IMG/VR virus record: IMGVR_UViG_3300037258_000219
Coordinates: 1-40,559 of that record
Direction: 5' to 3' (one strand)
From: a virus
Length of the DNA: 40,559 nt
The notes under the pieces are model-generated. The model was given only the letters and a program-made list of their open reading frames with translations. It ran no database searches and was not told the origin of the DNA. The position numbers and the translations under genes are program-made. Positions 1 to 40,559 of this stretch are shown here, one piece after another; positions within the stretch are counted from its first letter, which is position 1; the number at the start of each line of letters is the position of its first letter.

Positions 1-4
1 GACG

Positions 5-27
5 AACACCCGCATTGTATGGGTAGT
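5..27 (+). promoter_or_regulatory. Candidate divergent promoter region at the contig junction
   Basis: Read across the circle, TTGACG (40431-40436, the same bases as positions 1-4 preceded by TT) is a good -35 hexamer for the rightward array. Only a weak -10 (GGTAGT, 22-27) lies 17 nt downstream. On the minus strand TACAAT (19 down to 14) is a good -10 for the leftward array, but its -35 is poor. The location between two divergent arrays, next to a regulator gene, supports a control region. The individual hexamers are tentative. Confidence 0.35.
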
Positions 28-42
28 GACGCCAAACAGGAA

Positions 43-55
43 GTACAGAATGTAC
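43..55. promoter_or_regulatory. 13-bp palindrome, candidate operator
   Basis: GTACA-GAA-TGTAC is a perfect inverted repeat with 5-bp arms and a 3-bp centre. It lies between the two divergent gene arrays and covers part of the AGGAAG ribosome site (38-43) and the start codon (50) of the XRE-type regulator. An operator here could allow autorepression. The same site reappears at 40475-40487 in the terminal repeat. Binding by the neighbouring protein is inference. Confidence 0.45.
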
Positions 56-271
56 GACCTTGAGCTATCATCGCGACCCATGTCACAGATCAAGAAGCGG
101 CGCGAAGCGGCGGGCCTGACACAGGCCCAGCTCGCCCGGGCAATGGGGGTCTCAGAGGTCACGGTGCAGAAATGGGAAACGGGCACGAGGAAACCGAGGA
201 GCACCCGGCTGAAGAAGCTCGCGAGCGCCCTCAGGTGCAAAGCGGCCGACCTGATCGGGGACCTGGTCTGA
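50..271 (+). CDS. XRE/Cro-CI family transcriptional regulator
   Basis: This 73-residue protein is essentially one helix-turn-helix domain of the XRE (Cro/C1) family. The helix pair is visible in LTQAQLARAMGVSEVTVQKWETG, where TQAQLARAMG forms the second helix and SEVTVQKWE the recognition helix. I chose the ATG at 50 because AGGAAG lies 6 nt upstream. GTG 26 and ATG 80 are alternatives, and the conserved domain starts close to ATG 80. There is no oligomerisation or protease domain, so it resembles Cro more than a full-length CI repressor. It is the first gene of the rightward array and sits beside the divergent promoter region, the expected place for an early/late switch regulator. A palindrome overlaps its translation start. 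Confidence 0.85.
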   Translation: MYDLELSSRPMSQIKKRREAAGLTQAQLARAMGVSEVTVQKWETGTRKPRSTRLKKLASALRCKAADLIGDLV

Positions 272-498
272 GGATCCGGCGCACATGCCAGGCCATCCAC
301 TACGGACCGATCTACGGCCGGCCCACAGGCGAGACGCTCGCGCTGTGCCGGCCGGTCGGGGTCGCCGCGATGATGAGCAGCGCGCGCGACATGGTCGACT
401 GCGCCGCGTGCCTCGCCATGCTCGAGGCGCCGGGGGCTGTCAAGTCTTGCGTTACGTCAAGCGAGGGGAGTAAGAATGCAGCGCCCCGGACTCGGTGA
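268..498 (+). CDS. Small Cys-containing phage protein, start uncertain
   Basis: This reading frame has strongly coding-like GC-rich third positions from about 277 to 450. It includes GPIYGRPTGETLALCRP and a later CAAC pair, a pattern seen in small phage proteins that may bind a metal. No ATG or GTG fits well. CTG 268 overlaps the regulator's stop (CTGA) with GGGGA upstream, while ATG 172 would overlap the regulator by 100 bases. The C-terminal 20 residues look less constrained. Function unknown. The overlapping frame at 285-473, which has an ATG, is Arg/His-rich and looks like a shadow. Confidence 0.45.
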   Translation: MRIRRTCQAIHYGPIYGRPTGETLALCRPVGVAAMMSSARDMVDCAACLAMLEAPGAVKSCVTSSEGSKNAAPRTR

Positions 499-580
499 TC
501 TATCCGGCCGGGGCGCCGGCCAAGGCTGCATGCAAGGCACCCTGGCAGGTCGCTGGAACAAGCAGCAACCATGCGGTGAA

Positions 581-600
581 TTATCCACAGGTTATGCACC
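581..600 (+). other. DnaA box plus degenerate second box
   Basis: TTATCCACA at 581-589 is a perfect consensus DnaA box. After two bases, TTATGCACC (592-600) differs from TTATNCACA only at the last position. The two boxes are on the same strand with an 11-bp period. They belong with the two reversed boxes about 400 bases downstream. Confidence 0.6.
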
Positions 601-973
601 GGGATTCAACCCGGGTGTGTCACCCATTGCCTGGTCGGCGCTTTCCCACTGCCTGCCCTGTGACGCACAGCCCACGCCGGTCAGGCGCGATCGTCGGGGA
701 AGCTACGTCAGGACCGCGCCTGCCATCCCGCTACTGAGGGCCTCCACCAGCGGGCGCGCGGCGTGTATGTCGGGGAGCGCGAGAAGGAGCAGCTCGAGAG
801 ACGGGTCTCAGCTGAGTGATGCCGGCAGGGCGATACGGCTCCATACAGGCGCATCGCGGACGACCCCTGCTGCTTTGGCGGGTAGGGGCATCCGTTGGGC
901 TCCCCTCACCACCAAACGCGGTAATAGTGGTAGTCGACTGGGTCTTCTCTCAGTTAGTACGCGCGCGATCAAA

Positions 974-997
974 TCTGTGGATAAGTCTGTGGATAAG
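974..997 (-). repeat. Tandem 12-bp repeat with two perfect DnaA boxes
   Basis: TCTGTGGATAAG occurs twice in direct tandem (974-985, 986-997). Each copy contains TGTGGATAA, the reverse complement of the consensus DnaA box TTATCCACA (976-984 and 988-996). The 12-bp period is close to one helical turn, so two bound DnaA molecules would lie on nearly the same face. The site is just upstream of the first well-supported gene of the next block. Confidence 0.7.
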
Positions 998-1034
998 CTG
1001 CGCAGAAGCGGTGCACGGCGTGTGAACTAAATCC

Positions 1035-1307
1035 ATGGCCGGGAACGCGAAAACACCTAAAAGCACCGCCGCAGAGGCACGCTGCCCGCACTGTGGAAAA
1101 CCTCTGCTAATCGCGCGCGCCGACACCTCGGAGAGCGCCCTGGCCGAAGCGCGCGAGCAGGCACTGCGCGACTGGGAGCGGGTGAAAGCGATGCGCGCCG
1201 AGCTCAAGTATCCGCGTGAGCCCTACAGCGTCGACACACCGGCCAGCTACGAGACGCGCATGCGCACCTGGTCGAACCTGTACGGGGTGCGCCTTGGGAC
1301 AGGCTGA
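1035..1307 (+). CDS. Small zinc-ribbon-type protein, function unknown
   Basis: This 90-residue protein has a single CPHCGKPLL knuckle near residues 17-25, followed by a charged helical stretch (EAREQALRDWERVKAMRAEL) and an aromatic C-terminus. One CxxC knuckle is half of a zinc ribbon, so the metal may be shared in a dimer or the motif may be structural only. It is the first clear gene after the DnaA-box region and is followed at once by another Cys-motif protein. I do not recognise the family. Confidence 0.75.
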   Translation: MAGNAKTPKSTAAEARCPHCGKPLLIARADTSESALAEAREQALRDWERVKAMRAELKYPREPYSVDTPASYETRMRTWSNLYGVRLGTG

Positions 1308-1317
1308 CCAGGCGGGC

Positions 1318-1617
1318 GTGTCGCGTCACAAGACCCACATCTGCAAGAGCTGCGGGGACAGGATCATCTTCATGCCGCGCTCGCTGTCCAGAAAGGGCGA
1401 GCCGAAGTACTACCCAGCGAACCCGGACGGCACGAGTCACTACGCTCGCTGCCGCATCAATCAGGACCTGGCGCGCGCGCAGCGAGAAGCCTCGCAGCAG
1501 CGGGTCGAGGAACGAAAAGCGAAAGTCGCAGCGAAGGCCGCTGCGGCAGCTGAGCCAGCCCAAGGAGAGATGTTCAATGCCACTCGTACTCGCACGCCGC
1601 GAGATCCAGATCGGTAA
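1318..1617 (+). CDS. Small zinc-finger-like protein
   Basis: About 99 residues from GTG 1318. TTG 1294, which overlaps the previous gene, is an alternative start. The N-terminus has CKSCGDRIIFMPRS and then a TSHYARC segment, giving a C-x2-C and H-x3-C arrangement that could bind one zinc. The second half is a long charged Ala/Lys/Glu helix. The 3' end overlaps the next gene by 41 bases in another frame and carries that gene's AAGGAGAG ribosome site. Function unknown; nucleic-acid or protein binding is a guess. Confidence 0.7.
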   Translation: MSRHKTHICKSCGDRIIFMPRSLSRKGEPKYYPANPDGTSHYARCRINQDLARAQREASQQRVEERKAKVAAKAAAAAEPAQGEMFNATRTRTPRDPDR

Positions 1618-2224
1618 CCAGATCCGGGTCAACACCCTCAAGCACGGCAAGGAAAACGTATCGGGCCTCTTCATCCCGATGGCGGGCCTGGCGCTGACCG
1701 CCGAGGAGCTCGCCGAGGTCATGCTCGAGCCCAAGGCATACAACTACCTGTACAGGAAGCTACGCGGTCGGCCCGATCAGCCGATCTGGAGCAAGCTCTC
1801 CCCGACGATTCACCTCGACGGCAAGGTCGGCAACGTCAACGCGACGCTCTACCTCGGGCGCCGGCAGCTGAAGGTCATCGACGGCACGATGGCCAAGCGC
1901 GCCCTGACCTGCAACGAGGGCGGCACCTCGCACCTGGGCTTTGAGCTGCAGTGCGTGCCCGAGCTCGACGAGGCGCACCCGATCATGGAGGCGCTGTTCT
2001 CACGGGCGAGCGCGAAGATCGACATCGAGATCGAGTGCGAGACCTACGGCGCACAGCCGGACCTGCCGCTCGAGCAGCCCGAGGACACCGACGAAGAAGG
2101 CCGGCCCATCATGGGCGAGGACGCCAACGGTGCCGGCGGCGATGCGGAGAGCTACATGACCGGCATGGGCCGCTCGATTACGGCTCACAACAAGCGCAAG
2201 GAGCGCAGCCGCCGTGAGACCTGA
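1577..2224 (+). CDS. Conserved-looking phage protein of unknown function
   Basis: A 215-residue protein with a good start: AAGGAGAG (1561-1568) precedes ATG 1577 by 8 nt. The first 150 residues look like a globular alpha/beta domain with beta-rich segments (PTIHLDGKVGNVNATLYLG, AKIDIEIECETYG). The last 60 are acidic and then basic and probably disordered. Its place among early genes near a nuclease suggests a DNA-metabolism accessory role, but I see no catalytic motif and assign no function. It overlaps the next gene's GTG by 11 bases. Confidence 0.8.
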   Translation: MPLVLARREIQIGNQIRVNTLKHGKENVSGLFIPMAGLALTAEELAEVMLEPKAYNYLYRKLRGRPDQPIWSKLSPTIHLDGKVGNVNATLYLGRRQLKVIDGTMAKRALTCNEGGTSHLGFELQCVPELDEAHPIMEALFSRASAKIDIEIECETYGAQPDLPLEQPEDTDEEGRPIMGEDANGAGGDAESYMTGMGRSITAHNKRKERSRRET

Positions 2225-2462
2225 GCAGCTGAAGCTCGCGAACTGCTGGGAGGGCTTCGCGGCCGCCGCGATTCCCGAGAGCGCCCCGAAGGTGCAGCGC
2301 CAGGCGATGTACCAAGCGTTTCTGGCCGGTGCGGTGACGGTGCTGCAGTACCACCTGGCGCTCGAGGAGCACACCCCGACGAACCTCAAGAGCGGCATGC
2401 TCGCCTGGCACCAGGCGGTGAACGCCGAGCTGGCGCGCCTCGCGACCCCGACCGATGGGTAG
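2214..2462 (+). CDS. Hypothetical helical protein
   Basis: An 82-residue, mostly helical protein starting at GTG 2214, with AAGGAG (2199-2204) upstream and an 11-base overlap with the preceding gene. It carries no motif I can name. The tail overlaps the ATG of the nuclease-like gene at 2455, so the two are probably translated together. Confidence 0.7.
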   Translation: MRPEQLKLANCWEGFAAAAIPESAPKVQRQAMYQAFLAGAVTVLQYHLALEEHTPTNLKSGMLAWHQAVNAELARLATPTDG

Positions 2463-2760
2463 GCGCGTGCACCGCTTCAGCCAGACCACCCGCGACGCCA
2501 ACGAGCCGGAGCTGGTGCAGCTCGGGCAGCGCCTGGGCATCGCCTGGTGGAGCGGCCCACCGCTGGACGGCTGGACGCTACATCGGGGCGTGTGGCTGCC
2601 GGTGGAGATCAAGACCGGCGAGCGCGAGGGCTACGTGCACGAGTACACGCCCAACCAGCGGAAGTTCCTGCGCTGGGCGGCCGAGCACGCCGCGCCGGTG
2701 GCGACCTGGAGAAGCGACGGGGATGTGCTCGCCAGCGCCGGCGCCAGGCGCACCGGCTGA
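2455..2760 (+). CDS. PD-(D/E)XK (VRR-NUC/resolvase-like) nuclease
   Basis: This 101-residue protein shows the compact PD-(D/E)XK layout: E19 in an N-terminal helix, D38 after a beta turn, E51-I-K53 in the core strand (LPVEIKTGE) and Q68 in the following helix (TPNQRKFL). This matches small phage VRR-NUC or Holliday-junction-resolvase-like enzymes, which cut structured DNA in recombination or replication. The start at 2455 overlaps the previous stop. The protein is very small, so it probably acts as a dimer. The substrate cannot be read from the sequence. Confidence 0.75.
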   Translation: MGRRVHRFSQTTRDANEPELVQLGQRLGIAWWSGPPLDGWTLHRGVWLPVEIKTGEREGYVHEYTPNQRKFLRWAAEHAAPVATWRSDGDVLASAGARRTG

Positions 2761-2791
2761 AAGTATCCAAAAAGTATCACGGAGGACTTCG

Positions 2792-2995
2792 ATGGATCTG
2801 CATGTAGTACCGCCCTCGAGCGCCCCGCACCGAGTTGTGGGCATGCGCGGCAGCTTTGATGAAAAGCCCCCAACGCAGTGGCGCGGCACGCTCGCGGTGG
2901 GGATCTTTGCAGTGCTGCTCGCGCAGGCGCTGGTCTTCGCCTGCCACCTGCTGTGGGTGGCCGAGAGCGCCGCGGCGCGCTGGATCTTCCAGTGA
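2792..2995 (+). CDS. Small single-span membrane protein
   Basis: A 67-residue protein starting at ATG 2792, with GGAGG (2781-2785) upstream. A soluble N-terminal half with charged residues is followed by a hydrophobic stretch of about 25 residues (LAVGIFAVLLAQALVFACHL) and a short tail. It probably sits in the inner membrane with the N-terminus inside. Location among early genes suggests a host-takeover or exclusion role rather than lysis, but that is inference. Its stop overlaps the next GTG (GTGA). Confidence 0.7.
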   Translation: MDLHVVPPSSAPHRVVGMRGSFDEKPPTQWRGTLAVGIFAVLLAQALVFACHLLWVAESAAARWIFQ

Positions 2996-3201
2996 ACCGG
3001 GGCTGGGAGCTCGAGGCAGCTGCGGCCGGCTGGCACTCGCAGGAGTTTGTGATCATGTTCCTGGGCTACCTCACCTCCCAGATCCCGGAGCTGCGCAAGA
3101 CCCACCCGGGGAGCCTGCTGCGCAGCTGGGCGGAATTTCAGACCGAGATGTCGAAGGAGCGCACTGATGTTCAAGCGCCACAAGAAGACCAGGTCGGCTG
3201 A
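2992..3201 (+). CDS. Hypothetical protein
   Basis: A 69-residue protein starting at GTG 2992, which overlaps the previous stop as GTGA. Codon use is coding-like until the last 12 codons, which overlap the next gene. No motif is recognised. The start depends on translational coupling, since there is no independent ribosome site. Confidence 0.6.
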   Translation: MNRGWELEAAAAGWHSQEFVIMFLGYLTSQIPELRKTHPGSLLRSWAEFQTEMSKERTDVQAPQEDQVG

Positions 3202-3931
3202 CGTGCCGATCGTGCACCCACCGGAGGTCCTGGGCCGTACGCCCGAGCCAGGATCAGCCGATGAGCTCAGGCAGATAATCGACGGCCGCGCCCCCCACAA
3301 CCCGCACCAGCAGCTGATCCCAGCCGGCCAGCAGCAGACCGCCACGGAGCTGGTGGCCGCCGCCGGCACGAACCTGCCGATGCTGGCCGGTGCACTCGGG
3401 CAGATCGCCCAGCGATTCGAGCAGTCGGTGCAGGCAACGCATGCGCTGAACGTCGGGCTCGCCCAGTTCCGCGAGACCGTGGTCAACGGCCTGATGGGGG
3501 AGTTGAAGCAGCTGCGCTACAACCTCGGCGACAAGCTCACCCACACGACCACGAACCTCGATGCGATGGTCAACCAGCTCGACAAGGTTCTCTGGTCGGC
3601 GCTGCGCGCCCAGGGCATGAGCGACGATGCGATCCGTCAGTACCGCACCGAGCACGGCATGGAGCCGGAGGCCCCGAGCGGTCCGGAGCTGATCGCGCAC
3701 CTGGCCGAGCTCGAGGGCCTGCGCGCCGCGAACGCCGCGCTCGTCGCACAGAACCAGCGCCTGCTGGTGCAGCTCGAGGGCGTGCACCAGATCCGCCAGG
3801 AGGAGGCCGGCTGGGTGTGGCACCAGGAGTGCCAGTGCATGCAGTGCCAGCGCGAGGGCGATGCGATTGCCGCCGCCCAGGAAGAAGCGCGGAACCGCGA
3901 CCAGCAGGGCCGGCTCGCAGATCCGGGGTGA
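3167..3931 (+). CDS. Coiled-coil protein of unknown function
   Basis: A 254-residue protein from ATG 3167 with AAGGAGC just upstream. The N-terminal 60 residues are basic and proline-rich. Then come long amphipathic helices (about 60-150 and 165-215) with heptad-like Leu/Ala spacing, as in ELEGLRAANAALVAQNQRLL. A C-terminal CQCMQCQ cluster could bind a metal. The overall look is of an oligomeric scaffold or DNA-associated protein. It overlaps the previous gene by 35 bases and the next by four (GTGA). Confidence 0.75.
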   Translation: MFKRHKKTRSADVPIVHPPEVLGRTPEPGSADELRQIIDGRAPHNPHQQLIPAGQQQTATELVAAAGTNLPMLAGALGQIAQRFEQSVQATHALNVGLAQFRETVVNGLMGELKQLRYNLGDKLTHTTTNLDAMVNQLDKVLWSALRAQGMSDDAIRQYRTEHGMEPEAPSGPELIAHLAELEGLRAANAALVAQNQRLLVQLEGVHQIRQEEAGWVWHQECQCMQCQREGDAIAAAQEEARNRDQQGRLADPG

Positions 3932-4260
3932 GTACCAACATCGAGAAGTCCTGGGGCTACGAGCAGCTGCTGCACAACGGTGTGTACTGCGCAAAGCTGC
4001 TGGTCTACACCCGGCCGATCCGCTCCTCGCTGCACTACCACGAGCGCAAGCACGAGACCTTTTACGTCGCGAGCGGGGTGTTCGAGATCCAGGTCGGGGT
4101 GGGCGACCGACCGCTGCTACAGGTGCGGGCCGGCTTTCACATCGTGCTGCCCCCGCAGACCCGCCACCGGATCCGCTGCATCGAGCCGGGCACCATTGTC
4201 GAGAGCTCCTCGCACGATGATCCCGCGGACTGCGTGCGCCTGGAGCCGAGCGACCCGTGA
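3928..4260 (+). CDS. Single-domain cupin protein
   Basis: A 110-residue cupin starting at GTG 3928 (GTGA overlap). Motif 1 reads LHYHERKHETFYVASG: H36, H38 and E43 are metal ligands and G50 closes the motif. Motif 2 (GFHIVLPPQTRHRI) supplies H80. The opening EKSWGYEQLL resembles the start of mannose-6-phosphate isomerase/WxcM-like cupins that act on nucleotide or phosphorylated sugars. Such cupins may be isomerases, epimerases or binding proteins, so the reaction is open. In a phage it could supply or alter a sugar used by the GT9 enzyme at 19550, but it sits in the early block far from that gene. Confidence 0.8.
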   Translation: MSTNIEKSWGYEQLLHNGVYCAKLLVYTRPIRSSLHYHERKHETFYVASGVFEIQVGVGDRPLLQVRAGFHIVLPPQTRHRIRCIEPGTIVESSSHDDPADCVRLEPSDP

Positions 4261-4325
4261 GCCAATCATTGGACGCCCCGCCGGCGAGCAGCTTACCCTT
4301 GCCCTCCTCGATGCCCGGAGGGTGA
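4257..4325 (+). CDS. Possible 22-residue coupling peptide
   Basis: A GTG overlapping the cupin stop (GTGA) opens 22 codons that end inside the GGAGGG ribosome site of the next gene. It may simply be a reading frame that carries ribosomes from the cupin to the gene at 4330, keeping translation coupled. There is no protein-level evidence for it. Confidence 0.25.
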   Translation: MSQSLDAPPASSLPLPSSMPGG

Positions 4326-4329
4326 CTCG

Positions 4330-4569
4330 ATGGACAAGGCCCAGATGCACCGCCTGCACGGCCAGGGCGAGAACCACGCGTGCGCGCCCAAGGCCTGGCG
4401 GGATGTGGCGAACCTCACCGGCGACTACGACCTGGACGCCACGATCGCGCATCGAAGCAACCCCGCACTGCCCGACCGCCTGAGCCTGTACGTGAAGCAC
4501 TCCAACGCCACCAGCTACGGTGCGCGCACCGGCTACAGCGGGTACCACGGCTACAGCGGGGATGACTGA
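4330..4569 (+). CDS. Hypothetical protein with Tyr/Gly/Ser-rich tail
   Basis: A 79-residue protein from ATG 4330 with GGAGGG about 10 nt upstream. The first 55 residues look globular. The tail repeats a G-Y-S-G-Y motif (TGYSGYHGYSGDD) reminiscent of the dipeptide-repeat protein at 37679, though far shorter. Function unknown. Confidence 0.7.
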   Translation: MDKAQMHRLHGQGENHACAPKAWRDVANLTGDYDLDATIAHRSNPALPDRLSLYVKHSNATSYGARTGYSGYHGYSGDD

Positions 4570-4587
4570 ATTACACCACGATAGGGA

Positions 4588-4648
4588 CCGAGCAGCTCGG
4601 CAGACGTGCCAGGTGAGCTCAACGGGCTGCAGGGACGCCTGCAGCCCG
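4588..4648 (+). other. Two tandem hairpins in an intergenic leader
   Basis: The 98-base gap before the gene at 4668 holds a 5-bp hairpin (4588-4592 with 4596-4600) and then a perfect 10-bp stem, CGGGCTGCAG (4623-4632) pairing with CTGCAGCCCG (4639-4648) around a 6-nt loop. There is no U-run, so a classical terminator is unlikely. RNA processing, mRNA stabilisation or a protein site is possible. No clear Shine-Dalgarno precedes ATG 4668. Confidence 0.5.
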
Positions 4649-4667
4649 GGTACCGCTGCCGATACCT

Positions 4668-5036
4668 ATGCGCATAATTATCGAGACCCTGCCGCACGCC
4701 GAGCAGCGCTACGACACCGTCGGGGACTGGTACGTCGACGCCGAGGGCACCTGGCAGATCCGGATCTCCGCGCTCGGTAATTGGAAGCAGGAGATGCTGG
4801 TGGCGATGCACGAGCTCGTCGAGATGGCGCTGTGCCAGGCGCATGACGTCACGAGCCGCGAGGTCGACGCCTTCGACCTGCACTGGAAGGCGCACCATGA
4901 CATCGATGAGCCGGGCGACGATCTCACCGCTCCCTACTACCAGGAGCACCAAATCGCCACGGCGCTGGAGCGCTTCATGGCCGTGCAGCTCGGAGTGGCG
5001 TGGAGCGAGTATTATCGCGCGCTCGATGAGCTGTAG
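4668..5036 (+). CDS. Putative zincin-like protein (HELVE motif)
   Basis: A 122-residue protein with a helix reading AMHELVEMALC, that is H48-E49-x2-E52. This resembles the HExxH helix of metallopeptidases but has Glu in place of the second His. The later SREVDAFDLHW segment could add ligands. Phage proteins with this helix recur in early regions and have no proven activity that I know of. It may be a degenerate peptidase or a metal-binding fold. It follows a structured 98-base leader. Confidence 0.6.
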   Translation: MRIIIETLPHAEQRYDTVGDWYVDAEGTWQIRISALGNWKQEMLVAMHELVEMALCQAHDVTSREVDAFDLHWKAHHDIDEPGDDLTAPYYQEHQIATALERFMAVQLGVAWSEYYRALDEL

Positions 5037-5072
5037 AAACTGTACGTATCATATGGACAGGGGAGATGGCCG

Positions 5073-5405
5073 ATGACCCGAACCGCCGATGAGGACCAGG
5101 TCGAGCGGGAGATCAACCGCAAGCAGCTGAACGCGCCGCGCCTGACACCCGAGCGCATCGACGCTGCGATCGTCGGTAAGCAATTCCATGTGTTCGAAGG
5201 CAGCCAGCTCACCGTGTGCTGCCTGACGCTGACCAACGGCTACACCGTGACCGGGGAGTCCGCCTGCGTATCGCCCGAGAACTTCGACAAGGATCTCGGC
5301 GAGCACATCGCCTTCGGCAAGGCGCGCGACAAGATCTGGGCGCTTGAGGGCTACCTGCTCAAGGAGCGCCTGTTCAACCAGGTCTTCCAGGCCGCCGCGC
5401 GATGA
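5073..5405 (+). CDS. N4 gp49 / Sf6 gene 66 family protein
   Basis: A 110-residue protein that matches the N4 gp49/Sf6 gene 66 family well. The signature elements appear in order: RLTPERIDAAI near residues 24-34, TVCCLTLTNGYTVTGESACV near 47-66, FDKDLGEHIAFGKARDKIW, and a closing LEGYLLKERL. The family is widespread in phages and has no established function. ATG 5073 has GGGGAGA upstream. Its end overlaps the next gene as ATGA. Confidence 0.88.
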   Translation: MTRTADEDQVEREINRKQLNAPRLTPERIDAAIVGKQFHVFEGSQLTVCCLTLTNGYTVTGESACVSPENFDKDLGEHIAFGKARDKIWALEGYLLKERLFNQVFQAAAR

Positions 5406-5704
5406 TCAGGCCCACCGTGGGGCGCGTGGTGTGGGTGCGAGAGCGAACCGGGCGCATCAACCAGGACCAGCCCGAGGTCGGCCTCGTCACCTACGTGCAC
5501 AGCGACAACCTCGTCAATGTGGCCGGCTTCGATGCGAACGGGGAACCGTTCCGGCTGAGCTCGCTGACGCTGCGCCAGGCCGAGGATGATGTGCCGGTGG
5601 CGCTGCCCTGGAATTTCACGCACGCCGAGTGGATGCCCTACCAGAGGGGCCAGGCGGCGCGCACCGTCGAGCTCGAGCAGCAGATCGCCAAACAGGGAAG
5701 TTGA
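5402..5704 (+). CDS. Conserved small phage protein
   Basis: A 100-residue protein starting with the ATGA overlap at 5402. The order PTVGRVVWVRER, then GLVTYVHSDNLVNVAGFDANGEPFRL, then a tryptophan-containing end (WNFTHAEWMPY), matches a small beta-barrel-like protein common in phages, often just beside gp49/gp66-type genes as here. Function unknown. Confidence 0.78.
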   Translation: MIRPTVGRVVWVRERTGRINQDQPEVGLVTYVHSDNLVNVAGFDANGEPFRLSSLTLRQAEDDVPVALPWNFTHAEWMPYQRGQAARTVELEQQIAKQGS

Positions 5705-5709
5705 AGTCC

Positions 5710-5859
5710 ATGCCCTCCAAGAGCCCGAAGCAGCGCCGCACGATGCGAGCCGCCGCCCACAACCCCGCCTTCGCCAAGAAGGTCGGTATCCCCCAGCCGG
5801 TGGCGCGCGAGTTCGAAGCGGCCGACAAGGCCAAGGCCGCGCACAAGAAACGGCGCTGA
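5710..5859 (+). CDS. Small basic conserved phage protein
   Basis: A 49-residue, Lys/Arg-rich protein from ATG 5710. The pattern SPKQRRTMRAAAHNPAFAKK followed by VGIPQPVAREF is a recurrent small phage protein. Strong positive charge suggests nucleic-acid binding, but no function is established. The ATG lies shortly after the previous stop, with a weak AAGT ribosome site. Confidence 0.75.
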   Translation: MPSKSPKQRRTMRAAAHNPAFAKKVGIPQPVAREFEAADKAKAAHKKRR

Positions 5860-5862
5860 CGC

Positions 5863-7242
5863 ATGGCACAGCGCGAGCTCGCGATCTCCTACCGCCGGGT
5901 CGAGGAGCTCGTCCCCTACGCCCGCAACGCCTGGCAGCACCCCGAAGCGCAGCTTGCGCACATCGTGCAGAGCATTCGGGAGTTCGGCTGGACCAACCCG
6001 ATCCTGATCGACGAGAGCGGCGGGATCATCGCCGGCCACGGCCGGGTGCTTGCCGCCCAGAAGCTGAAGATCACGCGCGTGCCGTGCATCGTGCTCGAGG
6101 GCCTCTCCGCCGAGCAGCGCCGCGCCTATGTGGTGGCCGACAACAAGCTCGCCACGCTCGGACGCTGGGACCTGGCGCTGCTGGCGAGCGAGCTCAAGGG
6201 CCTGGAGGTGGCCGGCTTCAAGCTCGCCCTGACCGGCTTCTCCCCGATCGAGCTCAAGGAGCTCATCGGCGCGGATGCCCCGGTGCGCACGGGGCTGACG
6301 GCCGACGATGCCGCGCCCGCGCTCGGACCCGCCGTGAGCCGCCTGGGCGACGTGTGGGAGCTCGGCCGGCACCGGGTGATGTGTGGGGACGCCCGCGAGG
6401 CCGAGGCGCTCCAGACGCTCGTCACGAGCCCTGAGGCGGCCGATCTGGTGTGGACCGACCCGCCCTATAACGTCGACTACCAGGGCAAGGCCGGCTCGAT
6501 CGAGAACGACAACCTCTCCGCCGATGCCTTCGCGGAGCTGCTCAAGCGCGCCTTCAGCAACACCGCCCGTGCCATGCGGGCCGGCGCGGTGATCTACGTG
6601 GCGCACGCCGACAGCGAGCGCGAGGCCTTCAGCCACGCCTTCTCGCGCGAGTTCAAGCTCGCCCAGGTGCTGATCTGGGTAAAGCAGTCCGCGGCGCTAT
6701 CGCGCCAGGACTACAACTGGAAGCACGAGCCGATCCTCTACGGCTGGAAGGAGGGTGCCGGGCACTATTTCTGCGGGGACTTCACGCGCACCACGGTGAT
6801 CGACGAGGAGCGCGATCTCAGCAAGCTCAAGCGCGAAGAATTGCTATTCGAATGCCAGCAGCTGCGCGCCCTGCTTCCCAGCACCGTGCAACGTTTTGAC
6901 CGGCCGGCCAAGAGCGAGCTGCACCCGACCATGAAGCCCGTGGCGCTGGTGCAGCAGCTCCTGCGCAACAGCGCGCTCGAGGGCCAGGTCGTGCTGGACC
7001 CCTTCGGCGGCAGCGGCACGACGCTGATCGCGGCGGAAAAGGAGGGTATGAGCGCCCGACTGCTCGAGCTCGACCCGCGCTACGTCGACGTCATCGTCAG
7101 GCGTTGGGAGGCATTCACGGGAAAAAAGTCCGTGCACGCCGGCAGCGATCGCCCGTTCGGGGAGCTTGCCCGCGAGCGAAGTCCCGTCCCCATTAAAACG
7201 CGCGAGAGCGCTCCCCAGGCGGCCGACGGAGCCCATGCGTGA
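5863..7242 (+). CDS. ParB-domain DNA methyltransferase fusion
   Basis: A 459-residue protein of two domains. Residues 8-140 form a ParB/Srx-like nuclease-type domain, including GGIIAGHGRVLAAQKL. Residues 160-425 form a class-beta amino-methyltransferase: DPPY at 199-202 precedes the AdoMet motif FGGSGT at 381-386, with the variable target-recognition segment between. These enzymes methylate adenine N6 or cytosine N4 in DNA, and DPPY fits adenine slightly better. The last 35 residues look disordered. It lies immediately upstream of the small terminase, with a GTGA overlap. It may protect phage DNA from host restriction or mark it before packaging. No partner restriction gene is visible. Confidence 0.9.
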   Translation: MAQRELAISYRRVEELVPYARNAWQHPEAQLAHIVQSIREFGWTNPILIDESGGIIAGHGRVLAAQKLKITRVPCIVLEGLSAEQRRAYVVADNKLATLGRWDLALLASELKGLEVAGFKLALTGFSPIELKELIGADAPVRTGLTADDAAPALGPAVSRLGDVWELGRHRVMCGDAREAEALQTLVTSPEAADLVWTDPPYNVDYQGKAGSIENDNLSADAFAELLKRAFSNTARAMRAGAVIYVAHADSEREAFSHAFSREFKLAQVLIWVKQSAALSRQDYNWKHEPILYGWKEGAGHYFCGDFTRTTVIDEERDLSKLKREELLFECQQLRALLPSTVQRFDRPAKSELHPTMKPVALVQQLLRNSALEGQVVLDPFGGSGTTLIAAEKEGMSARLLELDPRYVDVIVRRWEAFTGKKSVHAGSDRPFGELARERSPVPIKTRESAPQAADGAHA

Positions 7243-7715
7243 CACACGAGGTCACCGACGCGAGCCGGGCGCTGGTGGAGAACGCCGCGGGCAGCGGGCT
7301 CTCGCACGACACGATCTGCAAGCTCATGACGATCACCGGCAAGACGCTGCGCAAGCGCTACCGCCGCGAGCTCGACCAGGGGATGGCCAAAGCGCACTTC
7401 AACGTAGCGAAGACCACCTACGAGCAGGCGGTGAGCGGGCGCAACCCCACCATGACCATCTGGTACGAGAAGACCCGGATGGGCATGCGCGAGACGATGC
7501 AGGTGACCACCCCACCGGGGGAGCCGATCGAGAGCAAGAGCAGTGAGGCCGAGCTCATCGGCGCTTACTACCGACGCCTCGCCCAGGCCGGCATCGATCC
7601 CGTCGCAGCGGACGGTGGCCCCGCTGGTGCCGATTCCGGTGCTGATCCGGGAGTGGGTGCGCCAGGACAAGAACCTCACGGACCGGGCCGCGGTCCGAAG
7701 ACTCGCCCGGGCTGA
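7239..7715 (+). CDS. terS: Terminase small subunit
   Basis: A 158-residue protein starting at GTG 7239 (GTGA). Residues 1-60 give a helix-turn-helix (GLSHDTICKLMTITGKTLRKRY), the DNA-recognition part of a small terminase. Residues 60-115 are helical and probably oligomerise. The last 40 residues are Gly/Pro/Ala-rich, and their coding sequence overlaps the start of the large terminase in another frame. Position directly before TerL supports the call. It should recognise the packaging site and stimulate TerL. Confidence 0.8.
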   Translation: MTHEVTDASRALVENAAGSGLSHDTICKLMTITGKTLRKRYRRELDQGMAKAHFNVAKTTYEQAVSGRNPTMTIWYEKTRMGMRETMQVTTPPGEPIESKSSEAELIGAYYRRLAQAGIDPVAADGGPAGADSGADPGVGAPGQEPHGPGRGPKTRPG

Positions 7716-9186
7716 CCGCTACTACCTGCTGGTGAGGGTGCTCGGACGCACCGACTGCCTGCACCCGTGGATCTACGCGCGCTGCCGCGAGGTCGAGGCG
7801 AACCCAGACGGTTACATCGACATCTGGGCGCGCGAGCACTACAAGTCCACGATCATCACGTTCGCCGGGATCATCCAGGAGATCCTCGCCGACCCCGAGA
7901 TCACGATCGGAATCTTCAGCCACACCAAGGGCACGGCCGAGAAGTTCCTGCTGCAGATCAAGCAGGAGTTCGAAACCAACCGGATCCTGAAGTGGGCCTT
8001 CTCCGATGTGCTCTACCAGGAGCCGGAGAACGAGGCGCCGAAGTGGTCGGTGAAGAACGGCCTGGTGGTGCGCCGGGCCGGCAACCCCAAGGAAGGCACG
8101 CTCGAGGCCTGGGGCCTGGTCGACGGCATGCCCACCGGCGCGCACTTTCGCCTCATGGTCTACGACGATGTGGTCACCGACAAATCGGTCAACACGGCCG
8201 ACCAGATCATGAAGACCACCGAGGCCTGGTCGCTCTCGGCGAACCTCTCCACCGCGGGGGGCCGGAAGTGGTACATCGGCACCCGCTACCATTTCGCCGA
8301 CACTTACCAGACGGTGATGGACCGCCGAGCGGCGATCCCGCGGATCCACCCGGCGACCAACAACGGCCAGAAAAGCGGCGCGCCCGTGCTCTTTGCCTGG
8401 GAGGAGTGGGAGAAGCGCAAGCGCGACTCTCTCGACTCCACACTCGCCTGCCAGATGCTGTGCAGCCCGCTCGCCGGCAGTCAGCGCATGTTCAACATCG
8501 AGGACCTGCAGGTCTACGAGGCGCGGCCGCGGACACTGCAGTGCTACCTGCTGTGCGACCCGGCGCGATCGAAGAAGAAGAATTCGGCCAACACCGCCAT
8601 GGTGGTGATTGGGATCGACATCGCGGGCAACAAATATCTGCTCGACGGCGTGGATCACAAGATGGATCTGATGGAGCGCTGGCGCTGGTTCCGCGACCTG
8701 CACGATATCTGGGTGGCAGCCCCCGGTGTGGTGGGCCTGGTAGCCGGCTACGAGAGCTTCGGGGCACAGTCGGACCTGGACTATTTCCAGGAGCGCCAGC
8801 GTGTGGAGGGAAACTGGTTCGAGATCGTGGAGCTCGCCTGGCCACGCGACGGGGAGGAGAGCAAATCCGATCGCATCCAGCGCCTGGTGCCCGACGTGCG
8901 CGGCCACCGCTTCTACCTGCCCTACCCGACCGACGATGAGCGGCTCACGAAGCTGCAGCGCTCGATGATCGCGGGGGGCTACGAGTACCGGGTGGCCCGG
9001 CCGATCATCCGGCTCGACGAGGAGAAGCGCATCTACGACGTGACCGAGCGGCTGCGCCTGCAGTTCGACTTCTTTCCATTCGGCGGTCGGGTGGATTTGC
9101 TGGACGCCACCGCCAGACTCTACGATGCAGCGCCGGTGCCCCCTGAGAACCAGGACAACCGCTCGATCGAGCCGGATGTGGTATGA
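7543..9186 (+). CDS. terL: Terminase large subunit
   Basis: A 547-residue packaging ATPase-nuclease. The ATPase part has a Walker A-like segment WAREHYKST (95-103) and a Walker B strand LMVYDD (204-209). The nuclease part has D339 in LLCDPARSKK, with D518 and D521 near the C-terminal end (VDLLDATARLYD). Length and order fit phage TerL. Conserved-looking sequence begins only around residue 27, so the true start could be GTG 7615 or 7639 rather than GTG 7543, which would reduce the unusually long overlap (173 bases) with terS. It cuts concatemeric DNA and pumps it into the prohead through the portal at 10612. Confidence 0.93.
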   Translation: MRPSSSALTTDASPRPASIPSQRTVAPLVPIPVLIREWVRQDKNLTDRAAVRRLARADRYYLLVRVLGRTDCLHPWIYARCREVEANPDGYIDIWAREHYKSTIITFAGIIQEILADPEITIGIFSHTKGTAEKFLLQIKQEFETNRILKWAFSDVLYQEPENEAPKWSVKNGLVVRRAGNPKEGTLEAWGLVDGMPTGAHFRLMVYDDVVTDKSVNTADQIMKTTEAWSLSANLSTAGGRKWYIGTRYHFADTYQTVMDRRAAIPRIHPATNNGQKSGAPVLFAWEEWEKRKRDSLDSTLACQMLCSPLAGSQRMFNIEDLQVYEARPRTLQCYLLCDPARSKKKNSANTAMVVIGIDIAGNKYLLDGVDHKMDLMERWRWFRDLHDIWVAAPGVVGLVAGYESFGAQSDLDYFQERQRVEGNWFEIVELAWPRDGEESKSDRIQRLVPDVRGHRFYLPYPTDDERLTKLQRSMIAGGYEYRVARPIIRLDEEKRIYDVTERLRLQFDFFPFGGRVDLLDATARLYDAAPVPPENQDNRSIEPDVV

Positions 9187-9374
9187 CGCTGCTCGACCAG
9201 CTTGCGGTGGAATCGAACCTGCAGCCCCTGACCGAGGGTGAGCTCGAGGAGCTGCTGCGCATCGCCCCCCCGGCGCTGCGCCAGGCCGTCGCCCGCCTGG
9301 CGCGCGAGGTGAAGGTGCTGCGAGATGCGGCCGGTGAGCGCGAGCAGGTGGCCGCACAGGAGATCGCGTGGTGA
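9183..9374 (+). CDS. Hypothetical small helical protein
   Basis: A 63-residue protein, start ATG 9183 overlapping the terminase stop (ATGA). It is rich in Leu, Glu, Ala and Arg, and EELLRIAPPALRQAVARLAREV gives amphipathic helices. Function unknown. The next gene starts by GTGA overlap. Confidence 0.68.
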   Translation: MTLLDQLAVESNLQPLTEGELEELLRIAPPALRQAVARLAREVKVLRDAAGEREQVAAQEIAW

Positions 9375-9541
9375 GACGGCGTCGGCGCTGCTATCAGATC
9401 GACGTCGACGGGGTGGGTGTGCGGGTGTACGGGGACGGCAAACCGACCGAACACGACATCCAGGCGATCCGCGAGGTCGTGGCCGCGATGAAGGCCGCGC
9501 GTGAGAAACAGCGACAGGAGAGCACATGCCCCAACCCTTGA
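9371..9541 (+). CDS. Hypothetical 56-residue protein
   Basis: A small frame starting at GTG 9371 (GTGA overlap), with coding-like third positions. The N-terminus is very basic (RRRRR), followed by a predicted strand pair (YQIDVDGVGVRVYGDG) and a helix (AIREVVAAMKAAREKQ). The 3' end overlaps the next gene by 16 bases and supplies its AGGAGAG ribosome site. No family is recognised. Confidence 0.6.
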   Translation: MRRRRRCYQIDVDGVGVRVYGDGKPTEHDIQAIREVVAAMKAAREKQRQESTCPNP

Positions 9542-9744
9542 ATCCGGCGCTCGGCCTGCCGGTCTCGAGTCGCCAGTTCTCACTGCTGGAGATGGTCGAG
9601 CGCTCGTGGGGCTCGGAGTTTCGGGCGCCCGACCACGGGATCTACCAGTTCAGCGACGGTCGGCGCTTCGACTCCACCGACATGGGCACGACCGGCATCT
9701 ACCGCCCGCCCGGGGTGATTCCCCCCGAGGGATACCCGGAGTGA
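9526..9744 (+). CDS. Hypothetical protein
   Basis: A 72-residue protein from ATG 9526 with AGGAGAG 5-6 nt upstream. The sequence is aromatic and proline-rich (RAPDHGIYQFSDGRRF, TTGIYRPPGVIPPEGYPE) and resembles small structural or surface-loop proteins more than enzymes. Function unknown. Confidence 0.68.
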   Translation: MPQPLNPALGLPVSSRQFSLLEMVERSWGSEFRAPDHGIYQFSDGRRFDSTDMGTTGIYRPPGVIPPEGYPE

Positions 9745-9764
9745 GGATGCACCGGGAGGTACTG

Positions 9765-9832
9765 CTGGATGGCGCCGCGCTGCTGGGTCGGGTATACCGC
9801 GACGGTCCGACCGATCCGGTAGAACCATCCAG
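9765..9832 (+). other. Nested stem-loop leader over a ribosome site
   Basis: Perfect 8-bp arms CTGGATGG (9765-9772) and CCATCCAG (9825-9832) enclose perfect 6-bp arms GGTCGG (9786-9791) and CCGACC (9807-9812). The outer 3' arm runs into the AGGAGAG ribosome site of the gene at 9843, so the fold could control its translation. The stretch can also be read in frame from GTG 9741 into that gene, so it may be coding instead. Confidence 0.4.
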
Positions 9833-9842
9833 GAGAGAGCCC

Positions 9843-10073
9843 ATGTCGAAAGCGAAGAAGGTGGCCACGCGCCGAGCCCCCAAGGTCGAAGACGAGATCA
9901 TTAGCCCGCCCGAGGGGTGGACCCTCACCAACAACCTGCGCTTCATCGACGGGCAGCTGCACCAGCAGTACCTGCCGGTGCACCCGGGCGAGACAGGCGA
10001 GCACTGGCAGCCGGTCGAGGCCTGGGACACGGACGCGGCCGGCGAGCTCGAGAAGACCGGCACGGGACAGTAG
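9843..10073 (+). CDS. Hypothetical protein
   Basis: A 76-residue protein from ATG 9843 with AGGAGAG at 9831-9837. GTG 9741 in the same frame would add 34 residues. The basic N-terminus (SKAKKVATRRAPKV) is followed by an acidic, aromatic body with a YLPVHPGETGEHWQPVEAW stretch. Function unknown. Position between terminase and portal is typical for variable small genes. Confidence 0.68.
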   Translation: MSKAKKVATRRAPKVEDEIISPPEGWTLTNNLRFIDGQLHQQYLPVHPGETGEHWQPVEAWDTDAAGELEKTGTGQ

Positions 10074-10077
10074 AGAA

Positions 10078-10467
10078 TTGGACACGATCGTCCACATCGA
10101 GCGCGGCGATGCGGACGAGGAGCGCGACCTCGAGCTCGCCAAAGCGATCAACGAGAAGCTCAACGAGGTCTACCCGAACCACTACTGGCTGGTGTCCTTC
10201 GCCGGGCACAACCTGATCGTGCGTCATGTGCTGATCGCCAACCTGGTGACGCTCGAGACGGGCCGGGAAGGGTTTGGGAGCCTGCTACCGCGCGACAAGA
10301 TCGGCACCGTGCACGAGGCGCAGCAGCAGGCGGTGAAGTTCGCCGGCGCGCTGCTCGAGGCCTTCAAGCTGCCTCGCGGCGCGTGGAACGGTACCGACGT
10401 GCCGGTGGTGCCGGCCGATCTCAAGAGCCAGGTCGTGAAGGGCCGGCAGCTGCGGGGGTGGCGGTGA
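10078..10467 (+). CDS. Hypothetical protein, TTG start
   Basis: A 129-residue globular alpha/beta protein. TTG 10078, four bases after the previous stop, is the only start near the beginning of conserved-looking sequence; any other choice cuts into VHIERGDADEERDLELA. The middle (NHYWLVSFAGHNLIVRHVLIANL) is a strand-helix segment with two His residues. No family is recognised. Confidence 0.65.
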   Translation: MDTIVHIERGDADEERDLELAKAINEKLNEVYPNHYWLVSFAGHNLIVRHVLIANLVTLETGREGFGSLLPRDKIGTVHEAQQQAVKFAGALLEAFKLPRGAWNGTDVPVVPADLKSQVVKGRQLRGWR

Positions 10468-10619
10468 GCGACGGCAAGAAGATGCAGCCCATGGCAGGCG
10501 CCCGTCGGGATGTCACGGGCATCACCGGCTACGAGACGCGCGAGTTCGCCAAGCGGCGCAAGACCAACAGAAAGCGGCGAGAGCTCGCCCAACGCTCGAG
10601 GAAGGCAAACCGTGGCTAG
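10464..10619 (+). CDS. Small basic protein
   Basis: A 51-residue protein from GTG 10464 (GTGA overlap with the previous gene). The second half is a strongly basic helix (KRRKTNRKRRELAQRSRK), which suggests nucleic-acid or membrane binding. It ends 8 bases inside the portal gene and carries the portal's AGGAAGG ribosome site. Confidence 0.6.
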   Translation: MSDGKKMQPMAGARRDVTGITGYETREFAKRRKTNRKRRELAQRSRKANRG

Positions 10620-12918
10620 CAACAACCGCTATCGCCCCTTCGTGAGCAGCCGCGGGCCGCAGCAACCCCCGCACATGCCAGACCCGCGCGAGGGGACAGC
10701 ACCGCTGCCGCGCATGGCCGACGAGCAGGACGAGCAGGGCGGCCCGATGCAGGTGCCAGAGCCCGCCCCGGGGCTCGACGATCCGCTCTCCAAGGACTAC
10801 CGCCAGGGCCGAGGGGCCAAGCCCGAGGACGACCAGGCCGACGAGGACCCGACGCGCGAGGACGGCCAGGGCGAGGAGGAGGAGGAGCCGGACTGGCAGA
10901 ACCGAGCGCGCGCCGCGTACCGGGCGTCGACCGACTTCATGGACTCGAACTTCCGCGGCCCGCTCGACAACGCGCTGCGCGCCTTTAACAACCAGCACCC
11001 CACCGACTCGAAGTACAACAGCGAGACCTTTCGCAAGCGCAGCAACCTCTACCGGCCGAAGATCCGCACGATCATCCGCAAAAATGAGTCGGCGCTGTGC
11101 GCGGCGCTGTTCTCGAACCTGGACCTGATCGAGGTCGAGCCGGCAAACCCGGAGGAGACCGACGAGATCGTGTCCGCGGAAGTGATGCAACAGGTGCTGC
11201 AGGAGCGCCTGACCGTCACCATGCCCTGGTTTCAGTTCGCGATGGGTGCCTTCCAGGACGCGCAGACGCAGGGGATCGTGATCGCGCACAGCTACTGGGA
11301 CTACAGCGCCAACACCGGCCGCGACGGGCGCTACAAGGTCAAACGCGACCGCCCGGTGCAGGAGCTCATCCCGGCGGAGAACTTCCGCTTTGATCCGTCC
11401 GCCAAGTGGTACGACGTGGTCAACACCAGTCCCTACCTGATCGAGCTGATGCCGATGTACATCGGGGACGTGAAGGAGAAGATGCGCTACCCGGACCCCA
11501 AGGGCAGGAAGTGGCACTACCTCGACGAGCAGGAGATCGCCGCCTGCACCGAGAACGGGGATGAGAGCACGCGTGCAGCGCGCACCGGCGGTAGCCAGGA
11601 CGCGACCCAGCAGACGCGGGAGGTCACCGACTACGACATCGTGTGGGTGCACCGGCACATCCACCGCTGGCGGGGCGAGGACTACGAGTTCTACATGCTC
11701 GCGAGCAAGTGGATGCTCACCGATCCGGAGCCGCTCGAGGACAACGTGTGGTTTGGTGAGCGGCCCTATGTGATCGGCACCTGCGTGCTGGAGACCCACA
11801 AGGCCGTGCCCAACAGCATGGCGACGCTGCTGAAGCCCCTGGCCGACGAGGCGAACGACCTGCAGAACCAGGGCTCGGACAACATGAAGTTCATCCTGAA
11901 CAAGGCCTGGTTCGTGAAGCGCTCGGCCAACGTCGACACCACGAGCCTGGTCCGAAACGTCCCCGGGCGCGTGACGATGGTCAACGATCCGGAGAAGGAC
12001 GTGAAGGAGGTCAGCTGGCCGGATCTGCCGCAGAGCCTCTACGAGGAAAAAAACAGGAACGACGCGGACTTCGATGCGCTCGGGGGCAACTTCAACCCCA
12101 TGCAGCTCGCCCAGACCCGCAGCCCGCGCGAGAGCTTTCGGACCGTGAACGCGGTGCAGTCGCCTGCGATGATGGTGACCGAGTACACCCTCATGACGCT
12201 GGTGCAGACGTTCCTCTTGCCGTGCCTGCGCCAGCTGGTGCTGCTCGAGCAGTACTACGAGACCGACCAGACGCTGCTCGCGGTCGCCGGCCAGAAGGCC
12301 AAGGTGCTGCAGCGCTTCGGGGTGAGCGAGGTCACCGACGCGATCCTGGAAAAGCGCATGAGCGTCAACGTGAACCTCGGCATGGGCGCGACCGACCCGA
12401 CCACCAAGCAGCAGCGCTTCGGCGCGGCGCTCGGGCTCATCGCGAACCTATCCAAGGCACCCCCGCCGGGCCTCGACCTGAAAGAGGTCTTCAAGGAATC
12501 CCTCGCGCTCGCCGGCTATAGGGATGCGGTGCGATTCTTCTCCGATCAGGATCCGGAGAAGGCGAAGCTCATGATGACGATCAAGCAGCTGGGCATGAAG
12601 CTGCAGCAGTACGACGTCGAAAAGCGCAACAAACACGAGAGCAACGTGGTGAAGCTGGTCACCGCTCGCGAAGGCAACCTGACCAAGCTAGCCCTCGCCA
12701 GCAAAGAGGACGATCACCAGAGCCGGCACCTGCTGATCGGGCACCTGCTCAAGCAGGAGACGGTCGACAAGCAGGCCGAGCAGCAGCGCACGACCCAGGC
12801 GGAAGGGGCGATGCAGGGCCAGGCCGGCCAGGCCGCCGGCGCCGTGCAACAGCAGCAACTGCAGCAGCAGAAGGTGCAACAGTCGCAAGCCCCGCCGGGC
12901 GCCGGCGCCGCCGCGTAG
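10612..12918 (+). CDS. Portal protein (P22-like size)
   Basis: A 768-residue portal, from GTG 10612 with AGGAAGG upstream. The acidic N-terminal 100 residues look disordered. The core (about 105-620) carries portal-type features such as FRGPLDNALRAFN, the stem/wing region, and a helix-rich C-terminal part. It ends in a Gln-rich tail (QQQLQQQKVQQSQ). P22 gp1 is 725 residues, so the size matches the P22 class. As the dodecameric vertex it anchors TerL during packaging, then the gp4-like connector at 21243. It is followed by an accessory protein, scaffold and capsid, the standard order. Confidence 0.88.
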   Translation: MASNNRYRPFVSSRGPQQPPHMPDPREGTAPLPRMADEQDEQGGPMQVPEPAPGLDDPLSKDYRQGRGAKPEDDQADEDPTREDGQGEEEEEPDWQNRARAAYRASTDFMDSNFRGPLDNALRAFNNQHPTDSKYNSETFRKRSNLYRPKIRTIIRKNESALCAALFSNLDLIEVEPANPEETDEIVSAEVMQQVLQERLTVTMPWFQFAMGAFQDAQTQGIVIAHSYWDYSANTGRDGRYKVKRDRPVQELIPAENFRFDPSAKWYDVVNTSPYLIELMPMYIGDVKEKMRYPDPKGRKWHYLDEQEIAACTENGDESTRAARTGGSQDATQQTREVTDYDIVWVHRHIHRWRGEDYEFYMLASKWMLTDPEPLEDNVWFGERPYVIGTCVLETHKAVPNSMATLLKPLADEANDLQNQGSDNMKFILNKAWFVKRSANVDTTSLVRNVPGRVTMVNDPEKDVKEVSWPDLPQSLYEEKNRNDADFDALGGNFNPMQLAQTRSPRESFRTVNAVQSPAMMVTEYTLMTLVQTFLLPCLRQLVLLEQYYETDQTLLAVAGQKAKVLQRFGVSEVTDAILEKRMSVNVNLGMGATDPTTKQQRFGAALGLIANLSKAPPPGLDLKEVFKESLALAGYRDAVRFFSDQDPEKAKLMMTIKQLGMKLQQYDVEKRNKHESNVVKLVTAREGNLTKLALASKEDDHQSRHLLIGHLLKQETVDKQAEQQRTTQAEGAMQGQAGQAAGAVQQQQLQQQKVQQSQAPPGAGAAA

Positions 12919-12929
12919 ACTGCGCACCG

Positions 12930-13256
12930 ATGAGCACGAACGGGGAGAGCGGACCGGGCAGCGCCGAGGCGGCCCTGGATCCAAAGTGGGAGACGGCTGT
13001 CTTCGGCCGCGAGGTCGAGGACTTCGTCGAGCACGATCGCATCGGGCAATACCTGATTGCGCGCGCCAAGGAAGATATCGCCAGCGCCCAGGAGAAACTC
13101 CTCGAGGCGGATCCCACCGACGCCAAGACCATCGCCAAGCTGCAGCTGGACGCCCGTGTGGCCACGCGGGTGCGCGGCTGGCTGGCGGACGCGATCCAGA
13201 ACGGACGCGACGCGGAGACCTTGATCAACCAGGAGCGAGACGAGCATGGCTCATAG
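12930..13256 (+). CDS. Helical protein between portal and scaffold
   Basis: A 108-residue protein, mostly helices, with FVEHDRIGQYLIARAKEDI and then KLQLDARVATRVRGWLADAI. Similar proteins occur between portal and scaffold in other podovirus-like phages, so a head-assembly accessory role is likely, though none is proven. The end overlaps the scaffold start by 11 bases. Confidence 0.72.
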   Translation: MSTNGESGPGSAEAALDPKWETAVFGREVEDFVEHDRIGQYLIARAKEDIASAQEKLLEADPTDAKTIAKLQLDARVATRVRGWLADAIQNGRDAETLINQERDEHGS

Positions 13257-14406
13257 ATTGCTGTTCGGTCAGCTGCGCGAGCAGGCGGGGGACGATGTGG
13301 GCGGCGGTGGGGGCGCGGGGGAGCGCCGGCCCAGCCCGGCCGAGGTCAACGCCAGTCTCAACCGCCAGCGCCTCTCGCGCATCCAGCAGATCAGCAACAC
13401 GGCCGACGGGCGGCGAGCTCGCGAGATGTCGGATGTGGACGGGGAGCGCGTGACCGGCCGCTTCGCCGGCGGCGAGCTCGATGAATCGCCCGAGGCGCGC
13501 GAGGCCGCCGCGGCACGCGAGGAGGATCTGGCCGCCCAGGCGCTCCAGGAGCAGCGCGAGCGCGACGAGCAGGCCGCCGAGCTCGAGCAGGAGGAGGGCG
13601 CGGCGCGCCGGCTACAAGGGGAAGGTGCGGACGACGACGGCGAGCCGCGTGGTGCTGCGCGGACCGACGCCGATGAGGACGACGGCGCCGAGGAGCGCGT
13701 CATCGACGGGGTGCGCTACTACCGCACGATGGTCACCGGGACCGAGAAGTGGCTCACGCTGAAGGAGCTGCGAGAAGGTGTCGCACGTGGCATCGCCACC
13801 GAGGAAACTTTACAACGGGCTCAGGCGGCGCTAGCTTCCGCCTCGCAGACCCGGGTTACCCCAAAGGAACCAGAGGTCGAGGTCCCCGACGAGAAGGACC
13901 TGGAGAACATCATCCTCTCCGCAAACATGGGTGATGAGGAAGCGGTACGGAAGCTGGCAACCATTGTCCGCTCCGGGCGATCGGGTCCCAAGCCCGAAGA
14001 CCTGAGCAGGATGGTCTCCCAGCAGATCGCGACCCAGCGTGAAGTGGATCGAGCGGAAGCCTCTGTGCAGGATCTGCTCGGGGACGAGAGACTGGCGCCG
14101 ATGTTCCGGGTGAACCTCGCAGGCTTTGCGAGGGAAAAGCCCAACACCCGCATCCAGGACGCGTACAAGAGCGTCGCTGAGAAGATGCGCAAGGACTTCG
14201 CGCCGATGCTCACCACCCCCGAGGGCAGGCCCCGCGCGCCGGTGACCAAGGTCGATCGCAAACGCCAGATCGTCGTCCCACCCCGATCAGCTGGTCGACA
14301 GCCAGCCCGGCAGGACGAGGATCACGAGGTGCCGGTAGGTGACCAGATCGATGCGATCGCAAGATCGCGCGGCCAGGTCAGAGCCCACCGGATTCGTAGG
14401 TCGTAG
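13246..14406 (+). CDS. Putative scaffolding protein
   Basis: A 386-residue, highly charged, low-hydrophobicity protein directly before the capsid gene. Residues 40-150 are Glu/Ala/Arg-rich predicted coil. A small motif (ERVIDGVRYYRTMVTGTEKW) follows around residues 150-170, then helices. The C-terminus is basic (PRAPVTKVDRKRQ onward), as in scaffolds that bind coat protein through a basic tail. It has no enzymatic motif. The role in prohead assembly is inferred from composition and order. Confidence 0.75.
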   Translation: MAHRLLFGQLREQAGDDVGGGGGAGERRPSPAEVNASLNRQRLSRIQQISNTADGRRAREMSDVDGERVTGRFAGGELDESPEAREAAAAREEDLAAQALQEQRERDEQAAELEQEEGAARRLQGEGADDDGEPRGAARTDADEDDGAEERVIDGVRYYRTMVTGTEKWLTLKELREGVARGIATEETLQRAQAALASASQTRVTPKEPEVEVPDEKDLENIILSANMGDEEAVRKLATIVRSGRSGPKPEDLSRMVSQQIATQREVDRAEASVQDLLGDERLAPMFRVNLAGFAREKPNTRIQDAYKSVAEKMRKDFAPMLTTPEGRPRAPVTKVDRKRQIVVPPRSAGRQPARQDEDHEVPVGDQIDAIARSRGQVRAHRIRRS

Positions 14407-14435
14407 CCGGGTCCGCCAACCTCCACAACACGAGG

Positions 14436-14457
14436 GCGATCCGGTAGGGAGGATCGC
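14436..14457 (+). other. Hairpin at the capsid ribosome site
   Basis: GCGATCC (14436-14442) and GGATCGC (14451-14457) pair perfectly across an 8-nt loop, GGTAGGGA. The capsid ribosome site GGGAGG straddles loop and stem, four bases before GTG 14461. It could time or stabilise translation of the most abundant virion protein. Confidence 0.45.
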
Positions 14458-14460
14458 TTC

Positions 14461-15450
14461 GTGGCAGGCCAAGTCTGGGCAGTCAACACCCTCGGCGGGT
14501 ATTTCTACAGCCGACAGCTCTCCAACGTGCTGCGCATGAACGTGCAGCCGCTCACCAAATTCCGGCAGTTCGCCGATGTGCACGACGCGGCCCAGCAGGG
14601 CAAGCGCAAGGGCAACACCTTCACGTGGGACGTCGTGTCCGACGTGGCGCAGGTGGGCCAGGTGCTCATCGAGACGAACACCATGCCCGAGACCAACCTC
14701 ACGATCACGCAGGGCACCCTGACGATCACCGAGGCCGGCAACTCCATCCCCTACAGCGGCTTTCTCGACAACCTGTCGAAATACCCTGTCGAGGACATCA
14801 TCAAGAAGGGCCTGAAGAACGACACGGTCAAGACGCTCGATCGCATGACCTGGGGGCAGTTCAATCAGGCGCTCATCCGCGTGATCCCGGTCGGAGGCAC
14901 GAGCGCGAACGCGGTCACGCTCTACACCAACGGCACGGTCACCGGGACCAACTCGGTGGCGTACAGCAACGCGCACGCCAAGGCGATTGTTGATGCGATG
15001 AAGGAGCGGAACATTCCCGCCTACATCGCCGACGACTACTACTCGCTCGCCTGGCCGACCACGCTGCGCACCTTCAAGAACGCGCTCGAGGGCATCCACC
15101 AGTACTCCGACACCGGCATGAACCTCATCATGAACGGTGAGATCGGCCGCTACGAGAACGTGCGCTACATCGAGCAGACCAACATCGCCAAGGGCATCGG
15201 TTCCACCGGCATTGCGGTGGCGAGCGGCGGCGACATGGTCCAGTGGGCGAACGGTCAGAGCGACTGGATCTTTTTCTTCGGCAACGACACGGTGGCGGAA
15301 GCGATCGCGGTGCCCGAGGAGATGCGCGGCAAGATCCCGAGCGACTACGGTCGCAGCAAGGGCATCGCCTGGTACTACGTGGGCGGCTTCGGCATCGTGC
15401 ACGTGCTGCCGATCAACTGCCGCATCGCCAAGTGGGACAGCGCCGCGTAG
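14461..15450 (+). CDS. Major capsid protein (N4 gp56-like)
   Basis: A 329-residue coat protein from GTG 14461 (GGGAGG upstream). The stretch MKERNIPAYIADDYYSLAWP, then LRTFKNALEGIHQYSD, then MNGEIGRYENVRYIEQTN, matches the N4 gp56-type HK97-fold coat proteins, where a similar GEIGR...VRFVE block occurs. It follows the scaffold and is flanked by a hairpin on each side, as expected for a very highly expressed gene. There is no obvious prodomain to be cleaved. Confidence 0.88.
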   Translation: MAGQVWAVNTLGGYFYSRQLSNVLRMNVQPLTKFRQFADVHDAAQQGKRKGNTFTWDVVSDVAQVGQVLIETNTMPETNLTITQGTLTITEAGNSIPYSGFLDNLSKYPVEDIIKKGLKNDTVKTLDRMTWGQFNQALIRVIPVGGTSANAVTLYTNGTVTGTNSVAYSNAHAKAIVDAMKERNIPAYIADDYYSLAWPTTLRTFKNALEGIHQYSDTGMNLIMNGEIGRYENVRYIEQTNIAKGIGSTGIAVASGGDMVQWANGQSDWIFFFGNDTVAEAIAVPEEMRGKIPSDYGRSKGIAWYYVGGFGIVHVLPINCRIAKWDSAA

Positions 15451-15491
15451 GCGAGCGTTCACGGCTAAAAGGGTGGCGCCCCTGCAAAGCC

Positions 15492-15522
15492 CCCGGGTGT
15501 GAGGGCCTCTCTCACACCCGGG
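15492..15522 (+). terminator. Strong 12-bp hairpin after the capsid gene
   Basis: CCCGGGTGTGAG (15492-15503) pairs perfectly with CTCACACCCGGG (15511-15522) around GGCCTCT. It is followed by TAGATTCTT, a poor U-run. It is 42 bases past the capsid stop. It is probably a partial terminator or a 3' stabilising stem that keeps capsid mRNA in excess over downstream genes. Confidence 0.75.
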
Positions 15523-15563
15523 TAGATTCTTAACAAGCCAGGGCCGGCAACAGGAGTGGATCG

Positions 15564-16244
15564 ATGAGCCAGAGCAACCTGACCCGCAACGTCGCCTACG
15601 ACAACCCGGCCGCGCTTGCGCGCCTGGCGAAGGATCTCACCGTCAACAGCGCCGGCAGCGGTTCGGTTTCGGCCAGCAAGTTCTACGCCTGGGCGAGCGC
15701 AGTGCTTTACGGCGTGACCTTCTCGACGATCGCCGCGGGCACCAGCACCTACACGGTGTCCGGGGTGGCCACGAGCCCGGCCACCCAGGTCTCGCTGATC
15801 TACATCACGAACACCAACACCACGGGCACCGCGGTGTCGCTCGGCACGAGCACGATCGGCCCCTTCACCATCGGCGGCACCGGCACGGCCGGCACCAACG
15901 CGCCGGTGGGCGGCCAGGGCGGTGGCCTCGTCGGGGGCTACCAGGGTCCGTATGCGGTGAACACGCTCGGGGGCACGAACACCTCGCTTGCCTGGGGCAC
16001 GAACACCTTTGTATCCGGCACCGCCACCGCGGCCAACCAGATCCAGTCCGGTACCCCCGGCGGCGCCAATGTTGGTCTGGGCGGCCTGCCAATCAATCCA
16101 GGGGATGTGCTCTACTGCGTCAACGGCACCGATGCCACCGCGACCTGGGTTGCCACCCTGCAGTACGCCCTCGCCCCCGGACCCGGACCTGCGCTCGGAG
16201 CGGTGGCCCCGATCGGCCAGGCCCCCGGCAACCTGGTCGCGTAG
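15564..16244 (+). CDS. Putative head decoration protein, copy A
   Basis: A 226-residue protein with a beta-rich, Gly/Thr/Ser-rich composition. It shares a block with the next gene: GTSTYTV, NTNTTGTAV and a GTDATA stretch near the C-terminus, in the same order. The pair is a tandem duplication, with this copy longer by a Gly-rich insert around residues 95-150. Position after the capsid suggests a surface (decoration) or minor head protein. No enzymatic motif is seen. ATG 15564 has AGGAG (15552-15556) upstream. Confidence 0.72.
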   Translation: MSQSNLTRNVAYDNPAALARLAKDLTVNSAGSGSVSASKFYAWASAVLYGVTFSTIAAGTSTYTVSGVATSPATQVSLIYITNTNTTGTAVSLGTSTIGPFTIGGTGTAGTNAPVGGQGGGLVGGYQGPYAVNTLGGTNTSLAWGTNTFVSGTATAANQIQSGTPGGANVGLGGLPINPGDVLYCVNGTDATATWVATLQYALAPGPGPALGAVAPIGQAPGNLVA

Positions 16245-16253
16245 CGCGCCGCC

Positions 16254-16748
16254 ATGTCACAGGCCGTCAAGAACGTCACCGACCCGAGCTACTTCGCCCG
16301 CCAGGACGCGAACCTGGGCGAGATCACCGCGGGCTCGGCCGGCATCACGGGCAAGTTCGTCGCGTTTGCCGCGCTCACGCTCTTCTCGCTCACGACCTAC
16401 CAGTCGGTGCTCGGCACGAGCACCTACACGGTGGGCGGGACCGCGACCAAGAGCGGCCAGCAGCTCTCGGTGATCGTGGTGCAGAACACGAACACCACCG
16501 GCACGGCGGTGACGCTGAACACCACGACCTACGGGCCGTACTATGCCGGCGGCGTGGGACTGGCCACCGCGGCGCTGGGCGGCTCCAACCAGTTCCCGCT
16601 CAACACCGCGACCGACACCAGCGGCTACGGCGGGGTGCCCGTCTCGCAGGGCGCGCTGGTGTACGTCGTCAGCGGCACGGACGCGACCGCCAAGAACGTC
16701 TGCACGATCGACTACCAGGTCGGCCCACAGGCCCCTCTCACGCAATAG
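16254..16748 (+). CDS. Putative head decoration protein, copy B
   Basis: A 164-residue paralogue of the preceding protein. It carries the same ordered blocks (GTSTYTVGGTATKSG, QNTNTTGTAVTLN, SGTDATAKN) but lacks the Gly-rich middle insert. The two copies have diverged at most other positions, so the duplication is old. Probable external capsid protein. The shared residues suggest a beta-sandwich, which is inference. Confidence 0.72.
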   Translation: MSQAVKNVTDPSYFARQDANLGEITAGSAGITGKFVAFAALTLFSLTTYQSVLGTSTYTVGGTATKSGQQLSVIVVQNTNTTGTAVTLNTTTYGPYYAGGVGLATAALGGSNQFPLNTATDTSGYGGVPVSQGALVYVVSGTDATAKNVCTIDYQVGPQAPLTQ

Positions 16749-16762
16749 GAGCATCCACGTCC

Positions 16763-17029
16763 ATGGCAATGAAAAGTGGCGAGCAGGAGCCGCGCGGCCC
16801 GCACGAGTACGGGGTGCTGCCCAAATCAGGCGGCAAGACGCTCGACAAGGACGGCGTCGAGGACACCGGCTACCTGACCAAGAAGGGCACGCCCTCCGGG
16901 GACGGTGCGAAGTTCAACTACCTGCCACCGGGCATGAACATCGACGATCAGGAGAACGCCGAGATCAACTCCCAGGAGATGCTCACCTACAAGGGCGGCA
17001 CGAGCTACCCCGGCGACGGCGGCTTCTAG
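16763..17029 (+). CDS. Small protein with LPPGM-I-DQE motif
   Basis: An 88-residue polar protein from ATG 16763 with AGGAG upstream. Its core NYLPPGMNIDDQENAEI recurs as NCLPPGMDIADQEHADL in the next gene, where the flanking sequence differs. Two neighbouring proteins sharing one short motif suggests they dock on the same partner, perhaps the capsid. I do not recognise the family. The rest is Gly/Lys/Asp-rich and probably flexible. Confidence 0.68.
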   Translation: MAMKSGEQEPRGPHEYGVLPKSGGKTLDKDGVEDTGYLTKKGTPSGDGAKFNYLPPGMNIDDQENAEINSQEMLTYKGGTSYPGDGGF

Positions 17030-17034
17030 TCCCC

Positions 17035-17457
17035 ATGAGCCGGATCGTCCAGGAGAAGTTCGAAGTCCACGCGCCCGCGGCACCCGCGGCCGAGCGCGCC
17101 TGGGCGACGGACAGCTCGGCGCGCACGCGCAAGGGCCTGCAAACGCGCGCCAGCGGCGACGGGCGCTACGAGTCCTACCAGGGGGACGGCCTCAACTGCC
17201 TGCCCCCCGGCATGGACATTGCCGACCAGGAGCACGCGGACCTGCCCACCCCGCGGGATGCCGGCGAGCTCATGACCGGCACCCAGGCGACCAGCGACGT
17301 CAACACCACGTCACTACGCGAGGGCTTCGATCGCAAGGCCATGCGCCCGACGGACGACATGTACACCCGCGAGCACAACGACGCCTTCTACGACTCGGTC
17401 GAGGTCGACGGGGTCGAGGGCTTCGTCGAGCGCAACAACTACCTGGACCGGCTGTAG
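17035..17457 (+). CDS. Second protein with LPPGM-I-DQE motif
   Basis: A 140-residue protein from ATG 17035, six bases after the previous stop. The motif NCLPPGMDIADQEHADL lies near residues 57-73. The N-terminal half is basic, and the C-terminal half is acidic and aromatic (DDMYTREHNDAFYDSVEVDG). It probably shares a binding partner with the previous protein. Likely a minor head protein. Confidence 0.68.
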   Translation: MSRIVQEKFEVHAPAAPAAERAWATDSSARTRKGLQTRASGDGRYESYQGDGLNCLPPGMDIADQEHADLPTPRDAGELMTGTQATSDVNTTSLREGFDRKAMRPTDDMYTREHNDAFYDSVEVDGVEGFVERNNYLDRL

Positions 17458-17464
17458 AGCGCCC

Positions 17465-17818
17465 ATGGCCGGCCCGCTCTATCAGGGAAACTGCAACTAC
17501 ACCCCGCTCGCGGCCGGCACCACCACGGTGAATGCAGGGCCTGCGAATGTGGAGCCCGGCTACTTCGGGGTGTTCTACGGTTTCAACCTGACGGGCCTGG
17601 GCACGGCCACGAGCCTGGTGCTCGCCGCCTATGACGTGCAGACCAACCAGGCGAGCGGCACCCCGGTGCTGACCACCAACACGCTCATGGTCGGCACGGG
17701 GACGGGCGCCGGTCAGGTGCTGGCTGCCGGTCCAGGGGAACTCGGTCTGCGCTACCTCGGCGCACTGGTCGTGGTCGCCACCGGCACCTCCGCGTCCGCG
17801 AACGCACTCTGGGACTGA
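17465..17818 (+). CDS. Beta-rich probable head protein
   Basis: A 117-residue Gly/Thr/Ala-rich protein, likely a beta-sandwich (YFGVFYGFNLTGLGTATSLV). Its composition resembles the decoration pair upstream but without their shared blocks. It ends with a TGA overlapping an ATG at 17818. Probably a virion surface protein; function not established. Confidence 0.66.
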   Translation: MAGPLYQGNCNYTPLAAGTTTVNAGPANVEPGYFGVFYGFNLTGLGTATSLVLAAYDVQTNQASGTPVLTTNTLMVGTGTGAGQVLAAGPGELGLRYLGALVVVATGTSASANALWD

Positions 17819-17850
17819 TGGGGCTCGCGCCCCGAATGGGGAGAGAATCG

Positions 17851-18393
17851 ATGGCACAGCAACGCAAACCGAACATGAGCAGCGAGCCGGTCAACAGCGA
17901 GCAGGCCGAGGCCCTCGAGCTCGTGGCGCGCGAGGAGCCCGCCCCTGCCGCGCCCCTGGCTGGCCCGGGTGCAAGCAGCGGGGAGCTCGAGGAGCGCACC
18001 GTGGCCGCCGAGGACCGCGCAGAGGCGGCCGAGCGAGCCAACGCGCAGCTGGCAGTGGAGCTCGAGGAGCTGCGCGGCCAGGTCCAGGCGCTGCTGCGCC
18101 AGGCGAGCAGCCCCCAGGCGCGCTCGGATAGTTCGGATCGGGATGCCGCTGAGCTCGGGCCGCAGCCGGGCGCCCCGCTATTCGACGAGAACCAGCCCCA
18201 CGGCGTGGTGGTGGGCGATGAACGCGTCGCCTTCGTGCAGGACGGACACCAGTTCGGCCGCGACCGGCAGTACCTCGCCACCGAGAAGAACCGCGGCTGC
18301 CCCCGGCCCTTCAACCCGCGCCTGGTGGGCCTGACCAAGCCACGCCCCGGTCAGACGCTGGGCGACGCCCTGGACGGATTCCGCGACCGCTAA
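17851..18393 (+). CDS. Protein with coiled coil and C-terminal domain
   Basis: 180 residues from ATG 17851 (GGGGAGAG upstream). ATG 17818, overlapping the previous stop, is an alternative start in the same frame. Residues 35-90 form an Ala/Glu-rich coiled coil (AEDRAEAAERANAQLAVELE). The last 65 residues make a compact basic domain (GDERVAFVQDGHQFGRDRQY, PFNPRLVGLTKPRPGQ). Similar two-part proteins occur in head regions, with unproven function. The stop codon sits in the loop of a perfect 8-bp hairpin. Confidence 0.66.
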   Translation: MAQQRKPNMSSEPVNSEQAEALELVAREEPAPAAPLAGPGASSGELEERTVAAEDRAEAAERANAQLAVELEELRGQVQALLRQASSPQARSDSSDRDAAELGPQPGAPLFDENQPHGVVVGDERVAFVQDGHQFGRDRQYLATEKNRGCPRPFNPRLVGLTKPRPGQTLGDALDGFRDR

Positions 18394-18401
18394 GGTCGCG
18401 G
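18381..18401 (+). other. Hairpin with a stop codon in its loop
   Basis: CCGCGACC (18381-18388) pairs perfectly with GGTCGCGG (18394-18401) around GCTAA, whose TAA is the stop of the preceding gene. The next gene's GTG 18409 follows at once without a good ribosome site. The stem may pause ribosomes or affect coupling. Confidence 0.5.
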
Positions 18402-18408
18402 GCGATGC

Positions 18409-18750
18409 GTGGCGGGACAACACAAACCGCCGGCCAATACGGGCGAGTACAGGGTCCAGGAAGTTTTCGGCGCCACCTGGCGCCTGTGGGTTTGGCTGAA
18501 GCGGCAGTTCACGCTCACCTCGGCACTGGCGCTGCTGGGCGCGCTGGCCGGCCTGGGCGGCTGGGCACTGGCACTGCAGACGCGGGTGGTGGTGCTCGAG
18601 ACGCGCATGACGCCGGTGCTTGCAAGCAGCGCAGAGCTTGCGGCCCTGAAGCAACGCGTCGATGACAACGAGGAGCGCCTCGGGGATCTCGAGGACGCAT
18701 TCCGACACGCACAGGAGGAGGCGGGACCGCACCCTCCCAGGAACAAGTGA
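18409..18750 (+). CDS. Membrane-anchored coiled-coil protein
   Basis: A 113-residue protein with an N-terminal basic segment, one membrane span around residues 38-57 (LALLGALAGLGGWALAL) and a following coiled coil (LKQRVDDNEERLGDLEDAF). This is the layout of a single-span inner-membrane protein with a periplasmic helix, resembling some holin-associated or spanin-like proteins, but it lies far from the lysis genes. GTG 18409 is the likely start. The true role is unknown. Confidence 0.65.
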   Translation: MAGQHKPPANTGEYRVQEVFGATWRLWVWLKRQFTLTSALALLGALAGLGGWALALQTRVVVLETRMTPVLASSAELAALKQRVDDNEERLGDLEDAFRHAQEEAGPHPPRNK

Positions 18751-18990
18751 GTGAGCGAAACCGGACTGTGGATCTGGATCCGCGTGCCGCTGCGCGCGCT
18801 GGTCAGCGCGATCGATGCGCTCAAGGAGCGCAGCTGGCGCCGCCACCAACACGCCGCCAACCAGGCCGAGGAGCCCTCGAAGCTGCTGCGCGCTGCGGCC
18901 GACGCGGACGACCTGCACGCCGAGGAGCTGAAGGGCGCGATGCGCGCGTGGGAGAGGGGCGATGAGCCTCCCCGCAAATCCGGCCCCTGA
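18751..18990 (+). CDS. Small helical protein
   Basis: A 79-residue protein with an aromatic, hydrophobic start (GLWIWIRVPLRALV) that could form an amphipathic membrane helix, then a charged helix. GTG 18751 directly abuts the preceding stop. It ends inside the TylF-type gene. Function unknown. Confidence 0.6.
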   Translation: MSETGLWIWIRVPLRALVSAIDALKERSWRRHQHAANQAEEPSKLLRAAADADDLHAEELKGAMRAWERGDEPPRKSGP

Positions 18991-19534
18991 GAGAGCGCGC
19001 AGCGGCCGCGCCAAAGCCCCGCATTGCCTGGTCGCCACGAACGTGATCGAGGCGATGATGAAGCGGGCGCTGGCCGCCCCGGCCGGCGCCTTTGTCGAGG
19101 TCGGGGTCTATCACGGCGGCACCGCCTGGCACCTGGCGCGCGGCGCTGTTGCGCAGGGGCGCCCCTGCTACCTCTACGACACCTTCAGCGGGATCCCGTA
19201 CCGCGCCCCGCTCGACGATCACAACGTCGGCGACTTCGCCGATACGAGCCTGGAGCAGGTGCAGGCCGACATCCCCTCCGCGCAGTGCGTCCCGGGCATC
19301 TTCCCGGCGAGCGCGCGCGAGATGGGACCGATCGCCTTCGTGCACCTGGACTGCGACCAGGAGAGAAGCTACGCCGATGCGCTCGCCTACTTCGACACCC
19401 GCATGGTCCGGGGCGGCGTCATCTGGTGCGACGATGTACCCTGCCTGCGCGGTGCCGAGGCGGCCCTGAGGGCCTATTGCGAGCGCACCGGGCGAGTCTG
19501 GCAGCTCGCCGAGAAGGCGTGGATCGGTTACTGA
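18962..19534 (+). CDS. TylF/MycF-type SAM-dependent O-methyltransferase
   Basis: 190 residues with a class I methyltransferase fold of the TylF/macrocin-O-methyltransferase family. Motif I is FVEVGVYHGG (44-53), and LYDTFSGIP (71-79) follows. A metal-binding triad is visible: D130 in HLDCD and D157-D158 in IWCDD, matching the Mg2+ site of MycF. These enzymes methylate sugar hydroxyls. ATG 18962 has GGAGAGGGG upstream. It is followed after 15 bases by the methyltransferase-glycosyltransferase fusion, suggesting they act on the same sugar. A virion or host-surface target is inference. Confidence 0.87.
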   Translation: MSLPANPAPERARSGRAKAPHCLVATNVIEAMMKRALAAPAGAFVEVGVYHGGTAWHLARGAVAQGRPCYLYDTFSGIPYRAPLDDHNVGDFADTSLEQVQADIPSAQCVPGIFPASAREMGPIAFVHLDCDQERSYADALAYFDTRMVRGGVIWCDDVPCLRGAEAALRAYCERTGRVWQLAEKAWIGY

Positions 19535-19549
19535 CGACGGGGAAGGACG

Positions 19550-21229
19550 ATGAGCTGGGACATCAACGGCCCGCAGGGCAACGAGAGCGGCAAGATCAAA
19601 TGGGAGATCGTGCCGTGGACGCGCGGCCGGGGCCTGGACCTGGGCTGTGGGATTCAAAAGACCTTCCCGCACTTCATCGGCGTGGACAACAGGAAGGACC
19701 AGGCGCTGTTCGGCCACGCGATCAACCCTGACATCGTCGTGCAGAGCGCCGCCGAGCTGCCGATGTTCGCCTCCGGAAGCATGGACTTCGTGTTCTCCAG
19801 CCACCTGCTCGAGCACTTCCCGCTGGAGAAGCCCGACCCCACCCGGTGGGCGAACCCGATCGCGCGCGAGATGGCCAAGCGCTCGATGCTCGAGGAGCAC
19901 ACCGCCTCCGAGGCGCTGCGCGAGTGGATGCGGGTGCTCAAGCGCGACGGGTATTTGGTGCTCTACGTGCCAGACGAGGAGCAGTACCCCAAGGTGGGCG
20001 AGCCCGGGGCGAACCCCGATCACTGCTGGAACGTCAACTACGAGGGGGTGCTCAAGCTCATGCGCGCCACCGGCGCCGGCTTCGACCTGGTGGACTTCCA
20101 ACAGCGCTCGAGCGGCGCGGAGTACTCGCTCTACTTCGTGTTCAAGAAAACCGGCAACGGGCATCACGAGAGCTGGCGCAGCAAGAAGCGAGCGGCGAAG
20201 ACCTGCGGGGTGGTGCGCTACGGGGCCTACGGGGATCTGCTGCAGACGAGCTCGGTGCTGCACGGCCTGGCCGAGCAGGGCTACGCGGTGACGCTCTACA
20301 CCTCAGGTCCGGGTGATGAGGTGATCCGTCACGACCCGCACATCCATGCCTTCTACCTGCAGGACAAGGACCAGGTGCCGAACCACCTGCTGGGCGAGTT
20401 TTGGAAGTACGAGAGCGGCAAATACGACAAGTGGGTGAATCTCTCCGAGAGCGTGGAGTGCACGCTACTGTCCATCCCGGGGCGCACCCCCCACCTGTGG
20501 TCACCCGCGGCCCGCCATCGCTACATGAACCACAACTACGTGGAGATGCAGCACGCGATCGCGTCCGTCCCGCACGTGCCGCGGGTGCGCTTCTACCCGC
20601 TCGAGAGCGAGCGCGACTGGGCGCGCCAGGAACGCCGGAAGCTCGGCGGCGCCCCGCTGGTGCTCTGGGCGCTGAACGGCTCCTCGGTGCACAAAACCTG
20701 GGGAGGCCTCGACAAGACGATCGCCTCGATCCTGCTGGACTTTCCGGCCAGCGCGGTGGTGCTGGTCGGCGGTCCGGAGAGCGCGATTCTGGAGGGCGGC
20801 TGGGAGGCCGAGCCGCGCGTGAAGTGCCGGAGCGGAAAGTACTCGATCCGTCAGACCATGGCGCTGCTGGAGTTCGTCGACGTCGTGGTGGGACCGGAGA
20901 CCGGGATCCTGAACGCTGCCAGCGGCCTGCCGATGCCGAAAGTGTGCTTCCTGTCGCACTCCACGCACGAGAACCTCACGCGCGACTGGGTGAACACCAC
21001 CAGCATCGCCTCGAAGAACACCACCTGTCCGGGACGAGGGGCGAACGAGGCGCCGGCCTGCCACCAGATGCACTACAGCTGGGAGCACTGCAAACAGTTC
21101 CGCGAAGAAGGCCACCCGCAGGACGGCACCGCGCAGTGCCAGCGTGACATCGACGGGGTGGCCGCCTGGGATCTCATCCGCCGCGCCATCGCCGGCACGC
21201 TCGAGCAACCGCTCGTGCAGCGAGCATAG
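19550..21229 (+). CDS. Methyltransferase-GT9 glycosyltransferase fusion
   Basis: 559 residues with two domains. Residues 20-205 form a class I SAM methyltransferase (LDLGCG at 29-34, an SSHLLEHF segment, then WMRVLKRDGYLVLYVP). Residues 215-480 form a GT9 (ADP-heptose:LPS heptosyltransferase-like) domain: VVRYGAYGDLLQTSSV opens it and VVGPETGILNAASGLPMP closes the nucleotide-sugar site. A C-terminal Cys-rich tail (C493, C504, C514, C530) could bind a metal. GT9 enzymes transfer heptose-like sugars to LPS core. The pairing with a methyltransferase and TylF suggests a methylated sugar. GGAAGGA precedes the ATG. It ends in the 9-bp inverted repeat at 21225. Confidence 0.85.
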   Translation: MSWDINGPQGNESGKIKWEIVPWTRGRGLDLGCGIQKTFPHFIGVDNRKDQALFGHAINPDIVVQSAAELPMFASGSMDFVFSSHLLEHFPLEKPDPTRWANPIAREMAKRSMLEEHTASEALREWMRVLKRDGYLVLYVPDEEQYPKVGEPGANPDHCWNVNYEGVLKLMRATGAGFDLVDFQQRSSGAEYSLYFVFKKTGNGHHESWRSKKRAAKTCGVVRYGAYGDLLQTSSVLHGLAEQGYAVTLYTSGPGDEVIRHDPHIHAFYLQDKDQVPNHLLGEFWKYESGKYDKWVNLSESVECTLLSIPGRTPHLWSPAARHRYMNHNYVEMQHAIASVPHVPRVRFYPLESERDWARQERRKLGGAPLVLWALNGSSVHKTWGGLDKTIASILLDFPASAVVLVGGPESAILEGGWEAEPRVKCRSGKYSIRQTMALLEFVDVVVGPETGILNAASGLPMPKVCFLSHSTHENLTRDWVNTTSIASKNTTCPGRGANEAPACHQMHYSWEHCKQFREEGHPQDGTAQCQRDIDGVAAWDLIRRAIAGTLEQPLVQRA

Positions 21230-21245
21230 GTAAGCCTTACCTATG
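21225..21245. promoter_or_regulatory. Perfect 9-bp inverted repeat spanning stop and start
   Basis: CATAGGTAA (21225-21233) and TTACCTATG (21237-21245) are exact reverse complements with GCC between them. The left arm holds the TAG of the glycosyltransferase gene and the AGGTAAG ribosome site. The right arm ends in the ATG of the next gene. Folded as RNA it would bury both ribosome site and start codon; as DNA it is a 21-bp operator-like palindrome. Confidence 0.7.
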
Positions 21246-22298
21246 ACGGCCCTGAACCTCAACGCCGCCAGCGCCAACACGCCATCGACGTCGGGGAGCT
21301 ATACCTTTTCGGTCACGCGCGACCAGATCATCCGCCTGGCGATGCTCGACATCGGCGCGTTGCAGGAAGGCGAGAACCCCACCGCCCAGGAGATGAGCGA
21401 TTGCGCGCTGAAGCTCAACATGCTGGTCAAGCAGTGGATGGGCGACACCGACTTTGCACCGGGGCTGAAGGTGTGGACGCGCAAGCGCGCGGATCTCTTC
21501 ATGAACTTTAATCAGTTCACCTACCAGATCGGCCAAACCGGGCGTGACAACTGGATCGAATCCACCACCGGGCTCATCTACCCGCAGAACTACGGCCAGA
21601 CGACGCTCAGCACCACGCAGGCCGCCGGAGCCACCGTGCTGCCGGTGGCGGCCACCAGCCAGCTCAACGTCGCCGATCAGATCGGGGTGCAGACCGGCGC
21701 CCAGAGCATCTACTGGACGACCATCGCCGCCATCGACAGCGTCGCTCTCACCGTCACGATCGCCGCCCCCGGCCTGCCCACCGGCGGCGCCCCGTTCGGC
21801 GCGTTCATTTGGAACTACACGGTGAAGGGCATCCGGCCGCTGCGCCTCATCAGCGCGGTGCTGCGCGATCAGTACCAGAACGACACGCCGCTGCGCACGA
21901 TGACGGTGGAGCGCTACGAGAGCCTGCCGACCAAGACCAGTCCCAACTCGGTCGGGGATCCCACCGCGGTCTTCTACGAGGCGCGCTACAAGCAGCAGAG
22001 CCCGAACGGGCAGATCTACCTGGATGTGGGCTGTCCGGCGGACATCACCAAGCACATCCACTGCGTCTACCTCGCGCCAATCGAGGACTTCGTCAACCCG
22101 GGCGACGCACCGGACTACCCGCAGGAGTGGTTCCGTCCGCTGGTGCTCGGCACCGGACGCGACATCGCCGGCATGTTCGACTGCAGCTGGGACCTCGGCG
22201 ACTCGCTCACCGAGGCGATCGCGATCGCCCGCCAGGGCAACCCCGCCACCACCGATGCGTACTTCCAAGTCAACGGCGATGATCCGTATGGGCTGTGA
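21243..22298 (+). CDS. P22 gp4-like head-tail connector
   Basis: 351 residues. The N-terminal part (TFSVTRDQIIRLAMLDIGAL, then a LKLNMLVKQWM helix and a VWTRKRADL strand) fits gp4-type tail accessory factors, which bind below the portal to close the DNA-filled head. Residues 105-175 look like an inserted Thr/Ala-rich beta domain not expected in P22 gp4 (166 residues), which explains the greater length. It is followed directly by the gp10-like hub gene. The start lies in the 9-bp inverted repeat. Confidence 0.75.
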   Translation: MTALNLNAASANTPSTSGSYTFSVTRDQIIRLAMLDIGALQEGENPTAQEMSDCALKLNMLVKQWMGDTDFAPGLKVWTRKRADLFMNFNQFTYQIGQTGRDNWIESTTGLIYPQNYGQTTLSTTQAAGATVLPVAATSQLNVADQIGVQTGAQSIYWTTIAAIDSVALTVTIAAPGLPTGGAPFGAFIWNYTVKGIRPLRLISAVLRDQYQNDTPLRTMTVERYESLPTKTSPNSVGDPTAVFYEARYKQQSPNGQIYLDVGCPADITKHIHCVYLAPIEDFVNPGDAPDYPQEWFRPLVLGTGRDIAGMFDCSWDLGDSLTEAIAIARQGNPATTDAYFQVNGDDPYGL

Positions 22299-22301
22299 GC
22301 G

Positions 22302-23822
22302 ATGACCGCCCGGCTCAAGCGTGTGGCGCTCTTTGGCGAGGGCATCTACTCGCGCTCGCCGATCGTCACCCGCCAGCGACGGCTGAACTGCTACCTCGAG
22401 GTGCGGCCCGATGGGGACAAGGCAAAGATCGTGCTCTATGGCACCCCCGGCCTGCGGCTGCTGTTCAACGCCTCCCCCGCGCTGAACAATCCCCTGCGCG
22501 GCCTCATCGGCAACCTCACCGCCCTCTATGGGGTGACGGGTAATCAGTTCGGCAGCTACTCCTCCAGCGGAGCTCTGCTGGAGGCCGGATCGATCGGCTC
22601 CACCACGGGCGTGGTGGGCATGGCGCTGAACCCCACCCAGGTGCTGGTGGTCGACGGCTCGGCCGGCTACATCTACTCGGTCAACACCGGGCACGTCACC
22701 CAGATCCCGGCGACCCAGGCCTTCCCGAACGGGGCGAGAAGCGCCTGCTACTGCAACGGCTTTTTTCTGGCCGAAGACCCGGGCACCAATCAGTTCTTCG
22801 TCAGCAACCTCAACGACGGCACGCTGTGGTCGGGCCTGTCCTTCGCCGCCGCGGTGCAGGCGATCGACGGCATCGTGGCGGTGGACACCCTCGGGGGCCT
22901 TGCCGTCATCTTCTCGAGCGGACACTGCGAATTCTGGCAGAACGTGGGCGCCATTCAGGAGCCCTTCCAATACATCACCAACTCCGCCCAGATGTACGGC
23001 CTGGCGGCCGTGAACGGACGCTGCCACGCGGCCAATGCGATCGTGTTTCTCGCCAACACCAACGGCGGGTCCTTCCAGAACTCCTCCGGAGGGCTGCAGA
23101 TCTGCTCGATCGCCGGCTACGCGGTAAAGGTGGTCTCCACCAGCGACATCGACAACATCCTGCAGACGATGGCGCGTACCAGCACCGTGACCGACTGCAC
23201 GGCCTTCTCCTACCAGATCGATCAGCACACCTTCTGCCAGTTCAACTTTCCCACCGCCAACCGCTCGCTGCTGCTGGACATGGCCACCGGCTTCTGGAGC
23301 GAGGCGCAGTCGGGCGTGGCCGCAGGCTACGCCGCTCGCCACCTGGGGAACCTTGCCGCCGGCGCCTACGGCGGGGCCTACGTCGCTGACTACTCCAACG
23401 GCAACGTCTACGCCTTCGACCCGAATGTCTATACCGACAATGGCAACACCATCGTGCGCGAGCTCGTGACGAAGACCGGGGTGGAGGACTTCAACACCTA
23501 CCGTATCAGTCAGATCTACCTGGACATGCGCACGGGCGTGGGCCTGCCCTCACCCGCCGCCCAGGGCTACGCCCCGGTGGTGCAGCTACAGGTGGCGCGC
23601 GACATGCGCGACTTCGGCGCCCCGCGGCTCTTTCAGCTCGGGCAGCAGGGCCAGTACATGCAGCGCGTGCTCTCGCGTCGCTGGGGACGGGCGCGCACCT
23701 CGACGCTGCGCGTCTACATGACGGACCCCGTGCCCTTTGAGATCACGAGCGGGGCGATGCTCACCAGCATGCGCCAGGGCAGGCGCGCCACCGGCCAGGC
23801 CAGCACCTCGAGGTCGGCATGA
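22302..23822 (+). CDS. P22 gp10-like packaged DNA stabilisation protein
   Basis: 506 residues, close to P22 gp10 (472). Most of the protein is predicted to be a beta-propeller-like repeat, with strands such as LVVDGSAGYIYSVN, GGLAVIFSSGHCEFWQ and NGNVYAFDPN. It should form the tail hub below the gp4-like connector and help retain packaged DNA. The start at ATG 22302 follows the gp4-like stop by three bases, and the end overlaps the next gene as ATGA. The assignment rests on order, size and strand pattern. Confidence 0.82.
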   Translation: MTARLKRVALFGEGIYSRSPIVTRQRRLNCYLEVRPDGDKAKIVLYGTPGLRLLFNASPALNNPLRGLIGNLTALYGVTGNQFGSYSSSGALLEAGSIGSTTGVVGMALNPTQVLVVDGSAGYIYSVNTGHVTQIPATQAFPNGARSACYCNGFFLAEDPGTNQFFVSNLNDGTLWSGLSFAAAVQAIDGIVAVDTLGGLAVIFSSGHCEFWQNVGAIQEPFQYITNSAQMYGLAAVNGRCHAANAIVFLANTNGGSFQNSSGGLQICSIAGYAVKVVSTSDIDNILQTMARTSTVTDCTAFSYQIDQHTFCQFNFPTANRSLLLDMATGFWSEAQSGVAAGYAARHLGNLAAGAYGGAYVADYSNGNVYAFDPNVYTDNGNTIVRELVTKTGVEDFNTYRISQIYLDMRTGVGLPSPAAQGYAPVVQLQVARDMRDFGAPRLFQLGQQGQYMQRVLSRRWGRARTSTLRVYMTDPVPFEITSGAMLTSMRQGRRATGQASTSRSA

Positions 23823-24064
23823 CAACGCCGCTCGGGGGGCTCCCACAACTGCCGGCCACGGCCAGCGCCGCCTGGTCGGGCTGGTTCTCGCTGGCGCAGC
23901 AGATCCTGCAGGCGACGAGCTCCTCGGGACCCACCACCGCCCGGCCCACCACCAATTTGTACGTGGGTCAGTTTTATTTCGACACGACCCTGGGATTTCC
24001 GGTGTGGTGCTCGGCCCCGGGGAGCTCGCCCACCTGGGTGAACTCCCAAGGGATGGTCTCGTGA
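23819..24064 (+). CDS. Small tail-associated protein
   Basis: An 81-residue protein with a WxxW-type small domain at its end (NLYVGQFYFDTTLGFPVWCS, then PTWVN). This short domain recurs in phage tail genes, often beside hub and fibre genes, and may act as an adaptor. ATG 23819 overlaps the previous stop. Its stop overlaps the next gene's GTG. Confidence 0.7.
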   Translation: MTTPLGGLPQLPATASAAWSGWFSLAQQILQATSSSGPTTARPTTNLYVGQFYFDTTLGFPVWCSAPGSSPTWVNSQGMVS

Positions 24065-24675
24065 GGCACTTCCTGTGCATGGGGCGGGGCGTGAACGTGC
24101 TGCCGCTCGCCTGCGAGATCCTGCGCCAGGGGCAGCTGTGGCGAGAGGACACGTACCTGCGCGACTACCCGCAAGGACCCTTCCGCGACGTGGAGACGAT
24201 CTTTCTGCGCTTCCCGCCGGCGAGCGTGAGCGAGCTCGAGAGGAGCACCAGAGATCAGCACGAGTGTGTGTGGATGGACGGGGCGATCCATCTGCCAGCC
24301 GCCCGGCCGCTGATCTTCGCGCTGATGCAGCAGGTCGCCGGAGAGCGCCTGGGGCGCGTCATGCTCAACAAGATCCGGCCAGGCGGGCGCATCTACCCGC
24401 ACGCCGACACTCCGGCCCACGTGAAGTACTACTCGCGCTTCCACTACGTGGTGATGAGCTCGCCCGGGGTGAGCTTTCGCTGCGATGACGAAACCGCCCC
24501 GATGCAGGCCGGGGACCTGTGGTGGTTCAACAACGCGCTCGAGCACGAGGTGGTGAACAACTCCGCCCAGGAGAGGATCCACCTGATCATCGACATTCGC
24601 TGCGCGCAATTCGCCTTCAAGGCGGCCACCCCGACCAGCGCTCCGGAGCCGGATGGGGAGATTCAGGCGCCATGA
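24061..24675 (+). CDS. AspH-type 2-oxoglutarate/Fe(II) hydroxylase
   Basis: 204 residues from GTG 24061 (GTGA overlap). The double-stranded beta-helix core shows IYPHADTPAH with iron ligands H114 and D116, the distal H162 in LEHEVVNN and R172 (ERIHLIID) for the 2-oxoglutarate carboxylate. This fits the aspartyl/asparaginyl beta-hydroxylase family, which hydroxylates Asp/Asn in protein domains or small molecules. No second domain is present, so the substrate is recognised within this fold. It lies between tail and ejection genes and overlaps the GNAT gene by ATGA. A virion-protein substrate is inference. Confidence 0.86.
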   Translation: MRHFLCMGRGVNVLPLACEILRQGQLWREDTYLRDYPQGPFRDVETIFLRFPPASVSELERSTRDQHECVWMDGAIHLPAARPLIFALMQQVAGERLGRVMLNKIRPGGRIYPHADTPAHVKYYSRFHYVVMSSPGVSFRCDDETAPMQAGDLWWFNNALEHEVVNNSAQERIHLIIDIRCAQFAFKAATPTSAPEPDGEIQAP

Positions 24676-25154
24676 TCAGCGCCCACATCGAACGCCTGCA
24701 CGACTGCCTGGAGGAGTTGAAGCCCCTGTTCGCCCCTCACTGGCGCGAGCTCGCACTGAACCAGGACAGGGTGGCGCTCGACCCGCAGTATGAGCTCTAC
24801 CTGCAACGCGAGGCCGCCGGGGAGGTGCTGTGCGCGACGCTGCGCGAGCGCGGTGCGCTGATCGCCTACTTCGTGGGCTTCGTCGCCCCGGGCATGCACT
24901 ACCGCTCGTGCCTGACGCTCACGATGGACATCTTCTGGGTGCACCCGGAGCAGCGCGCGAGCGACTCGCTCTCCTCGGTCGAGGAGGAGCTGCTGTGGAT
25001 CCAGCTCTTCGAGTGCGTGCTCGAGGAGGCCAAGCGCCGGGGCGTCAAGCGCACCTTTTTCGGCAGCAAGGTGCACCAGGACGCCGGTCCCATCTTCGAG
25101 CGCATGGGCATGGTGCCCGTCGATGTGTACTACAGCGGCTGGCTGGGAGACTGA
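24672..25154 (+). CDS. GNAT-family N-acetyltransferase
   Basis: 160 residues from ATG 24672 (ATGA overlap). The segment RGALIAYFVGFVAPGMHYRS forms the strand pair at the substrate cleft, and LTMDIFWVHPEQRASDSLSS carries strand 4 and the acetyl-CoA-binding turn, followed by a helix (ECVLEEAKRRGVKRTFFGS). Close relatives occur in phages beside ejection and tail genes. Acetyl-CoA is the expected donor; the acceptor is unknown. Pairing with the AspH-type gene suggests sequential modification of one target. Confidence 0.85.
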   Translation: MISAHIERLHDCLEELKPLFAPHWRELALNQDRVALDPQYELYLQREAAGEVLCATLRERGALIAYFVGFVAPGMHYRSCLTLTMDIFWVHPEQRASDSLSSVEEELLWIQLFECVLEEAKRRGVKRTFFGSKVHQDAGPIFERMGMVPVDVYYSGWLGD

Positions 25155-25155
25155 C

Positions 25156-25815
25156 ATGGTAGCGGCAGCAATTGTCGGGGTAGGGCTCGCCGGCGCGGTG
25201 GGCAGCGGCATCGCAGGCTCTGAGGCCGCCGGTGCCACCACGAGTGCCACCAACGCGGCGGTGGGTGAGCAGAACGCAGCGCTGCAGCAGCAGGCGCAGC
25301 TTGCCGCCCCGTACACCGGGGTGGGCCAGGCGGCGATCCCCGGCTACGAGAACCTGCTCGGCATCGGCTCTCAGGGCTCGGCCGGCATCATGCAGGCGCT
25401 CCAGCAGACCCCCGGCTACCAGTTCGCGCTGTCCCAGGGTGAGACCGGCATCAAGAACGCCGCGAGCGCCCAGGGCGGCATCAGCGGCAACACGCTCGCG
25501 GCGCTGGATCAGTACAACCAGGGAGAAGCGAGCCAGACCTACCAGCAGAATGTCGGGGACATCCAGGGCGCGGTGGGCATCGGCCAGGCGGCCGCGGCCG
25601 GACAGGCCTCGAATATCGGCACCGCCGCCGGCAACATCTCGGGCCTGGTGGAGAACCAGGGCCAGACCACCGCGGGGATCGACGCCAACACGGTGGCCGG
25701 ACTTACCCAGTCGCTCGGGGGCATCGGGCAGAACTACGTGACGATGAACGCGCTCAACGCGCTGAACTCCCAAGCGCAGCTCTCCCCGGTCAACGTCACC
25801 GCCCAGTACATGTGA
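25156..25815 (+). CDS. Ejection protein (P22 gp7-like)
   Basis: 219 residues from ATG 25156. The first 40 residues are hydrophobic, Gly/Ala-rich (VAAAIVGVGLAGAVGSGIAG), like membrane-active or pilot-protein segments. Then come Gln/Ala/Gly-rich helices, including QTPGYQFALSQGETGIKNAA and GNTLAALDQYNQ, which recur in gp7-type DNA transfer proteins. It begins a three-gene ejection block and should be delivered into the host envelope during DNA entry. Confidence 0.74.
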   Translation: MVAAAIVGVGLAGAVGSGIAGSEAAGATTSATNAAVGEQNAALQQQAQLAAPYTGVGQAAIPGYENLLGIGSQGSAGIMQALQQTPGYQFALSQGETGIKNAASAQGGISGNTLAALDQYNQGEASQTYQQNVGDIQGAVGIGQAAAAGQASNIGTAAGNISGLVENQGQTTAGIDANTVAGLTQSLGGIGQNYVTMNALNALNSQAQLSPVNVTAQYM

Positions 25816-25824
25816 GGCGCCGCC

Positions 25825-27393
25825 ATGGCCGACTTTGACCCCTCCGTCATCTCCTCGATCCCGAGCCGGGTGGGCGACCCGACCGAGAGCTACGAGAAGG
25901 CGCTGAACATCAAGGACATGCTCGATCGCAACCAACTGCAGGACCTGCAGGTGGGCGAGGCCAAGAGGAGCGCCAACGAGAGCGAGCAGGCGCGCCAGAT
26001 CCTGCAACGCTCGGACTACTCGACCCCGCAGGGGGTGGCGAGCACCGCCGCGAAGCTCAATCGCGTCTCGCCCTCCGCGGCGATGGATCTGATGAAGTTC
26101 GGCCAGCAGTACCAGAGCGGGCAGGTCCAGCAGCAGATCGATCAGCTGCAGCTGCTCGACCAGCGCCAGGGAATGATCGTCTCGGCCATCGACCCGATCG
26201 TGAGCCAGGCGCGCCAGATGAAGCAGAGCGGCGCGAGCGACCTGGACATCAAGGCGTACATCACCCAGCAGATGCCAGGGGCCCTGCAGCAGCTGCGCTC
26301 GCTGCAGCTGCCCGACGGCAAGCCCGCGCTGCCCGACGATCAGCTGCAGATGGTGAGCCAGGTGCCGGGGGGCTACAGCCTGCCCACGCTCGAGACCTGG
26401 GAGAGCCGCAGCAAGGCCGGCCAGGCGGCGATCAAACAGCGCCTGGACCAGTTCAAGGCCGACACGGCCGCGAAGGCCGAGACGGTGCGCGAGCGCCAGG
26501 CCGACACTCAGCAGGCCGGGGAGCTCGAGCGCGAGAAGCACGATCGGGCAAGTGAATGGCTCAGCCGCTACAAGATCGACAACAGCCAGTTCACCCCCGA
26601 CCAGCAGGGCATGCTCGCCGCGCTCGCCGACAAGAACGTGAATCTGCCGGCGGGCATGAGGAGCCAGGCGCAGATCCGCGCCACGCTCGACGGGCTGCGC
26701 GCGCGCCACCCGGACGAGAGCGCCGATCAGATCGCGGACGACATCGTGTCGGGCAAGCTGAAGCTCACCGCCGAGACGCGCGGCGCGCAGACCGCCGGCA
26801 ACCAGATCGGCAAGGTGGCCCTCGCCGCCAATGAGCTGGACACCTTCGGCGACCAGGTCATGACCGCATCGCGCAACCTGCCGAGGAACCTGCCGGTGGG
26901 CCTGACGCTGCGCGGGCTCATGCAGATGGGCGAGAAGCAGGCCTCCAACACGGGCCTGCTGACGCTGCGCCTGAAACTGCAGGCGCTGAACAACGCCTAC
27001 GACCAGCTCGCCAGCCGCGGTGGCACCGATGCGGAGAAGCGCGGGCACATCGCCTCACTGTTCGATGCCCGCCTGACCGACCAGGCGATCCAGGCGCTGG
27101 TGCTCGGCGTGAAGCAGGAGGCCGAGGGCGCCCGCCAGGCGGCCAACCGCACGGTGGGTGAGGTCTCGGGCACCGCCATTCCCGGCGCAGCCATCCCCGG
27201 TGCGGGCGGTACCCCTGGCAATGTTCCCGCCGGAGCGGGAGCTTCTGCGGCGCAGACTCCCCCTGTCGCTGCCGGTGCCCCCGCTCCGACGCCAGCCGCG
27301 GCCATGCCAGCCGGCGGCGCTGCTCTACAGCCGGGACAGACCTACCGTCACGCCTCGGGTGCGACCGTCGAGATCCTGCCGGACGGGCAATAG
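25825..27393 (+). CDS. Ejection / internal virion protein
   Basis: 522 residues, Gln/Ala-rich and helical throughout, as expected for P22 gp20-like internal proteins. The N-terminus begins DPSVISSIPSRVGDPTESY. The region 135-430 contains long amphipathic helices, and the final 60 residues are Pro/Ala/Gly-rich linker. It has no enzymatic motif. It is flanked by gp7-like and gp16-like genes and abuts the next gene's start exactly (TAG then ATG). Assignment rests on order and composition. Confidence 0.7.
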   Translation: MADFDPSVISSIPSRVGDPTESYEKALNIKDMLDRNQLQDLQVGEAKRSANESEQARQILQRSDYSTPQGVASTAAKLNRVSPSAAMDLMKFGQQYQSGQVQQQIDQLQLLDQRQGMIVSAIDPIVSQARQMKQSGASDLDIKAYITQQMPGALQQLRSLQLPDGKPALPDDQLQMVSQVPGGYSLPTLETWESRSKAGQAAIKQRLDQFKADTAAKAETVRERQADTQQAGELEREKHDRASEWLSRYKIDNSQFTPDQQGMLAALADKNVNLPAGMRSQAQIRATLDGLRARHPDESADQIADDIVSGKLKLTAETRGAQTAGNQIGKVALAANELDTFGDQVMTASRNLPRNLPVGLTLRGLMQMGEKQASNTGLLTLRLKLQALNNAYDQLASRGGTDAEKRGHIASLFDARLTDQAIQALVLGVKQEAEGARQAANRTVGEVSGTAIPGAAIPGAGGTPGNVPAGAGASAAQTPPVAAGAPAPTPAAAMPAGGAALQPGQTYRHASGATVEILPDGQ

Positions 27394-29754
27394 ATGCCCG
27401 CCGCGCTCGTCACGCTCCCCGATGGCCAACGCGCCCGGGTGACCTTCACCGACCCCGCGCAGCTCAACGCCACGGTGACGGACCTCGCGAAGCAGCACCC
27501 GAGCAAGCAGCAGCGCGAGCAGCAGTGGCAGGCGAACGATCCGCTGCACAAGCTGGGCGAGAACGCCACCGGGGCGATCGCAGAGCCCGCGGTGCAGGCC
27601 GTCAGCGGCCTGGCCGGCCAGGCGGCCGGGGGCCTGCGCGGCATTTACGACCTTGCCACGGGCAAGGGCGCGGACAAGGCCACGGCCGATATTCAATCGA
27701 CCGAGCAGGCACTGACCTACCAGCCGCGCACCGCCGCGGGTAAGGCCGTCAGCCACGTGATCCAGGCCCCCTTCACCCTGCTCGCCCGGGGCGCCGATGC
27801 GGCCGGCGGGGCGGCGGCGCGTGGCACCACCGCGGGCCTGCGCGACCTGGGCGTCTCGGACGACACCGCCATCAAGGCCGGCGCCGGAGTCGGCGCGGCG
27901 GTCTCCACCGGCATCCAGGCCGCCCCTGCCGCGCTCATCCCGGCCGCGCGCGGGGTCACGAACCTGGTGCGCGGCGCCCGGGTGCCCCCCGCGGCCGCGG
28001 CCGAGGCCATGACGGCCACGGGTGCCCCGCGTGCGGCCCCCTCCACGGTCGGGGAGGAGGTTCCACAGGGAACATCGCCACCACCCTCCCAAACCGCACC
28101 AGGAGCCCCAGGCGCGGCGCAGCCGCCACCTGCCGGCCGTCCTACCCCCGAAACCCCGCAAACCGCGAGGGCGCAGTCCTATGCCCGCCGCATTGGCCTT
28201 GATTGGGCTCGTCTGGGCGCTGGTACACGCAAGGCGCTCGAGAGCATCGCGCAGGACGCCGGTGCGCTCGAGCGTCTCAACCCCGAGGCGGTCAAGCGCC
28301 AGGCCCACCTCGAGGCCCTGCGCGTCCCGGTGCGCGCCACCCGGGGACAGCTCGAGCGCGACCCCGTCCAGCTACGCCGAGAAGCGCTCGCATCGAACAC
28401 GACTGAAGGTCAGCCCATCCGGGACACGGACGTGGCAGCAAACCGAGACGTTCAAGCGAACCTGGAAGTCCTGCGCGGCCGACTCGCCGGTCGACGAGGC
28501 AGCTACCAGGAGCCGCTGACCCCCGGTGGGGAGGAGATCCCGGGCGCCGTGCGGGCCCCGACCAAGGCACCTACTCAGGTCGGGGAAGCCGCGCAGAGCG
28601 CGGTGCGCGAGAAGGCGAAGTGGTCGAAGAAGGGCTACCAGGCGCTCTACAAGCTCGCCCGCGAAACCGAGCCGGACGCGAAGGCGCCGATCGCCCCGGT
28701 CAGCTCGCTCCTGGAGAGCAATCCCGAGATCCAGCACCTCGGCTGGGTACAGGGCTGGCTGTCCAAGGCGAGAAGCGTGCTGAAGCCCAACGAGGCCGGC
28801 GAGACACCCGAGCTCACCGACGTCACGCTCAACGAGCTGCACGACCTGCGCAGCAAGGCCAACGACATCGCGCGCACCGGCGGCAAGGAAGGCTACTACG
28901 CCGGCCAGGTGGTCAAGGCCGTCGATGAGTCGATGGAGCACGTGCCCGAGGGTGCCGCCGCCTGGAAGCGTGCCAACGCGGCCTTCAAGGCCCACAAGCA
29001 GGAATTCGGCGAGCAGGGGCTGGTGGCGAAGCTCGCCAACCAGAAAAAGGGCAGCGCCGCTGACCGGCAGCTCGCCACCGAGAAGACCTGGAAGCAGGTG
29101 GCGACGGGGCCCGTCGAGAGCATCCGACAGCTCAAGCGCACGCTGATCAAGGGCGGCACCCCGCAGCTGCGCCGCCAGGGCGCACTCGCCTGGCGGGACC
29201 TGCGCGCCGAGACCGTCAACCGCATCCTCGAGGACGCTCGCAACGTCACCGGCGCGGACGAGACCGAGAGGAACGTGCTGACCGAGGCGGCGCTGCGCAG
29301 GAGCATCAACCGCATCCCGCGCGAGAACCTCGAGGAGCTCATCGGCAAGGGGGCGACGCGCGAGCTGCTCGACATCGTGCGCGCGCGGCGCATCACCACG
29401 AGGAGCCCGGTGGGCGGGCGCACCACGCAGTCCGGCACCGTGCCCAACGCGCTGGTGCTCGCCGAGAAGGTGCTCGGGCACATCCCGGGCGGGCGCTACG
29501 TGCTCGGGGCCAAGCACCTGGCGAAGGACCTGGGCGAGCGCGCCGAGCAGGCCCGCGCGGCCCGTACCGCGAACATCACCCCGCTCGAGCAGGCCGTGCA
29601 GGACGTGCAGAGGAGCCGGCCGAACTATGCCCGCGAGCAGCGCGCAGCGCGGCGCGCTGCCGCCTACGGGCAGCTCGAGCAGCTCGGGCCCACGCTGCCG
29701 GCCGCCCCGACGATCGGTCAGGCGCTGAACGTGCCGCGTCCTCCTCAGCCGTGA
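27394..29754 (+). CDS. Large ejection protein (P22 gp16-like position)
   Basis: 786 residues. The first 50 form a small beta domain (LVTLPDGQRARVTFTD), which is shared in style with a short domain at the end of the preceding protein (YRHASGATVEILPDGQ). A Gly/Ala-rich hydrophobic region (about 60-200) could cross the envelope, and long charged helices fill 270-770. I see no peptidoglycan-hydrolase motif. The likely role is transfer of DNA into the cell, with the protein leaving the virion. Confidence 0.72.
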   Translation: MPAALVTLPDGQRARVTFTDPAQLNATVTDLAKQHPSKQQREQQWQANDPLHKLGENATGAIAEPAVQAVSGLAGQAAGGLRGIYDLATGKGADKATADIQSTEQALTYQPRTAAGKAVSHVIQAPFTLLARGADAAGGAAARGTTAGLRDLGVSDDTAIKAGAGVGAAVSTGIQAAPAALIPAARGVTNLVRGARVPPAAAAEAMTATGAPRAAPSTVGEEVPQGTSPPPSQTAPGAPGAAQPPPAGRPTPETPQTARAQSYARRIGLDWARLGAGTRKALESIAQDAGALERLNPEAVKRQAHLEALRVPVRATRGQLERDPVQLRREALASNTTEGQPIRDTDVAANRDVQANLEVLRGRLAGRRGSYQEPLTPGGEEIPGAVRAPTKAPTQVGEAAQSAVREKAKWSKKGYQALYKLARETEPDAKAPIAPVSSLLESNPEIQHLGWVQGWLSKARSVLKPNEAGETPELTDVTLNELHDLRSKANDIARTGGKEGYYAGQVVKAVDESMEHVPEGAAAWKRANAAFKAHKQEFGEQGLVAKLANQKKGSAADRQLATEKTWKQVATGPVESIRQLKRTLIKGGTPQLRRQGALAWRDLRAETVNRILEDARNVTGADETERNVLTEAALRRSINRIPRENLEELIGKGATRELLDIVRARRITTRSPVGGRTTQSGTVPNALVLAEKVLGHIPGGRYVLGAKHLAKDLGERAEQARAARTANITPLEQAVQDVQRSRPNYAREQRAARRAAAYGQLEQLGPTLPAAPTIGQALNVPRPPQP

Positions 29755-31073
29755 AGCTTCTCATCGTGAACATGGACACCGTGGGCGAGGGCCTCGCCTT
29801 TGCGCTGCGCGCCGCCAAGGCCGAGCACGACGTGCGCATCTGGTTTGCGAAGGGCTCCCCGGCCGAGCTCGGCGCAGGCTTCAAGCAAATCAAGATCGTC
29901 GAGCAATGGCTCGCAAGCGCTCGCTGGGCGGATCTGATCGTGCCCACCGGCAATCACCTGTACCTGCCGAAGCTCCAACAGCTGCGCCGCGCAGGCATGC
30001 ATGTGTTCGGTCCCTCGATCGAGAGCGCGAAGCTCGAGATCAAGCGCGCCTTCGGGATGCAGTTCTTCCAGGCCCACGGGATCGAGGTGCCGGAGTTCAA
30101 GGAGTTCAAGACGCTCGCCGACGCCGAGGCGCACGTCTACCAGACCGAGCGCGCCTACGTGTTCAAGACGCTGGGGGACGAGGATGACAAGAGCCTGTCG
30201 TACGTGGGGAAAACACCTGCCGATCTCATCGCACGGCTGCAGCGCTGGCAGCGGATGGATCTGGGTGCAAAAGGTCCATTCATGCTGCAGGAGAAGGTCG
30301 ACGGCGTGGAAGTGGGCGTCTCGCGCTGGATGGGAGAGGCGGGCTTCGTCGGTCCCTATAACGAGAACTTCGAATTCAAGAAGCTGATGTCCGGCAACGC
30401 AGGACCCAACTGCGGGGAGGCCGGCACGGTGATGAAGTACGTCGAGGACTCAAAGCTCGGCAAGAGCGTGCTCGCCCCGCTCGAGCAGAGCCTGGTGAAG
30501 CTCGGGCACCTGGGCGACATCGACGTGAACTGCATCATCGATGAGGCGGGCCGCGCCTGGCCGCTGGAATTCACCATGCGCCTGGGCTGGCCCGCCTTCA
30601 ATATTCAACTCGCCACCACCGCGGGGGACCCGGTGCAGTGGATGCTCGACGCCTGCGAGGGCAAGGACACGCTCAAGGTGCGCTGGTCGACCGCCTGCGG
30701 GGTGGTGATCGCACAGCCCTCCTACCCGTTTCACGCCAAGCCCCCCGAGGAGCTCGTGGACGTGCCGATCTACGGGGTGAGCCCCGAGAACGAGAACTAC
30801 CTCTACCCGCAGGCCGTGAAGCGAGCGGTGCTGCCGGACATGAAGGACGGCAAGCTCACCGAGCGCGATATCTGGGCGAGCGCCGGGGACTACCTGCTGG
30901 TCGTGACCGGCACCGGCAAGACGGTGCGCCAGGCGGCCACCCGCGCCTACGACACGCTGCACGACATCTATGTGCCGGACATGATCTACCGCGACGACAT
31001 CGGCGAGAAGCTCGAGGAGGAGCTGCCGAAGCTCCACGAGCACGGTTACGCGCAAGAGTTCGAGTACGAGTGA
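29751..31073 (+). CDS. PurD-like ATP-grasp ligase
   Basis: 440 residues from GTG 29751 (GTGA overlap). The fold follows glycinamide-ribonucleotide synthetase: an N-terminal Rossmann-like part (LLIVNMDTVGEGLAFALR, PTGNHLYLPKL), FGPSIESAKLEIKRAF at the ATP-grasp entry, FMLQEKVDGVEVGV, a GPNCGEAGT turn resembling PurD GPNTGGMG, and the Mg-binding PLEFTMRLGWP. PurD joins phosphoribosylamine and glycine, but here several typical PurD residues differ and the gene lies among tail genes. Ligation of an amino acid to a virion protein, sugar or base is therefore also possible. No other purine genes are present. Confidence 0.82.
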   Translation: MKLLIVNMDTVGEGLAFALRAAKAEHDVRIWFAKGSPAELGAGFKQIKIVEQWLASARWADLIVPTGNHLYLPKLQQLRRAGMHVFGPSIESAKLEIKRAFGMQFFQAHGIEVPEFKEFKTLADAEAHVYQTERAYVFKTLGDEDDKSLSYVGKTPADLIARLQRWQRMDLGAKGPFMLQEKVDGVEVGVSRWMGEAGFVGPYNENFEFKKLMSGNAGPNCGEAGTVMKYVEDSKLGKSVLAPLEQSLVKLGHLGDIDVNCIIDEAGRAWPLEFTMRLGWPAFNIQLATTAGDPVQWMLDACEGKDTLKVRWSTACGVVIAQPSYPFHAKPPEELVDVPIYGVSPENENYLYPQAVKRAVLPDMKDGKLTERDIWASAGDYLLVVTGTGKTVRQAATRAYDTLHDIYVPDMIYRDDIGEKLEEELPKLHEHGYAQEFEYE

Positions 31074-31085
31074 GGAGCTGAACCG

Positions 31086-32465
31086 ATGGCAAGCACCCTG
31101 TACATGTCGGGCATCAGTCTCATCGTGCAGTACCTGACGAACCTCGGGCTGATGGCCGCCGGCGGCTCGCTCGCCACCTATGTGGGCGGCACGACGACCC
31201 CGCTCAGCACCTACACCGACAACACGGGCCTGGTGGCCAACCCGAACCCGATGACGCTGTCCTCCACGGGACGCCCCGCGGCTGCCAGCGGCGCCCCGGT
31301 CGCCTTCTGGACGCCCGGCGGCAGCCTGGTGCGCCTGCTGGTCAACGACGCCGCCGGCAACCAGCTGGTGTTTCTGGACAACATCGCCTCCCTCAACGAC
31401 CTGACCAACTCCACCACCACGCTGCAGGCGCTGCTCGCCTCCGCCGCCTCCGCCGGTGGGACGGGCTTTGGCCCTGTGGCCGGCGCGGACCTGGTCGCCA
31501 ACGCGATGAAGTCCTATGACGTGATCGCGGACGTGCGAGCCGCGAACACCCCGGTGCTCGTCACCGGGCAGACCCTCACGATCAGCGTGCAGGGGGGTAC
31601 CTCGATCAACGATGGGTTGGGCGGGCTTTTCTACTGGAACGCCAGCAGCAGCGCAGGGGACAACGGCGCCACCGTGCTGAAGCCCAACACCAACACCGGC
31701 GCGGGCCGCTGGCTGCGCCTGTTCGCTCCCCCCCTCGGAGCGGTGAGCTCGATCGCCTCGGGCGGCACGACCGACCTCGGCACGCTCGCCACCAACATCG
31801 TGACGGTGACCGGCACGAGCGGGATCAGCTCCTTTGGCTCCTCGGCCTCCCAGGGCAACCCGCTCTACGTGGTGCAGTTCGCCTCGCCCCTGACGCTCAC
31901 CCAGGGCGGCCCGCTGCAGCTGCCCGGCGGCCAGAACCTCACCGTCGGGGCGAGCGATGCGATGCTGCTGCTCTACCTCGGCTCAGGCAACTGGATCGTG
32001 CTGGGCTACTTCCCCTACCTGGGGGTGGGCATCACGCTGCTGAAGACGAGCGACCAATCGGTCGCGAGCTCCACCGCCCTGGTCGACGACAACACGCTCA
32101 CGATCGGGCTGGCCGCCGGCTACACCTACCTGGTGAGCGTCAAGGCGATGCTGCTGGGAAGCACCGGCACCGGCCAGGGCTACAAGGTGCAGCTCACCTA
32201 CGGCGGCTCGCTCGGCGGGGTGGCGGTGGGGCAGATCGCCTACTCGAGTGACGACACGCTCACCACCGCGGTGCTCACGCCCAATACCACCTACAGCGCC
32301 AGTGCGATCGCCGACACAGGCGGGGACATCGTCTACATGGACATCGTGCTTCAGCCCACCACGAGCGACACGCTGACGCTGCAGTTCGCGCAGGAGAGCT
32401 CCAGCGCCGACGCCACCACGATGAAAGCCGGATCGATGATGACCGTCCGGGCGCTCGCCGCGTAA
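31086..32465 (+). CDS. Tail fibre / adaptor protein
   Basis: 459 residues. Residues 10-95 resemble the head-binding start of phage tailspikes and fibres: LGLMAAGGSLATYVGG, then TTPLSTYTDNTGLVANPNP and TGRPAAASG. Residues 140-215 form a small domain with YDVIADVRAANTPVLVTG, then GLFYWNASSSAGDNGATVL and a RWLRLF strand. The last 140 residues, beginning near KTSDQSVASS, form a beta-rich C-terminal domain seen in other phage fibres. GAGGAG lies upstream of ATG 31086. It should sit between the gp10-like hub and the receptor-binding spike at 32478. Confidence 0.8.
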   Translation: MASTLYMSGISLIVQYLTNLGLMAAGGSLATYVGGTTTPLSTYTDNTGLVANPNPMTLSSTGRPAAASGAPVAFWTPGGSLVRLLVNDAAGNQLVFLDNIASLNDLTNSTTTLQALLASAASAGGTGFGPVAGADLVANAMKSYDVIADVRAANTPVLVTGQTLTISVQGGTSINDGLGGLFYWNASSSAGDNGATVLKPNTNTGAGRWLRLFAPPLGAVSSIASGGTTDLGTLATNIVTVTGTSGISSFGSSASQGNPLYVVQFASPLTLTQGGPLQLPGGQNLTVGASDAMLLLYLGSGNWIVLGYFPYLGVGITLLKTSDQSVASSTALVDDNTLTIGLAAGYTYLVSVKAMLLGSTGTGQGYKVQLTYGGSLGGVAVGQIAYSSDDTLTTAVLTPNTTYSASAIADTGGDIVYMDIVLQPTTSDTLTLQFAQESSSADATTMKAGSMMTVRALAA

Positions 32466-32477
32466 GGAACTCACCCG

Positions 32478-34838
32478 ATGCTGCAATTCTTCGACACCCT
32501 GACGGACGTCTCCGGTAATGCGCTGCTGGGCGCCACCGTGGCGGTCAGCGCCTTTCCCGGCGGCGGGGCGGCCACGATCTACCAGACCAACGGCACGAGC
32601 ATGCCAGTGGCCAACAGCACCGTGATCTCCGACGTGACCGGCCAGGTGAGCTTCTACGCCCCCGACGGGGCCTACATTCTCACCTACTCGTACAAGGGTG
32701 CGCAGTACAAGGTGCGCTCCCCGGTGCAGCTGCTCGACCCGCTCGGCTTTATCGCGATCGCCGACTCCGGGGCCTCCTCGAACAACTACGCGCTCACCGA
32801 CCAGCGCCTGCCGGCGCAGAAGTACGTGGGCCTGAAGGTCGAGATGCTCGCGGCCAACGGCAACACCGGGGACTCGCTGCTCGACTACCAGGCCGACGGG
32901 GGCTACTCGATCCTGCAGCCCGGGGGCACGCAGCTGCTCGCCGGCATGATCCAGCCCAACGGGCTGACACGGCTGGAGTGGGACGGCGCGGAGTGGCAGC
33001 TGATCGGCTCACAGAGCCAGCCCTTCTACGGCATCACCGCCGCCGAGCAGGCCGCCGGCGTCACCCCGGTGAACTTCAGCTACCCGGCGCAGACCGCGAT
33101 CCGCTACGCCACCAACACCACGCCCGGCACCACGGACATGACGGCCGGCATCCAGGCGGCGATCGACAGTGCAAGCCCGACCAGCCCCGCGGTGCTGCTG
33201 AGCGACTCGAACCTCATCAGCGCGCCGCTGCTCATCAGGAGCACCACCCAGGAGAACATCAGCCTGAACGGCAACGGCCAGGTGGTGACGATCCTCACGC
33301 CCAAGTCCGCGACCATTGCGGTGAGCCCGCAGAACATCAACTGCCTGATCTTCAACCAGAACAACAACGCCCACCTGCACCTCTCGCACCTGCGCCAGGC
33401 CGACACGGTCGGCTTTTCCGGCTACTTCATGTACGCGCTGCCCGGCGGGGGCGGGGATGCCTCGGCGCTTGCCAGCTTCTCCACCGTGGTGGACGACTGC
33501 TGGTTCTCGCCTTCCTCGGCCAACAACGGCGGCATCTTCTACGGCTTCTACTCGAACATGCAGCTGGTCAACTGCACCTTTGAGAGCACCAAGAGCGGGT
33601 GCCTGCGATTTGTGGGCGGATCGAGCGACATCCTCGCGGTCAACATGGCGATGTCCAGCTGCTACGACAGCTTCATCTACGGTGCGGACGACACCACGGT
33701 CAAGACGATCCTCTCCGTCAACGGGCTGCATGTGTACGGGCATCTGCGCGGCCCGGCCTTCGAGATCAAGAACGGCTACGGTCTCGCCTTCCAGGACATC
33801 CTCTACGAGGCTTCCCCGAGCAACCTCGGGGGTACCGGGCTCTTCAAGTTCACCGACTGCACCAACGTACTGTGCGCCAACGCCACCTGCAGGAGCGGCA
33901 CGGACGTTGCCCAGGCGGCGATCGCGATCCAGCTGATCAACGGCTGCACCGGCAAGTTCTCCAACATCCTCTCGGACGCGCTGATCGGGGTGCAATTCTC
34001 CGGCGCCGGCGTGCTCGATGTGGAATTCGAGAACTGCGACTTCTCCGGCACGCACGCCGTGCCGATCAACGTCGGCATCCAGATCCTCTCCGGCTCTCAG
34101 AGCGGGCAGGTGATCTTTCGCGGCTGCCGCTTCAACTTCACGAATCTGGAGGGCTTCATCGACTCGGCCGGCACCAACAGCGCCGACTGGTATTTTTACG
34201 ACTGCGAGTTCGTGAACTCCGGCATGGGCGGGGTCAATACCAACTACAACTTCGACACCGCCCTGTCCGGCAACGTCTACCTCATCCGCTGCCGCATCGG
34301 CCAGAACGATGCGAGCGCCGCGGGCAACTACTACCTGAACGCCAACGGCGCGGGCGCGGTGTTCGTCATCGACCCGCTGGTGGTGGGCACCCCGCCGGGG
34401 GCGAGCTTCGCGCATGGCACACAGGTGCCGACCTATGACGGCATCGACTCGAGCATGGGCGGCATGCCGCAGTTCGTGCCGAGCCTTGGGGGCTCAACCA
34501 CCTACACGCTGCAAAACGGCACCTGGAGCCTGAAGAACAAGACGCTGCACTTCCAAGGAGCCCTTACCATCAACGCGATCGGCACGGGCGCGGCCGGCAC
34601 GATCTCGGGGCTGCCCTTTGCGGCCGCGGGCACGACCTATGGCGGGGGCGGCTGTCACATCGACTACTACACGGGATTGGCCGCCAGCTACGTCAACATC
34701 GCCGGTTTCATCGATCAGACCGCCACCTCGATCAAGCTGCGCGGCGCGACCGCGGCGGCGGCCGCCAATGGGAATGTGAACGCGCTCACGAGCAGCTCGG
34801 CCATTATCTTCTCGGGCGCCTATCGGGTGTACCTGTAG
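32478..34838 (+). CDS. Tailspike, right-handed beta-helix receptor protein
   Basis: 786 residues. The N-terminal 90 residues form a beta domain (FDTLTDVSGNALLGATVAV) that likely mounts the spike. From about 230 to 620 the sequence is beta-helix-like, rich in Asn/Ser/Cys turns (for example FKFTDCTNVLCANATC). Beta-helix spikes usually bind and cut O-antigen or capsule. The final 110 residues form another beta domain (TYTLQNGTWSLKNKTLHFQG) common in phage receptor proteins. I do not see a defined catalytic pair, so cleavage versus binding is open. Confidence 0.85.
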   Translation: MLQFFDTLTDVSGNALLGATVAVSAFPGGGAATIYQTNGTSMPVANSTVISDVTGQVSFYAPDGAYILTYSYKGAQYKVRSPVQLLDPLGFIAIADSGASSNNYALTDQRLPAQKYVGLKVEMLAANGNTGDSLLDYQADGGYSILQPGGTQLLAGMIQPNGLTRLEWDGAEWQLIGSQSQPFYGITAAEQAAGVTPVNFSYPAQTAIRYATNTTPGTTDMTAGIQAAIDSASPTSPAVLLSDSNLISAPLLIRSTTQENISLNGNGQVVTILTPKSATIAVSPQNINCLIFNQNNNAHLHLSHLRQADTVGFSGYFMYALPGGGGDASALASFSTVVDDCWFSPSSANNGGIFYGFYSNMQLVNCTFESTKSGCLRFVGGSSDILAVNMAMSSCYDSFIYGADDTTVKTILSVNGLHVYGHLRGPAFEIKNGYGLAFQDILYEASPSNLGGTGLFKFTDCTNVLCANATCRSGTDVAQAAIAIQLINGCTGKFSNILSDALIGVQFSGAGVLDVEFENCDFSGTHAVPINVGIQILSGSQSGQVIFRGCRFNFTNLEGFIDSAGTNSADWYFYDCEFVNSGMGGVNTNYNFDTALSGNVYLIRCRIGQNDASAAGNYYLNANGAGAVFVIDPLVVGTPPGASFAHGTQVPTYDGIDSSMGGMPQFVPSLGGSTTYTLQNGTWSLKNKTLHFQGALTINAIGTGAAGTISGLPFAAAGTTYGGGGCHIDYYTGLAASYVNIAGFIDQTATSIKLRGATAAAAANGNVNALTSSSAIIFSGAYRVYL

Positions 34839-34841
34839 TTC

Positions 34842-35279
34842 ATGGACCCCGACGAGCAGCTCATCGGCGAGGAGGAAGGGCGATCCGCGACCGTCTATCC
34901 GGACACCAGTGCACTGCGGCTCGACACGATTGCCATCGGCTGCTGTGTCGACAAACGGATCCGCGGTGCGGGCCTCTGCGATGCAGCCATCGACGTGCAG
35001 TTTCAGCACGACGCGGGGGCAGCCCGTCACCTCGCCACGCTCTACCCTGGCTACGCCCAGATGAATGCCGTGCGCCAGGCGGTCATCGTCTCCATGTGCT
35101 TTCAGATGGGCGCCAAGCCCTTGGGCTGGAAACAGTTCACAGCCGCGCTGGCGGCCGGCAACTACACTGCTGCCGCCGCCGCCGGCCGCGCGACGCTGTG
35201 GGCCCAGAGCCAGACCCCCGAGCGAGCGCACCGCGAGATGGCCATGCTCGAGACCGGCGACTGGATCTCACAACCATGA
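34842..35279 (+). CDS. T4-type lysozyme endolysin (GH24)
   Basis: 145 residues with the T4 lysozyme pattern: E12 in EEEGRSATVY, D21 in PDTSALRLD and T29 in DTIAIG, corresponding to T4 E11, D20 and T26. There are two extra residues between D and T, and H31 of T4 is replaced by Cys (AIGCC). It has no signal peptide, so a holin should release it. The body is shorter than T4 lysozyme (164). It hydrolyses the MurNAc-GlcNAc link of peptidoglycan. ATG 34842 follows the spike stop by 3 bases. It overlaps the next gene as ATGA. Confidence 0.85.
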   Translation: MDPDEQLIGEEEGRSATVYPDTSALRLDTIAIGCCVDKRIRGAGLCDAAIDVQFQHDAGAARHLATLYPGYAQMNAVRQAVIVSMCFQMGAKPLGWKQFTAALAAGNYTAAAAAGRATLWAQSQTPERAHREMAMLETGDWISQP

Positions 35280-35977
35280 CAGGGAGCGCGACCGTGAACA
35301 CACCCGTCCAAGCCACCGTAGGGGCGATCCCCTGGTACAAGAGCCAGGTCATGATCGGCACCGTCGTGACGATCCTCTCGATGCTGGCAGGCGCGGTGCC
35401 CAAGGCGGCCGCGGCGCTGGGGCTCACGAGCCCCGCGGCGATCTCCAACGACGTGACCGCCGTCTTCACCGTGATCGGCCTGCTCGCCGGGCTCTTCACC
35501 GCCGTGAGCCGCGCCAAGGCGGGCGTGCAGCCCCTGACCCTGACCCAGGCCGCCGCCGACATTCACCCCGCCACCAAGGCCGCGAGCGGCCAGGCGGGCT
35601 TCGTGCGCGTGAGCCTGCTGGCGCTGCTCGCCGGGTTTGGGTGTGCCGCGCTCCTGGTGGCCTGTGCCACCACCAGCGTGCAGACCTTCTACCAGCTCGA
35701 GCTCACCGCCGGCACGCTGAACGACACCGCGATCAACACGCTTGATACGCTGGTCCGGAACAAGGCGATCACCGGCATGCAGGCGAGCGCGGCGCTGCAG
35801 ATCACCGACGCGGTGCAGGCGGCGATCGTCACAGCCAACAACGCCTACCAGGCGGGCAACCAGGCCACCGCCAACTCGGACCTGGTGGCGATCTCCGCCA
35901 CGCTCACCGCCGTGCAGACGTGCCTGGTCAAACCCGCGACCTTCACCACGTGCCTTGCAGGAGTGCCCACCCCATGA
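35276..35977 (+). CDS. Holin-like protein fused to a lipoprotein-like domain
   Basis: 233 residues from ATG 35276. Residues 1-90 carry two hydrophobic spans (VMIGTVVTILSMLAGAV; AVFTVIGLLAGLFTAV) and end in VQPLTLTQAAADIHPATK, as in holin-like proteins of related phages. Residues 110-130 then read as a lipoprotein signal with lipobox LLVAC (C130), followed by an Ala/Thr-rich helical domain. The second half may be translated separately, since GTG 35603 and 35609 lie in frame just before the signal. Either a two-part lysis protein or an internal start is possible. Confidence 0.72.
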   Translation: MTGSATVNTPVQATVGAIPWYKSQVMIGTVVTILSMLAGAVPKAAAALGLTSPAAISNDVTAVFTVIGLLAGLFTAVSRAKAGVQPLTLTQAAADIHPATKAASGQAGFVRVSLLALLAGFGCAALLVACATTSVQTFYQLELTAGTLNDTAINTLDTLVRNKAITGMQASAALQITDAVQAAIVTANNAYQAGNQATANSDLVAISATLTAVQTCLVKPATFTTCLAGVPTP

Positions 35978-36159
35978 GCGCCGCCGCCATCCTCGCCATC
36001 ATCCAGGGCATCGCCGGGGCCATCCCCGAGCTGCTCTCACTCTACGATCAGGTGAAGAACGGCCAGACAGTCACCGAGGCCCAGGTGCAGACGGTGCTGG
36101 GCAAGTACACCACCGACCGTGTGACGCTCGTCACGGACATCGCCGCCTCCGGCACCTGA
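35974..36159 (+). CDS. Small lysis-region helical protein
   Basis: A 61-residue protein from ATG 35974 (ATGA overlap). A hydrophobic N-terminal helix (AAILAIIQGIAGAIPELLSL) precedes a polar tail. It may be a small holin partner or inner spanin-like subunit. No confident family. Confidence 0.65.
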   Translation: MSAAAILAIIQGIAGAIPELLSLYDQVKNGQTVTEAQVQTVLGKYTTDRVTLVTDIAASGT

Positions 36160-36161
36160 AG

Positions 36162-36359
36162 GTGGACTACTTCAGCTACAACGCCCAGCAGCTGGAGCAG
36201 CAAGAGGCGCGGCGGCGCGGGCGAGCGCAGGAACGCGAAGACTTCGCGGCCGAGCTCGCGCCGCCGCCGAGCGGGATGATCGTCCAGGAGGACCACGCCT
36301 CCACCACGGTGATCGAGCGGGTGCGCGAGCAGATCTACGCGATGCTCGGCAAGCGCTAG
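36162..36359 (+). CDS. Last rightward gene, charged helical protein
   Basis: 65 residues from GTG 36162, two bases after the previous stop, with a weak ribosome site (GAAGG overlaps it). Glu/Gln/Arg-rich helices frame a Pro-rich patch (AELAPPPSGM). It ends in TAG, which overlaps the TAG of the opposing gene by two bases, so the two arrays meet without an intergenic terminator. Function unknown. Confidence 0.6.
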   Translation: MDYFSYNAQQLEQQEARRRGRAQEREDFAAELAPPPSGMIVQEDHASTTVIERVREQIYAMLGKR

Positions 36360-36979
36360 ACCCGACCGACTCCGCCCATGAGCAGCCGGTGGAGCTCCGC
36401 CGGCTCCGAGGGTAGCGCCACCACCCCGCCGTAGCTAAAGTCCTTCAGCAGCTCGAATGCCTTGACCATGACCGTCTCGTCGGCGTCGAACACCGGCATC
36501 TGCTCCTCACCTCGAGCGATCTCCTGCAGGAGCAGCGTCTCGATGAAGTTCTCCGGCGGCCCCTTCAGGCGCGTGAGGCGAAGACGCAGCGCCGACAGAT
36601 CCTGGTAGGCCTTCTGGCGCGCCTGCCGGCACCCGGCGATGCGGCCGGTGAGCCCGGTGCGCACCATCTCGAGCATGTCCTGGTAGGGATCGCTCGCGCG
36701 GATAATCAGCTTCAACATGCCGACGATCTGCTCGCGCGCCTTGGTCTCCAGCGGAGGCGCCTGGGAGGTACCGCCGGTGCGATCAAACTCGGCCCGCATC
36801 TCCGGCTCGGAGAGGATCTTGTACGCCATGTTGACGTCGGTCATGCGCTCGGTGGAACCGCCCTCGCGGTCCGGGTGGGCGTGCGAGGCGGCCACGCGGT
36901 AGGCGGCGCGGATCTCCTCGTCGGTGGCCGTGCGGGCCACACCGAGCACAGCGTAGGGATCGAAACGCGAGTCGGTCAT
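36356..36979 (-). CDS. DnaJ-domain (J-protein) phage protein
   Basis: 207 residues from ATG 36979 (GGAGAG upstream). GTG 36997 is an alternative. Residues 7-65 form a J domain: DPYAVLGVARTATDEEIRAA, then the HPD tripeptide at 35-37 and a DVNMAYKILSEPEMR helix. The HPD loop is what activates Hsp70/DnaK ATPase. Residues 80-207 are helical and unlike zinc-finger or C-terminal client-binding domains of DnaJ. It lies last in the leftward array. It could recruit host DnaK to phage replication or head assembly. Confidence 0.88.
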   Translation of the reverse strand: MTDSRFDPYAVLGVARTATDEEIRAAYRVAASHAHPDREGGSTERMTDVNMAYKILSEPEMRAEFDRTGGTSQAPPLETKAREQIVGMLKLIIRASDPYQDMLEMVRTGLTGRIAGCRQARQKAYQDLSALRLRLTRLKGPPENFIETLLLQEIARGEEQMPVFDADETVMVKAFELLKDFSYGGVVALPSEPAELHRLLMGGVGRV

Positions 36980-36993
36980 GGGCTCTCCAGGGT

Positions 36994-37206
36994 TCACCGC
37001 CGACGGTGCTGGTCAGCGTTCGGGCAGGTAGCGAAATGCGAGCGATGACGCGAGAGGTCGAGCTGGTGCTCGGCATCGGTGGATTGCGTCGAGGCCTCAT
37101 CGACCGGCATGCGCTTACCAGCCTTGGTGCGAAACCAGACGATCGGGGCGCCGCACGAGCTGCAGGGCACTGTGAACGGATGCCGCCGCCGGATCTCGTC
37201 GCTCAT
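36994..37206 (-). CDS. Zinc-ribbon phage protein
   Basis: 70 residues. CSSCGAPIVWFRTKAGKRMP gives one CxxC knuckle, and HRSHFATC closes with His and Cys, so one zinc can be bound. The pattern is common in phage early regions and has no established role. The start ATG at 37206 overlaps the previous gene's stop. Confidence 0.82.
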   Translation of the reverse strand: MSDEIRRRHPFTVPCSSCGAPIVWFRTKAGKRMPVDEASTQSTDAEHQLDLSRHRSHFATCPNADQHRRR

Positions 37207-37679
37207 GGCAAGTGCGGCAGGAGCGGGGGCATCTTGCCGGTCTCGTAGGCGCGCGCGATCAGCGGCCGGGCGTGCTCGGACATCGTCTCCCCGTTGGGCA
37301 GCACGATGTTCGCCATGAACTCATCCTCGAACTGGCTGATGCCCGTCTCCACCGTCTCGAGCTTCGCCTTGATACACAGCGCGAGCGCCCGCCAGCGCTG
37401 CCGGCAGGCGCGCTCCCAGCGCTCATGAGCCTGCTGCGTGGAAGCGGGCCGGGTGCTGCCGTGCTGGCTGGTGCGCACCTCGGTGAAGTCCTTGGCCTTC
37501 GGATCGGGCAGCGGCAGCAAGAAGCGGATGTGCCGACCCTGGGCGCGAAACGCGATCATCGCGCCCGTCTCGCGCCACCCGGAGAGGAACTGGTCCGCAC
37601 CGTAGCGGCGCAGGATGGTCTCGATCTCGGCGCGCGAGCGCTCGACGGACACCTCGGTGCCTTCGGCGTAGCGCGACAT
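37203..37679 (-). CDS. Conserved phage protein of unknown function
   Basis: 158 residues. The opening SRYAEGTEVSVERSRAEIET, then ILRRYGADQF and GRHIRFLLPLPDP, is a recurring protein in phage early regions. A helical middle with a Trp-Arg-rich stretch (HERWERACRQRWRALA) follows. No enzymatic motif is seen. The ATG at 37679 lies next to the stop of the dipeptide-repeat gene, which also sits here. Confidence 0.8.
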   Translation of the reverse strand: MSRYAEGTEVSVERSRAEIETILRRYGADQFLSGWRETGAMIAFRAQGRHIRFLLPLPDPKAKDFTEVRTSQHGSTRPASTQQAHERWERACRQRWRALALCIKAKLETVETGISQFEDEFMANIVLPNGETMSEHARPLIARAYETGKMPPLLPHLP

Positions 37680-37945
37680 CAGCTGGAGCTCTGACCAGGA
37701 AACCCGTACCCGTCCCCGGACCCGTCCCCGTACCCGTCCCCGTACCCGTACCCGTACCCGTCCCCGTACCCGTACCCGTACCCGTCCCCGTACCCGTCCC
37801 CGTACCCGTCCCCGTCCCCGTACCCGTACCCGTCCCCGGACCCGGACCCGTCCCCGTACCCGTACCCGGACCCGTCCATCGGAAGCGCGCTCGCTTCGCT
37901 CGCGCGCACGAGAGAGGGAACGGCCGGAGTTATCGGCCCGGCCAT
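37679..37945 (-). CDS. (Tyr/Asp/Ser)-Gly dipeptide-repeat protein
   Basis: 88 residues from ATG 37945 with GGAGG upstream. Residues 1-23 are ordinary. Residues 24-81 are 29 consecutive X-Gly dipeptides where X is Tyr (14), Asp (11) or Ser (4). A short FPGQSSS tail follows. Every Gly is GGG, and X codons are TAC, GAC or TCC, so the repeat unit differs by one or two bases. The protein should be disordered and could be sticky or phase-separating through Tyr-Gly. No relatives are recognised. Its frame is set between two conserved genes, so it is probably translated. Confidence 0.75.
   Translation of the reverse strand: MAGPITPAVPSLVRASEASALPMDGSGYGYGDGSGSGDGYGYGDGDGYGDGYGDGYGYGYGDGYGYGYGDGYGDGSGDGYGFPGQSSS
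37703..37876 (-). repeat. 29-copy hexamer tandem repeat
   Basis: 174 bases consist of CCCGTA, CCCGTC and CCCGGA units on the plus strand. Read on the minus strand these are TACGGG, GACGGG and TCCGGG. The unit order is irregular, so it is not a simple perfect satellite. The reading frame stays open because the unit length is six. Such arrays can change copy number by slippage in whole dipeptides. Confidence 0.95.
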
Positions 37946-38214
37946 TTGTCCTCCGCGGCCTCGATCAAGAGGATCAACGCAGTGCGAGGGACGGTCACGT
38001 TGCCGGCTTCATCCATGACCGTGCCGGAGTGCGGACCTTGCAGGGCGAGCTGACCGATACCTTTGGTCGTGCCCCACCGACGGATGCACGCAGCGTGCTC
38101 GAGCACCAGGGCGGATGGGCTCTCGGTGACGCGACCGACGAACACCCAGCCGCGATCGAGGACCGCGATCGCAAGTGGGCTCGAGTTTTTCTTCTCAACC
38201 TTCGACGACGCCAT
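37930..38214 (-). CDS. Conserved small phage protein
   Basis: 94 residues with the pattern GWVFVGRVTESPSALVLEHA, then CIRRWGTTKGIGQLALQGP and TVMDEAGNVTVPRTALILLI. This small beta-rich protein recurs in phage early regions without a proven function. The ATG at 38214 has TAGGAGAG upstream. It overlaps the dipeptide-repeat gene by 16 bases. Confidence 0.8.
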   Translation of the reverse strand: MASSKVEKKNSSPLAIAVLDRGWVFVGRVTESPSALVLEHAACIRRWGTTKGIGQLALQGPHSGTVMDEAGNVTVPRTALILLIEAAEDKWPGR

Positions 38215-38250
38215 GCAACTCTCCTACAAGTTTGAAAGATAAAAACAGGA

Positions 38251-38430
38251 TCACAGCGGGCGCGCCCAGGGGAAGCGCTGCCCGCTCACGCCCTCCCGCT
38301 GCTTGGCCCGCTCGAGTGCTCCCCCGAAGTGAAAGGCGCTCTCCGCGACAAATACCAGCGCGAGCAGCCACCAATGGCCCGCGCTCGCGCACCACAGGGC
38401 GAAACCGAACCACAACACGAACTTGATCAC
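38251..38430 (-). CDS. Small membrane protein (59 residues)
   Basis: A short frame from GTG 38430 with GAGGAGG 6 nt upstream, overlapping the previous gene's stop (GTGA). Two aromatic-rich hydrophobic stretches (FVLWFGFALWCASAGHWW; LLALVFVAESAFHF) likely make one or two membrane spans, and the tail is basic. Function unknown; early small membrane proteins often affect host envelope or exclusion. Confidence 0.65.
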   Translation of the reverse strand: MIKFVLWFGFALWCASAGHWWLLALVFVAESAFHFGGALERAKQREGVSGQRFPWARPL

Positions 38431-38708
38431 GACGGCCTCCTCGCGTGGTAGTCATCCCAGGTCTCCTGCCCGAGCGCCCGGAGCAGCTCGATCACGCACT
38501 CGATGTTCCGCTGCATCATGCCCGCAATGGGCGAGACCAACGCCAGGTACTCGGCCATCATCTGCATGAGCTCCCCGCCCACCTGTCCGGGACTCTTGTC
38601 CTGATGTTCCACGAGGAACTGCTGCAGGTGCGGGGAGAGCACGCAGTGCACGCAGTGCTCGTTTTCCAGGCGCGCCTCGCCCGCGCCGGCGCTAGAAGGG
38701 GATGTCAT
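38427..38708 (-). CDS. Hypothetical helical protein
   Basis: 93 residues from ATG 38708. A CVHCVL segment near residue 20 precedes helices such as LMQMMAEYLALVSPIAGMMQ. It overlaps the end of the SSB-like gene by 17 bases. It may partner with that protein, but nothing in the sequence proves it. Confidence 0.68.
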   Translation of the reverse strand: MTSPSSAGAGEARLENEHCVHCVLSPHLQQFLVEHQDKSPGQVGGELMQMMAEYLALVSPIAGMMQRNIECVIELLRALGQETWDDYHARRPS

Positions 38709-39384
38709 CGTCGAAGTCCGGATCGGTAGAGGGCGCGACCGAGCCAGGTCCGACACTCGGAGCATTGACGGCGACGGCGGAGAACGCCGGTGCAGTTCCG
38801 CCCCGGATCTCCCCGGTCGAGGCATCGAAGGCCGGCCCTGCCTGGCGCGGCGGGGCCGCCTGGCTGGAGAACGCTCCAGCGCCGGCAGGATGAGCGGCGG
38901 GTACGCCGAAAGCTCCAGGCGGGCTGTACTGCTCGCCCTGGACGGCCCCGCGCGGGGTCTGGATGCGAAGGCCGCCCACGACCTGGCCGGCCATCATGAC
39001 GGAGCTGTCCACGTACAGGCGTACCACCTTGCCCACCCAGGACTCGCTTTGCTCACCGAAGGCGGCCGCGAGCGTCCTGATGTTGGTGGCGTTGAGCTTC
39101 AGGCCCTTCTTCGCCTCGCTGAAGTAGATCACCCACTTGGTCTCGGCCCCCATGCCGCCCTGGCCGCGGAACTGCTCGGGCTGCACCCCGCGGATGGTGA
39201 CCTTGACCGGCCCACCGGCCTGCTCGACGTCCGAGCGGGTGAGGTATTTCGAGGAGAGCATTTGTGAGATGTGCGGCATAAGGATTTTCTCTGCGTCGGG
39301 GTTGGCGGCTCGCCAGGCCTCCAGGGCCAAGCGATTCATGCGGGTGTTGTGATCCTCGGCCGGATCAGCCGGCGGGCTCGCCAC
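38692..39384 (-). CDS. SSB-like DNA-binding protein with DDDIPF tail
   Basis: 230 residues from GTG 39384 (ATG 39339 is an alternative). A beta-rich region around 55-145 (PVKVTIRGVQPEQFRG, TKWVIYFSEAKKGLKLN, VVRLYVDSSVMMAGQVVGGL) may be an OB-type fold. Then comes a Pro/Ala/Gly linker and a terminal PDFDDDIPF. That acidic tail is the hallmark of bacterial SSB, where it recruits replication and repair proteins. The body does not look like classical SSB, so this is either a divergent SSB or a recombination mediator. It is the only clear replication-type gene seen. Confidence 0.75.
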   Translation of the reverse strand: MASPPADPAEDHNTRMNRLALEAWRAANPDAEKILMPHISQMLSSKYLTRSDVEQAGGPVKVTIRGVQPEQFRGQGGMGAETKWVIYFSEAKKGLKLNATNIRTLAAAFGEQSESWVGKVVRLYVDSSVMMAGQVVGGLRIQTPRGAVQGEQYSPPGAFGVPAAHPAGAGAFSSQAAPPRQAGPAFDASTGEIRGGTAPAFSAVAVNAPSVGPGSVAPSTDPDFDDDIPF

Positions 39385-39571
39385 GGGTGGGCTCCAGCAC
39401 CGGGGTGATGCGCATGCGAGCGCCGGCGACCTGCACCATGAGCTTCTCCAGCTGCGGCAGGGCCGGGGACTCTTTGCGCTTCACGCGCGAGCGCTGCAGG
39501 GCCTCGTGCGCCTGGTGCAGCTCGGTGAGCAGCTCGAGCGTCGCCTCGATGCGGATCATGGGGGCGGCCAT
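39365..39571 (-). CDS. Small helical protein
   Basis: 68 residues from ATG 39571 with a strong AAAGGAGGT site. Helix (LELLTELHQAHEALQRSRVK) then KESPALPQLEKLMVQVAGAR. No family is recognised. It overlaps the SSB-like gene start by 20 bases. Confidence 0.7.
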   Translation of the reverse strand: MAAPMIRIEATLELLTELHQAHEALQRSRVKRKESPALPQLEKLMVQVAGARMRITPVLEPTRGEPAG

Positions 39572-39831
39572 GGGACCTCCTTTGCAGAACGAAACGTGAG
39601 CGCGTAGGAGCCGCACGCCGGGCAGCAAGGCAGATCCCCGAGGGGAAGCTCCAGGTATTCGGACATCGAGCGCCAGGCGGGCTCAGAGCCAGCCCAGGCG
39701 CAGCGATCGCAGGTAAAGCCGATCGGCAGAGGCGCGTTATCGGGCTCCACGCCCAGCAGGCGCAGGTCGCGCACCAGGTCCGCCCGCTTGTGCGGGGGCA
39801 CCGCGGGGTGCAGCAGCACCCGAGCACTCAT
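39556..39831 (-). CDS. Zinc-binding phage protein with two CxxC pairs
   Basis: 91 residues. CDRCAWAG near 41-48 and CCPACGS near 69-75 give a classic four-Cys zinc site with a linker between. The N-terminus is a small helical unit (KRADLVRDLRLLGV). It probably binds nucleic acid or a host protein. ATG 39831 overlaps the previous gene as ATGA. Confidence 0.78.
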   Translation of the reverse strand: MSARVLLHPAVPPHKRADLVRDLRLLGVEPDNAPLPIGFTCDRCAWAGSEPAWRSMSEYLELPLGDLPCCPACGSYALTFRSAKEVPWPPP

Positions 39832-39965
39832 GGGAGAACCCTCCAGACGGTGAGAGGCGCCAGCGGGAGCGGACGCTTACCACGTGTCAGGCGCGGCAGG
39901 GTCTGCCGCCAGGCCTCCCCATCCCGACGAGCGAGATGCTGGAGGGCTCTCCACTGAGGGCTCAC
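39828..39965 (-). CDS. Small basic protein (45 residues)
   Basis: A short frame from GTG 39965 that overlaps the upstream stop (GTGA) and ends overlapping the downstream ATG, so it fills the gap exactly. The sequence is Arg/Leu/Pro-rich (WRQTLPRLTRGKRPLPLAPL). Codon use is coding-like. Function unknown. Confidence 0.55.
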   Translation of the reverse strand: MSPQWRALQHLARRDGEAWRQTLPRLTRGKRPLPLAPLTVWRVLP

Positions 39966-40171
39966 GGAACCTCCGTCGGCTCGTAGGCGCCCGGCAACAC
40001 GATGATCTCAGGTAAGCCCGCCTCGCGCCGGCGCGGATTCACCCATGCCACACAACTGGCGCAGATCGGCTCCTTGACGCCAGCGACCGGGATCGAGGGC
40101 ACCCGCTCCGGGTTGAAGGAGAAGGGGCGCTTGCAGCCGTAGCAGGCGCCCAGGCAGAACATGAAGCTCAT
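39962..40171 (-). CDS. Conserved zinc-ribbon phage protein
   Basis: 69 residues, with CYGCKRPFSFNPERVPS early and CASCVAWVNPRRRE later, a four-Cys ribbon. The whole pattern, including the closing GAYEP, is a recurrent small phage protein of unknown function. ATG 40171 overlaps the previous gene's stop. Confidence 0.85.
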   Translation of the reverse strand: MSFMFCLGACYGCKRPFSFNPERVPSIPVAGVKEPICASCVAWVNPRRREAGLPEIIVLPGAYEPTEVP

Positions 40172-40404
40172 CAGAGCGCCGGCTCGAGCGTGATGCCTAG
40201 CGCCTCACGCACCGTGGCGGCCGCGACGCAGGAGGTGGGGAGCTTCAAGAGCGCCAGGCGCAGCGCCCGCTCGTGCTGCTCGTGCCTGGCATCGACACCG
40301 GCGAGGTAGGCGCGCGTGAGCACCTCGAGCACCTGGCCGGTGGTGGGACGATCGGGGAATTCAAGCGCGAGGCGCGCAACGGGCGAGAGCTTGGTGATCG
40401 ACAT
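40171..40404 (-). CDS. First leftward gene, hypothetical helical protein
   Basis: 77 residues from ATG 40404, with AGGAGG about 7 nt upstream. The frame is open further up to 40518, but the added part has no ribosome site and runs through the control region. Helices include GQVLEVLTRAYLAGVDARHE. As the first gene after the control region it is likely expressed early. Function unknown. Confidence 0.7.
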   Translation of the reverse strand: MSITKLSPVARLALEFPDRPTTGQVLEVLTRAYLAGVDARHEQHERALRLALLKLPTSCVAAATVREALGITLEPAL

Positions 40405-40432
40405 GGCGGGTCCTCCTGACAAAGACCTGGTT

Positions 40433-40559
40433 GACGAACACCCGCATTGTATGGGTAGTGACGCCAAACAGGAAGTACAGAATGTACGACCTTGAGCTAT
40501 CATCGCGACCCATGTCACAGATCAAGAAGCGGCGCGAAGCGGCGGGCCTGACACAGGCC
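40433..40559. repeat. 127-bp terminal direct repeat, right copy
   Basis: Identical to bases 1-127. It repeats the palindrome (40475-40487) and the first 26 codons of the XRE-type regulator starting at 40482, so the gene fragment here is not a second gene. Confidence 0.93.

Follow-up and report, generated by a model that had tools for sequence, protein, structure and literature searches.

What do modification enzymes do when their genes are threaded through the virion genes of a phage, and do they act together? The question is raised by IMGVR_UViG_3300037258_000219, an uncultured short-tailed phage whose complete IMG/VR record, 40,559 bases long, is the window (the whole stretch of DNA analysed here). 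Its + strand morphogenesis array is P22-like (TerL, portal-like protein, major capsid protein (MCP), Hc3 and gp7-like ejection protein) and includes five enzyme genes, which we assign below to three modules:

7543-9186, + strand: TerL (family match)
10510-12918, + strand: portal-like protein (family match)
14461-15450, + strand: MCP (phrog_1357, E=6e-17), candidate glycan acceptor
15564-16244 and 16254-16748, + strand: two Ser/Thr/Gly-rich, decoration-like genes behind the MCP gene, alternative candidate glycan acceptors
18962-19534, + strand: TylF-type sugar O-methyltransferase (PF05711), accessory enzyme of module 1
19550-21229, + strand: fusion of a class I methyltransferase and a GT9-type GT-B glycosyltransferase (MT-GT9) with a C-terminal four-Cys finger, core of module 1 (Pfam, fold, synteny)
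21243-22298, + strand: phrog_12985 protein (E=2e-17; a phrog without functional annotation) at the place of the head-tail adaptor (gp4 in P22), role assigned from synteny
22302-23822, + strand: tail hub/head closure protein Hc3 in the P22 gp10 position (phrog_578, E=4e-70)
23819-24064, + strand: small virion protein (phrog_20787, E=1e-7)
24061-24675, + strand: AspH-type Fe(II)/2OG hydroxylase (PF05118), GTG start most likely, accessory enzyme of module 2
24672-25154, + strand: probable GNAT acyltransferase (family profile, position), accessory enzyme of module 2
25123-25815, + strand: DNA-ejection protein, P22 gp7-like (phrog_598, E=2e-24), candidate substrate of module 2
25825-27393 and 27394-29754, + strand: two genes in the gp20/gp16 position, presumed from synteny to encode ejection proteins; family searches gave no useful match
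29751-31073, + strand: ATP-grasp ligase of module 3, PurD-like but with changed substrate loops (Pfam, fold, motifs)
31086-32465, + strand: tail spike/fibre-like protein (spike role assigned from position and composition), candidate substrate of the ATP-grasp enzyme

The five co-directional enzyme genes lie among structural genes, as the first-pass annotation had it. That several genes are joined by ATGA/GTGA overlaps held as well: ATGA is shared by AspH and GNAT (24672-24675) and GTGA by the 27394-29754 gene and ATP-grasp (29751-29754), and a GTGA overlap between the small virion gene and AspH (24061-24064) is probable, homologue alignment making GTG 24061 rather than ATG 24079 the most likely AspH start; the TylF/MT-GT9 and MT-GT9/21243 gene pairs do not overlap. 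A scan of 14-33.9 kb, a weak and uninformative test, gave no match to a sigma70-type promoter. The arrangement is more than chance, because the positions of the enzyme genes are kept across dozens of diverged contigs and dN/dS between the window and its close relatives is 0.19-0.50 for all five enzymes. Elsewhere, the window encodes a ParB-N/N6-N4 DNA methyltransferase fusion (5863-7242, +) and, within its leftward-transcribed right end, a DnaJ (J-domain) protein (36356-36997, -; PF00226, E=1.8e-16).

Relatives were fetched with ATP-grasp, MT-GT9, Hc3 and capsid queries and merged into contig clusters. For the key counts a gene was scored only in contigs found through a different gene, and MCP served as the anchor for the unbiased survey. 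Neither the phage nor its MT-GT9 had a match among 50,697 named phage records, and a divergent query recovered MT-domain matches only; the MT-GT9 profile matched at least 389 environmental phage contigs.

The TylF-type protein scored 40.7 bits against PF05711 (E=2e-10; gathering cutoff 23), and its profile matched sugar O-methyltransferases such as the mycinamicin and NovP enzymes (7e-11 to 7e-10). For MT-GT9, the N-terminal part scored 36.7 bits against Methyltransf_11 (cutoff 21.2) and the glycosyltransferase part 12.6 bits against PF01075 (GT9; E=0.084), below the gathering score of 22 bits. The AF2 model of the fusion (pLDDT 84) has a WaaC/WaaF-type GT-B fold and matches GT9 structures (3tov, 7e-14; WaaF 1psw, 9e-13), the structural matches being GT9, WaaF, WaaC and TibC. 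A SAM motif is present in 87 of 89 fusions and an ETG-type motif in 88 of 89, and the C-lobe carries a four-Cys finger, putatively metal-binding, whose main form occurs in 75 of the 89 alongside CX2C variants. Compared with the WaaC/WaaF and TibC/BAHT heptosyltransferases, whose GT-B fold it shares, MT-GT9 adds the N-terminal methyltransferase domain and has the ETG motif in place of D-S/T-G; the C-terminal finger also occurs in WaaF, in BAHT and as the iron finger of TibC (PMC4358343), and is not diagnostic. Use of the finger to sort protein (TibC) from LPS (WaaF) heptosyltransferases was rejected, because host WaaF and BAHT both carry one. Five MT-GT9 members gave no match up to E=1 with TIGR04414 (autotransporter protein heptosyltransferase, TibC/Aah), and in a single-sequence hhalign test the GT9 domain of the fusion aligned best with WaaF, an LPS enzyme. 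Because the finger is common to WaaF and the protein heptosyltransferase TibC, a heptose-type donor supplied by the host is likely for the glycosyltransferase domain, the sequence being compatible with either class of acceptor. The scanned parts of the window yielded no recognisable gene for sugar-nucleotide synthesis.

The position of MT-GT9 points to the capsid. Among 20 independent contig clusters found by capsid or ATP-grasp queries, 19 hold MT-GT9 between the capsid and adaptor genes; the sole exception, L308, has ATP-grasp and spike genes in its place and lacks MT-GT9. TylF is accessory, occurring in six of the 20. A bacterial-genome match to MT-GT9 (L198) belongs to a different type of phage, in which a tape-measure gene accompanies an HK97-type protease-capsid fusion; its group comprises 80 viral relatives, 66 of whose loci have enough sequence for comparison. 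There, an HK97-type protease-MCP fusion gene lies upstream of the MT-GT9 homologue in 62 of the 66 loci (within 400 bp in 55 of these 62; median distance between domains 162 bp), and a P22-type MCP gene lies just upstream in three more. TylF shares the cassette in nine loci of this group, in orders that include capsid-TylF-MT-GT9 and, once, TylF-capsid-MT-GT9; TylF, MCP and MT-GT9 are contiguous in L379. No other evidence supports a capsid substrate as strongly as this repeated association with capsid genes from two unrelated lineages. On the best reading MT-GT9 would attach to a capsid protein a sugar that comes from the host, is probably methylated and, to judge from the fold, is of the heptose type. 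The two decoration-like genes of the window have a Ser plus Thr content of 22-24%, and their place behind the MCP gene is kept in relatives. Upstream of MT-GT9, L143 encodes a GDSL-lipase-like protein (14217-15455; E=1.7e-7, just under the Pfam cutoff) where fibre-like genes are found elsewhere.

Virion glycosylation is already documented in a few mycobacteriophages. Capsid glycans are known from Che8-type phages, according to work cited in PMC11256854, and the O-methyltransferase/glycosyltransferase cluster gp35-38 of Corndog lies in the structural operon between the portal and protease genes (PMC4351075). The likeness to these systems consists in the pairing of glycosyltransferase and O-methyltransferase genes and extends to TylF, which resembles the methyltransferase part of the mycobacteriophage Avani gp105 glycosyltransferase. 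By contrast, the loci described here, which we know through their genes, have, next to the capsid gene, one MT-GT9 fusion that bears a Cys finger, and the fusion has prophage relatives in Gram-negative hosts. Prophages of Paraburkholderia rhynchosiae WSM 3937 (L193) and Paraburkholderia sp. C35 (L194) both combine MT-GT9 with AspH, GNAT and ATP-grasp. Both this fusion architecture and the capsid-linked MT-GT9 family appear to be undescribed in the literature searched.

Module 2 lies between Hc3 and the ejection gene. AspH scored 60.9 bits against PF05118 (2e-16; cutoff 22.6), and its Fe site HxD...H and an Arg are invariant in the family alignment. The single GNAT sequence of the window had no Pfam match, and the family profile matched PDB acetyltransferases with E=1.4e-4. 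AspH, GNAT, SET or cupin genes, the SET genes being identified by Pfam, occupy this slot in 59 of 70 contig clusters: AspH with GNAT in 19, SET with cupin in 14, GNAT in 9, cupin in 8, AspH in 4 and mixed contents in 5, leaving 11 with none recognised, a class that sometimes holds GNAT-like or other small genes left out of the counts. AspH/GNAT and SET are nearly mutually exclusive, occurring together in one contig (Fisher p=6e-5, a value that ignores shared ancestry). SET enzymes are protein (lysine) methyltransferases, and because the slot is exchanged with them, a protein is favoured over the host surface as the substrate of module 2. The exchangeable slot appears to be undescribed in the literature searched. 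As to the SET proteins themselves, their SET domain is C-terminal (L004, 4477-5304; L007, 4456-5286; L170, 14715-15578), and the N-terminal part looks weakly cupin-like (Cupin_2, E=0.02 in L170).

Parts of this slot recur in other phages. The AspH-GNAT pair precedes the gp7-like gene of the isolated Pseudomonas phage PfAn1, which has none of the other enzymes, and AspH and GNAT are neighbours in Limnohabitans phage DC33 (PQ492659, L187), a phage filed under Inoviridae despite a 39 kb genome with this tailed-phage-like pair. MW202796 and a Zobellviridae phage each have GNAT alone after Hc3, and its place before the ejection gene recurs in unrelated podoviruses. GNATs beside ejection genes are already known: gp63 of Lessievirus JC1 lies near ejection/internal virion genes (PMC9144972), and pc40 of a Cobavirus was likened by its authors to T7 gp13 (PMC6775973). 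Both lie, like the GNATs described here, by head-closure or tubular genes and by internal virion genes. The window GNAT precedes an internal virion gene, that of phrog_598, and has the position of a T7 gp13-type GNAT, the comparison being one of position alone. Unlike JC1 gp63 and pc40, the GNATs described here frequently have an AspH partner and are interchangeable with cupin-SET genes.

The enzyme of module 3 scored 36.8 bits against GARS_C (cutoff 34.8), contains an ATP-grasp domain as well and has the PurD fold over its full length (TM about 0.75). The likeness to PurD (GAR synthetase) ends there: against TIGR00877 it reached 91.8 bits where the equivalog cutoff is 288, and the PurD signatures GGREHA (N-terminal) and GDPE, present in host PurD, are absent from the aligned phage members, which have conserved loops of their own with GPNCGEAGT-like and RxGWP-like motifs instead. 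The gene was present in 26 of 30 contigs found by other genes and stands directly before the spike gene in almost all loci; in L308 (about 9995-12839) the two genes have been relocated together. Because the N-terminal domain of the spike also occurs in distant phages that lack ATP-grasp, this linkage is only suggestive of an enzyme that acts on the adjacent spike.

The first-pass annotation had offered, as one of two readings, a single pathway in which the five enzymes modify a virion protein together. Such a composite modification of one protein is, in our judgement, quite improbable: AspH and GNAT do overlap by ATGA, but all five genes occur together in only eight contig clusters, the window included, and they come apart elsewhere. 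MT-GT9, with or without TylF, lacks AspH, SET and ATP-grasp in the HK97-type group (with one GNAT match), AspH-GNAT stands alone in PfAn1, and 12 of 38 contigs have ATP-grasp but no MT-GT9. The comparative data thus point to three separable modules, each apparently linked to its own part of the virion, rather than to one pathway. The wider part of the earlier reading, in which the enzymes are a fixed part of the array of virion genes and most probably have virion proteins as their substrates, is supported by the conserved positions; it was said to be vulnerable to relatives carrying these genes in unrelated places, and we found the positions conserved, with the MT-GT gene again beside the capsid gene in unrelated phages.

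From gene identities, folds, active-site motifs, fixed neighbourhoods, the exchange of module 2 with SET genes and the separability of the modules, we infer chemistry, donors, substrates, the occurrence of modification and its benefit as follows. In module 1, the GT9-type domain would draw on a nucleotide sugar of the host, with ADP-heptose the likeliest, and attach the sugar to Ser/Thr of either the capsid protein or a protein that decorates the capsid; the sugar would be methylated by the methyltransferase domain of the fusion and, where present, by TylF. In module 2, AspH would hydroxylate and GNAT acylate an ejection/tail-hub protein encoded by a neighbouring gene. The PurD-derived ATP-grasp enzyme of module 3 would link a small carboxylate to an amine, with the neighbouring tail spike as a plausible site. 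Shielding or stability, and correct assembly or ejection, may be the benefit. We lean, with modest confidence, towards this account, in which five late genes encode modification enzymes dedicated to the virion, in three modules with these substrates.

Late position alone is no proof of a virion substrate, because Rac, a GNAT of phiKMV-like phages, has host targets (PMC7552054). The host surface was the alternative raised in the first-pass annotation: GT9, TylF, AspH (as an LpxO/OlsC-like enzyme) and GNAT would alter host LPS or lipids late in infection and so prevent virions from binding to debris, or superinfection. Such a role fits the LPS enzymes WaaF and WaaC as relatives of GT9, WaaF being among the closest, and the weak NCBIfam matches of AspH to the lipid hydroxylases OlsC (E=0.002) and LpxO (E=0.04), but these lie far under their cutoffs (17 against 450 bits and 13 against 500 bits). 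It is weakened further by the fixed place of MT-GT9 beside capsid genes in virions of two unrelated types and by the swapping of the AspH/GNAT slot with protein-lysine methyltransferases, and we consider it unlikely.

Host takeover in a narrower sense would leave only MT-GT9 and TylF to the virion, with GNAT, AspH and the SET-slot enzymes modifying host proteins and ATP-grasp serving nucleotide or amino-acid metabolism. Rac, which inactivates host transcription, is a GNAT, and PurD is a purine enzyme; yet Rac sits downstream of the phage RNA polymerase gene (PMC7552054), whereas the GNATs described here precede ejection genes in several podovirus groups, and the ATP-grasp family lacks the PurD signatures, so that we think this division of labour improbable. 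By the same difference in position, the window GNAT was rejected as an equivalent of Rac. Hypermodification of phage DNA bases by the glycosyltransferase and the ligase has parallels in phages that glycosylate their own DNA, as reported for Shewanella phage Thanatos, but is barely credible here, where the genes sit in the morphogenesis array and no base-hydroxylating or nucleotide-synthesis gene was recognised among the window proteins scanned.

We return to modification of the virion as the preferred reading. Its fullest form can be put forward only tentatively, as a possibility we rather doubt: a widespread set of Gram-negative phages may devote a dedicated enzyme to each part of the particle, with methylated heptose-type capsid glycans made by MT-GT9 in two unrelated capsid lineages, an ejection apparatus whose proteins are hydroxylated, acylated or methylated by exchangeable enzymes, and a PurD recruited to a new role, amide ligation on the tail spike. 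The PurD-derived ligase is a new enzyme target. That AspH/GNAT and SET genes replace each other at a single locus suggests that ejection-apparatus proteins require covalent modification, the chemistry of which can vary, and the hundreds of environmental phage contigs with a capsid-tied fusion make capsid modification in Gram-negative phages directly testable.

Follow-up and report, generated by a model that had tools for sequence, protein, structure and literature searches.

Phages carry, directly downstream of a small gene of the DUF6948 family, a second gene encoding an almost pure alternation of Gly with one other residue (X-Gly), and the pairing of this array gene with its upstream neighbour is near-obligate. 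The pairing is our main point, and it was missed by an earlier note on the DNA analysed here, a virus record of 40,559 bases (the window). We give a probability of roughly 45% to the reading in which the array gene comes second in a two-gene unit, phage-specific and translationally coupled, whose multivalent polymer would work with or on DUF6948. The unit is widespread, occurring in hundreds of metagenomic viral contigs and in sequenced phages of several host genera. It is apparently undescribed: no described counterpart was found in the literature searched, where X-Gly peptide strings gave no match and DUF6948 went unmentioned.

The gene pair in the window

The X-Gly repeat protein is encoded at 37679..37945 on the minus strand by an 88-aa open reading frame (ORF) with its ATG at 37945; the ORF in the earlier note is real, and its strand had been missed. 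A lead of 24 aa ends in D24, residues 24-81 form 29 X-Gly pairs, and the tail FPGQSSS follows. Translation and codons confirm the earlier description of 29 pairs with X only Tyr, Asp or Ser: there are 14 Tyr (TAC), 11 Asp (GAC) and 4 Ser (TCC), with no other X, and Gly is GGG in 29/29 cases. At the DNA level this is a tandem array of 29 copies of GGG-(TAC/GAC/TCC) at 37702..37875 (minus strand), where searches for the exact pattern matched that strand alone; Tandem Repeats Finder (TRF) scores the stretch 37702-37875 at 250 when read as 29.0 copies of a 6-bp unit and at 285 when read with a 24-bp unit. GGG accounts for only 12/62 of the Gly codons in neighbouring genes, so the uniform codons belong to the repeat itself and do not reflect overall codon preference. 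When folded as a DNA strand, the array showed nothing unusual (z +3.95, less stable than shuffles, in a folding model without quadruplexes).

The partner gene (37930..38214, minus strand; 94 aa) was linked to the DUF6948 family (Pfam PF22253) through the blastp cluster that it forms with 63 further ORFs found beside arrays. Its end overlaps the start of the repeat gene by 16 nt (37930..37945, minus strand). That start precedes the DUF6948 stop codon by 13 nt, an offset that ranks second in frequency among the 240 DUF6948 loci described below. A Shine-Dalgarno-like GGAGG (37950..37954, minus strand) stands 4 nt before the array-gene ATG, and at the other end a TGATG junction (37677..37681, minus strand) couples the repeat gene to the next gene of the operon (37203..37679, minus strand; 158 aa; phrog_17260, phrogs E 3.5e-57), a neighbour outside the two-gene unit. 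GGAGG and TGATG were read directly in the sequence, and together with the overlap they bear out the earlier view of an in-frame array flanked by conserved genes and preceded by a good ribosome site. The array operon also holds a J-domain protein (36356-36997, minus strand; Pfam DnaJ E 1.8e-16). A 230-aa protein at 38692-39384 (minus strand) has the C-terminal end DFDDDIPF, resembling the acidic tip of single-strand DNA-binding proteins; its phrogs matches are all of unknown function.

The record carries a 127-b direct terminal repeat (1-127 and 40433-40559), so the assembly ran through the array, and the record probably represents a whole phage genome, circular or circularly permuted. The 174-b array exceeds the length of a 150-b short read, and its 29 copies are counted from the assembly.

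Pairing of DUF6948 with X-Gly arrays across phages

PF22253 was matched by 28/38 members of the partner-gene alignment (best E 3e-33). The window's own partner protein is without a Pfam match at E 0.1; it is 58-67% identical to those of loci L044, L060 and L070 and linked by blastp to the rest of the family. The array genes of these three loci keep a MAGP(V) start and a PGxTS end around arrays of differing order. The Pfam entry, that of a phage family, consists of a single domain of unknown function and, judged by its description, contains neither the array gene nor the coupling nor the hypervariability. Structure searches with DUF6948 returned no informative solved relative. A link to defence systems was considered and rejected, PADLOC giving one marginal BrxA match in 38 DUF6948 members.

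The pairing was examined from both sides. A scan of viral contigs for (GGGKMC)6 gave at least 119 loci, and a wider GGGNNN scan supplemented it. Among the matches listed by the two, a DUF6948 relative lies directly upstream on the same strand in 66/97 viral loci with multi-variant arrays. Nearly all of the 31 loci without it are cut by a contig end; the upstream DNA is long enough to demonstrate absence in only four (L066, L091, L107 and L156). In the opposite direction, searches of viral contigs with alignments of three DUF6948 subfamilies found 571, 397 and 348 relatives (sets that may overlap), from which the best 80 per query were taken as 240 loci; percentages below describe those sets, not all phages. 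An X-Gly run follows directly downstream in 228 of these 240 and is absent in 10; the other 2 loci are cut short. With about 10/240 loci lacking an array, DUF6948 can stand alone. Loci L469, L484, L491, L507, L417, L449 and L464 are array-less.

A stricter script retained 227 X-Gly arrays, with 200/227 in phase +2 to the DUF6948 stop and array-gene starts mostly 10, 13, 22 or 25 nt before it. The window shows the same arrangement, an X-Gly ORF directly downstream of DUF6948 on the same strand with an overlapping start. The earlier note had allowed for frame breaks in relatives; the opposite was seen, the X-Gly frame being kept across hundreds of loci. From the phase, the start codons and the in-frame fusions described below, we infer that the array ORF is translated.

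In bacterial genomes, multi-variant arrays are rare (11/121 among the matches listed), and most of the others are mono-unit, e.g. GGGGCC. Bacterial loci L227-L333, often from Streptomyces and myxobacteria, are mostly mono-unit (GGGGCC)n or (GGGTCC)n, a different kind of repeat. DUF6948 was found in 2/3 bacterial genomes checked by locus, with the full pair in one (L322), and in 1/398 genomes of one phylum, that one having been chosen as an array carrier and the other 397 having none. A cellular origin was rejected on the rarity of multi-variant arrays in bacteria and the absence of DUF6948 from those 397 genomes; as far as these genomes tell, the DUF6948 + X-Gly unit appears essentially phage-only. 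Neighbours of the 240 loci are mixed. The recurrent few, by eye YqaJ-like, Erf-like, AAA-ATPase-like and DnaB-like, each in <20/240, look like recombination or replication genes, which suggests an early region.

Sequenced isolates carry the pair as well. All 115 Rheinheimera Barba phages have it, and further carriers are Rhodobacter RcapNL, Iodobacter PhiPLPE, Chlorobiaceae phage CV-1-33 and uncultured phages. The main text of the Barba18A transcriptome paper (PMC9305737), consulted for timing, does not name gp017 or gp018. Array genes in public records are unannotated, in the wrong frame or named 'lamprin'. In CV-1-33 (L352:2768-3024) the deposited CDS (MAMAMALAM...) is apparently in the wrong frame, the X-Gly frame starting at an overlapping ATG and ending GDV; in PhiPLPE (L350:1174-1409) a GGC-codon X-Gly array directly after the DUF6948 gene is unannotated in the record; and in MW202613 (L346:2767-3081) the array gene is annotated 'lamprin'.

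Contigs end <700 b downstream of DUF6948 in 59/240 loci, against 9 upstream. This concentration indicates that the array breaks assemblies, of which users of viral assemblies should be warned, and that metagenomic copy numbers may be collapsed. The breaks are also what an assembly artefact of a short repeat might look like, and yet independently sequenced phage isolates carry the array, which refutes an artefact as the source of the array itself; we consider that explanation negligible.

Codons, residues and change of the arrays

Among 220 arrays found via DUF6948, Gly is encoded by GGC in 155, GGG in 31, GGT in 16, GGA in 1 and by mixed codons in 17; the Gly codon and the third base of X vary from phage to phage but keep to one form inside an array. 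X codons are almost only TAY, GAY and TCY. Overall, X is Tyr (~35%), Asp (27%) or Ser (27%), less often Asn, Phe, His or Cys; ~40% of X is aromatic and ~26% acidic, and basic and aliphatic residues are nearly absent. Individual arrays differ widely in their content of Asp and of Ser. Per array (5-95% range), aromatic X makes up 19-57% and acidic X 9-47%, and 88% of arrays have no basic residue. Array length has a median of 33 units (5-95%, 18-53). The window array fits the alphabet of the family, in which Tyr, Asp and Ser (with Asn, Phe and His) alternate with Gly and basic residues are almost absent. Loci L029 and L065 each have two separate X-Gly arrays, with Thr and Pro as X in some units.

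The Tyr/Asp/Ser shares are.39/.29/.22 in the codon class GGC+C,.37/.24/.33 in GGG+C,.34/.24/.32 in GGC+T and.31/.25/.31 in GGT+C. This common mix across differing codon classes argues that, as read from the codons, the conserved entity is the protein, and not a G-quadruplex or any one DNA repeat. Asp and Ser together number 3590 and His and Cys 158, although reaching Asp or Ser from Tyr TAY needs transversions and reaching His or Cys only transitions, which points to selection on the amino acid. Single-base changes at Gly positions were 234 synonymous and 109 non-synonymous (neutral, ~1:2), in regions whose filter somewhat favours Gly.

A readout at the level of DNA, as a G-quadruplex array, a recombination hot spot or a VIPR-like guide-RNA repeat, is to be weighed against this codon usage. 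The (GGGNNN)29 of the window could form G-quadruplexes, its 29/29 GGG codons giving runs of >=3 G, but such runs are not conserved in related arrays, and the GGC of 155/220 arrays breaks G3 runs. An invariant GGG was rejected as an artefact of ascertainment by the GGGKMC pattern, the partner-protein search having returned mostly GGC. With the differences from VIPR given below, we hold a DNA-level element to be very improbable.

Isolates show directly how the arrays change. Barba1A has 29 units and Barba15S 30, the difference being one Tyr-Gly within a Tyr-Gly run, and Barba31A has 36 units against 34 in Barba19A. In the Pectobacterium phages Ymer, Amona, Taid, Koroua, Pappous and Sabo and the related Setonix, the array has 22-40 glycines in differing order, while the start MSKLIKPE(K/R)YG is conserved and the end is EG in all but Taid. 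Ymer and Amona are identical in DUF6948 DNA over the compared 382 nt, yet have 31 and 28 glycines in reshuffled order. Across such comparisons, we read the array as changing much faster than the neighbouring DUF6948, in 6-bp steps. Both repeat number and X order thus vary among related phages, the comparison that the earlier note had proposed, and its suggestion of length change by slippage finds support in these isolates.

Slippage is recognised by homogeneous codons within an array together with length changes of 6 bp, and a functionless microsatellite expanding in a dispensable frame would show both. Such neutrality would have to account for an array kept beside the same gene in ~95% of the 240 loci, in the same phase and overlap, with one residue mix across codon classes and X restricted to Tyr, Asp and Ser against mutational expectation; we regard it as improbable.

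Gly is always GGN, so a conserved Gly is indistinguishable from a conserved GG in RNA. The array might therefore act as RNA, with DUF6948 or another protein binding the GG every 6 nt in its own mRNA in a TRAP-like autoregulation and the peptide a by-product. GG recurs at a 6-nt period in every array whatever the third base, and over 27-31 residues there is a weak alignment of A3-type DUF6948 with TRAP/MtrB (PDB search E 0.7), which hhalign scores at 19.2, the best of 20 shuffled TRAPs reaching 13.7. The periodicity, however, follows from Gly codons alone, and the match to TRAP falls short of significance (hhalign probability 4.5% for A3; per-domain i-Evalue 180) and is absent for A2, A4 and the full set A5 (hhalign probability <1%). 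TRAP homology was rejected on hhalign, the shuffled controls and a comparison with other RNA-binding proteins. Translation is instead indicated by the fixed phase, the start codons and the in-frame fusions to domains, and we find the RNA explanation distinctly improbable.

Proposed function and known systems

Of 59 complete A4-type genes, 36 continue in frame beyond the array into a C-terminal sequence of >60 aa, mostly one conserved ~115-aa domain, for which one member gave a weak DUF7666 match (E 0.009, below the Pfam cut-off). In 131/183 loci, only 0-10 residues follow the array, which is then a separate small gene. A second, different C-terminal sequence is fused to the X-Gly array at L512:4618-4818, L514:4459-4725, L516:4408-4629 and L517:4630-4842; that of L512 reads ...WPDDIAKAEAAGLDVNWCRRLGLLRPL, and neither L512 nor L516 gave a Pfam match for it.

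The fusions to a conserved domain in many A4-type phages are what would be expected if the polymer did not self-associate and were only a flexible spacer, tag or decoy, for instance one linking DUF6948 or the C-terminal domain, or a tail that aids solubility or counters defence. The irrelevance of order and the broad range of lengths also suit a linker. With 0-10 residues after most arrays there is nothing to link covalently, though, and ~40% aromatic X is not needed by a plain linker; we think this explanation possible but unlikely.

Our preferred reading, the coupled two-gene unit, would join a small folded protein of the DUF6948 family (gene 1) to an almost pure alternating X-Gly polymer with X as Tyr, Asp or Ser (gene 2). 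The polymer would be a flexible, non-basic, multivalent chain with aromatic stickers between Gly spacers, and early in infection it would act with or on DUF6948, as a tether or as a scaffold that associates with itself; its fusion to a C-terminal domain in one subfamily fits a tether or scaffold arm. Composition and approximate length would matter and exact order would not, so hexamer slippage would be tolerated and may tune valency. The earlier proposal of a sticky or phase-separating (condensate) peptide is compatible with the aromatic and Gly composition. A bolder version, which we consider rather unlikely, has a DUF6948 oligomer recognise the period-6 array, as peptide, mRNA or both, and nucleate a phage-made compartment or a regulatory particle, with rapid hexamer slippage adjusting its size; this would be a fast-evolving polymer system, independent of order, in very diverse phages. 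Near-isogenic phages differing in polymer length and order form a natural series in which the role of sequence-independent composition is testable in real infections.

Three known systems invite comparison with the unit. The VIPR vrRNA arrays are phage-encoded, non-coding repeats of YNNGG pentamers with hypervariable NN (PMC13142463), and they too are tandem repeats of GG plus a variable dinucleotide beside a small gene. X-Gly arrays differ in their period of 6 (TRF), in a three-letter alphabet with NN nearly always TA, GA or TC (X codons almost only TAY, GAY and TCY), and in an open, coupled reading frame; the guide-RNA reading was rejected on these three counts. TRAP binds regularly spaced G-containing triplets (NAG). 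TRAP/MtrB resembles DUF6948 in being a small protein and in its weak local similarity to the A3 type, a similarity that is not significant and is absent in other DUF6948 subfamilies. Finally, the FUS-type [G/S]Y[G/S] proteins, LARKS and FG nucleoporins are low-complexity aromatic/Gly proteins that phase separate. In a comparison at the level of composition, X-Gly polymers share with them Gly spacers, aromatic stickers and few basic or aliphatic residues, and differ in a strict two-residue period, Asp as a main letter, the lack of a basic partner region and encoding by a small phage gene of their own. Should the favoured mechanism hold, the physics of the polymer would resemble that of these known low-complexity sticker proteins.
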